Of a DNA stretch of 43,644 bases, positions 1 through 43,644 are shown piece by piece. A model generated the notes under the pieces. That model was given only the letters and a program-made list of their open reading frames with translations, was not told the origin of the DNA and ran no database searches. The DNA lies in IMG/VR virus record IMGVR_UViG_3300008107_010511, positions 1 to 43,644 of that record; one strand, given 5' to 3'. The stretch's first letter is position 1; the number at the start of each line of letters is the position of its first letter. This DNA is from a virus. The position numbers were made by a program, and so were the translations under genes.

Positions 1-41
1 GTAAAAGAGAACCTAAGGGATTTGATTTCTTCTTCAGACAT
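1..41 (-). CDS. 5' end of a gene cut by the left window edge
   Basis: Only the first 13 codons are inside the window (reading leftward: M-S-E-E-E-I-K-S-L-R-F-S-F). The start is supported by an AGAGG ribosome-binding sequence on the minus strand about 7 bases upstream, overlapping the stop region of the preceding gene, so it looks like the next member of the leftward operon. Too little is visible to assign a function. Confidence 0.55.
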   Translation of the reverse strand, partial: MSEEEIKSLRFSF

Positions 42-43
42 TC

Positions 44-418
44 TTACCTCTTTTTGGCTCCCTCCTTTTCTGATTTTTGATAGGAGAAGCCAACAACTTC
101 AAAATCACCTAACTGAGACACAGCATCGCTGATAACCTTCATTAAATCACCTTTTGGGATTGATTGATCCGTTGGTGCTTTGATGTCGAGTTTAAAAGAG
201 TGCTCTGCGTGTCCGTCATTAGATGGTACTTCATCAAAGTCAGGTTTTGCAAACTTCTGGACCATAGGACTACCATACATCTCTGGCTCCCTAAAAGTCA
301 TGTCATTGATACCATTCATCTCATCTTGAATCTGAGCGATTCTCCTAGCCATTTCAGGACTGTAGTTGCTTAATCTTTTTTGCATATGTCTTAACACTGT
401 CTCCACGTTGTTCTTCAT
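44..418 (-). CDS. Hypothetical phage protein, 124 aa
   Basis: I do not recognise this family. The N-terminal 35 residues look helical and basic (KNNVETVLRHMQKRLSNY), the middle is acidic and Pro-rich, and the C-terminus ends in a basic tail (EKEGAKKR). No membrane segment, signal peptide or cysteine pair is visible. The ATG is preceded on the minus strand by a good GAGG site about 8 bases away. It is last but one of the leftward genes seen here and is separated from the upstream RNA ligase gene by 134 bases of AT-rich sequence, so it may have its own promoter. The stop is TAA, and the next gene starts two bases beyond it. Confidence 0.7.
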   Translation of the reverse strand: MKNNVETVLRHMQKRLSNYSPEMARRIAQIQDEMNGINDMTFREPEMYGSPMVQKFAKPDFDEVPSNDGHAEHSFKLDIKAPTDQSIPKGDLMKVISDAVSQLGDFEVVGFSYQKSEKEGAKKR

Positions 419-491
419 GTCAAACCCTCATTTATTTTCTGTTTTTCTACACCCAATGATAAAGGGAATTACTATAATTATGTAATTACTA

Positions 492-526
492 AATTAATTG
501 AATTAATTAATTGAATTAATTAAATT
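492..526. repeat. AT-only 13-bp tandem repeat
   Basis: The 13-base unit AATTAATTGAATT occurs at 492-504, again perfectly at 505-517, and then in part (AATTAAATT) from 518. The unit is itself nearly palindromic. It lies in the 134-base gap between the RNA ligase gene and the 124-aa gene. It could be a low-complexity spacer, an A/T-rich promoter upstream element or a protein-binding site; the sequence alone does not decide. Confidence 0.75.
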
Positions 527-531
527 TTATA
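524..531 (-). promoter_or_regulatory. Possible late-promoter-like TATAAAAT
   Basis: On the minus strand this reads TATAAAAT, close to the T4-type late -10 element TATAAATA. It lies about 105 bases upstream of the 124-aa gene, inside the AT-rich gap. In such AT-rich DNA a near match is expected by chance, so this is a weak call based only on the motif and its position. Confidence 0.2.
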
Positions 532-552
532 TAATTCTTGTAAAATTCACCT

Positions 553-1908
553 TTAATTGTCTGTCACAATTAAGTGATAAAGCTCTAAAGCTTTAACCTG
601 ATCTACTTCTGAAGAAGAATTGATAATATCTCCTATACCCTTTCCTTTTGAAAGTTCATCAAAAGCATAAGACCAAATTGAAACTAATAATTCTTTTATT
701 AATACACTTTCAGTTCTTTTGTATTCTAAATACTTGTTGTTAAACCATCCAACGAATACTACAAAATCATTTAGTAGATTAGTTATCTTTTCATCTTTGA
801 AAACAGAACTTGCTTTTGGATTCCATGAAGTAGAGCAAGTTTTGACTGATAACCCTTCTGGATTATTACCTATTGATCCAATACAGTTATTTGAACAATC
901 TGTTGAACTTGTATATGGTCCAGTGATTACACATCCAATTCCTCCAAGAATAATTGGAGGAGCGCCTGGTTGTCCTACTACTGAATCACACCTGTTAATA
1001 GGTGAACCTGGATTACTTTCTTGTCCTGAACATTGAACACACCAGTATTCAACTGTACTCGATGCAAGCATTATAGAAACAGAATATTTTTTTAAACTTT
1101 CGAAGTCATCTACAGTGTAAGATGTAAAACTAAGTGCATCATATTTCGGGTTTTTAACCTTTACTCTATTGAAATTTTTATCAACAACTACATATCCTTC
1201 ATTGTCAAGAGGATCATCATTTTTTGATATCAATGAATAAACTTCTTCTAAGTTATTCACCGTCTCAAATTCAGGCTCAAAAACCTCTAATTTAGGTTCG
1301 TTTATGTCTTGTTCAAGCAAAGTATTGGAATCAACTATAGCAAGTAGTTTTATCAATGAATTTGGGTAAATAACTGTGTTTCTGTTCCAAGGGGTGCAAA
1401 GCTCAAAAGTGTAGTATTTGTACTCGTCAAGAAGACTGGTGAAATATTCCCATTGCATTCCATATTCCACTAAAGTATTTTTAAATACATCAATCCAATG
1501 TATTTCACTTTCACCCGAATTTGGAGAAAATACATTGCATTTTCCATCTGTTGAAAATCTTGTTCCTAATCTCCATTTATCCTTGTAATAATATAAGACT
1601 ACTAAACATCCATCGTATTTGTGATATGCCTTAGCGTTATTCCAATCGAAACTTTCCAACTCAAAGTCTTTATGGTTATTATCTAAAAAACCGCCAATAG
1701 ATTTCCCAACAACAAACCAGGTTTTTAGTTGAAGAAATAAAGCTCTTGCCTCTCTACCAATTTCTGTATCCATTGGTGTTAACGGTGTGTAATTGAAAAC
1801 AACCACTCCCAGTTCAGTATTTACAATTGAATCTATGTGATACTCTTGTTTTAAGTCAGTGAGTGTTTTTCCAGATCTTAGGTATTCTTGTATGGCTAAC
1901 TGTTTCAT
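553..1908 (-). CDS. T4 Rnl1-type RNA ligase with a cysteine-rich insertion
   Basis: Likely an ATP-dependent RNA ligase that joins 5'-phosphate and 3'-hydroxyl RNA ends; in T4 this family repairs tRNAs cut by host defence nucleases. Nucleotidyltransferase motifs are visible in order: motif I KYDG with the probable adenylated Lys97 (T4 Rnl1 uses Lys99), a motif III-like segment around YYTFELCTPW (Glu169), motif IV EGYVVV (Glu237) and motif V RVKVKNPKY (Lys250, Lys252). The upstream GREARALF (51-58) resembles the ECRGIMF region of Rnl1. At 451 aa it is longer than T4 Rnl1 (374 aa). The excess is mainly residues about 283-365, which carry seven cysteines (290, 293, 307, 326, 338, 342, 358) and a Gly/Pro-rich run, unlike any ligase part I know. 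The start ATG overlaps the TGA of the upstream glycosyltransferase gene (ATGA), so the two are probably translated together. No polynucleotide kinase partner is in the window. Confidence 0.88.
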   Translation of the reverse strand: MKQLAIQEYLRSGKTLTDLKQEYHIDSIVNTELGVVVFNYTPLTPMDTEIGREARALFLQLKTWFVVGKSIGGFLDNNHKDFELESFDWNNAKAYHKYDGCLVVLYYYKDKWRLGTRFSTDGKCNVFSPNSGESEIHWIDVFKNTLVEYGMQWEYFTSLLDEYKYYTFELCTPWNRNTVIYPNSLIKLLAIVDSNTLLEQDINEPKLEVFEPEFETVNNLEEVYSLISKNDDPLDNEGYVVVDKNFNRVKVKNPKYDALSFTSYTVDDFESLKKYSVSIMLASSTVEYWCVQCSGQESNPGSPINRCDSVVGQPGAPPIILGGIGCVITGPYTSSTDCSNNCIGSIGNNPEGLSVKTCSTSWNPKASSVFKDEKITNLLNDFVVFVGWFNNKYLEYKRTESVLIKELLVSIWSYAFDELSKGKGIGDIINSSSEVDQVKALELYHLIVTDN

Positions 1909-3500
1909 TTTTCTATCACTAATATTTCTCTTCCAAAATCAGTACCTAGTAGCTCATATTCAATTTCAAGTAAATTAAATATCTCTAAGTTTTCTTTAGC
2001 TGTCAAAACCACTACTTTTCCTTCATTCAAGATTTTATTAATCAGATGTAACTTAATCTTTGTGTTTGATAAATCGTCAAAATGATCATAAACTACACAA
2101 TCAAAAGTGCATGTTTGACCAGATATTGTTTTTAGACCAATCCAATCATTGTTTTGAATTTTATTTTCAAAATCCAGATTTCCAATACAAAGTAAGTTTT
2201 TAAATTTATTAATTTGTAAATAGTCTTCCAATAAGTTTTTATTTAAGGCTTCATAAGAATCGTCGCATTCTCGTTCAATTAAATATTGGTATTTTTGTTT
2301 AGTTTCCGGAGCATTTAGATGCAAACAAGCATTTTCTATTAGAGGTAACCATAAAAGTTGTTGATTGTATGAAAAGTCAAGAATATGATAGTTTTTTGAC
2401 CGTAATAAGGCCAAATTTATTAAAGCTTGTTCTCTTGGCCACGATCCATTGTTAAAGCAAAGGTAAAACTGACTTTCTGGAAGCATTTTCTTGAGCTCGT
2501 CTTCAAGAATCATAAATGCTTTTTTGTTTCCAGTCATAAATCCACAATTCAAAACATCTTTATGATTTTTTTCTTCTTCGGTAAAATTTAACAGTGTCAA
2601 GCAATGTTCATCACCTTTATAAGCACTCCAATCAGAGCTTACAACTTCTCCCAAAGAGTATTTTTCTTCTTCGCAATCTCTACAAATTCCAATTTTGTCT
2701 TCAATAAAAGAATTATTCAAATCCTTTTCAACTATAATGTCTACATCTGAAATAATAAAATATTCAGCATCAATATATTTTGAAATTGTATATGTAGAAT
2801 CTTTTAAATCAACTGGAGATTTTATTTGGTAGTTTTTTGTTTGATTTGATTTGATAACAATAGCATCGAAGATTTTCGCAATTTTTCTTATAATGTATGA
2901 TTCTTCCTCAATAACAATATAATTTACACAGTCTTTTAAATTTGAATTTTTTTGAAACGACTTTAAAAATGCATATAAATACTTGCTCATATTTCCACTT
3001 GCAAATACAACTGATGCATACTTTGATTTTCTTTTTTCAAAGTCTAGTTCTATGTAGGTGTTATTGAACGGTCCTATATGATGATTGATATTCTCTTTGG
3101 ATATATTTGCATCAACCCATATCGAATGTGCAATATAATCGCCAAAGTTGAAACATCTTAGTTCAAGGACATTGGTTCCTGATATATCAACATTTATTGG
3201 TCTTATCTTGTCAAATTTCTTAACTTTTGAACTTATATATTTAAGTTCACCGTCGCAAATAACTTGAAACTCTACTAATGCATTATCAGAAGAAGAATCA
3301 TTAACAGCAATATATGAGTGAAAAGAATTGTATTTTCGATTTAATTCAAATTTGACAATTGAACTAGCATGTGAACTGATACAATGATTATAATTTTGCC
3401 CATTGATTGAAGGAATGATTTGATAACCCATGCTTCCTTTCACACCAAGCTCTCCATAAGATAACATTGTTTCTTTTGGTGTAAGTTGCTCAAGGTACAT
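1905..3500 (-). CDS. NPCBM-like domain + GT-A glycosyltransferase + methyltransferase-like C-terminus
   Basis: A three-part protein of 531 aa. Residues about 5-135 read like an NPCBM (putative carbohydrate-binding) beta-sandwich: INGQNYNHCISSHASS, then a VEFQVICDG strand, then VDISGTNVLELRC and a final SIWVDANI. Residues about 155-400 read like a GT-A glycosyltransferase: an opening strand YASVVFASGN, a DxD-type metal site FIISDVDIIV (Asp252, Asp254), NCGFMTGNKKAF (318-329) and WPREQALINLAL (354-365), similar to the late motifs of GT8-like enzymes. Residues about 433-531 resemble a shortened Rossmann methyltransferase (LLCIGN, FDCVVYDHFDDL, NEGKVVVLT) without a clear SAM-binding GxGxG. It probably transfers a sugar; acceptor and donor are unknown. 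TAATG coupling links it to the preceding gene and ATGA to the RNA ligase. Domain calls rest on motif reading only. Confidence 0.7.
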   Translation of the reverse strand: MYLEQLTPKETMLSYGELGVKGSMGYQIIPSINGQNYNHCISSHASSIVKFELNRKYNSFHSYIAVNDSSSDNALVEFQVICDGELKYISSKVKKFDKIRPINVDISGTNVLELRCFNFGDYIAHSIWVDANISKENINHHIGPFNNTYIELDFEKRKSKYASVVFASGNMSKYLYAFLKSFQKNSNLKDCVNYIVIEEESYIIRKIAKIFDAIVIKSNQTKNYQIKSPVDLKDSTYTISKYIDAEYFIISDVDIIVEKDLNNSFIEDKIGICRDCEEEKYSLGEVVSSDWSAYKGDEHCLTLLNFTEEEKNHKDVLNCGFMTGNKKAFMILEDELKKMLPESQFYLCFNNGSWPREQALINLALLRSKNYHILDFSYNQQLLWLPLIENACLHLNAPETKQKYQYLIERECDDSYEALNKNLLEDYLQINKFKNLLCIGNLDFENKIQNNDWIGLKTISGQTCTFDCVVYDHFDDLSNTKIKLHLINKILNEGKVVVLTAKENLEIFNLLEIEYELLGTDFGREILVIEK

Positions 3501-4153
3501 TATATTAAATCCGCATTTCCATCAGAATAGTTTGGCTTCATTATATTTAAAGCTTCATAACTCTGATATTTATAAAAATCTAAGCCTTTAAAATATAAAA
3601 CATTTCTTTTCTTATCATCATTATAAATATTTTCATTTTCTAAAGATCTAATACAGTCATGATCCTTAATAAAGAAATCATAATCTTCTAGTCTTGTAAA
3701 AATTCTCTCACTTAAAATTGCTCTGATTTTTGAACAGTTTTTTAAAGAAAGAATGTATTGTTTGTTTCTCTCAAGATATGAATGTTTAAATAGCCCCATA
3801 TTAAGCCAACCCATATCTGTCATTGAAACATAATCTTTTTTGGGATTATAGCTAGACAAAAAATTAATAAATTTTGGACCAGAAATGCAAGTATCATGAG
3901 AAGAAAACCAATAATCTGATTTATGGTTGCCTTCTAGTATTTCAATGAGTCCGGTGTGATCGAAGGAATTATGATCAACAAAAATAGTTTGGCAGTTTAA
4001 AAAGGTTGATTCATACCTTACTTCATTACCGCCAACAACTAGCAAAATATTTTTTGTGTTTAGATTGTTTCTTGTAAGGCTGTTTATAAATGTAGTGGCT
4101 GTTTTTTGATAAGATTTTATATGAGATGAAATAACAATCTTAAAATTATCCAC
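3500..4153 (-). CDS. Putative GT-A-fold glycosyltransferase, 217 aa
   Basis: The order of elements suggests a small nucleotide-sugar-dependent transferase: an N-terminal strand FKIVISSHIKSY, a second strand NILLVVGGNE, NCQTIFVDHNSFDHTG, then YWFSSHDTC (81-89), where His86-Asp87 could stand in for the DxD metal site, followed by GPKFINFL. At 217 aa it is short for the fold and lacks an obvious C-terminal acceptor region. The start codon is GTG, preceded by AAAGGT at good spacing, and the gene overlaps the upstream gene by 8 bases (GTGGATAA); the TAA stop abuts the ATG of the NPCBM-glycosyltransferase gene. The family is uncertain; the cluster context is the strongest support. Confidence 0.5.
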   Translation of the reverse strand: MDNFKIVISSHIKSYQKTATTFINSLTRNNLNTKNILLVVGGNEVRYESTFLNCQTIFVDHNSFDHTGLIEILEGNHKSDYWFSSHDTCISGPKFINFLSSYNPKKDYVSMTDMGWLNMGLFKHSYLERNKQYILSLKNCSKIRAILSERIFTRLEDYDFFIKDHDCIRSLENENIYNDDKKRNVLYFKGLDFYKYQSYEALNIMKPNYSDGNADLI

Positions 4154-4844
4154 AATACCTTTTATTATACATTTCGTTTAATAGTGTGGATTTTTCTATA
4201 ATCCAAGAGCCAGAAACAATGTATTTGTCTTTTATATTTGAGACAGATCTATAAATTATTTCTGATAAGCTATATGGTCTTTTTGCAAATATTCTTTTTA
4301 TGCTAACTGGGTCAATACAAATAGCTTGAACATTGTAATTAATATTGAATACTTTGTACTTATTGAAATTTAAAAAATTATAATCTTCAACATCTTTCTG
4401 ATAAAAGATGTTTTCAGCCATTTCATAGATTAAAGAAGTTTTATTTAAATCTGCAACGTCAATGTAATCTTCTCTCCAATTTTTAGTAACAATGTCTGGA
4501 ATAAAATTCATTACTTGAGATATATACATTTCATTATTACCTAGAGTGTGGCAAAATATTGATAATGTATTTTTATTATGCAATTTAATAATATTTGATA
4601 TCGACTTAGGAAAAATATAATTAATATTGTTGTCTATCAAAATTATTAAGTCATCTTTTTTTAATATCTTCTGAAATGCTGAAAACTTTTTAAATGAAAG
4701 GTAATGTATTTTTAATTTATGTTTCAGTCCTCTAATTTTGCTTTCATTAAAGATTACAATTTCTGTATTCTTTAAATCTTCAACCATATTTAAGATAAGT
4801 TTGGTTTGTTCAAAACTAGAGAACTGAACACAAATATAATTCAT
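4146..4844 (-). CDS. Unknown protein of the glycosyltransferase cluster, 232 aa
   Basis: The ATG at 4844 is chosen because it overlaps the TAA of the upstream gene (TAATGA-type coupling). A longer reading to 4868 would need a TTG start inside the upstream gene. The protein begins with a strand (MNYICVQFSSFEQTKLIL), has another at DDLIILIDNNINYIFP where an acidic residue follows hydrophobics as in GT-A enzymes, and ends with an aromatic and basic region (SGSWIIEKSTLLNEMYNKRY). It is Lys/Asn/Ile-rich with no signal peptide. Position between a virion gene and two glycosyltransferase-like genes suggests a role in glycan synthesis, but no diagnostic catalytic motif is visible. I do not assign a function. 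Confidence 0.55.
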   Translation of the reverse strand: MNYICVQFSSFEQTKLILNMVEDLKNTEIVIFNESKIRGLKHKLKIHYLSFKKFSAFQKILKKDDLIILIDNNINYIFPKSISNIIKLHNKNTLSIFCHTLGNNEMYISQVMNFIPDIVTKNWREDYIDVADLNKTSLIYEMAENIFYQKDVEDYNFLNFNKYKVFNINYNVQAICIDPVSIKRIFAKRPYSLSEIIYRSVSNIKDKYIVSGSWIIEKSTLLNEMYNKRYCG

Positions 4845-5917
4845 TATTGACCAGTGCCAAGGTTCCAAATATATCTAAAGAATCTTGATCTACCACCAGG
4901 GAGATTAAATTCAGGTACAACAATAGAGCTGATTCTTGGTAATCGTGCAAGAGGAAGCTTTTCAAGAAGTTTTTCAAAATCTTCCTTGTACATTTGAGTT
5001 GATTGTCTCAAATCATCAATAATCTTATTATCTGGATCTTCTAATAACAATCTTCTTTGTCTACCAGTTAAAGAAACAAGCAGCGATCTTAAAAGATAGT
5101 ATGATGCTCCGATAACAATAGCTGGTTCATAATAAAAAGGCGCTGAGGCTACATTAGGATATTTACTTGAACCTGGTTGTGAGTTTACTGCTTGAAGTGC
5201 CATGTTTAAAGCACTGTTCATGTGTTGACTGGTAAACATTTTAATATTGTAAGAAGCCATAACTGTATCGTAGCTTTGAATAGAACATGGAGTGTCGTCA
5301 TCTTTTATGAAGTAGATGTTACCCATATAGTCTGTTTTATATTTTAAACCATCCGGATAACTTGTTGTTCCAGCTCCTGATCCAGCTAATGTTGTGTAAA
5401 GTGATGTGTTCTCAGATAAGAATTTCATTGCATCACTGTCGCCTTCATTAGAGGCACCAGTAATTCTTACTTGAGGTCTTGGAGCATAATTCCAATGGGG
5501 AAAAGCAACAGAAGCTGAAGTCCTATTAGCGTTGAAAATTACTTCTTCATCATAGATAGGAATATTTAAAAGATGTTCAAGTTCGAATCTTAAACTTGAT
5601 TTTGTTAATAACTCATCTCCTGAAATAGGTTGACTGGTAGCATAAGAAACTGTAAATCCTACACCTCCAATTTCTTCTATCTTGTAATAATAAGAAGGTT
5701 TGCCAGTCATGTCTACATATTCATTTTTTGGAAAGGTGACACTATCTATAAGGTTATATTCCCCATCAAATTGTTCACTTCTGTAAATATTGTAAACACT
5801 TATTCCCGTTGGAGTGATACGCTCCCACTCAAGATAAATGCCTGCTGTACCAGCAGATCTATTGTAAAAAACAAGTTCGCTTTGTGTGTAAGATTGGCTA
5901 GTGAAATCCCCTGGCAT
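4844..5917 (-). CDS. Putative virion structural protein with N-terminal fibronectin-III-like domain, 357 aa
   Basis: Residues about 12-105 read like a fibronectin type III domain: GIYLEWERITPTGISVYNIY, then SEQFDGEYNLIDSV, then PSYYYKIEEIGG. FN3 domains are common as surface-exposed decorations in tailed-phage virion proteins. Residues about 110-357 are a separate domain with helices (LRFELEHLLNIP, QHMNSALNMALQAV, EPAIVIGASYYLLRSLLVSL, DDLRQSTQMYKEDFEKLLEKL) and a basic aromatic C-terminus (RSRFFRYIWNLG). I do not recognise this domain; a neck, connector or tail-completion role is possible. The ATG has GGAG upstream at good spacing. It follows a strong hairpin at 5933-5965, so its expression may differ from that of the genes before it. 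It is directly coupled to the glycan cluster downstream. Confidence 0.65.
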   Translation of the reverse strand: MPGDFTSQSYTQSELVFYNRSAGTAGIYLEWERITPTGISVYNIYRSEQFDGEYNLIDSVTFPKNEYVDMTGKPSYYYKIEEIGGVGFTVSYATSQPISGDELLTKSSLRFELEHLLNIPIYDEEVIFNANRTSASVAFPHWNYAPRPQVRITGASNEGDSDAMKFLSENTSLYTTLAGSGAGTTSYPDGLKYKTDYMGNIYFIKDDDTPCSIQSYDTVMASYNIKMFTSQHMNSALNMALQAVNSQPGSSKYPNVASAPFYYEPAIVIGASYYLLRSLLVSLTGRQRRLLLEDPDNKIIDDLRQSTQMYKEDFEKLLEKLPLARLPRISSIVVPEFNLPGGRSRFFRYIWNLGTGQ

Positions 5918-5932
5918 ATATCTGCTCCATAA

Positions 5933-5965
5933 AATTAAAGACAGTCGTGTAGACTGTCTTTAATT
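5933..5965 (-). terminator. Perfect 14-bp hairpin, terminator-like
   Basis: AATTAAAGACAGTC (5933-5946) is the exact reverse complement of GACTGTCTTTAATT (5952-5965), with a 5-base loop at 5947-5951. It sits between the stop of the leftward gene ending at 5988 and the start at 5917. Read leftward, the 3' arm ends in UUUAAUUUU, a partial U tract, so it may act as an attenuating terminator or as an RNA processing or stability element for the downstream gene. The symmetry is directly visible; the direction of action is inferred from its position. Confidence 0.75.
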
Positions 5966-5987
5966 ATTTTAGTCTTGGTTAAATTTT

Positions 5988-6764
5988 CTATACCCTTCTT
6001 ACCGAGCCCTTTTCATCTGAAGATTCACCATCAAATTCAAGGTCAATTTCTTCTGCAATAGCTGGGGTATCATCAAATCCAAAATCATTGTCTGGTCTTG
6101 CATATACTTCAGCATCACTTCCTGCTAAATAACCATCACGAGCAAAGTTTGACATCTTCACACTTGCAGTTGTTGTTTGGGAGGATCCATTATTTGGTGC
6201 TTGTGCAACGTATGCCTTTCCATTACGTGTAGAACCAGAAGTTACAGCATTGGTTTGAGCATTTACAAGCCTTCCTACAAGACCTGGATCTCTTTTAACT
6301 CTTTCAGCAAAATCTTCAACACTTAGTTCATCACCATTTAGCTCTGCTTGAGTTTGCGCTACTTCCAATGCTACTGCGTAAGAAAGAGGATCATTAGCAT
6401 ATCCAGCATTAGTAACTTCAGAATCTCTTTTGTAAGGTCTTTCAGCATCAATTACTTCTGCTTCCAAAGTTCTTCCATCTTCAGACTCTACAGTTTGCAT
6501 TCTAGCGTTAGGGTTGTTTTTTGTAAGTTCTTTCTTTTCCTTAGCGAGTTGCTTTTCTTGCTTTTTGTCCCATTCTTCTTGAGAAATCTGTCTTAAATAG
6601 CCTTGGCGTAATGCATTTCTCAAATCTTTAGATGCCTTGATAACTTTAGGATCTTCCCAAGTTAAGTCAATGACTGCCAGTGGGTCAAATTGAAGACGAA
6701 TATCACTAATCCAGTGATAGTTCATTGTGACATTTTGAACGATGAATGATTCTGGTTCTTCCAT
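5988..6764 (-). CDS. Hypothetical phage protein with acidic C-terminus, 258 aa
   Basis: The ATG at 6764 is chosen: it has a strong GAGGA site 8 bases upstream and lies 2 bases past the stop of the previous gene, whereas the longer reading to 6827 needs a TTG and a long overlap. Residues about 8-60 (NVTMNYHWISDIRLQFDP, then LTWEDPKVIKASKDLRNALR) look like a compact beta/alpha domain. A Lys/Glu/Gln-rich probable coiled coil follows (EEWDKKQEKQLAKEKKEL). The second half is low in order, with Gly/Ser/Thr/Asn-rich segments and an acidic stretch (EEIDLEFDGESSDE) before a basic end (GSVRRV). The stop is TAG, but a TAA follows after two more codons. A virion or assembly role is plausible from the operon only. 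Confidence 0.6.
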   Translation of the reverse strand: MEEPESFIVQNVTMNYHWISDIRLQFDPLAVIDLTWEDPKVIKASKDLRNALRQGYLRQISQEEWDKKQEKQLAKEKKELTKNNPNARMQTVESEDGRTLEAEVIDAERPYKRDSEVTNAGYANDPLSYAVALEVAQTQAELNGDELSVEDFAERVKRDPGLVGRLVNAQTNAVTSGSTRNGKAYVAQAPNNGSSQTTTASVKMSNFARDGYLAGSDAEVYARPDNDFGFDDTPAIAEEIDLEFDGESSDEKGSVRRV

Positions 6765-6766
6765 AA

Positions 6767-7117
6767 TTAATTTTTCCTCGAAGTTGGTAATTGAGTTATA
6801 CCGTCTAGCCCTTCTTTGCCAGTCCAAATTTCGTTAGATTTAGCCTCTCTAGTGTCTGCTGCGTAGGACTGTTTTCTCACTTGTTTCTGATCTTTCATAA
6901 AGTCAGCCATTTGCTTTCGCTTATTTGTAGTGCCAAATTTCTTTTCATTAGCTGTTAAACCAGTTTGAACAGAAAATGATGAGAAAATTCTTGTCGCATT
7001 AGCTTCAGATTTGCCACAAGGACAAGGTATTTGAGGCTGGTAATCTTGAATTGATAGATTGACGGTAAAGATACGCTCTTCACCTTCACACAAACATCTG
7101 TACTCATATCTTGGCAT
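6767..7117 (-). CDS. FmdB-like zinc-ribbon protein, 116 aa
   Basis: The N-terminus MPRYEYRCLCEGEER followed by strands and PCPCGKSEANATRIFSS matches the pattern of FmdB-type (CxxC/CxxC SSSS) putative regulatory zinc ribbons: a YEY(R/K)C start, two cysteine pairs (CLC near 8-10 and CPC near 33-35) and a following Arg-Ile/Val-Phe-Ser-Ser. Here both pairs are CxC rather than CxxC, which is unusual and may alter metal binding. Residues about 50-116 are a basic helical tail (KKFGTTNKRKQMADFMKDQK) not typical of FmdB. It is the first gene of the leftward operon, about 45 bases from a TATAAATA motif, with AAGGA upstream of the ATG. Role unknown; transcription-related or virion-associated are both possible. 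Confidence 0.65.
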   Translation of the reverse strand: MPRYEYRCLCEGEERIFTVNLSIQDYQPQIPCPCGKSEANATRIFSSFSVQTGLTANEKKFGTTNKRKQMADFMKDQKQVRKQSYAADTREAKSNEIWTGKEGLDGITQLPTSRKN

Positions 7118-7152
7118 CTAAACAAAATCCTTAAAGGTATTTGTACAAAAAA

Positions 7153-7160
7153 TATAAAAA
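7153..7160 (+). promoter_or_regulatory. Possible rightward late promoter -10 element
   Basis: TATAAAAA is one base off the T4 late consensus TATAAATA. Initiation some 7-10 bases downstream would give a short leader carrying GGGAG (7171-7175), a good ribosome-binding site for the ATG at 7187. The whole divergent gap is very AT-rich, so chance matches are easy; the call rests mainly on the need for a rightward promoter here. Confidence 0.35.
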
Positions 7161-7162
7161 TC

Positions 7163-7170
7163 TATTTATA
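7163..7170 (-). promoter_or_regulatory. T4-type late promoter motif TATAAATA, leftward
   Basis: On the minus strand this is an exact match to TATAAATA, the -10 element recognised in T4-like phages by the late sigma factor gp55 with the sliding clamp. It lies 46 bases upstream of the first leftward gene, leaving a leader with an AAGGA ribosome-binding site. It interleaves with a near-match on the plus strand at 7153-7160, so the 69-base gap could be a compact bidirectional late promoter. Motif match seen; function inferred. Confidence 0.5.
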
Positions 7171-7186
7171 GGGAGAATTTTTTAAA

Positions 7187-7366
7187 ATGTCCGAAACTGA
7201 ACTTAAAGATGCTACCAAGACCCACAATATGTACTGTGTTAAGTGCAGAACTATGGTCACTATTACTGGTCCAAAAGTTGTGACTATGAAGAGTAACAGA
7301 AATGCATTGCAAGGTAAGTGTCCTCACTGCTCCACTTCAACTTACAAAATTTTTGCAAAAAACTAA
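7187..7366 (+). CDS. DUF5679-like zinc-ribbon protein, 59 aa
   Basis: A short gene: ATG at 7187, TAA at 7364, with GGGAG 11 bases upstream. The product (starting MSETELKDATKTHNMYCVKC) has two CxxC pairs, YCVKC near residues 16-20 and KCPHC near 45-49, and between them the VTMKSNRNALQG segment typical of DUF5679 proteins, which share a YCVKC...M.N.R.A..G.C..C layout. Such proteins are widespread in large phages and giant viruses and are of unknown role; a single zinc-binding fold is expected. It is the first gene of the rightward late operon and mirrors the zinc ribbon that opens the leftward operon. Confidence 0.8.
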   Translation: MSETELKDATKTHNMYCVKCRTMVTITGPKVVTMKSNRNALQGKCPHCSTSTYKIFAKN

Positions 7367-7369
7367 ATC

Positions 7370-8356
7370 ATGAAATACAAATATGTGAAAATAGCCGCCG
7401 AAGATTCAATTACAGCTCCAATTATTGGTGCTGTATCTGAGGGCTCTTCAGAAGCCGCAGCGTTATCAAAAATCAAAGGCATTATTAGTGGTGACACTGG
7501 TAAAAATATGTTTGAGGATGCTGTTTCACATTTTAAAGAAAAGGCAAAACAAGAACAGTTTCAAGGGGCTGAAGATGCAGAAATCATGGGCAATGAGATT
7601 GAAGATCTCAAGAATGCCTATATGTCTTCAGGATTTAGCTCCAAAGAATTCGACTCATATTTTCCAGAATATTTCAAATTAGAAAACGCTGGTGGATTAC
7701 AAAAAAATCCTAAAGTCTCTAATATTAGCATTGATAAAATTATCAGCATCATGAGGCAAGCTAAAGATGATGCTGCTGCTTCATCTCTTCCTCTTAAAAA
7801 AGTATTTGAAGCTACTTTGATGTTGTATTCAAAAACAAGGAATTTAGCTTTAGCCAAAGATGTTTTAAAAAGAGCAGTCAAACTTGAAAGTGAAGTACCA
7901 GGAGTTGGTATTTTAGATTCCTTATTCAGTGCGATGAGAGGAAATGTTTCTGAAACAAGTTTAATGATGGCACTGCTTGGCACTCCAGAGTTGATGAGAG
8001 AATATACAGAGATCATTGCCCAAGCTACTGGTCATAAACTTGCTCCTGTTGAATTAATTAAAAGAGATGCAGAAATTGCTAAAAACATTCTTGACAATGA
8101 AATCATTACTCATGGTTTAGCAAGAGGTGTTCAGAATGCTATTGAGTCTATTGCAATTAGACAACAAGCAGCTGCTGCTGAAAAAACTCTTACTACACTA
8201 TTTAGGAATACCACATCATTAACTGGTTTTTTTAGAAACATTTACTACTATCTTTGGATGGGTGATAATGTCGCAACAGAAGCTTCAGCTGACTTAATTC
8301 CAGCTAATAGAGGCTTGAAAAATACTTTGTTTACAAAAAGCTCTAGTAACAAATAG
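7370..8356 (+). CDS. Helix-rich virion-type protein, N-terminal part, ends at in-frame TAG
   Basis: This 328-residue reading is the first part of what looks like one longer gene: the TAG at 8354 is followed in the same frame by protein-like sequence that runs on to 9733. The visible part is largely helical: a Gly/Ala/Ser-rich N-terminus, helices around MFEDAVSHFKEKAKQEQF, SIDKIISIMRQAKDDAAASS and LMREYTEIIAQATGHKLAPV, and a hydrophobic aromatic stretch TGFFRNIYYYLWMG near residues 285-299. The family is not recognised. Position ahead of a giant protein and tail genes, Ala-rich helices and low cysteine content suggest an internal virion protein or a tail-tape-measure-like protein. It starts 3 bases after the zinc-ribbon gene without a clear Shine-Dalgarno, so it probably depends on that gene's translation. 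Confidence 0.65.
   Translation: MKYKYVKIAAEDSITAPIIGAVSEGSSEAAALSKIKGIISGDTGKNMFEDAVSHFKEKAKQEQFQGAEDAEIMGNEIEDLKNAYMSSGFSSKEFDSYFPEYFKLENAGGLQKNPKVSNISIDKIISIMRQAKDDAAASSLPLKKVFEATLMLYSKTRNLALAKDVLKRAVKLESEVPGVGILDSLFSAMRGNVSETSLMMALLGTPELMREYTEIIAQATGHKLAPVELIKRDAEIAKNILDNEIITHGLARGVQNAIESIAIRQQAAAAEKTLTTLFRNTTSLTGFFRNIYYYLWMGDNVATEASADLIPANRGLKNTLFTKSSSNK
8354..8356 (+). other. In-frame amber codon inside a coding region
   Basis: The TAG interrupts ...KSSSNK and RVVTAAPSVPLTSTQ, and the next ATG in the same frame (8402) lacks a ribosome-binding site. The 15 codons between TAG and that ATG read like ordinary protein, so the stop appears to fall within one gene. A Gln codon (CAG) differs by one C-to-T change. 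Suppression, reassignment, a real nonsense mutation or sequence error are all possible. Confidence 0.6.
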
Positions 8357-8401
8357 AGAGTTGTTACTGCTGCTCCATCTGTACCATTAACATCTACTCA
8401 A

Positions 8402-9736
8402 ATGGAAACAGAGTTAAAAAGACAATTTGATGCTTCTATGACTAATACTCAAAGAGTATTTAATAAAAACTATCAAGCAGATGCTGCTAGACTTATTGAC
8501 ACAATTGTCCGTTTAAATAATGCAAGAACTGGAAATAATATTCCAGCATTTAATTCTTTAAGACCAGCTGCCAATTCTATATTAAATCAAAAGGGATTTA
8601 AAAATACTTACAACTCAGCTTTTATAGAATTAGCAGAGTCTTATTTATCATTACTGGATGTTAATCAACCCGTCACTAATGATGCAGTTCAACAAGCAGA
8701 AAATTTAAGTGCACCAGAAACTATTCAAGAATTAGCTCCTAACAAAGAACAAGGTGAAAAGTTCAATATTGCTAGGAAAAGATATGACGAGGCTAAGCAA
8801 ACATACAACAATATAAAAAGCTCGATTTATGGCGAACCTGGCTCAAGCATGATAGCTGGTAATGCAAAAGAGCTTGGACAAACAAAGTTAGTTCCTTACA
8901 AATCTCCTGAGCAAGTCAAAGCTAAAATTTCTTCAGCACAAGAATCTATAAAGTCAGCCAAGGCTTATAACAAGATTGTTCAATCAGTTTTAACTGCATG
9001 GATTAGTACACCAGCAGCAAGTTTTTCTGGAAGATCACCAGAGCAAGTTGAAGCGATCAAAACTAGACTCAAGTTCAATATTCATCAGCTACAAATTGAT
9101 GTTGAAAAGTTACAAGCTGATTCTTTTGAATTAAAATCTGAAGCCATAACTGTTGAACAAACTATGAAGCAAAGAAATGAACGCTTCATGGGTGGTGGTC
9201 AATTAGCTGCAGAATTAGCAGGATTGGCAGCATCTTCCAAGGGCACTGCATATGGTTTGGGTGCAGGAATTGGCGAGTTGAATAGGTTAATGGATAGCCA
9301 AATATCAACACAAGAAGATAAAATACAAAAACTTCAACAGGCTCTTTCAACAGCTTCGTCTCCTGAAGAAAGAATGGCTTTAGAAGGTCAACTCAAAAAT
9401 TCAGAAATAGAAAAAGAGCTTTTAAAGAATAAATTATTTCAACAAACAAATGATGCATTACAAGGAAAATTTGATCCATCATTTTATACAGATGCCATGA
9501 GTAGTCCAGGAATTTCACGTTCATCAAATAGCAATAGTAAATATGTTTTAGCATCCAAGTTTATTAAAGAATCAGATGCTGTAATTGAAGATTATTATAA
9601 TAACCTTTTTGAAGAATCAGAAGGCTCTCCAGAATATGGAACAGCTTTAGAACATCCAAAAGAAACAAGAAATACTCTTACTAAAGATATCCCAAAACAC
9701 AAACACAATAAGTCTAGTAAATATAAGCTGAACTAG
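8402..9736 (+). CDS. Helix-rich virion-type protein, C-terminal part (same frame as the preceding part)
   Basis: The coordinates give the ATG-to-TAG reading of 444 residues, but the reading frame is continuous with the gene at 7370, and coding-like sequence begins right after the TAG at 8354. The product is mostly alpha-helical with long probable coiled coils (residues about 215-260 HQLQIDVEKLQADSFELKSE; about 300-350 ISTQEDKIQKLQQALSTA, EERMALEGQLKNSEIEKELL). Between them lies a Gly/Ala-rich segment GGGQLAAELAGLAASSKGTA near 264-283 that could insert in or span a membrane. It ends basic (PKHKHNKSSKYKLN) at TAG 9734; reading on gives 9 more codons to TAA 9764, overlapping the next ATG. Coiled coils plus a hydrophobic core fit a tape-measure or ejected internal virion protein, but no diagnostic domain is visible. 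Confidence 0.6.
   Translation: METELKRQFDASMTNTQRVFNKNYQADAARLIDTIVRLNNARTGNNIPAFNSLRPAANSILNQKGFKNTYNSAFIELAESYLSLLDVNQPVTNDAVQQAENLSAPETIQELAPNKEQGEKFNIARKRYDEAKQTYNNIKSSIYGEPGSSMIAGNAKELGQTKLVPYKSPEQVKAKISSAQESIKSAKAYNKIVQSVLTAWISTPAASFSGRSPEQVEAIKTRLKFNIHQLQIDVEKLQADSFELKSEAITVEQTMKQRNERFMGGGQLAAELAGLAASSKGTAYGLGAGIGELNRLMDSQISTQEDKIQKLQQALSTASSPEERMALEGQLKNSEIEKELLKNKLFQQTNDALQGKFDPSFYTDAMSSPGISRSSNSNSKYVLASKFIKESDAVIEDYYNNLFEESEGSPEYGTALEHPKETRNTLTKDIPKHKHNKSSKYKLN
9734..9736 (+). other. Second in-frame amber codon; TAA nine codons later overlaps the next gene start
   Basis: If this TAG is read through, nine more codons (YKRYNKTHG) lead to TAA 9764-9766, which overlaps the ATG of the next gene at 9759 by 8 bases (ATGGATAA). 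The 4153/4146 junction on the other strand has the same arrangement (GTGGATAA). This makes TAA 9764 an attractive natural end, although TAG with a 22-base gap to the next ATG is also acceptable. Confidence 0.45.
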
Positions 9737-9758
9737 TACAAACGGTATAACAAAACCC

Positions 9759-9875
9759 ATGGATAATAAAGATCCCTGGGTTAGTTATGACAAAGTCTCA
9801 ACGAGTTCTGATGCCTTTGCCTAAGCTAAAGGTCTCCCTACTGAAAAGTACACCGCTGGTAACACTAATGATGTT
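9759..9875 (+). other. Probable true N-terminus of the giant Asn-rich protein, interrupted by TAA
   Basis: An ATG at 9759 is in frame with the long reading that has its first later ATG at 9876. The 39 codons between them read like protein (MDNKDPWVSYDKVSTSSDAF, then AKGLPTEKYTAGNTNDV), with one interruption, TAA at 9822-9824 (codon 22). The ATG at 9876 has no convincing ribosome-binding site, while the sequence before it looks coding. A CAA-to-TAA change would explain the break. Confidence 0.5.
9822..9824 (+). other. In-frame ochre codon near the start of the giant Asn-rich gene
   Basis: TAA falls between ...SSDAFA and AKGLPTEKY in the frame of the 2.1-kilo-residue protein. Both flanks look coding. 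Unlike the two TAGs upstream, reassignment of TAG alone cannot explain it, because TAA is the usual terminator of genes in this window. Confidence 0.5.
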
Positions 9876-12800
9876 ATGGAAGGTGTACATGAAGAGTCAT
9901 TTCTAACCCAAACCCCTTCTAAAATTTCAAGACGATACTCACCTATGAATAAATCTGAGTATAGTGGTTATCGTCCGCCTGACCCTGTCTTTTTATCATA
10001 TAGCAATACCGAGACTACAAATACATTTTTGCCTGAACCTCTAGCAAAACATAAAACTATTGAAGATATAGATAAGGTTCAAGTAAATAATAAGTTCGTC
10101 GTAAATAAGCTATCTTCAACAACAAGAGAAGCCGCTATTGCTCCTGAAGCACTTGAGCTTATTAATATTTTAAACCCAGTTGAAGCTAGAGAAATTCAAA
10201 ATAATATAGTCAATCAAGAGATTAGGGCAGAAAAATACACAAGCTCAATTACACCAATAGAAGTAAAAAAACTTGAAACAAAAACTAATACAATAGTTCA
10301 AAATTCAAGCCCTATTGTTATTGGTAAGCCTAAGATATTAACAACATATAATCAAGTTAATAATAACACTCAAGCAAATACAGAGTTAACCGACATCACT
10401 AAAAATGAAGTGACGGAAGTTGAAACTACTGGTCCTACGTTTACCAATAATGTAAAACAAATTACCAACCAAAATCCAGTTAATATCACAAATATTGAAG
10501 TTAAAAAACCTGTCGTCACACCCAAAATTTCACAGTACATAAACACCATCGATTTTAACTCTTTTGTAAGTAGTTCTTTTGCAGAAATAGTTGACCAAAA
10601 GACTGAACAAAAATTATTATCAAGAAATAATATTAATGTAAAAAAACTAGTTACGGACATTAATGTATTTTTAGAACAGAATAAAAGAGAGTTCAAAAAT
10701 AATATTTCATCATCCGTAAATCAATTCTTCTCAACATATTCAGAAGAAAATATATCAAGCTTGCAAAATTCTATATTGAATGTGATTGATACATCCAATA
10801 ACATTCAAAATTTGGATGTATCGGTTTCTAAAGTTATCAGTGAGTATTTTTCAAAAAATGAAAATGAATTTACTGAAAATTTAGTAACTAATTTTATTAA
10901 TAACTTTAATTTAAATCTACAAAACCAACTCACAAATTTGCAACAAGATTCATCTTCTCAGCTAAATACTATTGAAAATATTAACTTATTAATATCTGAT
11001 ATTAAGAATATTTATGACACCAAACAATCTGAAATCGAAAAAATAATTTCAGAAGTGAACAATGATAATGTTTTAACTAAAGTTGTGGAGTTAGCAAACA
11101 CATATCAAGATTACAAAACCCTATCAACTTCTTCAATAAATGCTCTTTCAAGTCAAGTAAATCAAACAAACATTTCTGAAATCAAAGAAACATTCAACAA
11201 ACAAATTAATAGTATGAATGTCAGAAATGAATCATCTTTGTCAACTTTCAAGCAAGAGTTATATGGCTTCTTGTATTCTTACTTATCAAGTAGTGTAGAT
11301 CAAGAAACATTTAACAACTTGTTAAGTTCAGTCACAACAAGTATCAACGTTGAGCAAGTTAATTCAATAATAAATGATTTTGTTTCTAATAACCGCACTG
11401 AAAATAATTCTCAAGTCATAGATAGCTTGCAATACTTTTCTAATGATAAATATTCAAATATAGTTTCTTCTACCATTGTTGAAACTATCAAAAGTGAAAT
11501 TTTGAATTCTTTATCATCAGTAGTACAAAGTTATTCAAATCAAGATGTAATCCAAAATTCTTTAGTCAAGCAAGTCAAAAATGAACTGGCACAAACTTTA
11601 AATACAGAAATAAATAATACTGTAAATAGTTTTGGCTTTACTGAACTTAAAACATCAATCGAAAATGTTTATAGATCTCAAGATATTAATGAATTTAAAT
11701 CTGAGTTTAGTGATGTTTTGAATAAATCTGAAAACTCTAGCAATACTCAGCTAATATCTTATTTGAATGATTTACTAGAAAATAATATCTCACAATACAA
11801 TTCTAAAAGTGTCAATGTCTTGAATGAAACAAGATATGCTAATTCCGTTAAGAATTTAGTTAATCAAAACTTACATAATGTCTTAACTAATATTGTTCAT
11901 AACCTTTCAGAAGTCAATACATATTCAGACAATAAAAACATATCTACATTGATTTCTAATATAAAAATAATCAATGACAGATTTTTAACTAATAACGCTG
12001 ATAATAGATTGCAGAACTTTAATCTAATCCAAACTAGTATCGAAAACTTTTTAAATAATACTGAAAATAGTTTTGCGTCTTCTTTGAGTAGTGTAAAAAC
12101 AAATCAAAATTCTTATAGCTCTGAAATTGTAGAAAACTTAAGCACCTTTGATCTTCTTTCTTCAAGCACTAGTCTTGAAACTTTGACAGAGATTAAAAAT
12201 TTAATCAATAACTTTAACTCACAAAGCTTTAATGAAGAATCAAATAAATTTATTCAAGAAGCAAAGATATACACTGATTTGGTCAACATGAAAAATCAAA
12301 TCACTTCTGAGCTAAATAATTTTGTAAACACTACATTTGAAACAATTTTAGAAGTAAATCAAAGCTCCACCGTAGTTTCATCTCAACAAATATTAAACTT
12401 AATTGAAGAAGCTGTGTCTACCTTTAATAGTTCAAGTGTATCTAACAAGGCATTATCTTATATTCAAAACACCATACAAGATGCCAAAAAGCCCGAACTT
12501 TATAACAATACATTTCAACTTATTACATCTACAAATATCTTAGAAGATCAAGTAAAAAACTATCTTCTCAAAAACAACTCTGTGCTTGCTGATTATTCTT
12601 TGCAACAAATTTTGAACTTAATTAATCAACCAGTTTATTCTGATTATGTAACATTTCAAGATATAAAAGAAATTATAAACAACACTACAAGCACATCTAG
12701 CTTTGGCATTTTGAGTGAAATTAAGCAATACATCAGCCAAGTAAACTCTCAGGAAAATGCTCAGTTCATCAGTGATTTAAAAACATACTTGACTGAAAAC

Positions 12801-15800
12801 AAGAGTAATCAAAACTTTGTAAATAATACTAATTTTACTGAAGAGTTAAAAAGTTTTATCTCTAACCAAAATAGCTATTCTCCAGAAACTTTTAACCAAA
12901 TCATTAATTCAATTTCTAATAAGTTTGAAAACAAATCTGCCCTTATTTTAAATCAATTAATAAATGAAAATGTAACAAAGCTTAACCAAGCTGTAGAAAC
13001 ATTATACTCCAGTATTTCAAGCAATGAATCTAAAGAAAGTATATTGAATACTCTCTCAACATTTATAAATAATAACTCCAGTTTTTCAGATTTAGAAAAC
13101 AATTTATTGACTGAACAAACTAATAGTTTTAAGCTTGAAAACAATGATTTTATTGAAAATTTAAACAATATTTTATCAAGCAATAACAACACTCTTTCTG
13201 AAGAAATAAAAAATGATATCAAGAATCAAATATTTAATAATATTTCATCTCAGGTTTTAGCCATTATTAATAAAAATGATATTAATAGTCAGCAAATCAG
13301 TAATATAATTCAAAGCTCTAATTCAGTTGAAATTAAAACAAGCGATATAAAAAACTATTTGACTGAGCTTGAAAATGTATATCAAGATAGTGTTTTTGTA
13401 AGTGAAATCAAACATGCTCAATCTTTCTTGAAAAATGAAAGTACGAAGATTGATGTTTTGAACACTCCATATAATCTGAACAATACAAATTTGGATTCAA
13501 TAATTCAAAATTCTTTAAAAAATAATATTGAGAATTTGATAATAAATAAATCTTTTGTTGATTCAATTAATAATTTTAGAACTCAAATTTCAAATGTAAA
13601 TTCAGCAGATGAAATCAATAAGTATTCAAATAATCAAAAAACCATAATTTTGAATGATGCTAAAAATATTTTAAATGATTTCATATCCGTGGTCAAGCCA
13701 GAATACTTAACTGTTGAGAATTTAAGTACGATAAACTCTGCCACATCAATAGAACAATTATCAAACACACTATCTGAAAATAAAAATAGATTTAATTTTT
13801 CAGAAAACACAACCATTTCTAATATCCTAAATCAAAGTACATTTTATTCAGAAATTATTGAATCTGTTACTAAAAATATTTTGAATGACAACAACTTTAC
13901 TGAAAACATATTAATGCAAAAAGTTGACAATGCTTTATATGAATCAATACAAAAACAAATAAATAATGTTAATGATACTTTAATCAAAAATATCATTACA
14001 AATATTGAACAACTAAATATTTCTGAGTTTGCTACAAATCAAGAAATAAATAGCATAATTTCATCATCCATTAATAATACTTTGACTAAACAAGAAGTGT
14101 ATCTAAATGATGTATTAAATTCATTCAATATAAATAATATCAATCAGCAAATAAACACATATAATCAAGAGGTCATTAAATCCATGACTTCTGCAGTCCA
14201 AAATTATGATGTCTCTAAATTGCTTACAAATACCATTAATGAAAACATCAGTCTTAATCAAAATATTGTAAATAATGATGTTATTGAAAATGTTAATCAA
14301 ATTCTAGAAAAAAATAACTACAGTATTTCTGACTTGATATCCGTACAGAGAAATTTGATGGCTATTGAAGGAAAAAATATTAATGCTGAAAATAATTTAG
14401 AAATAAATCAAAACATTATTAACAAAGAAGTTATAGAAAAAATAAACAATATTGTCAAAGAAAGTTTTTTCAATGTTTTAAGATTGAATACAAATCAAAA
14501 CTTTTCAACAATTGAAAGTCAGAATATTGTAAATAATGATGTTGTTGAAAATGTAAATCAAATTCTAGAAAAAAATAACTACAATATTACAGACTTAATG
14601 TCAGTGCAGAAAAATTTGCTTGCCGTAATAGAGCAAAATGTTAATGTAGAAAATGACCAAGATGTACAAAATATCATCAACAATGAAGTTATAGAAAAAA
14701 TAAATAATATTGTAAAGGAAAGTAATTTTTATGTTTCGACTTTAAATACAAATCAAAACTTTTCAACAAATCAAAGTCAAAGCATCTTTAATGATGATGT
14801 CGTAGAAAATGTCAACCAAGTAATAGAAAAAAATAACTATGATATTTCAGACTTAGTATCCATACAGAGAAGCTTGACTGCTATTCAAGAAAATACTATC
14901 AATTCAGAAGAAGCCAAAACAATAATCAAAAATATCTTTAATAGTGAAAATATAGAAAAAATAAATAATTTTATTAAAGATAACAATTTAAATATTGCAA
15001 ACTTGAATATTGACCAAAGATTATCAAATATCGAAAATAAGAATGTAATAAATAATCAAATAGTAGAAAATTTAAATAAATATATCAAAGAAAACAGCTT
15101 TGACATTTCAAGTTTAAATACCTATCAGGCTTATTCATCAAGCGAAAACACGAACATCTTAAATAATGAGATAGTAGAAAATTTAAAGCAAGTTTTAGAT
15201 GGCACAAATGTCAATACCGAAAACTATGAAGAAGTTATAAAAAACTTCTTATCAAGTCAGACAGTTACTCAGCAAATCCAAAACATCATAAACTCAAATA
15301 TTGTAAGAAAATTATTTAGTGAATCTGTTGCGTATGAACTTGAAAAAGGCTCATCTACAGTCAGAGATTTATTAGAAGAGAAAACAACAAATAATCAAGT
15401 TAATTTATTTTCGCAGTTTATAAGTAAAAATCAGCAATCATTAAACGAAATTAAAGCCTCTGTAAATAATGAAGTTAAAAACGAAGTAGAAAGAATTGAA
15501 AACATAACTTTAAACTTTGAAAATCAATCCACATATCAAAAATCAAGCATTCAAGTATATGACGAAGTAACGAACAAGATTGAAGCAAGTTTGCCCGATG
15601 GATTTAATAAAGTAAGTACAAACGAAGCTGTAAATATTTCTGAAACTAATAATACAAATAATGATTTCAGAAATATTACCGTAGTAAAACAAATTGATGA
15701 AAATGAAGATGTACAGATTTCAAATTTAAGAATAGAAAAGGTTTGGAATAAGTTTGTCCAAGAGGAAGTAAATAAAATTGTTGAACAAGTAAATAATCAT

Positions 15801-16220
15801 ACGGAATCAACAAACCAAGAAAATATTTATAATCAAGAAAATACAACCGTAAATCAAAACTCAAAAACAGAAAACTTTAATAAATCAGAATTTAATTACA
15901 ACTCTGGTGATGTTTATAATACTGAGAATAAGAGTGTTTATAATACATACAATACTCCACAACCAGGCCTGAATACAACAACCAAAGAAACTGAAGAAAG
16001 AGTTGATTATAGAGAAATAACTGAACTTGTATTTACTAGAATAGAAGAAAAGCTTAAAACATTCAGTGTTACAGAAGAAGACATTATTATTTTAAAACAC
16101 AAGATTTTAAGTGAAGTAACAGAAATATACGAAAAGAAATCCAGAGTCGATATTCAAAAGAGCGAAGAAAAGATGAAAAAGGAGATGCAGGATTTATTTA
16201 TTAAATTCCTAAACTCATAA
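9876..16220 (+). CDS. Giant Asn/Ser/Gln/Ile-rich helical repeat protein, 2114 aa from this ATG
   Basis: One of the longest readings in the window, and probably longer still (start at 9759, see that entry). It has no cysteine-rich, catalytic or membrane segment that I can find. Composition is extreme: Asn, Ser, Gln, Ile, Leu, Thr, Glu and Lys dominate, in amphipathic patterns such as EVVENVNQILEKNN-like helices, so an elongated helical or coiled-coil rod is likely. Residues about 1463-1780 hold about eight degenerate units of 36-50 aa with the core IxNxxVxExxNxxxxxN. The C-terminal 80 residues differ: charged helices YREITELVFTRIEEKLKTF and SEEKMKKEMQDLFIKFLNS resembling a trimerisation or docking end. 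Tape measure, long fibre shaft or internal scaffold are all possible; length and position ahead of the baseplate genes suit a tape measure, but the hydrophobic segments usual there are absent. The TAA stop is one base before the next ATG. Confidence 0.7.
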   Translation: MEGVHEESFLTQTPSKISRRYSPMNKSEYSGYRPPDPVFLSYSNTETTNTFLPEPLAKHKTIEDIDKVQVNNKFVVNKLSSTTREAAIAPEALELINILNPVEAREIQNNIVNQEIRAEKYTSSITPIEVKKLETKTNTIVQNSSPIVIGKPKILTTYNQVNNNTQANTELTDITKNEVTEVETTGPTFTNNVKQITNQNPVNITNIEVKKPVVTPKISQYINTIDFNSFVSSSFAEIVDQKTEQKLLSRNNINVKKLVTDINVFLEQNKREFKNNISSSVNQFFSTYSEENISSLQNSILNVIDTSNNIQNLDVSVSKVISEYFSKNENEFTENLVTNFINNFNLNLQNQLTNLQQDSSSQLNTIENINLLISDIKNIYDTKQSEIEKIISEVNNDNVLTKVVELANTYQDYKTLSTSSINALSSQVNQTNISEIKETFNKQINSMNVRNESSLSTFKQELYGFLYSYLSSSVDQETFNNLLSSVTTSINVEQVNSIINDFVSNNRTENNSQVIDSLQYFSNDKYSNIVSSTIVETIKSEILNSLSSVVQSYSNQDVIQNSLVKQVKNELAQTLNTEINNTVNSFGFTELKTSIENVYRSQDINEFKSEFSDVLNKSENSSNTQLISYLNDLLENNISQYNSKSVNVLNETRYANSVKNLVNQNLHNVLTNIVHNLSEVNTYSDNKNISTLISNIKIINDRFLTNNADNRLQNFNLIQTSIENFLNNTENSFASSLSSVKTNQNSYSSEIVENLSTFDLLSSSTSLETLTEIKNLINNFNSQSFNEESNKFIQEAKIYTDLVNMKNQITSELNNFVNTTFETILEVNQSSTVVSSQQILNLIEEAVSTFNSSSVSNKALSYIQNTIQDAKKPELYNNTFQLITSTNILEDQVKNYLLKNNSVLADYSLQQILNLINQPVYSDYVTFQDIKEIINNTTSTSSFGILSEIKQYISQVNSQENAQFISDLKTYLTENKSNQNFVNNTNFTEELKSFISNQNSYSPETFNQIINSISNKFENKSALILNQLINENVTKLNQAVETLYSSISSNESKESILNTLSTFINNNSSFSDLENNLLTEQTNSFKLENNDFIENLNNILSSNNNTLSEEIKNDIKNQIFNNISSQVLAIINKNDINSQQISNIIQSSNSVEIKTSDIKNYLTELENVYQDSVFVSEIKHAQSFLKNESTKIDVLNTPYNLNNTNLDSIIQNSLKNNIENLIINKSFVDSINNFRTQISNVNSADEINKYSNNQKTIILNDAKNILNDFISVVKPEYLTVENLSTINSATSIEQLSNTLSENKNRFNFSENTTISNILNQSTFYSEIIESVTKNILNDNNFTENILMQKVDNALYESIQKQINNVNDTLIKNIITNIEQLNISEFATNQEINSIISSSINNTLTKQEVYLNDVLNSFNINNINQQINTYNQEVIKSMTSAVQNYDVSKLLTNTINENISLNQNIVNNDVIENVNQILEKNNYSISDLISVQRNLMAIEGKNINAENNLEINQNIINKEVIEKINNIVKESFFNVLRLNTNQNFSTIESQNIVNNDVVENVNQILEKNNYNITDLMSVQKNLLAVIEQNVNVENDQDVQNIINNEVIEKINNIVKESNFYVSTLNTNQNFSTNQSQSIFNDDVVENVNQVIEKNNYDISDLVSIQRSLTAIQENTINSEEAKTIIKNIFNSENIEKINNFIKDNNLNIANLNIDQRLSNIENKNVINNQIVENLNKYIKENSFDISSLNTYQAYSSSENTNILNNEIVENLKQVLDGTNVNTENYEEVIKNFLSSQTVTQQIQNIINSNIVRKLFSESVAYELEKGSSTVRDLLEEKTTNNQVNLFSQFISKNQQSLNEIKASVNNEVKNEVERIENITLNFENQSTYQKSSIQVYDEVTNKIEASLPDGFNKVSTNEAVNISETNNTNNDFRNITVVKQIDENEDVQISNLRIEKVWNKFVQEEVNKIVEQVNNHTESTNQENIYNQENTTVNQNSKTENFNKSEFNYNSGDVYNTENKSVYNTYNTPQPGLNTTTKETEERVDYREITELVFTRIEEKLKTFSVTEEDIIILKHKILSEVTEIYEKKSRVDIQKSEEKMKKEMQDLFIKFLNS
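14262..15210 (+). repeat. Degenerate tandem protein-coding repeat (about 36-50 aa units)
   Basis: About eight units share IxNxxVxExxNxxxxxN. They alternate in two types, so the strongest match is between every second unit: NIVNNDVIENVNQILEKNNY begins at 14262, its close copy at 14523 and a third at 14781, giving periods of 261 and 258 bases (87 and 86 codons). Intervening units read IINKEVIEKINNIVKES and IINNEVIEKINNIVKES. Later units decay. This shows expansion of a two-unit helical module by in-frame duplication. Confidence 0.8.
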
Positions 16221-16221
16221 T

Positions 16222-19200
16222 ATGCCTGGAGAAGCCTACTCAAACCCTTCATTCATTCCACCTATTTTTGGATACACATGGTCTCCAAAAACTAATGCGA
16301 ATGGAAACGCTATCGCTCAAGGATTTTATCAAGCTAGAATCGGAAGAGGTAGGTTTTTTAATGCTGTACCTGATGTAGATAATAACAACTCATCAAGAAC
16401 AAAAGTTAAAGTCACTGGATCTTATTCAACAGGTCAAGAGTATTTTCCAATTCAAAATGTATTCAGGCCACTTCAAAACCCATCTAACTATATTTCTTTA
16501 CCTCCATCAGATTATATTGACATTACAAATAAACTAGACGGAGATACAGTTGAAGAACTTTTAAGTTATGCAATTACTATTCCTTCATCTAAAAGAATAG
16601 CCTCAATTAAAATAGAGTATTCATTTGTGGTTGATCCCAAGGACACAACATTTTTAGATACTGTTACTGATGAAGAAGATAAAAAGAATATAGAGTCTGG
16701 TAACTATGGGAAGGTTGATTTAAGTAAGTATTTATATTTAGATGTTCTTTTAGATGGCAAAGTGTATACATCTAAAACTGGTGACAAAGCAGCTAAACTT
16801 TTGCCTCTCACAGGTTTATCAACAGGCATTTCATTTACTACAAAAGAGTTAAGGTTTGAGGAAACAATAGCTTCTGGTTTAGCTGCTTCAAACTATCCAC
16901 AAGCTAAAGAAATAAAGTTAATTCCTAATAAAAAAATCAAATCTTTAAAACTTGATATAAAAAAGTTTTCAATTTATGAGGCAGTAAATGCTTGTAATAT
17001 TGATGACAGAAATTTACCATCTATCATTTTAAGTTATGCAGTTCTAGTTGATTGTGAAGTTGATACATCAAACACTTCTTCATCAACATTTAAGGTGCCA
17101 TCTTCTTCAGATACAAGACCCACTATCAATGTAAAAGTATTTAATCCAGATAATAGAATTCAGAGTCCAGGTTTTTCTCATAGTGTAGACTTAAGATTCT
17201 TTTGTGCTGCTTCACCAATCGACTCTGGTTCTGCAGCCGCATTAGGAAATTTTGGTGGTGAAGGTACTTTTTTTGTTACATTATTAAATGTTGGAGTTGG
17301 TAGAAGACATGCTAGATATGTTTTTGATGGAACAAGTTTAAGTTCTGGCATCAAAAAACTTACTGAGTTTGCATTATATTCTAAAAAACAATCCGTGACT
17401 TTATCAGGTGCAGGAAAAAGTAATGATAAAGACATTGTTGATACATCTTTGGGAATTTTCATTGCAACAGACGAAAAATATCCTTTACCTATTAACTCAG
17501 GTGTAACTTTTACAAAAGGAACATTCAAGACAGCTTTTGACGGTAATGTTAGCTTTAAAGATTCTGATGCTACAGCCAGTAATTCCGTTAGTCATGTGTA
17601 TTTTAGATATTGGTTTGTTCCAGTTGATGTAAATACTTCGGATGCTGAGGCTGTTAGAAGTTACAGAGAGAAAACTGAATTTATTTTCAAAGTAGTTGAT
17701 GGAAAAACTACTGTAACAAGAGAAAAGCCAAGTTCTTTTCTTGATTTGTTAGTTTCTCCACCATTAGATGAAAACTCTCAAACTCTTGAAATTGCAAGAT
17801 TTATCAATGAACAAAAGAAGCTTACATTTACTGGTCTTGATTTTACATCAGCTGTATTAGCAGTAGAAGTATTTATAAAAACTAACTCAACTGATGGAAC
17901 CAAGTTTACAAAATTTCCGACTATAAGTTTTTCTGCAAGTTCTGAAGTTTCCGGCATTGAGTCGAATATTTTTCAAAACATTTCTCATACTTTATATCCT
18001 ATGAGGTCTTTTGATTCTTCTATATTTACAAGCGCTACTTTTACAGCTATCAAAACACCGTTAAGCTTGACCAATCTACAAGTAGGAAATAAAAAAGCAC
18101 CAGAAATTAGCGGATATATACAGTACAGTCAAAAGTTTTCTTCAGCTACAGTTACTTCATCAGTTGAAAATGCATTCAAAGATTTGCTGGTTATCAATCC
18201 TACATCACAAGCTGGAAAAATAAATGTATTGATGACTGAGCAAGTTTTTAACTTATTGAAAAAAACTTCACAACCAACAAGTTCTTCTGCGTTAATAAAT
18301 GTTGACTTTGTTACTGATGGTCAACTTTTATCTAATGGCAGAGTTAATACTGGGACTTGGACAATAAAATTAAATAGAAAAAATGTTGATAAAGACTTGG
18401 GATTTGATTTACAGATTCAAGGGCTAATGATTAGTAGTAATGGCAAGGTTCTCTCAAGATTGTTCAAATCACCATTGCTTACAGACAAAGAAGAAATTAC
18501 ATATTCACCAACAATTAATATTCCTTTTAATATAGAATCAGTAGAAACTCAGTTTGTTTTAAGAATCAGTTTATACCCATACTCTTCAGGCAAATACACT
18601 TACAGCGAATTAACATCTACTGCTTCAAAAGAAGGATTAAAGCCTGGATTTAAGTTCGAATCTGTCAGCATTACCAAACACACATTAGAATATTTGAATA
18701 TAGTAGCAAATGACGATGCTTCTGGAGCTCCAGGATTTAATGAAGATTTACCCATAGCTCCAGTCAAAGTTTTGGGTAATGATCCTGATATTGATGGTCA
18801 ATTCTTCTTTATAGCCTCAGAAGAATCATTAGGCACAAAGACAGTTACAAACACAAATCCATTCAAAGTGTCGGGCACTCTGTATAGCCCAACTTGGTTT
18901 GTAAGCATGCCAGAAAACTCTGAAGTAAAATTTAATTCATCTTTCACAGGATCAAGCAGTGCAAAAATTTTATTTAGATCAGTACTTGGTGGAGCTCAAG
19001 CTGCAGAAGATTCAGTTAGTGTAACGACAACAAAGTTAGGTGGGAAGATGGTCGTTGCATATAATAGCAACAGAGCAGATGCTGGTGAAGGTGGAGAGGT
19101 TGATATTGTTTCAACTAGTGGTTATTCAGGAACTTATGAATCTTATAATGTCAAGTCCTATCCAAAAACTGGTGACTTTAATAGTAACGCAGAAACTCCA

Positions 19201-20229
19201 TTCAAAGGTAGAAACCCTCTTTTAATTAACTTTTCTCCAGTTGATAACTCTGCATCAAATGCAAATTTTTCCTATCTTCTTGGAGAATCATCTGATAACA
19301 CTGGAGTATTTTCTTCAGCAGCTGTAAATACTTTTGGGGATAGCCAGCAATCTTGGCAGCTTCCGGGAACGGATTTCTTTCAATCTAATGAAGGATTTGC
19401 TGTTCAAAAGCAATTGTTTAACAATTTAACATTCACTTCAGCAATTATGGATCAGACTAGAAATACAATTTTTGCTATTGGGTATGAAGATGGAGGAAGC
19501 CTGATTATGAAAACTACTCAAGCTTTTTCCGCTTCTACAGGAAACCCAGGAGTAAGCACTTATTTGATAGCTGGTCCAGTACCAACAGAATTATCAGAAG
19601 AAAATTACCCTAATTTTAAAAATTTACAAACAACAAATTCAGATCCTATAGCGCAAACTTTTTCCAATATTGTTGGATTTGATAGAAATAGGTTCATTAT
19701 TTTTTATGTAGCTCAGGGGGGAAGAGCAATTCAATTTAAAATTTTAGATGGTTTACAACTATCTAAGGAACGAACAGTAATTGATTTGAATACTATCTTG
19801 GGAAGCAGTTCTAGTTCTATAACAATTTCAGGTTTGATATCAATATACGATGAAGTAAATAGAATTATTCATCTTGCTTTTTGGTGTAATAGTAAAATAT
19901 TTTATTTAAATTTTTCTTCTTACACTGATTCCTCAGTGGATTTAATGCCAAAACTACAACTTGTTGCTGGAAATTTTATCCCTGATAAAGCAAACAACTC
20001 ATTTATTTATGATTTAGATCAAGCTGGCCAAGTTGTTTTAAATAATATAGATGCAAATGATAATGGTGATATTCCTCAACAAAGATTAGGTTTATCTTTA
20101 ACATCAAAGAAGAATAATCAATTTCTCATTGCTTGGTATAAAGACACTAATAACAAAATTGTTTCTAAAACTATTAATCCCTACATACAGGTATATGACA
20201 AAGTGGTTTATGAGGTGTTTTCACAATGA
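16222..20229 (+). CDS. Large beta-rich virion structural protein, 1335 aa
   Basis: I do not recognise the family by name. The protein starts MPGEAYSNPSFIPPIFGYTW, is rich in Ser, Thr, Asn, Gly and beta-strand patterns, and has no signal peptide or membrane segment. The middle contains several jelly-roll-like stretches (for example KRIASIKIEYSFVVDPKDTT and VETQFVLRISLYPYSSGKYT). The last 300 residues look like propeller blades (RNTIFAIGYEDGG, NRFIIFYVAQGGRAIQFKIL, EVNRIIHLAFWCNSKIFYLN). This is the style of baseplate wedge, tail or fibre proteins of large phages. It begins one base after the upstream stop, and its TGA overlaps the next ATG (ATGA), tying its translation to the hub-like protein downstream. 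Confidence 0.65.
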   Translation: MPGEAYSNPSFIPPIFGYTWSPKTNANGNAIAQGFYQARIGRGRFFNAVPDVDNNNSSRTKVKVTGSYSTGQEYFPIQNVFRPLQNPSNYISLPPSDYIDITNKLDGDTVEELLSYAITIPSSKRIASIKIEYSFVVDPKDTTFLDTVTDEEDKKNIESGNYGKVDLSKYLYLDVLLDGKVYTSKTGDKAAKLLPLTGLSTGISFTTKELRFEETIASGLAASNYPQAKEIKLIPNKKIKSLKLDIKKFSIYEAVNACNIDDRNLPSIILSYAVLVDCEVDTSNTSSSTFKVPSSSDTRPTINVKVFNPDNRIQSPGFSHSVDLRFFCAASPIDSGSAAALGNFGGEGTFFVTLLNVGVGRRHARYVFDGTSLSSGIKKLTEFALYSKKQSVTLSGAGKSNDKDIVDTSLGIFIATDEKYPLPINSGVTFTKGTFKTAFDGNVSFKDSDATASNSVSHVYFRYWFVPVDVNTSDAEAVRSYREKTEFIFKVVDGKTTVTREKPSSFLDLLVSPPLDENSQTLEIARFINEQKKLTFTGLDFTSAVLAVEVFIKTNSTDGTKFTKFPTISFSASSEVSGIESNIFQNISHTLYPMRSFDSSIFTSATFTAIKTPLSLTNLQVGNKKAPEISGYIQYSQKFSSATVTSSVENAFKDLLVINPTSQAGKINVLMTEQVFNLLKKTSQPTSSSALINVDFVTDGQLLSNGRVNTGTWTIKLNRKNVDKDLGFDLQIQGLMISSNGKVLSRLFKSPLLTDKEEITYSPTINIPFNIESVETQFVLRISLYPYSSGKYTYSELTSTASKEGLKPGFKFESVSITKHTLEYLNIVANDDASGAPGFNEDLPIAPVKVLGNDPDIDGQFFFIASEESLGTKTVTNTNPFKVSGTLYSPTWFVSMPENSEVKFNSSFTGSSSAKILFRSVLGGAQAAEDSVSVTTTKLGGKMVVAYNSNRADAGEGGEVDIVSTSGYSGTYESYNVKSYPKTGDFNSNAETPFKGRNPLLINFSPVDNSASNANFSYLLGESSDNTGVFSSAAVNTFGDSQQSWQLPGTDFFQSNEGFAVQKQLFNNLTFTSAIMDQTRNTIFAIGYEDGGSLIMKTTQAFSASTGNPGVSTYLIAGPVPTELSEENYPNFKNLQTTNSDPIAQTFSNIVGFDRNRFIIFYVAQGGRAIQFKILDGLQLSKERTVIDLNTILGSSSSSITISGLISIYDEVNRIIHLAFWCNSKIFYLNFSSYTDSSVDLMPKLQLVAGNFIPDKANNSFIYDLDQAGQVVLNNIDANDNGDIPQQRLGLSLTSKKNNQFLIAWYKDTNNKIVSKTINPYIQVYDKVVYEVFSQ

Positions 20230-23012
20230 TAGTAGATAAGACAAGAGAACTTCAAGTAAAGGCAAAACTTTACATTTTGTACAATGAAACCCCTCCTATT
20301 GCAGCAGGATATTACACTCTTAACTCTTCAAACAAAGATCCAGAAAATAACAACCCAATTAACAAAAATACACAACAAGATCGCTCAGTTACATTGGGTG
20401 GAAAAAAATATAACACAACGCCATCGTTTTTTGCACAAGCTAATCCTTTATCGAACGGACATTTACCACCAGTCAATCAACAAATTGGCGCACCTAGATG
20501 TACTTTTGCTTACGGCAGTATTGAACCAGGGCAAGCTCATCCAAAGTATAATCTACTTAAAGGCCCAACGGAGCAATATTCTCCAAACTTTGTTGGATCT
20601 GGTTCTCCATCGGCAGAATCCCAGCAAACAACTCCTGTCAATCCTAATACATCAGTGCCGTTTATGCCTTATAAAACTAACAACCCTTTTGGAGCTAGTC
20701 AAGTTTTAACAACTTATAATATTTGGGCTCTTGTTGATTCAAAAGGAAATCTTATAACTACAGACAGCAGCAAATACAGAGGGCAAATTACAAATCCAGC
20801 AAATGGTGAACCTGATATCCAACATTTGTCAGATAGTAATGGAGAGTCAATTATTCAAGTAAATTCTACTGCTACAGAGTCTACAGTAAAAAGAATATTT
20901 CCCTTAAGTAAAGATGTAATTTATGATAATGATAGCACCTTGTATGCAGTTAAAAACTCAACTGATGCTAATGGGAATAAAACAAGCACAATAGTGCCAC
21001 AAAAGGTTACTGAGAAAGGTGGAGAAAACAATAGCTTTCACTTAACAATAAACTCATCTTTTATGCCAAGTAATGTAAATGGCAAAGAATCAAAAATAAT
21101 AGTTACAATAGGATATGCCTCAAAAAAATACAACAATACAGCCTTTCAATATGAAATTACTGCTGGAAACATTGAATTTTATTTAATTACTGTTTCAGGT
21201 CAAAAATTAAAACAAAGATTTAATAGATCATTTACTAATGATAATGACGAAATCAAAACACAACAATTTAATTTGTATATGCATTTTTTGAAAGATATTG
21301 TTTTGATTGGATCTTCTCCAAATAATTGGGATGCTTTAGCCCCGCCATCACAACAAAAAAATTCTGATTCAGCAAAAAATAAATATATAAATTTTTTACC
21401 ATCAGATGCAACAATTACAATACAGTGTAATTATGCTTCATGTAATATTCAGTATGGCCCACTTGCTTTCAACAATTTTGACACAAGATATGATGATCAT
21501 ACACCACACGTTACATTCTCCAATGAATCAACCTCACCAACTTATGAGCTTATTCCTTATGATGGATATAAAAATGTCAAATACAATGGTATCTCATATT
21601 ATCCTGATGCTAGAAGTGGGAATAATCAACTGGAATTTGTAAACTCTTATATAAATGATGGCTACGGACAAGTAAAATTTAACTCTGTAATTGGTGGTCC
21701 TATTTTAACTAAAGTTGAAAATAATCTTATAGACAAAAAAGGAAAGCCTACTTATACCGCAGCTCCTGATAACAGCTTGTTGATACCGATAGGCGGGCAA
21801 GATCAAAATAAACTTCCTGCATATGATATTTCTGAGTATATTGAATCATGGGATGTTACTTATGAAAATGGAGAATCTAGATTAATATTTTCCACCGCCT
21901 CAGTGACACTTAAAAATTTTGATGCTGGTTATTCTCAAGACACAAAATATAATGGAATGAATATCTTAAGTCTCATTGAGAAAAACATGATAGTAATTGA
22001 ATTGTCGGCTGGTTACAATGATGAGCTGAGTATTTTTTTTCAAGGTTTTATCATGACCACAAGTACTCAAAGAAGTGCTTCAGGCTCTGTTACAACATTA
22101 AATTGTTCTGATGTTGGCAAAGTGGTTCTTGAAACCACTAGATTTCAAAACTATGTACTTTTTTCAGGTTCAAAAATAAAAAATGCTATTTATAGATGTT
22201 TTGAACATTCAGGTTTTTATCCATACTTCAGGCTATATGAAAACCCAGGATATTTGAAAAGCATTAACGCAAACATAGCTAATACCCAATTAGAAGGAAA
22301 ACAAGTACAGTGCTTTCAAGGAACTACAATCATAAGCAAGATACAAGAACTACTAGATGAATTCATGACCAAACAGTCTGAGATGCCATTCTTAAGATTT
22401 GATTATTCTAAGCAAGTGTTTGAAATGGATTGGAGATATGCAAGTAAATATCGTGATGAGTTAAAATTATTCGGCGTTGATTTAGCCGATGCTAATACTA
22501 GGGATATTTATTTTAAAGAAAATTTAGAAGATTGGCATGGATTATTATCAGGTCCATTTACAGTTTCTACAGAAAATGGAAATTTTTTCCGCTCATTTGA
22601 GGTTAGGGGAAGTGGTTATGAAGGCTTTATATCATCTTGGCGTTCATATTCTCAGGTCGCAGCCAAAGATTCTATAATCAGTGGAGATTTTAATGTTAAG
22701 GGCTATGTTGGATATGATAAGAAATATTATTATAACCTGGGCGAAGCGTTTCCTGATTGGCTTTCAGTAAATACATATTTAACAAATGTTATTAATACTC
22801 ACAAAAATCCAATCTATAACATTTCTTTTGATTGTTATGTAAAAAGGCCATTAAACAATCACGGTTCTTTTATCATCAAATCAATGATGAAAGAAAATGC
22901 TAGAGCCACCGATGCTTATATTTATAAGACAGTTCGCTACCAGTGTAACAAGAAGGATAACACAATAATTGCATCCGTTACAGGTGCACAAGCAGTCGAG
23001 CTAGTAAAATAA
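20226..23012 (+). CDS. Putative baseplate hub-like / tail protein, 928 aa
   Basis: Residues about 520-928 read like a gp27/VgrG-type hub: PAYDISEYIESWDVTYENGE and FSTASVTLKNFDAGYSQ (a base-frame domain), MIVIELSAGYNDELSIFFQG with the typical (F/I)FQGFI strand, then TLNCSDVGKVVLETTRFQNY, KIKNAIYRCFEHSGFYPYFR and TTIISKIQELLDEFMTKQSE, and strands with charged loops (LRFDYSKQVFEMDWRYASK). In contractile-tail phages this fold forms the trimeric hub at the tail tip. The first 520 residues are additional: a Pro/Asn/Gln-rich stretch (about 80-165) and beta-rich sequence with no lysozyme or protease motif I could see. A GAGGTG site lies 8 bases before the ATG. Family assignment is from fold-like motifs, so a different tail protein with similar modules is possible. 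Confidence 0.6.
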   Translation: MIVDKTRELQVKAKLYILYNETPPIAAGYYTLNSSNKDPENNNPINKNTQQDRSVTLGGKKYNTTPSFFAQANPLSNGHLPPVNQQIGAPRCTFAYGSIEPGQAHPKYNLLKGPTEQYSPNFVGSGSPSAESQQTTPVNPNTSVPFMPYKTNNPFGASQVLTTYNIWALVDSKGNLITTDSSKYRGQITNPANGEPDIQHLSDSNGESIIQVNSTATESTVKRIFPLSKDVIYDNDSTLYAVKNSTDANGNKTSTIVPQKVTEKGGENNSFHLTINSSFMPSNVNGKESKIIVTIGYASKKYNNTAFQYEITAGNIEFYLITVSGQKLKQRFNRSFTNDNDEIKTQQFNLYMHFLKDIVLIGSSPNNWDALAPPSQQKNSDSAKNKYINFLPSDATITIQCNYASCNIQYGPLAFNNFDTRYDDHTPHVTFSNESTSPTYELIPYDGYKNVKYNGISYYPDARSGNNQLEFVNSYINDGYGQVKFNSVIGGPILTKVENNLIDKKGKPTYTAAPDNSLLIPIGGQDQNKLPAYDISEYIESWDVTYENGESRLIFSTASVTLKNFDAGYSQDTKYNGMNILSLIEKNMIVIELSAGYNDELSIFFQGFIMTTSTQRSASGSVTTLNCSDVGKVVLETTRFQNYVLFSGSKIKNAIYRCFEHSGFYPYFRLYENPGYLKSINANIANTQLEGKQVQCFQGTTIISKIQELLDEFMTKQSEMPFLRFDYSKQVFEMDWRYASKYRDELKLFGVDLADANTRDIYFKENLEDWHGLLSGPFTVSTENGNFFRSFEVRGSGYEGFISSWRSYSQVAAKDSIISGDFNVKGYVGYDKKYYYNLGEAFPDWLSVNTYLTNVINTHKNPIYNISFDCYVKRPLNNHGSFIIKSMMKENARATDAYIYKTVRYQCNKKDNTIIASVTGAQAVELVK

Positions 23013-23031
23013 TTTATTAAGAGGTGTCCTT

Positions 23032-23253
23032 ATGCCAGAATTTTTTAGCTTATCGGATGTTATCAGAAAACAGATTCAAGATTCTAATAGTAAAAGGGAC
23101 ACCCTTTTAAATACACAATCTACTCTTGCTCTTACATTAGGAGTTGCCCCATCTCAGAGAGACAGATTGGACCCAGACAATGAATCTTTAACCTGGGGAA
23201 TATCAAGATGGGGTGTAGCAAAAGTAACATCAAAAGAGCAGCCAGATAGATAA
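23032..23253 (+). CDS. Small baseplate-region protein of unknown function, 73 aa
   Basis: A short gene with an excellent AGAGGTG site 5 bases before the ATG and a TAATG overlap with the next gene. Helix at residues 5-30 (LSDVIRKQIQDSNSKRDTLL), then ALTLGVAPSQRDRLDPDNES, and a short aromatic/basic end (WGISRWGVAKVTSKE). No known family. Its place between the hub-like protein and a giant fibre protein suggests a small structural or connector subunit. It is clearly real because coding extends exactly to the next start. Confidence 0.75.
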   Translation: MPEFFSLSDVIRKQIQDSNSKRDTLLNTQSTLALTLGVAPSQRDRLDPDNESLTWGISRWGVAKVTSKEQPDR

Positions 23254-26200
23254 TGGGAAAAACACCTATATATGGTTTGGGATATTTAGAACCAAACCAA
23301 GACTTATCAGAAAATCTTGATCTCGACGAATTACGTTTCAGAGCAATTGATACGCAGACATATTCTCTTTATCAAATTTTTGGAAATGGAATTATTGAAG
23401 ACGAGACAAACAATTATGCCTCATGGGTAATAAGTGTAATTCCAAATGATTTTCAAAATATAAGAGTATCAAGTGGAAAAGGTTTTGTTTCTTGGAAATC
23501 TGCTGAAACAACTGCATATGTCGATGTAGCTTTACCAATTCTTCCAACAGGAGTTACAAGTGTTACTGTTTGGGCTTATGCTATCGCAAACGATAATACA
23601 CCAGTAACAAAAGAAGTCGATTTTATCACTTCTTTATTTCAAATAGATGATCCTGATAATTACATTTCTTTAGGTGGTGTCATAATAACATTTGGTGCAA
23701 CCACCACTATTGTTCCATTCACCACTGGCAGAACAAGAATAAGTTTATTTGCTTCGCTTTCAAATATAATTAATCAACATAAGCATATTGGTGGTTCAAA
23801 CAACCCAAGCCCTATAAATCTTGGTAGTCATGTTCAAGGTAAATTATCTGGAGAATATATTGAAAATCTTGATATATCTACAGTAACCAAAGGTACATTA
23901 GATGCTGAAAGATTACCTACTATAGATCACAAAAATCTTACAAATATAGGCACATTAACTCACTCACAAATTGACTCTCTGTTAGGTGCGTTAACATTAC
24001 CAGATAGTTCATACAGGCTATCTGATTTATCTATGGCAAATAGGCTTCAAATAGTTTTAACTATGAAAAAACAGTTTGCTGAAGATTCAGACTCAAGTCA
24101 AATTAATTCTTTATTTTACATACCGGCAATCTATCCAAATAGATCTACTGATACAACTGTAACTTTTAGAGATTTAGACCTTCCTGTTTATGTTACCGAA
24201 GCTAATGTTTATGACACTGTTGGTTCTGGATACGATCCAGCAGTAAATTTTATCGAAGCTGCTGCTTCTGATTCAAACACTGCTTTTTCAGTGACTTATG
24301 ACACCAAAACTCATTTCCAAACAATGTATGACTACATAACTGGAAAAGATTTGGGTTTATATGCCGATGAAAATGTCAAAATCAATGGCACTTCAGCAGA
24401 TTCTGTCGATGGTAATTTTACTATTGATACTCCTTTAAATTTTTCAATACTATCTAATGCAGCTGGCCCTGATTTTGAAAATGCTGCTTATGGATGGAAT
24501 TACTTTACTAAAAAGTTAAGAAATACTGATGATACATACACTGATACTCAATACACAGTTTTTACTATCCCAACAGCTAAAAGAGACTGGAGTAATGTAA
24601 CTCATATTGGTCTTGGAATAAATTTGTCAGAAACAGATTCTGCTTGCAGTATTTATATGACATTACTTGTAGATACTGCTGATAATAGAATAAAAGATAC
24701 TACTCTCGTTTCCGAAACTATTGAAGACAGGGCAAATGCTACAGTACAAACTTTAGAAATTAAAAGAAGTGTATTCAAGAAGATTTTTACAAATGGCACA
24801 GATTCTTATGATACTGATATTTTTGTAAATGTTGATTTGTCAGAACTTATAGAACTTCCATCAAACAGAGTAAATATTGTTGGATTTGCATTCTATATTA
24901 CAACTAATGATGCTACTGGTGAAAAATGGGACGGTAACGCCTCTCCAGTATTAAAATTAGTTGCTCCATCATCAGAATTAATTGTTGATGCCAATGGAGA
25001 TGAGTTAACAAATGTAATCGCTGAAAGACAAGATCAAGAAAATGGTTATCTTTCAGCAATGTTCTTGTGGAATGAATATCTTTATGCATCAAGTGCAAGA
25101 TATATATTTAGGTTAAATACAGGCAGTTCTTCAGCGACATTAAATTTATATGCTTATAAGGTGACGGTCCCAACAAATACTTCATATACAATTTCAGCTA
25201 GAATCACAGATTCATCGACTGAAAATGATTTGAATTCAAAGACTGCTTTAGACATTACTGCTGAAGCAACTTTGTCAGGTGATACTTATGAAATTGTTCC
25301 TCCAAGTTCATATACTATAACCGTACCTGGAGCTGGAGATGTAACTGAGCCCAAGTTTAATATTGGAAGGTATGTTGACATAATAATCGATCTTTACTCT
25401 GATTTTGAGGGTGTAAACACACCTGAATTTCAAAAGTTAAATATCGTTTACACTTCAGTTGGCGGTACACAAAGCAGAACTTGGAATAAAGATCATGATG
25501 ACTTTGAAAATGAGCAATCTGGCTGGCTTGAAAGTGAATATCAAAGATACAACATAGCAATTGGTGCTACATATACCGACGGTGGACTAGATAAGAATTC
25601 TTTAATCCTAGAAAATGTTTCAGACATTGGAAACTGGATTTATATACAAAAAAATGCTGTCATATCAGCAAATCAATCTGCCACAACTAGTACCTATGAA
25701 GATGGTCAGGATAATAGCAACGCAGAATTTAATCTTAAAGAATATCTCACACCTTGGCAAATATTTAATAAATCTACTACATATGGTTTCTATAAACCAA
25801 AAGATTTTAGAATTCTATGGGATAACACTTCAGTTTATGCTGACACGGCTAATGATAGAATAATTCACTTTGAATCAAATGGAAATGTCAAAAGAATCAT
25901 TCAAGGCAATTTAAGACTTAAGAAATCTGAAAGAGATTTTATGGTTTTAGCTGCGCATTACAACCCTGACACTGGTGTTATTTATTTGCCATTTTCACAA
26001 TGTGTAAATATCGTAGATATCACAAGCATTATAGTAGTTTATGATGGATTTGATATTGCAGCTAATGAAACTCAATATGTTTCATCAGTAGAGTTGTTAA
26101 CACCTTTAGTATCACAAAAATCATCAACAGTTTTGCTTAAACTTACAACTAAGTTTAATAAAGTTTTGAAAGCTGCTGCAACTAAAAAGGTAATTATATT

Positions 26201-27176
26201 ATCTGGAGCTTTTACTTCTAACGGCCAAGCTGATAATGCAAGCGAAACCTCTAATAGTACAAATAATATAAGTGGATCTGGATCAAATACTGGTAATTCT
26301 GTTCTTACTCCGCCATCCCAATCTGGCTCTGGAGATAGTAAAGGAGATGGATCAGGAGGCTTTGTAGTCCAATCAACGCAGTCTTCTGTAAATGCATTAT
26401 TGAATAGTCCATCTTTGAGATATTTTGATTTAAGAAATAGAATTAATTTTAACGGGACTGTTGAAATAACTGATAACGTAAATTTGGCTTCACAAAAAAG
26501 CTCATTCAAAAAGATGGATTTTAAAGCTTTTGCTGATGGAGACATAACTGAAATATTTGATTATAATGGTGATGGTATTTCTACTACGCTTATAGGTCCG
26601 CCAAGAACAGGATTGACGACAGCTCAAAGTGGAAGTATCGAGTTACCTATAAGTCAAGGGCCAATATATTATGCAAATATATACAATCCTATTTCTATAA
26701 ATATGACAACTTCTTATCAGTATGTGATTGCGCAACCATTTGTCAACTCTGTGGCATGTTTCGATTCTGATACAGCCAGTACTTTGCTTTGGACAATATC
26801 TTCTAGTTTAGTTTCTTATATCGAAGGCTCACTTGGTTCTGCCTTTGTTCTAAGCAACAATAATGTCTTGTGCGCCGTTCCTTCTAAGTCATCAACAGAT
26901 AAGGGTCAAGTCATAATTATTAAAAGAACAAATAGTAAAGACTTTCCTATAACGACATTGCCTCAAGATGGCGATTGTGTTTATGCATTACCTTCTGAAA
27001 AATCAGGCGAGTATTACGTGATTGTTGATGATATTTACACAAGTGGTAAGAATTCTAAACTATTGAGAGTTAATTCATCAAATAAAGTCATTAAATCTTG
27101 GAACAACAATAATCTATTATTGCATCCTAAAGGCTTGGCTGTATTACAAAATGGAGACTTATTAGTTTCAGAGTAA
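23253..27176 (+). CDS. Large tail-fibre or baseplate protein with HxHxG motif and NHL-like segments, 1307 aa
   Basis: Residues 176-190 carry HKHIGGSNNPSPINL, of the pattern HxHxGxxxNPSxIxL, shared with the gene at 39503. Just after it LDISTVTKGTLDAERLP (about 206-222) matches the LD..TVT.GTLDA.R(L/I)P motif found at fibre shaft or attachment sites in many phages. Around residues 855-925, FRILWDNTSVYADTANDRII and GNLRLKKSERDFMVLAAHYN resemble NHL propeller blades; the last residues (HPKGLAVLQNGDLLVSE) are another NHL-like strand, so the protein stops abruptly at a blade. A Ser/Gly/Asn-rich linker at about 995-1037 separates the two halves. No membrane or catalytic motif is seen. Its start overlaps the 73-residue gene. 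It probably is a fibre or adhesin; exact role unknown. Confidence 0.65.
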   Translation: MGKTPIYGLGYLEPNQDLSENLDLDELRFRAIDTQTYSLYQIFGNGIIEDETNNYASWVISVIPNDFQNIRVSSGKGFVSWKSAETTAYVDVALPILPTGVTSVTVWAYAIANDNTPVTKEVDFITSLFQIDDPDNYISLGGVIITFGATTTIVPFTTGRTRISLFASLSNIINQHKHIGGSNNPSPINLGSHVQGKLSGEYIENLDISTVTKGTLDAERLPTIDHKNLTNIGTLTHSQIDSLLGALTLPDSSYRLSDLSMANRLQIVLTMKKQFAEDSDSSQINSLFYIPAIYPNRSTDTTVTFRDLDLPVYVTEANVYDTVGSGYDPAVNFIEAAASDSNTAFSVTYDTKTHFQTMYDYITGKDLGLYADENVKINGTSADSVDGNFTIDTPLNFSILSNAAGPDFENAAYGWNYFTKKLRNTDDTYTDTQYTVFTIPTAKRDWSNVTHIGLGINLSETDSACSIYMTLLVDTADNRIKDTTLVSETIEDRANATVQTLEIKRSVFKKIFTNGTDSYDTDIFVNVDLSELIELPSNRVNIVGFAFYITTNDATGEKWDGNASPVLKLVAPSSELIVDANGDELTNVIAERQDQENGYLSAMFLWNEYLYASSARYIFRLNTGSSSATLNLYAYKVTVPTNTSYTISARITDSSTENDLNSKTALDITAEATLSGDTYEIVPPSSYTITVPGAGDVTEPKFNIGRYVDIIIDLYSDFEGVNTPEFQKLNIVYTSVGGTQSRTWNKDHDDFENEQSGWLESEYQRYNIAIGATYTDGGLDKNSLILENVSDIGNWIYIQKNAVISANQSATTSTYEDGQDNSNAEFNLKEYLTPWQIFNKSTTYGFYKPKDFRILWDNTSVYADTANDRIIHFESNGNVKRIIQGNLRLKKSERDFMVLAAHYNPDTGVIYLPFSQCVNIVDITSIIVVYDGFDIAANETQYVSSVELLTPLVSQKSSTVLLKLTTKFNKVLKAAATKKVIILSGAFTSNGQADNASETSNSTNNISGSGSNTGNSVLTPPSQSGSGDSKGDGSGGFVVQSTQSSVNALLNSPSLRYFDLRNRINFNGTVEITDNVNLASQKSSFKKMDFKAFADGDITEIFDYNGDGISTTLIGPPRTGLTTAQSGSIELPISQGPIYYANIYNPISINMTTSYQYVIAQPFVNSVACFDSDTASTLLWTISSSLVSYIEGSLGSAFVLSNNNVLCAVPSKSSTDKGQVIIIKRTNSKDFPITTLPQDGDCVYALPSEKSGEYYVIVDDIYTSGKNSKLLRVNSSNKVIKSWNNNNLLLHPKGLAVLQNGDLLVSE

Positions 27177-27180
27177 TAAA

Positions 27181-28167
27181 ATGAACTTAAATTTTTTATC
27201 AAATTCAGTTGTATCTTTTTTATTGGGAGAAGAAACTTTAACATTAGAGTTTATTTCAGCTCCTAGTGATTTCGTTGTTGAGAAAAATGATAATAACTTA
27301 GTGCTAAATGTAAGAAAAGATATTACTGCACAAGTAACATCAAATGAGAAATCTTTTATTTTAAATTTAAATAAAAAATTGTCTTACACAGTCTCATTTG
27401 CTATCAGATTTTTAGGCGCATCATTTAATAAAATAAGTGATAAAAAATTACAACTAAATGATAAATATATTTTAGAAATTGACTTTGGTTCATTTAACTT
27501 CAATGATAATGGTACTGTATTAATCAAAGTTTCTGGAAATAATTCAAAGCTAAAGCTTTATTTAGAAAATGATGAACTTGAAGAAGTAAAAGGTTTAACA
27601 GTTGAAGCTTTTACATCTCCTTCAGGTCTCCCAACTATAAGTTTTGGAGCAAGAGAACCAGAGTTTGCTATTGGAACATTTGATTATTTCAATGAATCTG
27701 GAGACATTGATACAACACAAGATACAGTTTTTAAATTTCCAAGGCTTATAAGAAATGGCGTACCTATAATATCAACAGTTCCAGCAGAATACGATACTAC
27801 CTATTATTCCATCACAGATCAAAACAATTATCTTGCTGGCAAAGGTGAAGTGTCAAGGACTATTTATTTTAAGATAGTTTGTAATTCTGTGATTGAAAAT
27901 ATTAATGTTGGTGCAATATCTAAGTGCCAACTGAAAGTTTATTTACCCAGTGGTCTTGATACTGTAAGTTCTGCGGTGTATGTTCCAATGACAATGAGAT
28001 ATTACAACTCTGTTAAAAATGTTTCTATATATTCTGCAGAGTATACTTTTCATTCTTCTGGTATTCACAACAGTGTTGAATATGTTGATGGATATATGTT
28101 TTTTGATGTATATGCCCCTGTATCTGTACAAAGAGATATACCATTGCAGTTTAATTTCTTAACGTAA
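27181..28167 (+). CDS. Beta-rich virion protein, 328 aa
   Basis: No named family. The protein is rich in beta-strand patterns: residues about 5-70 (FLSNSVVSFLLGEETLTLEF; SFILNLNKKLSYTVSFAIRF), about 90-125 (LQLNDKYILEIDFGSFNFND) and a final sandwich (SRTIYFKIVCNSVIENINVG; HNSVEYVDGYMFFDVYAPVS). It starts 4 bases after the preceding TAA TAA, so translation is likely coupled, and is followed by a 73-base gap with a possible promoter, so it closes a transcription or regulatory unit. A minor fibre, collar or chaperone-like component fits the context, but nothing decides this. Confidence 0.6.
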   Translation: MNLNFLSNSVVSFLLGEETLTLEFISAPSDFVVEKNDNNLVLNVRKDITAQVTSNEKSFILNLNKKLSYTVSFAIRFLGASFNKISDKKLQLNDKYILEIDFGSFNFNDNGTVLIKVSGNNSKLKLYLENDELEEVKGLTVEAFTSPSGLPTISFGAREPEFAIGTFDYFNESGDIDTTQDTVFKFPRLIRNGVPIISTVPAEYDTTYYSITDQNNYLAGKGEVSRTIYFKIVCNSVIENINVGAISKCQLKVYLPSGLDTVSSAVYVPMTMRYYNSVKNVSIYSAEYTFHSSGIHNSVEYVDGYMFFDVYAPVSVQRDIPLQFNFLT

Positions 28168-28240
28168 TTAAATTCAAGGGCTGGGGCTTATATACTAAGA
28201 ATATTTTATAAAAGTCCCCAAAAAATCAAACGGTGTAATA
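28168..28240 (+). promoter_or_regulatory. 73-base gap with weak hairpin and promoter-like TATAAAAG
   Basis: One of the few true gaps in the rightward series. GGGGCTT (from about 28183) could pair with AAGtCCCC (28212-28219, one bulged T) around a 22-base AT-rich loop, and TATAAAAG at 28207-28214 is close to the late -10 consensus. GGTG precedes the next ATG. The gap probably contains a late promoter or a weak terminator-antiterminator, both low-confidence. Confidence 0.3.
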
Positions 28241-31200
28241 ATGGCTTATCTTACAAAAATCATCCTGCCCAATAATTTAAGAAGCGAATCTCTTAGAGCT
28301 GAATTTTTAGAGCTTGGCCAAAACTATAATAATCTTCATTCCTCAGAAGATCCTTTGTATGATAAAAACTCAACAACTTTAAAATTTAAGTTTGAAGTTA
28401 GAGATGCAGAAACTCGATCTACTGTTTATGAAATTACTAGCATTAAAGAACTTTTAATTTCCAATGATCCAGAATTCACAGAATCATCCACTTATAAGAT
28501 AACAAATTTTCCAGCTTCAACTTATGACCCAAGTTTAGATTACACTATTGCTTTAAGCGCATCTTATTTTTATGGGTCTGGAACTTCACATACTTCATCA
28601 TCTGCTTCAGGAAGTGGATATTTTATCATTGAAAAATGGCCTTTAAGTGGAAATGGTGGTCTGTGCACCGTTTATATTAAAGCTATCCTTTATGTAAATG
28701 ATGAAGAAGTAACGTACCCTAACACAGGTGGTATTTTTGATCAAATATACTGGGCTGGAGAACCGCCTGCTACTCCTTCTTTTAATGAATATTCTTTACT
28801 AAAATCAGGCTGGACAGGTTCGGATTCACTTGTAACTTTTAAAGAAAGTAATGATCTTCAAACTTCAAATACAAATGCTATATCATCCTATCTTGGTAGC
28901 TTTACAGAAATATATAATTATAATAACACTTTGAATTATGTAGCTAAATTTGCATTTGAAGATGATAATTTTTTAAGTCTAGCTCACGGAAAAATAACAA
29001 CAATAGATAGTTTAAGCATCCAAGCTCACAGGTTTTATCGAGATGATGTTACTTTAATTCCAGGTTTAGACATCACATATTCTAACTATGATTCGCCATG
29101 TGGTGCAGTTGTTGGATCAGCTTACAACATTTATAAAGATGGTTCTGCATTTACCCAAGGTTTTATTTTGGATGGCACTACAGGTCTTACTTTAGACACT
29201 ACAAACAATTCATATTATTTTCAATCACAAGTAAATATGGATGTTTTAAGTTTGGGTGACAATTACACTGTTTCTGTGTTTCTATGCATAAGAACATCAA
29301 CTGTCCATAATGAAGATAAAATTATCACAAGAATAATTGTAAGTGATTATTCAGAACCAATTTCTTACATGTATTACACTGACTCTTCTGGTAACGAATC
29401 TGAAGAGTATCAAGTAAATTACCTTCCAGCTTTTTTAACTCCTGAAATATTATCAAGTGGAATTTATGAATCGTATCTTCAAATAACAGAAGATGAAAGT
29501 AATTATATTGTTGAAAGTTACTTTACTCCAAATGTAGATTCAACATTACCAGATAACCTTAAGCAGAAAAGCTATTTATTAGGCAGGACTATCATGCCTG
29601 TGATGAGCTCTGTTTCTGGATACTATCCTTCTATTGGTGTATATTATGATGGTACAGATGCTTCAGGCATAGATGTAACTGTTATGGGTATGTTAGCAGC
29701 AAGTGGTCCAGGAATTATTGCTGCCGATTTAGGTGACTGCAGAAAAGAAGATTTTAATAGTCTTAATTTTCCTATTACAAAAATAGAAACTGCATGGAAT
29801 ACTTATTTTGATGAAGAAATGACTGATGTTGTTTGGCAATCAGCATCAGCAGTACAAAAAGATTCAACTAAGCTTACATTTACAAAATTAAATAAATACA
29901 TCATCTCATCCAATAACGTAACTGGAAAACAATATCATGAGATACAATTTTCAAAGCCAAGTCTATCAAATAGGGCAAGTTTGACTTTTGATTTTGTGCA
30001 CTCATGTGATGAAATGTATGTCTCATTTGCACCAAACCTTTTAACTAACGGAAGCAGAATTTTACCGTTAGGATTAAATTGTGATCCTGATTATGCATAT
30101 ACAGATCAAGATTTAAACCACGAATGCATTACAGTCACTTTCAGTGCCATAAGAAATGAAATTAGTGTTACACAAAGAAATGCTGATGACACTCTTTCCT
30201 ATTATGTTTTAAGAAGTTATAAACCAATCACACCGTCAAGAGATGTTTACACTATCGAAATCACTGACTACCATCCTGAAGGTTTAGCTGGAACTCAACA
30301 AAGAACATCAGCTAATGCAACTTGGGTAAATATCAAGAGAAATAACAATGCTATAGGCTTCATTCAACTCTCAAGAAAATTGTCTCCAGGTGCAAATGGC
30401 TTAGGGTATTATTGCGGAATTGGATTCAGAACTGCTGATTACGGAGCATCTACAAGTTTAAACTACATATACAAAGTAGATTTTAGATCTTTACCAGGCA
30501 TAGAATCAAATTATTTTACATCACCTAAAAGTGTAAGAACATTTTTATTATCTGACAAAGGTGCGTCAAAAAATAAAACATATCTTGGTCAAGCAATAAT
30601 TAATTCAAGTACTGATTTTGTTGGATATAATTATGAAGCGCCGTTACCAGTAGACGATTCTCCACTCGAAGTTAAATGTGCTACAACTGGGGGTAATTAT
30701 TCTGGTTTTACAAGCAATGGAAATTTACTATATATTCCTGATTCTACAACTATAGATGGTGTAAGCATATCAACTTTAGCTATTGGTGATTATATCTTAA
30801 TCAAAGACCAAGACACAGAAAGTCAAAATAAAATTTACTCTATCCAATCATTCAATCCATCAACTAGTACAATTACACTTTTAGGATATACAGCCTCGAG
30901 CTATAAAGAACTTAATATTACTGAAGGCACTGTTAATATTGGAACTATTTGGTATCCAATCAAAACTGGAAATTTATATAATTTTTACTCTACACTATGG
31001 TTTAAAGATTTTGATATAAAATACAATAAGGAATTTTATTCTTTAACATCTCCAAAGCTTTTAGAATTTAAGCTAAAATGGAATAAACCAAATGTATCAT
31101 TTCCACAAAGTAAGTTAAAAATAAGATTCTACAGCAATAATACTAATACAAGTTTACCAGACGGCTCAGTAACAGATTGGATTGACATATCATCTGTTGT

Positions 31201-32272
31201 AAATACTGAAACATTTACAGGTAAAAGTAACGATAGTTTGGTTCAAGTTGCTTTAGATCAAGTTTTGCTAACTTCTTCAAATAAATATTGGATTGCTATA
31301 TCAACTCCGATGGGCTGTACATTAGCAGAAGCTAATGGAATCGAATATAACAATCAAACTACAGTTAGTTCTGGAAGTTATAAAGGTTGGAATATAGCAA
31401 ATAACTTATGGTACAAGCTATTTCATTTTTATTCAAAATCAAGAAAAAATTCTAACCATAATAACATTCAACAATATAGAGTAAGTGCATTAACTCATTC
31501 AAATATTTCAAGCCATGCAACAAACTTATCTTTACCTGTTACTGTTGATATAAATGGGCCTAGCTATACTGGTTCGACAAGACCATTGCTTACTCTGTAT
31601 GATAAATCAACTGTAAGGACTGCAACATTCAAAATTGAAGCATCTGATAGTGACTCTGGAATTTTAGCATTTAGATTTGGCAAAGAAACAGATTATGGTT
31701 TAGTTTATTTCGAACCTTGGCAGAGTTGGAATTTATTTAAGAATCATAATGAGGACAATTTGTACACCGTATATTTACATGGTTCTCAAAGATATGACTA
31801 CAGAGGCGCAGAACTAGGTTATTTATTTTCTAATATGAACATTGGATTTTCCGGTGCGAGAAAAGTTTGGGTTCAATTGATGGATTTTGCTGGAAATATT
31901 AGTGAATCATATCCTCAAGCATTCGTTGCGCAGTCTATAGCAGCTGTTGATACCGAAGCACCTTTTGGAGATGTTTCCTTTTACAGCCTAGAGACTAACT
32001 CAGAAATATTGTTAACAAATAAGAAAGATTCGTGGCTAAAAATAAATGCTTCTGACGATGTTTCAGGAATTAAAGATTTTAGATACAGAAAAGTAACTAA
32101 TGATGGTCCTGGTGAATGGTCTAACTGGATGATGTACAACTCTTACACTCCAATCAAGTTTACAAATGAAGAAGATGGCGTTAAAAGAGTTGAGGTTGCT
32201 TTCAGAGATTACGGAAATAATATAACTCAACCAGAATATAAATGGCACAAGGTTCTTAAAGTTAAAAAGTAA
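28241..32272 (+). CDS. Giant tail-fibre/adhesin protein with Ig-like C-terminal repeats, 1343 aa
   Basis: Several modules are visible. Residues about 811-916 (VKCATTGGNYSGF, IDGVSISTLAIGDYILIKDQ, GTVNIGTIWYPIKTGNLYNF) belong to a module that recurs in two neighbouring genes. About 935-1060 holds a jelly-roll-like segment (KLLEFKLKWNKPN, KLKIRFYSNNTNTSLPDGSV, NKYWIAISTPMG) also matched in the gene at 35210. The C-terminal 220 residues hold two Ig-like repeats beginning SGILAFRFGKETD and SGIKDFRYRKVTN and ending KVWVQLMDFAGNISES and RVEVAFRDYGNNITQP. The rest is Ser/Thr/Tyr-rich beta sequence. The modular, surface-type make-up suggests a receptor-binding or fibre protein. It starts after a 73-base gap, so a separate promoter is likely. 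Confidence 0.65.
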   Translation: MAYLTKIILPNNLRSESLRAEFLELGQNYNNLHSSEDPLYDKNSTTLKFKFEVRDAETRSTVYEITSIKELLISNDPEFTESSTYKITNFPASTYDPSLDYTIALSASYFYGSGTSHTSSSASGSGYFIIEKWPLSGNGGLCTVYIKAILYVNDEEVTYPNTGGIFDQIYWAGEPPATPSFNEYSLLKSGWTGSDSLVTFKESNDLQTSNTNAISSYLGSFTEIYNYNNTLNYVAKFAFEDDNFLSLAHGKITTIDSLSIQAHRFYRDDVTLIPGLDITYSNYDSPCGAVVGSAYNIYKDGSAFTQGFILDGTTGLTLDTTNNSYYFQSQVNMDVLSLGDNYTVSVFLCIRTSTVHNEDKIITRIIVSDYSEPISYMYYTDSSGNESEEYQVNYLPAFLTPEILSSGIYESYLQITEDESNYIVESYFTPNVDSTLPDNLKQKSYLLGRTIMPVMSSVSGYYPSIGVYYDGTDASGIDVTVMGMLAASGPGIIAADLGDCRKEDFNSLNFPITKIETAWNTYFDEEMTDVVWQSASAVQKDSTKLTFTKLNKYIISSNNVTGKQYHEIQFSKPSLSNRASLTFDFVHSCDEMYVSFAPNLLTNGSRILPLGLNCDPDYAYTDQDLNHECITVTFSAIRNEISVTQRNADDTLSYYVLRSYKPITPSRDVYTIEITDYHPEGLAGTQQRTSANATWVNIKRNNNAIGFIQLSRKLSPGANGLGYYCGIGFRTADYGASTSLNYIYKVDFRSLPGIESNYFTSPKSVRTFLLSDKGASKNKTYLGQAIINSSTDFVGYNYEAPLPVDDSPLEVKCATTGGNYSGFTSNGNLLYIPDSTTIDGVSISTLAIGDYILIKDQDTESQNKIYSIQSFNPSTSTITLLGYTASSYKELNITEGTVNIGTIWYPIKTGNLYNFYSTLWFKDFDIKYNKEFYSLTSPKLLEFKLKWNKPNVSFPQSKLKIRFYSNNTNTSLPDGSVTDWIDISSVVNTETFTGKSNDSLVQVALDQVLLTSSNKYWIAISTPMGCTLAEANGIEYNNQTTVSSGSYKGWNIANNLWYKLFHFYSKSRKNSNHNNIQQYRVSALTHSNISSHATNLSLPVTVDINGPSYTGSTRPLLTLYDKSTVRTATFKIEASDSDSGILAFRFGKETDYGLVYFEPWQSWNLFKNHNEDNLYTVYLHGSQRYDYRGAELGYLFSNMNIGFSGARKVWVQLMDFAGNISESYPQAFVAQSIAAVDTEAPFGDVSFYSLETNSEILLTNKKDSWLKINASDDVSGIKDFRYRKVTNDGPGEWSNWMMYNSYTPIKFTNEEDGVKRVEVAFRDYGNNITQPEYKWHKVLKVKK

Positions 32273-32282
32273 TGAGTGAAAA

Positions 32283-35204
32283 ATGAGTAGTACAATTTTT
32301 AATAAAAGTATTGTTTGGAAGAGCAAATTTGATACAGAAGATATGCTGTATTTGATTGGCATCACTCAGACTAAATACAATTTGGCTTACCTAGAAGATA
32401 GTAATGATCCTGATTATGATTCAAATACAGCATATTTTTTAATATCACAAGATGAAGGATCTAAAAATAGAAAAATCAATCTTAAAGAAACTGATATTAT
32501 TACTCTTACAGGTATCGATGCTGGAGTAACTTTTGGTGTCGATGATTCTAAGGGATTACTAGTTTTTGATCCATCTACTCCAATCTCAAATTCTTCTTTG
32601 ATATCAGCTTCAGTTGTTAAAAATGTTGCTTCAATATGGAAAAGAAACCAAGAGTCGCCTCAGTTTTTAATTGATTTCACTTATCAAAATGAAAGAGCAA
32701 TCTTGAGTGTTGAATCAAATAGTGATGGCTTGTTCCTTGGGGGAGCATCTGGAAAGATCTGGTTCTATGATGGAATCAAAATCAAAGAAGTGTATGAGTT
32801 AGAATATAGCGGAAATTTACTACCTGCTACCGCTATGGTAATTGGCCAATTTGCTCATGAAACTGAACCATCTATCTTTGTTGGATCAGATGAAACTCCA
32901 TGCTTATTTAAAGCCAAACTTTCAGAAGCTAAATATGGTAATACCTGGGAGCGTTCTGCAACAATTGGTAACTTCCCACCTGGTGGAATACTTTCTATGG
33001 CATTTGCATATAATAAAGTTTTCATGGGTTTAAGAAATAATCAATTTGCTACTTTTGAGATTGTTCCAATAGTACAAGTTATAGCTCCTGATAATTTTTT
33101 ATCTGATGAAAATACTCAAATTTTAGACGAAGATTATGTTGTAAATGTATATTCATTAACACCAGATAATATTTCTGATATTTCAGATTCTAATATAGAT
33201 ATCCAATGCTTAGAAAAGGGTAATAACCAAATTTTTGCTGGCATATCCGACAGGCCCGAAGTATGGTCGTATTCTGAAGTACCTATTAATAATCCATTAA
33301 ATGACGAAGAATGGTCTACTCAAGTTTTTGACAGAAATTTTTCAGATGATCCAGCTCCAGCTCAATTTTATTCAAAGGGTGGAGTTACAAATTCTAGATT
33401 AAATTCAAATGTAAGCCATATGTACGTTTATGATTTTACATCTCCAAGCGCTTTGAAGTCTGCAATTTTATTGACTGGAGAAGCAAATTCAGAAACTGCA
33501 TTTGAGCTTGCTGTAGGAAGCGATTGGGAACAAAACTTAGACCAAACACAAACTCAACTTCCTTTTAATGAAGTTGATTGTGCTACAACTGCAAACATTT
33601 CGTTCAGTTATACCAGTCCTCCTATTATTGATGGTTTTCAAATGGTACAAGGCTCTTCAATACTTATTAAAGACCAAGAAACAATTGCAGAAAATGGAGT
33701 TTATACTTTATTCTTTTCAAATGGAAGTTATAGTTTTGTAAGAGCTAATTTCAATACAGCTTCATCAAAAAGAGTTGGTTTTCTGATTATAAATGGATAT
33801 GTAAATTCAAATTCTAGATTCTTACTCGATGTAGCAGATATAGAAAATAACGAATTTAATTTTTACAAACCAGCTCATACTATAGAGTTAGAGTTATTTA
33901 ATGCTGGTTATGAAAAATATTCTAATGAGGATAATGAGCCTTTTTGGATTGGCAATGATCAGGATTTTTCAGGTTCAAGTTATATTGAAATACCAGATGC
34001 CAACATAGGATATCAAGGAATAGAAGTTTCCGATGGTTATAGACAATATAAGCTTGAATTTAACTATGCAAACATAAAATTGACAAGCGGAAATAACGTT
34101 ATTACTAAAGCTTTGCCGTCGTATGGATTTATCAAAAACTGGAATTTTTATGATAAGAGAACAACATCTGGTTGGGTAAATTCGGGATATTTTACAAACT
34201 TATCTGTAGAAACTTTAGCAGAAGCTTTTCCTGATGGAACAAGCAAATCATCCAACTCACTTTATCTTGATGAATTAGGAAAAACAGGAAGTCCGAGAAT
34301 TACTAATGCTGATGTAAATGCAACTGTTGATATTAATACTAAAGTATTGATAAAGATGAAAATCAACGCTCCTACAGGATATACAGTTTATTCTGGCAAA
34401 ATTAAATTTAGTTGGCTTTATGGAAATGGAACTTTTGAAAATTGGGTCTCTGTAGATATCAAAAACAATTCAGATTTTGTTGTTTATGAACTTGTTCCCA
34501 ATTGGTATGGAACTGTAAAACAAGTAGCTATTGAGATAGAAGGTCTACCAGAACAAGACAAAAGACCATTAAATGCTTACATAGATTTCATTCAATTTGT
34601 AAATACTGATAGTTGTTTTAATCTAAACTTAAAACCATCAAATATTCGTATCACAACACAAGACAAAGACATACAAGTTTGGTTAGGAAATCAAACATAT
34701 CCTACTATCAATATGAAAAACTTTGTCATTGCAGATACATATAAAACTTCTGTAGCTGATTACGATGTTCCAAAAATTAAGATAGGAAAGATAAGTACAG
34801 AAAATGACTCTTCTGTATTTGGATACACTAGGCTAAGATTTATTGCAGGTGGTACTTATAACCCTACAAGTAAAAAAATACTAGAACTACACAATACAAC
34901 TAGATTTCCTTCTGCTGGCGGTGTAAGAGTATTAACTTTTCACGATGGCGCTCTTTATGCAGTTTGTGATGGTATGAACACCAATAAAATCTCTGATAAT
35001 CCTGATGATAGGCAAATTAAGATTTTCAAATATGATGCTGCTAATGAAACTTGGGAAAAAGAAGAAGCACAGTTTATAAGAAAAATAGATTCAAACACTG
35101 GAGATATTTTAGGCATTATTAGAGCTTTAACTGCAAAGAGTTACAACCAATCTCTTTATTTAAGCGGTCAATATGGTTCAATCAAATATAATCCTAATAG
35201 ATAA
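32283..35204 (+). CDS. Large fibre/adhesin protein with propeller-like and shared module, 973 aa
   Basis: An early region (about 130-270) has propeller-blade sequence: AILSVESNSDGLFLGGASGK, IWFYDG, PSIFVGSDETPCLFKAKLSE, YNKVFMGLRNNQFATF, as in sensor-like or NHL/WD propellers. Residues about 430-529 carry the shared module: VDCATTANISFSYTSPPIID, GSSILIKDQETIAENGVYTL and SRFLLDVADIENNEFNFYK. Residues about 545-760 are beta-sandwich-like (HTIELELFNAGYEKYS; IDFIQFVNTDSCFNLNLKPS). The final part (GGVRVLTFHDGALYAVCDGM; NTGDILGIIRALTAKSYNQS) again looks like blades. A short ATG reading (MSEK) precedes the chosen start by 11 bases; the 32283 ATG gives the long protein. A fibre role is likely from modules and neighbours. 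Confidence 0.62.
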   Translation: MSSTIFNKSIVWKSKFDTEDMLYLIGITQTKYNLAYLEDSNDPDYDSNTAYFLISQDEGSKNRKINLKETDIITLTGIDAGVTFGVDDSKGLLVFDPSTPISNSSLISASVVKNVASIWKRNQESPQFLIDFTYQNERAILSVESNSDGLFLGGASGKIWFYDGIKIKEVYELEYSGNLLPATAMVIGQFAHETEPSIFVGSDETPCLFKAKLSEAKYGNTWERSATIGNFPPGGILSMAFAYNKVFMGLRNNQFATFEIVPIVQVIAPDNFLSDENTQILDEDYVVNVYSLTPDNISDISDSNIDIQCLEKGNNQIFAGISDRPEVWSYSEVPINNPLNDEEWSTQVFDRNFSDDPAPAQFYSKGGVTNSRLNSNVSHMYVYDFTSPSALKSAILLTGEANSETAFELAVGSDWEQNLDQTQTQLPFNEVDCATTANISFSYTSPPIIDGFQMVQGSSILIKDQETIAENGVYTLFFSNGSYSFVRANFNTASSKRVGFLIINGYVNSNSRFLLDVADIENNEFNFYKPAHTIELELFNAGYEKYSNEDNEPFWIGNDQDFSGSSYIEIPDANIGYQGIEVSDGYRQYKLEFNYANIKLTSGNNVITKALPSYGFIKNWNFYDKRTTSGWVNSGYFTNLSVETLAEAFPDGTSKSSNSLYLDELGKTGSPRITNADVNATVDINTKVLIKMKINAPTGYTVYSGKIKFSWLYGNGTFENWVSVDIKNNSDFVVYELVPNWYGTVKQVAIEIEGLPEQDKRPLNAYIDFIQFVNTDSCFNLNLKPSNIRITTQDKDIQVWLGNQTYPTINMKNFVIADTYKTSVADYDVPKIKIGKISTENDSSVFGYTRLRFIAGGTYNPTSKKILELHNTTRFPSAGGVRVLTFHDGALYAVCDGMNTNKISDNPDDRQIKIFKYDAANETWEKEEAQFIRKIDSNTGDILGIIRALTAKSYNQSLYLSGQYGSIKYNPNR

Positions 35205-35209
35205 AAATA

Positions 35210-38200
35210 ATGGAAGAAAACTTGTTTAATGCCTTGACAGTTACTTTTAGCTCAAGTTCATTTATTGCAACTGATGGGTATACAATTCATGCAATATTGA
35301 GTGGAGTTTCGTCTCTTCCTTTGCTTCCTTCTACCGGTATAAATGGATTTTATGTTTTTGTAAATGGCATTCAAATAACTGTCAGAACTGCTTATGTTGA
35401 AAATCCATCTGGTTCTTCAACTCAAAAAGCTACAGTTGTTTTAAAAACCTATGTAAGAATAAAGTCCACTGATACAGTTCAGATAAAACATGTTTATGAC
35501 AATCTCACTGATAACTCTACTGATGAGATTCCTGATTTATCTTTATTCACTATCACTGTTAATAATAGTGCAAACAATAAGTACTTTGATCCTTTAGAAT
35601 GGAATAATGGACTTGATAGTGGAGAGGTTGTTATAGGCTCAGAAACAGGTTTTTTTAGCGATTCTACTGACTTGTTTAAGAAAGAGCTTACATATCCATT
35701 TGCTGAAGTTATTTTAGACACAAAGCCACCTGAAGGGTTGGTTATAATTAATGAATCTTCAACTACTGGCGGTATAGACGTAAGAACTTTTGCTGCATAC
35801 GCCCCTTTTGATGCATCTACTTCTGGATACACTAATAGAAGTTTAACCCTTTTGACTTCTACTGTTGAAGGCTGGCAATTTGTATCAAGCACAGAACAGA
35901 CAATAAGTTCATTCGTTTTACAACTTAAATATACTCAACTTTCTTCTCCAACACCAGCAATAGGAAATCAATCAGGAAGAGTTACAGTTTCTTTATATTC
36001 AAACACAACTGGCGACGTTCCAAATACTCAAATTGTTGAATTAGGCGTTATTCAGTACGATACTTTAACAAATGCATATCAAGACTTTAACTTGACACCA
36101 CTGACTCCTGTTGCATTGGCTTCTCAAACTACTTATTGGATTGTTTTATCTTTCGAGTCAATTATTAAATCAGGAGTAACATCTTCTGGGACCATTGATA
36201 TTTTGGTTAAAAATGATGATAGTTTAAATTATGCAGTTTATGAAGCAAACGCATGGAGAAGATTGGCGCAAAAACAAATTGGATATTTAAAGCTTGTCGG
36301 GACTAAAGCTGATGGTGATGCTATTCCTGTAGATATTATGGCGCAGGATATTATTGGAAAAAATCTTTACCAAGCAACTAATTTTGGCGGTAGTACAAAC
36401 ACATCCCAATATGAAAAAATTGGAGCTGGAGATGCTTATTTCTTAAATATGTATTTTACTCCTGATACTGCTACTGGTCTTTACCCATTAGTTCAGGCTG
36501 TTGATATAGGTGCCACTGCTTCTACATCGAAAAGCTTCATTGTAGAAACAAAACTAACTCCAAAATCAAACTGGGAAACTTTATATTATAACTCTGCAAG
36601 TTCTACAACAACAGATTTTCTTAGATATAAATTTAATACTCCAACAAGATTTTCAAATATTAGAATAGGATATCGTGGAGATTTATTTGCAAACATTGAA
36701 GCTGGAACATTAACTATTGCAGGTAGTGACGAATGGTCAGATGTTGTTTCAGTTCAAGCTTCGCACTTTTCCGATTTTAGAGATGCAGATGAGTTCGTTA
36801 ATGTGGACACTAGAGGCTGGGCTCCTTTTACTGAAGGTGCATCTGTTTATGATTGGAATGTAACAAACCAAGCTAGATTATGGGAAAAACTTGATAATTC
36901 TGCAGAAATTGGTTTCTTGCGTTCATCTCCAATTTCAAATCAAATGGTTTTGTCTTCTTATCAAAAGATTTCAGTTGCACAAGGCGGAGCAATAAGATCT
37001 GCATTAAACTTAGATTTGACTGTTTCAGGAGACACAATTAATGCCTTAGCAGTTCATAACTCAATAGTTTACATTGGAACAGAGTATGGTTATATTTATC
37101 AATCTGCACAAGGTGACTATTGGACAATTATCAACCAAAAAAATCCCCTTGATAACACAGAATATAAAACTCTACCTCCAGTTACTGCTTTAGCATCTCA
37201 TGGTGGAGCTTTGTATATTGGTACTAAAAAAACTTCAACTAAGAATGCAAGTGTCTATAAATATTTTGATAAAAAGTTTACTCCAATAAAAACTAATTTT
37301 ACTGAAAACAAAATTTCTGCTTTAGCGAGCAATAAAGGAATACTATTTGTTGGTACTGCTGGCAAATCTGGCACACTACAAGGAATAGTTTGGACATACA
37401 ACGGTACTGATTTTAAGAAAACTTTAATTTCAGAATTTGATCAAGTTCAGTCAATGATTTATTCAACAACTTTAAATACTATTGTTGTCGGCTTAAACGG
37501 TGGTCAAATTTGGAAGCTAGTCTATGATTCAAACAACAATCCAGCCTCTTGGTCTAAAATTGAAGATACTGGCGCTAATAATATTTACAATTTAAATGAT
37601 GATAGCTCTGGAAAGTTCTTGTTTGTTTGCACCGATTCTGCTTTAAAATGCTATGTAAAATCTTCGGATGTATTTAAAACATTAGCGTACCCTAATTATA
37701 GCAACCCAGGTTTACAAGTAACATGGAAGCAGTTTGCTGCTGCAGGATCTACTGATTACAAAAATGATAGAGACTTTACTTTTGTAACTGCAGTAAATCA
37801 AAACTCATCAATAAATGAATTTAATTTAGTGTCATCAAAACCTGTAGGAATCGGAACTTCTTACTACACTGCAGTTTTTGAAGGGGCAATAAAATCTCCA
37901 TCAACAGCTAGTTATCAATTTATGGTTAGTACAAATACTAATACAAGATTGACAGTAAATGGAAATCTATTAACCCCATCATCGTTATGGACAACTGAAA
38001 GTGATGTCTCTACAAACACATTGACTGACAATTTTGCTACTCAAACAGTAAATTTAGTTGAAGATCAGTATTATTCAATAAAACTTGAAATGGCTATAAA
38101 GGAAGTGGGTGCTTACACTCCAAAGGTTTCCTTATCCTGGAAAGACACTGCATCAGTTTTTAATAATTTCTCTGCAGTGGCTTCGACAGATTTTTATAAG

Positions 38201-39460
38201 CCTAATGTAATAACATCGATAAACAATCTTGTCAACTCTTATTTAGGCAGCGGATTAGACGGAAGTGCTTATAATTTTGACCCAAGTTTTTATGAAACCA
38301 CTAAAAGATATGCATATGTAAGGCTTAAAGATGAAGCTGGTAACTATCATAACTACAGATTACCAGATGGAACTATTCCGTATGAATCATTAAACGATTT
38401 CATCTACCAAGGCGATCCAGAAGCTGGTGGCGGAGGAGATATTGTTCCGCCTCCTCCTGGTGTAGGAGTTATTAAATTTACTCCTACCAGTGTTTTAGCT
38501 GGTGGTACTGCAGTAGCCACATTATTCATACCAAATAGTGTCAATACTACATCTGTTTACACAATCACAACTGATGGCAATTCAACATCAGCAGTTACAA
38601 GCGTTACCGTACCTGCAAACAGCTTATCCGCTACATTCAATGTCACAGTTAATTCAGATGTAGCATCTACGGTTACAGGCACAGTTGTCACGGCAACATT
38701 AGGCTCGGCTTCATATTCAGGCACGTTAAATGTCACACCTAGTGGTGTAATACCTCCTCCGGGGACATCACTCAAGGGAATTATTTATCAAGTCAAGGCA
38801 GAAATGAATCCTGCAGTTGCGCCTATCACCTACGTGCCTAGCGTAACTGATGCAATATATTCACCTAAAAGAAAAGTTAGATCAACTGGTAGCTATGTAA
38901 ATCAACCATTCTATGTTCCAACTTTGTCTCAATGGACCGAAATGACTGTATTGATGTTAAACGAATATCATGCAAATACTGCAGCAGGTTTAGATGCTGG
39001 AACAGAAGTTAATGTTTATATTAGAACATCAGATACATCAGAAGGATGTTTTACTACCCCTTGGAGTGTTGCGTATTCTAAATCTTATATAAACAATAGT
39101 GCTGCGCCAGTTACAGCAGAAACATTGAGTATTGATCTACAAGCATACAGCGGTAAGTTTATTCAGTACTACATTGAACTTGTATCTGCAACTCAAGGAG
39201 ATAGCCCAGAAGTTCAAGCAGTTACTATAACTTACAAGGCTGCTACAGGCTCTTATTTCTTTACAAAGACATTTAATACTGAAGATTACAGTACAACAAT
39301 TCCTACACCTACATTTAGAAGAGGTTTACTCACTTCTAATCAAGACAAAAAGGATGGCGAGATTGTTTATGGGTATACAACAGATGATAGAGATGGATAT
39401 AAATATGACTTTGGTCGTTATACCATCATAGAGCCAAATAAAACTTTGCTGTTCAACTAG
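35210..39460 (+). CDS. Giant fibre/adhesin with propeller, PA14-like and Ig-like modules, 1416 aa; end possibly frameshifted
   Basis: In order: a beta domain at the N-terminus; a jelly-roll-like segment at about 205-320 (TPAIGNQSGRVTVSLYSNTT, TTYWIVLSFESI); a propeller region at about 610-780 (NALAVHNSIVYIGTEYGYIY, ALASHGGALYIGTKK, SALASNKGILFVGTAGK, NTIVVGLNGGQIW); a PA14-like domain at about 880-990 (YYTAVFEGAIKSPSTASYQF, TRLTVNGNLLTPSS, YYSIKLEMAIKE, PKVSLSWKD) of a kind that often binds carbohydrate; an acidic Gly/Pro linker near 1073-1086; an Ig-like domain at about 1087-1180; a second short Pro linker; and a C-terminal beta domain. The reading ends at TAG 39458, but one base back an in-frame tail continues to TAA 39499 next to the following start. 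Receptor binding is the likely job. Confidence 0.66.
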   Translation: MEENLFNALTVTFSSSSFIATDGYTIHAILSGVSSLPLLPSTGINGFYVFVNGIQITVRTAYVENPSGSSTQKATVVLKTYVRIKSTDTVQIKHVYDNLTDNSTDEIPDLSLFTITVNNSANNKYFDPLEWNNGLDSGEVVIGSETGFFSDSTDLFKKELTYPFAEVILDTKPPEGLVIINESSTTGGIDVRTFAAYAPFDASTSGYTNRSLTLLTSTVEGWQFVSSTEQTISSFVLQLKYTQLSSPTPAIGNQSGRVTVSLYSNTTGDVPNTQIVELGVIQYDTLTNAYQDFNLTPLTPVALASQTTYWIVLSFESIIKSGVTSSGTIDILVKNDDSLNYAVYEANAWRRLAQKQIGYLKLVGTKADGDAIPVDIMAQDIIGKNLYQATNFGGSTNTSQYEKIGAGDAYFLNMYFTPDTATGLYPLVQAVDIGATASTSKSFIVETKLTPKSNWETLYYNSASSTTTDFLRYKFNTPTRFSNIRIGYRGDLFANIEAGTLTIAGSDEWSDVVSVQASHFSDFRDADEFVNVDTRGWAPFTEGASVYDWNVTNQARLWEKLDNSAEIGFLRSSPISNQMVLSSYQKISVAQGGAIRSALNLDLTVSGDTINALAVHNSIVYIGTEYGYIYQSAQGDYWTIINQKNPLDNTEYKTLPPVTALASHGGALYIGTKKTSTKNASVYKYFDKKFTPIKTNFTENKISALASNKGILFVGTAGKSGTLQGIVWTYNGTDFKKTLISEFDQVQSMIYSTTLNTIVVGLNGGQIWKLVYDSNNNPASWSKIEDTGANNIYNLNDDSSGKFLFVCTDSALKCYVKSSDVFKTLAYPNYSNPGLQVTWKQFAAAGSTDYKNDRDFTFVTAVNQNSSINEFNLVSSKPVGIGTSYYTAVFEGAIKSPSTASYQFMVSTNTNTRLTVNGNLLTPSSLWTTESDVSTNTLTDNFATQTVNLVEDQYYSIKLEMAIKEVGAYTPKVSLSWKDTASVFNNFSAVASTDFYKPNVITSINNLVNSYLGSGLDGSAYNFDPSFYETTKRYAYVRLKDEAGNYHNYRLPDGTIPYESLNDFIYQGDPEAGGGGDIVPPPPGVGVIKFTPTSVLAGGTAVATLFIPNSVNTTSVYTITTDGNSTSAVTSVTVPANSLSATFNVTVNSDVASTVTGTVVTATLGSASYSGTLNVTPSGVIPPPGTSLKGIIYQVKAEMNPAVAPITYVPSVTDAIYSPKRKVRSTGSYVNQPFYVPTLSQWTEMTVLMLNEYHANTAAGLDAGTEVNVYIRTSDTSEGCFTTPWSVAYSKSYINNSAAPVTAETLSIDLQAYSGKFIQYYIELVSATQGDSPEVQAVTITYKAATGSYFFTKTFNTEDYSTTIPTPTFRRGLLTSNQDKKDGEIVYGYTTDDRDGYKYDFGRYTIIEPNKTLLFN

Positions 39461-39501
39461 ATGCCGGTGATGAAGATATGAAGTTTATGCCTGAATTGTA
39501 A
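39442..39501 (+). other. Out-of-frame continuation of the fibre gene (NFAVQLDAGDEDMKFMPEL)
   Basis: Shifted back by one base at the AAAA run 39440-39443, codons AAC TTT GCT GTT CAA CTA GAT GCC continue to TAA 39499-39501, giving NFAVQLDAGDEDMKFMPEL. The stop then lies one base before the next gene's ATG at 39503, the same spacing as at 16220/16222. In the current frame the gene instead stops at TAG with a 42-base leftover. A missing A in the homopolymer would join the two and give a natural ending (IEPNKNFAVQLDAG). Confidence 0.55.
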
Positions 39502-39502
39502 A

Positions 39503-42500
39503 ATGTCTCAAAGAACAAATACATATAATTATCTTTACTTAGAATATGGCGATAAATGGTACCCTCTGTTTGATAAGCAAAATATGCTTACATCAGAAAA
39601 CCAACTACAAGCTTTATTTAAATTTGTTGGGCCTGGAATTTTATCTGGTTGGGAAGTTTATAAACTTTCTGATTATAGAACAAATCAACTAGCTTTAATC
39701 AATGCGTATTTAACTAATTATGAAAGCGAATTAGGTCAAAGATTATCCTATTTAAATCTTAATTTTACTCGTGAGACTTCTACAAATAAAAGATATTGTG
39801 AAGTTGCAACTACATCTAATATAACTTTATCAAATCTGCAAACAATTGATGGGGTTGCTTTGGCTGATGGTGATAGAGTTCTTGTAAGGCTTCAAACAGA
39901 TCCATCACAAAATGGTGTTTATATAGTCAAAGATGGAGCGAGTTGGATTAGGGCAAATGAACTCAATAATAGCTCTGATTATAGTGATAACTTTTTAGTT
40001 TATGTAAAGGGTGGAAATAACTCTACACAAACATTATGGCTTGCTACATGGACTGCTGATTCTTCTGAGACCACATTTACACTAGGCACTTCTAATTTAT
40101 ATTTTTTCAATGCATTTGAACAATGTATACTTGTTACTCCTGGGACTGGAATTGTTAGTACATTTTCAGCAAAAACAGAGAAATATAACTACTTTAGATA
40201 CACAGCCTTTAATACTTATTTTGTATGGGCAGAGCCAAGTATTTGTTTACAATCTGAGGGCATTTGTGCAATCACTTCGCCTCAAAATCCTGATGAAGAA
40301 TATTATTTACAGAATGATGCAATATATTTAGCCGAAGCTTCAACAACACAAAGAATAGATTCAGATTATTTAATAACACAAAATGCGTATGTTATTGATG
40401 AAATTGTTTATTCGGATAGTAGAAATGAAGTTAAAAATCTTTCTGGACAGTTTCAACAAGCTCTCAGGAAGGCATTTTATAAACATGTACACTCAGGAAC
40501 TGAAGGCAATCCATCTAAAATTGATCTTTCTTCAAGAGTTGTTCTGGATGCATTACCATTAGATTCAAATAATCAACTTAACTATGCATCTAACATTTTT
40601 AAAATACAAAGTAATCCTAATTTTAATCCAGTGCCTACTTCAGGAACTGCTACTACTATTGGATATTTTGGCTTACCAGAAGTAAGACTGAATGATGTCA
40701 AATTAGATTCATCACAATACAATCTTAATTTATCAGGATCGACATTATCTTTAAAAAATAATCTTGATTCAAGTGATAGACTGCAAATTTATCTTCCTAA
40801 ATCTCCTCAAAAGAAACTTCTTCCAATTTCACTATCAGAGACAAATAAAAGTTATGGTTCTCTGCTAACTGGTTCTTTACAATCTGGCGCAAGTATTTTT
40901 TTAACAGATGGCACAACTACATCAATTACAGATTCAAATACTAATGTCACTACTACATATTACAATCTTTTCATATGGTCAGACACAGAATATATACCAG
41001 CCAAAGTTTATATTAATGGGGCTTTAGTTGATTCTGATTACTATGAAATCAATCCTTATGCTGGGGAGTTGATACTAAAATCAAGTTTACCTGATATTGA
41101 AAACTATACTTATGCTGATTTATATGTCGTAGCAGAAAAAATTGGTATACAAATTGAAGGCAAACTACCAGGATCAAGGCTTAAAAATGTTGACGCAGCT
41201 TCTTTTAACGCTGGAACTATTGATCAAAAAAGAATTGTAAATCTTGATCACATTGGTATAAATCGATACAAAAATCAAGCTTCTTTAGTTCCTTCTTTAA
41301 GATTGTTTGCAGAAGGAAATCATACATTCTTTTATCCAGAAATTCCGAATTCTGATTTACAAAACATTTCAGAGCTTTACTATATAAACAAGTCATTAAA
41401 TGTTGAAAATGGAAAATATCTAGCTGGAAATAAAAGAGGTTTATTTTCTTCTATAGATTTTTCGAGCGGTTCATATCAAACTGGATGGAATGTTGATAAG
41501 GGACGTGTTTCTTTCTTTCTTGATAATATTTTACATCCTGAAGGCACAAACTATTTCAAAACTTCTTATGCATTAACAAAAGAAGGAAGAGTTTGGACAA
41601 CAACTGATTTTGGTGATAATTGGACTGTAGTTAAAAATCCGATAGATACTTCTTTACCAAATCCAATCTTGTCAACTGCATTTTATTTGTCAACAGATAG
41701 GGAAGAAATTTATAATTCTGCTGGTCGCTTTACTGGATATAAATATTCTTACTTCTCTTACATGGGCACAGATGACGGACTTTACACAGCACAAATAGCA
41801 GATAAACTGACTGAAAATGATTGGACTTGGACAAAAGTAAAGAATATTTTCAATCAAAGTGGAGTTGCACTTACTGGTCTTTCACCCATTTCTGCAGTCA
41901 ATGAAATAAGCACTAGAAGAACTAAAACTTTAGAAGGCAGTGCTCCACAAGTTTCTTACGATAGAACTGTATATGCTTCTGCTGCAGTTGGAAATTCAGG
42001 TCTTTATTATGGTGGATTAGGCTCATTAACTAGAGTTTTTACACAAGATGTCAAGGGTATTTTTTGGATCAAAGACGGGACCACAGGAATTAATAAAAAC
42101 GATTTAATTTGGTGGACTGATCAAGATGTCTATATTACTCATACAGCTGAATATGTAGAAACTTCTGACGAAACCACATCATATACATATTGGAATCACC
42201 CTTTGACTGGATCTATAACTACTAAACCTGTCAAGGCAGCAACAACGGCTAAATTATCAGCCACATATAACTCAGGAGTAAGCCCACATACTTTGACTTT
42301 TAACCCATATGATGAAGAAACTTTGGGTTATGTAGGTGTTTCAACGGGAACTACTGTAGTAAATGGTTTAGACACTAAGTTTATCGAATATGCTGGAACT
42401 GGTGTAAGTATTGGAATTGGATTCACTACAGGTGCATCAGTTACAACTTGGTATAGTATAGATTCCATACAAAGTGACTCAAGATTATTTTTAGATAATA

Positions 42501-43644
42501 ATTTTTCAGGGTCTTCTGTAGCATCTACTACATATGTAATGCTATATCCTAAATCTGCTTTCAATGTAGATGGATATACTTATTCTACAACTGGTACTGG
42601 TCAAAGCGTATTAGTAAAGAACCAAAGTAATCCAGTTCACAATGGTGCTTATTATGTTTCCACCTTAGGTAGTGCCTCAGCAAACTGGGTGCTATCACGT
42701 TCCGCTATCGCTGCCTCTACTGCAGGTGAAAACATATCAGTAATCAATGGCACTAAGAATGCAGATAGTATTTGGTATGTAGATAAAAATTCAGGCTCAA
42801 TTACATTTGGAACATCAGAGTTAAATTTCTATATTACTAAATATAAGCTTTTTTCTGCATCTGGGCTTGGCGGAACAATCACGTCGGTAGCCTTTAGAAA
42901 CTATACTGATTCTAATGATTATATTATTGGACACACTAAAGGTATCGGCTTAGCAACTGATACAACAGGTCCAGGGGTAAATCCAAGTTCTAGAAACCTT
43001 TACTGGGATTCTACATTACAAGGCGAAGTTAACACAGTATATTCAGTAGCAGCAAGTGACTCAGGTTTAGGGTTAATTTACGCTGGCACTAATCGTGGAG
43101 TATATGTTTCAACTGATTACATCTGGAATGAAACTTATGTTAATCCTGAAACAAATTATCCTTGGACTAGATCATATGATGCATTCAGAGCAAGCGATGA
43201 AGTTTCTATATTTAATGCTCAAGATTTAATACAAGAGTTTAATTTTGCTAAGCACTATCAATACCAACTTATCAAATTGGATGCGACAGCTGACTATGGA
43301 AAAAGCTTTACTTATGAAAGAGATTATAGAGTTTTTTATGTAAAGCCATGGACTGCAACTAATGCTAAAGTAATTGTTTACATTGGTAAGAGGCCAAGTA
43401 CAATTCCTTATTTGCTTTTTCCTGAGCTTGGTAAAATTGAATTTACTTCAAGTTTAAAAGCTTCTCAAATAAATGATGTTTTTATTACAATCATCAGAGA
43501 GGGAGCATTTTTATTTAACACTGGTGAAACTTATCATGAAGAGGTTGTCAGAGATTTAGTAGCAGATTCTTTACCAATCACAACTTTAAGTAAAGCAAAT
43601 GCACCTACAGAAACAGTGTTCTATACAAAGCAACCTATTTCTGA
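39503..43644 (+). CDS. Giant fibre/adhesin protein, partial at right edge (more than 1380 aa)
   Basis: The frame is open from the ATG to the window end. Residues about 99-202 carry the shared module (CEVATTSNITLSNLQTIDG, DGDRVLVRLQTDPSQNGVYI, TQTLWLATW, LGTSNLYFF), and a second copy lies at about 1029-1112 (GQSVLVKNQSNPVHNGAYYV, NADSIWYVDKNSGSITFGTS). HVHSGTEGNPSKIDL at residues 328-342 matches the HxHxG motif of the gene at 23253. Around 695 an Asp-box-like RVWTTTDFGDNWTVV and at about 1191-1208 LIYAGTNRGVYVSTDYIW indicate BNR/sialidase-type propeller blades. No catalytic set is evident. The N-terminal YLYLEYGDKWYPLFDKQNML region is conserved-looking and could anchor the protein. It is probably a receptor-binding fibre. 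Confidence 0.65.
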   Translation, partial: MSQRTNTYNYLYLEYGDKWYPLFDKQNMLTSENQLQALFKFVGPGILSGWEVYKLSDYRTNQLALINAYLTNYESELGQRLSYLNLNFTRETSTNKRYCEVATTSNITLSNLQTIDGVALADGDRVLVRLQTDPSQNGVYIVKDGASWIRANELNNSSDYSDNFLVYVKGGNNSTQTLWLATWTADSSETTFTLGTSNLYFFNAFEQCILVTPGTGIVSTFSAKTEKYNYFRYTAFNTYFVWAEPSICLQSEGICAITSPQNPDEEYYLQNDAIYLAEASTTQRIDSDYLITQNAYVIDEIVYSDSRNEVKNLSGQFQQALRKAFYKHVHSGTEGNPSKIDLSSRVVLDALPLDSNNQLNYASNIFKIQSNPNFNPVPTSGTATTIGYFGLPEVRLNDVKLDSSQYNLNLSGSTLSLKNNLDSSDRLQIYLPKSPQKKLLPISLSETNKSYGSLLTGSLQSGASIFLTDGTTTSITDSNTNVTTTYYNLFIWSDTEYIPAKVYINGALVDSDYYEINPYAGELILKSSLPDIENYTYADLYVVAEKIGIQIEGKLPGSRLKNVDAASFNAGTIDQKRIVNLDHIGINRYKNQASLVPSLRLFAEGNHTFFYPEIPNSDLQNISELYYINKSLNVENGKYLAGNKRGLFSSIDFSSGSYQTGWNVDKGRVSFFLDNILHPEGTNYFKTSYALTKEGRVWTTTDFGDNWTVVKNPIDTSLPNPILSTAFYLSTDREEIYNSAGRFTGYKYSYFSYMGTDDGLYTAQIADKLTENDWTWTKVKNIFNQSGVALTGLSPISAVNEISTRRTKTLEGSAPQVSYDRTVYASAAVGNSGLYYGGLGSLTRVFTQDVKGIFWIKDGTTGINKNDLIWWTDQDVYITHTAEYVETSDETTSYTYWNHPLTGSITTKPVKAATTAKLSATYNSGVSPHTLTFNPYDEETLGYVGVSTGTTVVNGLDTKFIEYAGTGVSIGIGFTTGASVTTWYSIDSIQSDSRLFLDNNFSGSSVASTTYVMLYPKSAFNVDGYTYSTTGTGQSVLVKNQSNPVHNGAYYVSTLGSASANWVLSRSAIAASTAGENISVINGTKNADSIWYVDKNSGSITFGTSELNFYITKYKLFSASGLGGTITSVAFRNYTDSNDYIIGHTKGIGLATDTTGPGVNPSSRNLYWDSTLQGEVNTVYSVAASDSGLGLIYAGTNRGVYVSTDYIWNETYVNPETNYPWTRSYDAFRASDEVSIFNAQDLIQEFNFAKHYQYQLIKLDATADYGKSFTYERDYRVFYVKPWTATNAKVIVYIGKRPSTIPYLLFPELGKIEFTSSLKASQINDVFITIIREGAFLFNTGETYHEEVVRDLVADSLPITTLSKANAPTETVFYTKQPIS

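Follow-up and report, generated by a model that had tools for sequence, protein, structure and literature searches.

A lone in-frame amber codon in a virion-type gene of a metagenomic phage contig most probably represents a contig-specific nonsense lesion

The stretch of DNA analysed here (the window) is a virus record of 43,644 bases with a GC content of 32%, which represents a fragment of a larger phage genome. A long virion-type gene in the window is interrupted by a TAG codon, and the main features of this locus, together with two further large genes and a control gene, are listed in Table 1. It was confirmed that the frame is open from position 7370 to the TAG and again from 8357 to a second TAG at 9734-9736, so that the description in an earlier note of this DNA, i.e., an otherwise open frame split at 8354, could be reproduced, as could the 15 normal codons (RVVTAAPSVPLTSTQ) that separate the TAG from the next ATG. 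The open run beyond the TAG comprises 459 codons, and at this base composition such a run after a stop is not credible as a chance event. On the minus strand, genes for an RNA ligase (PHROG 562) and an NPCBM-domain protein (553-3500) adjoin the virion cluster.

Table 1. Coordinates of the interrupted gene, the neighbouring markers and the other broken genes in the window.
Feature	Position	Strand	Evidence
Control gene with a functional TAG terminator	5988..6827	-	TAG follows a conserved EKGSxRRV/L tail, as it does in the homologues of L009, L011 and L012
DUF5679 gene (small zinc ribbon) immediately 5' of the interrupted gene; marks the syntenic locus in all relatives	7187..7366	+	Pfam PF18930, E=2.6e-12
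Interrupted virion-type gene, portion before the stop (328 aa, helical)	7370..8353	+	ORF; tblastn to a single 786-aa ORF in G002/G003
Premature TAG, in frame, within a linker modelled at low confidence (residues ~306-341)	8354..8356	+	Relatives (weak alignment): V, V, L, S, S
Interrupted gene, portion after the stop (459 aa); its end at TAG 9734-9736 coincides with the relatives' C-terminus	8357..9736	+	
First ATG after TAG 8354	8402..8404	+	Start context does not surpass that of internal ATGs
Actual beginning of the giant gene downstream (MDNKDPWVSYDKVSTSSDAFA)	9759..9821	+	Homologous to L009 from residue 1
Second in-frame stop, TAA, apparent deletion scar	9822..9824	+	L009 has 22 additional residues at the junction
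Rest of the giant Asn-rich helical gene, open to its end	9825..16220	+	
Virion-type gene truncated by a frameshift	35210..39460	+	85 bp missing between two ACTTT repeats at ~39443
Orphaned C-terminal tail of gene 35210-39460 (FAVQLDAGDEDMKFMPEL, then a stop)	39445..39501	+	100% identical to G001, out of frame in the window

Direct searches of viral contigs with either half of the interrupted gene yielded no match, nor did a search of annotated phage records with the 3' half; scans of genome contigs revealed no relative, and no homologue with more than 35% identity was detected in any of the searches. By scanning with an upstream gene (4844-5917), five contigs corresponding to three distinct lineages were identified: G002 and G003 (44 and 57 kb, almost the same phage), G004 and G005 (316 and 110 kb), and G006 (379 kb; 378,848 bases). 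The DUF5679 gene, whose identity to that of the window is 86% in L009 and 54-76% in L011-L013, marks the locus, and the ORF that follows it is unbroken in all five relatives (786 aa in both G002 and G003, 1119 in G004, 1124 in G005 and 688 in G006). The 786-aa protein aligns with residues 41-787 of the joined window protein at 27% identity (E = 7e-67), and the total lengths are alike (786 versus 788 aa). G004 is matched only weakly by the 5' half (E = 0.0017) and not at all by the 3' half, and its assignment as a homologue is based on synteny and similarity to G005.

As homology confirms that both sides of the TAG belong to one coding sequence, the proposal of a single gene with an amber codon is borne out, and these comparisons indicate that 7370-9736 is one gene, broken only in the window. 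The presence of two unrelated adjacent genes that happen to share one frame, which is how gene callers using translation table 11 would output the region, is next to impossible and is refuted by the alignment of the two halves, in unchanged order and frame, with a single continuous ORF of the relatives. In none of the five relatives is the gene split at this point; their ORFs run through. At the 3' end, the C-termini of the G002/G003 proteins fall within 1-2 residues of TAG 9734, which is thus the real terminator; the right end of 9766 given previously assumes readthrough of this codon as well.

The possibility of a tolerated gene fission, in which two chains are produced and the second is re-initiated at ATG 8402, was also considered. 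Its attraction lies in the short distance between the TAG and this ATG and in the AlphaFold model of the joined protein, which places the TAG in a long coil of low confidence between the helical parts (residues ~306-341), so that it would lie in an inter-domain linker; however, the mean pLDDT of this model is only 48.6, and there is no split gene among the relatives. Based on a position-weight model of start contexts built from four related contigs, ATG 8402 is on a par with the average ATG inside a gene: its score is reached or exceeded by 50% of internal in-frame ATGs, and a score this low is seen for only 4% of the starts presumed in the relatives. A Shine-Dalgarno (SD)-like 4-mer precedes 28% of starts in the lineage versus 2.4% of internal ATGs. 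The missing ribosome-binding site, which the earlier note had pointed out, is weak evidence by itself since SD-like sequences precede only 28% of starts and the homology-supported start at 9759 scores equally poorly. Taken with the unsplit relatives, the start context makes fission quite unlikely. At 8345-8368, two perfect arms of 8 bp (AGTAACAA/TTGTTACT) form an inverted repeat whose loop contains the TAG (DNA fold z = -3.1). It was rejected as a recoding signal, as repeats of this kind abound in this AT-rich window, with 39 present versus 20-32 in simulated sequences.

The joined frame 7370-9736 of this giant tailed phage encodes a long helical protein of approximately 788 aa, which is probably associated with the virion. 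Pfam and PHROGs searches of the interrupted gene assigned no function, and a fold search with the AlphaFold model was abandoned on account of the uncertainty of the model. A short motif of the type K-F/Y-V-x-I/V-A is repeated in the protein, occurring at the N-terminus (window 7370-7393), next to the TAG and close to the C-terminus (~9536-9556). Motifs of this type are also found at residues 2, 337 and 726 of the L009 homologue, a different protein of G004 and G005 carries one at its N-terminus, and they could perhaps represent a maturation or packaging signal.

The earlier note favored the reassignment of TAG to Gln (genetic code 15), which appeared to suit the local context (SSNK-Q-RVV). The locus does resemble those of known code-15 phages (crAss-like phages, phAss-1 and Lak megaphages) in that an in-frame TAG lies in a late or virion-type gene of a large phage, the class of genes in which recoding is concentrated (PMC9523058), and in that the full-length gene is kept in relatives. 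On the other hand, several differences were found. The plus-strand cluster of the window contains 467 Gln codons (399 CAA and 68 CAG) and a single TAG among 12,024 codons, whereas TAG occurs within 41 of the 147 ORFs of phAss-1 (PMC10607447). None of the five relatives has Gln opposite the TAG, where Val, Leu or Ser are found instead, in a linker that is poorly conserved and only weakly aligned. Moreover, TAG, which code-15 phages avoid as a stop codon, serves as a normal terminator in this lineage, as in the control gene of the window; 2-28 genes per relative end in TAG, with 26-28 each in G004 and G006 (26 of 336 ORFs in the latter).

A search for gene-internal TAG codons in approximately 560 kb of homology-covered DNA of the relatives, in which each was searched with the proteins of the others, revealed no credible case, showing that lineage-wide reassignment of TAG is absent from these homology-covered relatives. 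Four TAG-split candidates were rejected: those at 112467 and 227982 in G006 mark the limits between genes that relatives encode separately, and those at 206734 and 274091 in G004 are read as separate genes. Thus, with no Gln at the site, a lone TAG, TAG terminators and additional lesions that TAG reassignment cannot explain (see below), a TAG-to-Gln reassignment in this phage is not supported.

Amber suppression or code 15, in which a CUA-anticodon tRNA of the phage or its host inserts Gln or another residue late in infection to yield the 788-aa protein, would be in line with the full-length protein normally possessed by the relatives and with the late type of the gene, as well as with the two CUA-anticodon tRNAs found beside a tmRNA gene in G006, both of which were confirmed as tRNAs by Rfam. 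Suppressor tRNAs with this anticodon are frequent in code-15 phages, though not found in all of them; no tRNA or other Rfam RNA could be detected in the 43.6-kb window and no CUA-anticodon tRNA in G001-G005. Together with the codon counts, the aligned residues, the TAG terminators and the separate-gene or unsupported nature of the candidates in G006 and G004, the lesions left unexplained make amber suppression, including code 15, unlikely here. In G006, the region 294065-295477 (L057 14065-15477) contains the tmRNA followed by the two CUA-anticodon tRNAs and two Lys tRNAs, and this genome displays suppressor-type tRNAs without visible reassignment, no supported in-frame TAG having been observed. 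The phage of the window could encode a CUA-anticodon tRNA outside the fragment. It is conceivable, though very unlikely, that the lineage, like G006, carries such tRNAs but has no wholesale reassignment, and that a single leaky amber codon yields both a short and a full-length virion protein.

Two further large genes of the contig also appear to be damaged. The giant gene downstream, listed from 9876, begins at 9759 by homology, its true start being masked by the in-frame TAA at 9822. Judging from the additional residues in L009, this TAA is a probable deletion junction, with natural length variation possible at an overall identity of 26%. A clear additional lesion is the deletion at ~39443 in the gene at 35210-39460, where 85 bp are missing relative to G001, a further contig of the clade, and the 5-bp ACTTT repeats flank the gap. 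G001, G002, G004, G005 and G006 all possess the missing 28 residues (ELDTPSSTIKFAILLTSIDGDPSIVYD in G001) in frame. Since it lies out of the ancestral frame after the deletion, TAG 39458 is not the original terminator of this gene. The folding of the 85-bp segment in G001 is not unusual (z = 0.76), and a hairpin-driven origin of the deletion is accordingly unsupported. In G001 itself, a frameshift, apparently due to a small deletion, was observed in the homologue of the 9759 gene (L002 ~2255-2322), indicating that gene-breaking defects are not unique to the window. From sequence comparison, at least one and likely two neighboring genes of the contig are broken in addition to the gene at 7370-9736.

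Considering all of these observations, TAG 8354 is very probably a contig-specific nonsense lesion in one conserved gene that is read with the ordinary code, arising either from damage to the sequence or from a mutation of recent date. The main alternative to recoding put forward previously, a nonsense mutation or sequencing error, is therefore the better reading. The locus shares with known nonsense mutations, pseudogenes and metagenomic contig errors a premature stop confined to one contig in a gene conserved elsewhere, as well as damage to other genes, here through a deletion at a short repeat and what is probably the scar of another, and the window contains no feature that contradicts this comparison. 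On this reading, a single premature amber codon breaks the gene for the ~788-aa protein where a variable linker joins the helical N-terminal part to the helical C-terminal part, and it belongs to a cluster of lesions in which TAA 9822 and the frameshifting 85-bp deletion strike the two other large genes. The origin may be a damaged assembled sequence, such as an artefact of amplification or assembly or a copy of the genome that is defective; in a second form of the same reading, it would be a genuine recent nonsense mutation. Because two or three large genes are broken in an otherwise intact conserved cluster, a damaged molecule or assembly artefact is somewhat favored over a fixed mutation, and we infer that TAG 8354 arose as a lesion like the others, as an artefact rather than a real mutation.

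These results suggest caution in the interpretation of metagenomic phage contigs, in which a lone in-frame TAG is not evidence for code 15. Recoding can be separated from damage by a check of homologues combined with a search of the contig for further lesions that break reading frames. Readthrough of an amber codon at one site, if true here, would differ as a type of recoding from the wholesale reassignment known to date.
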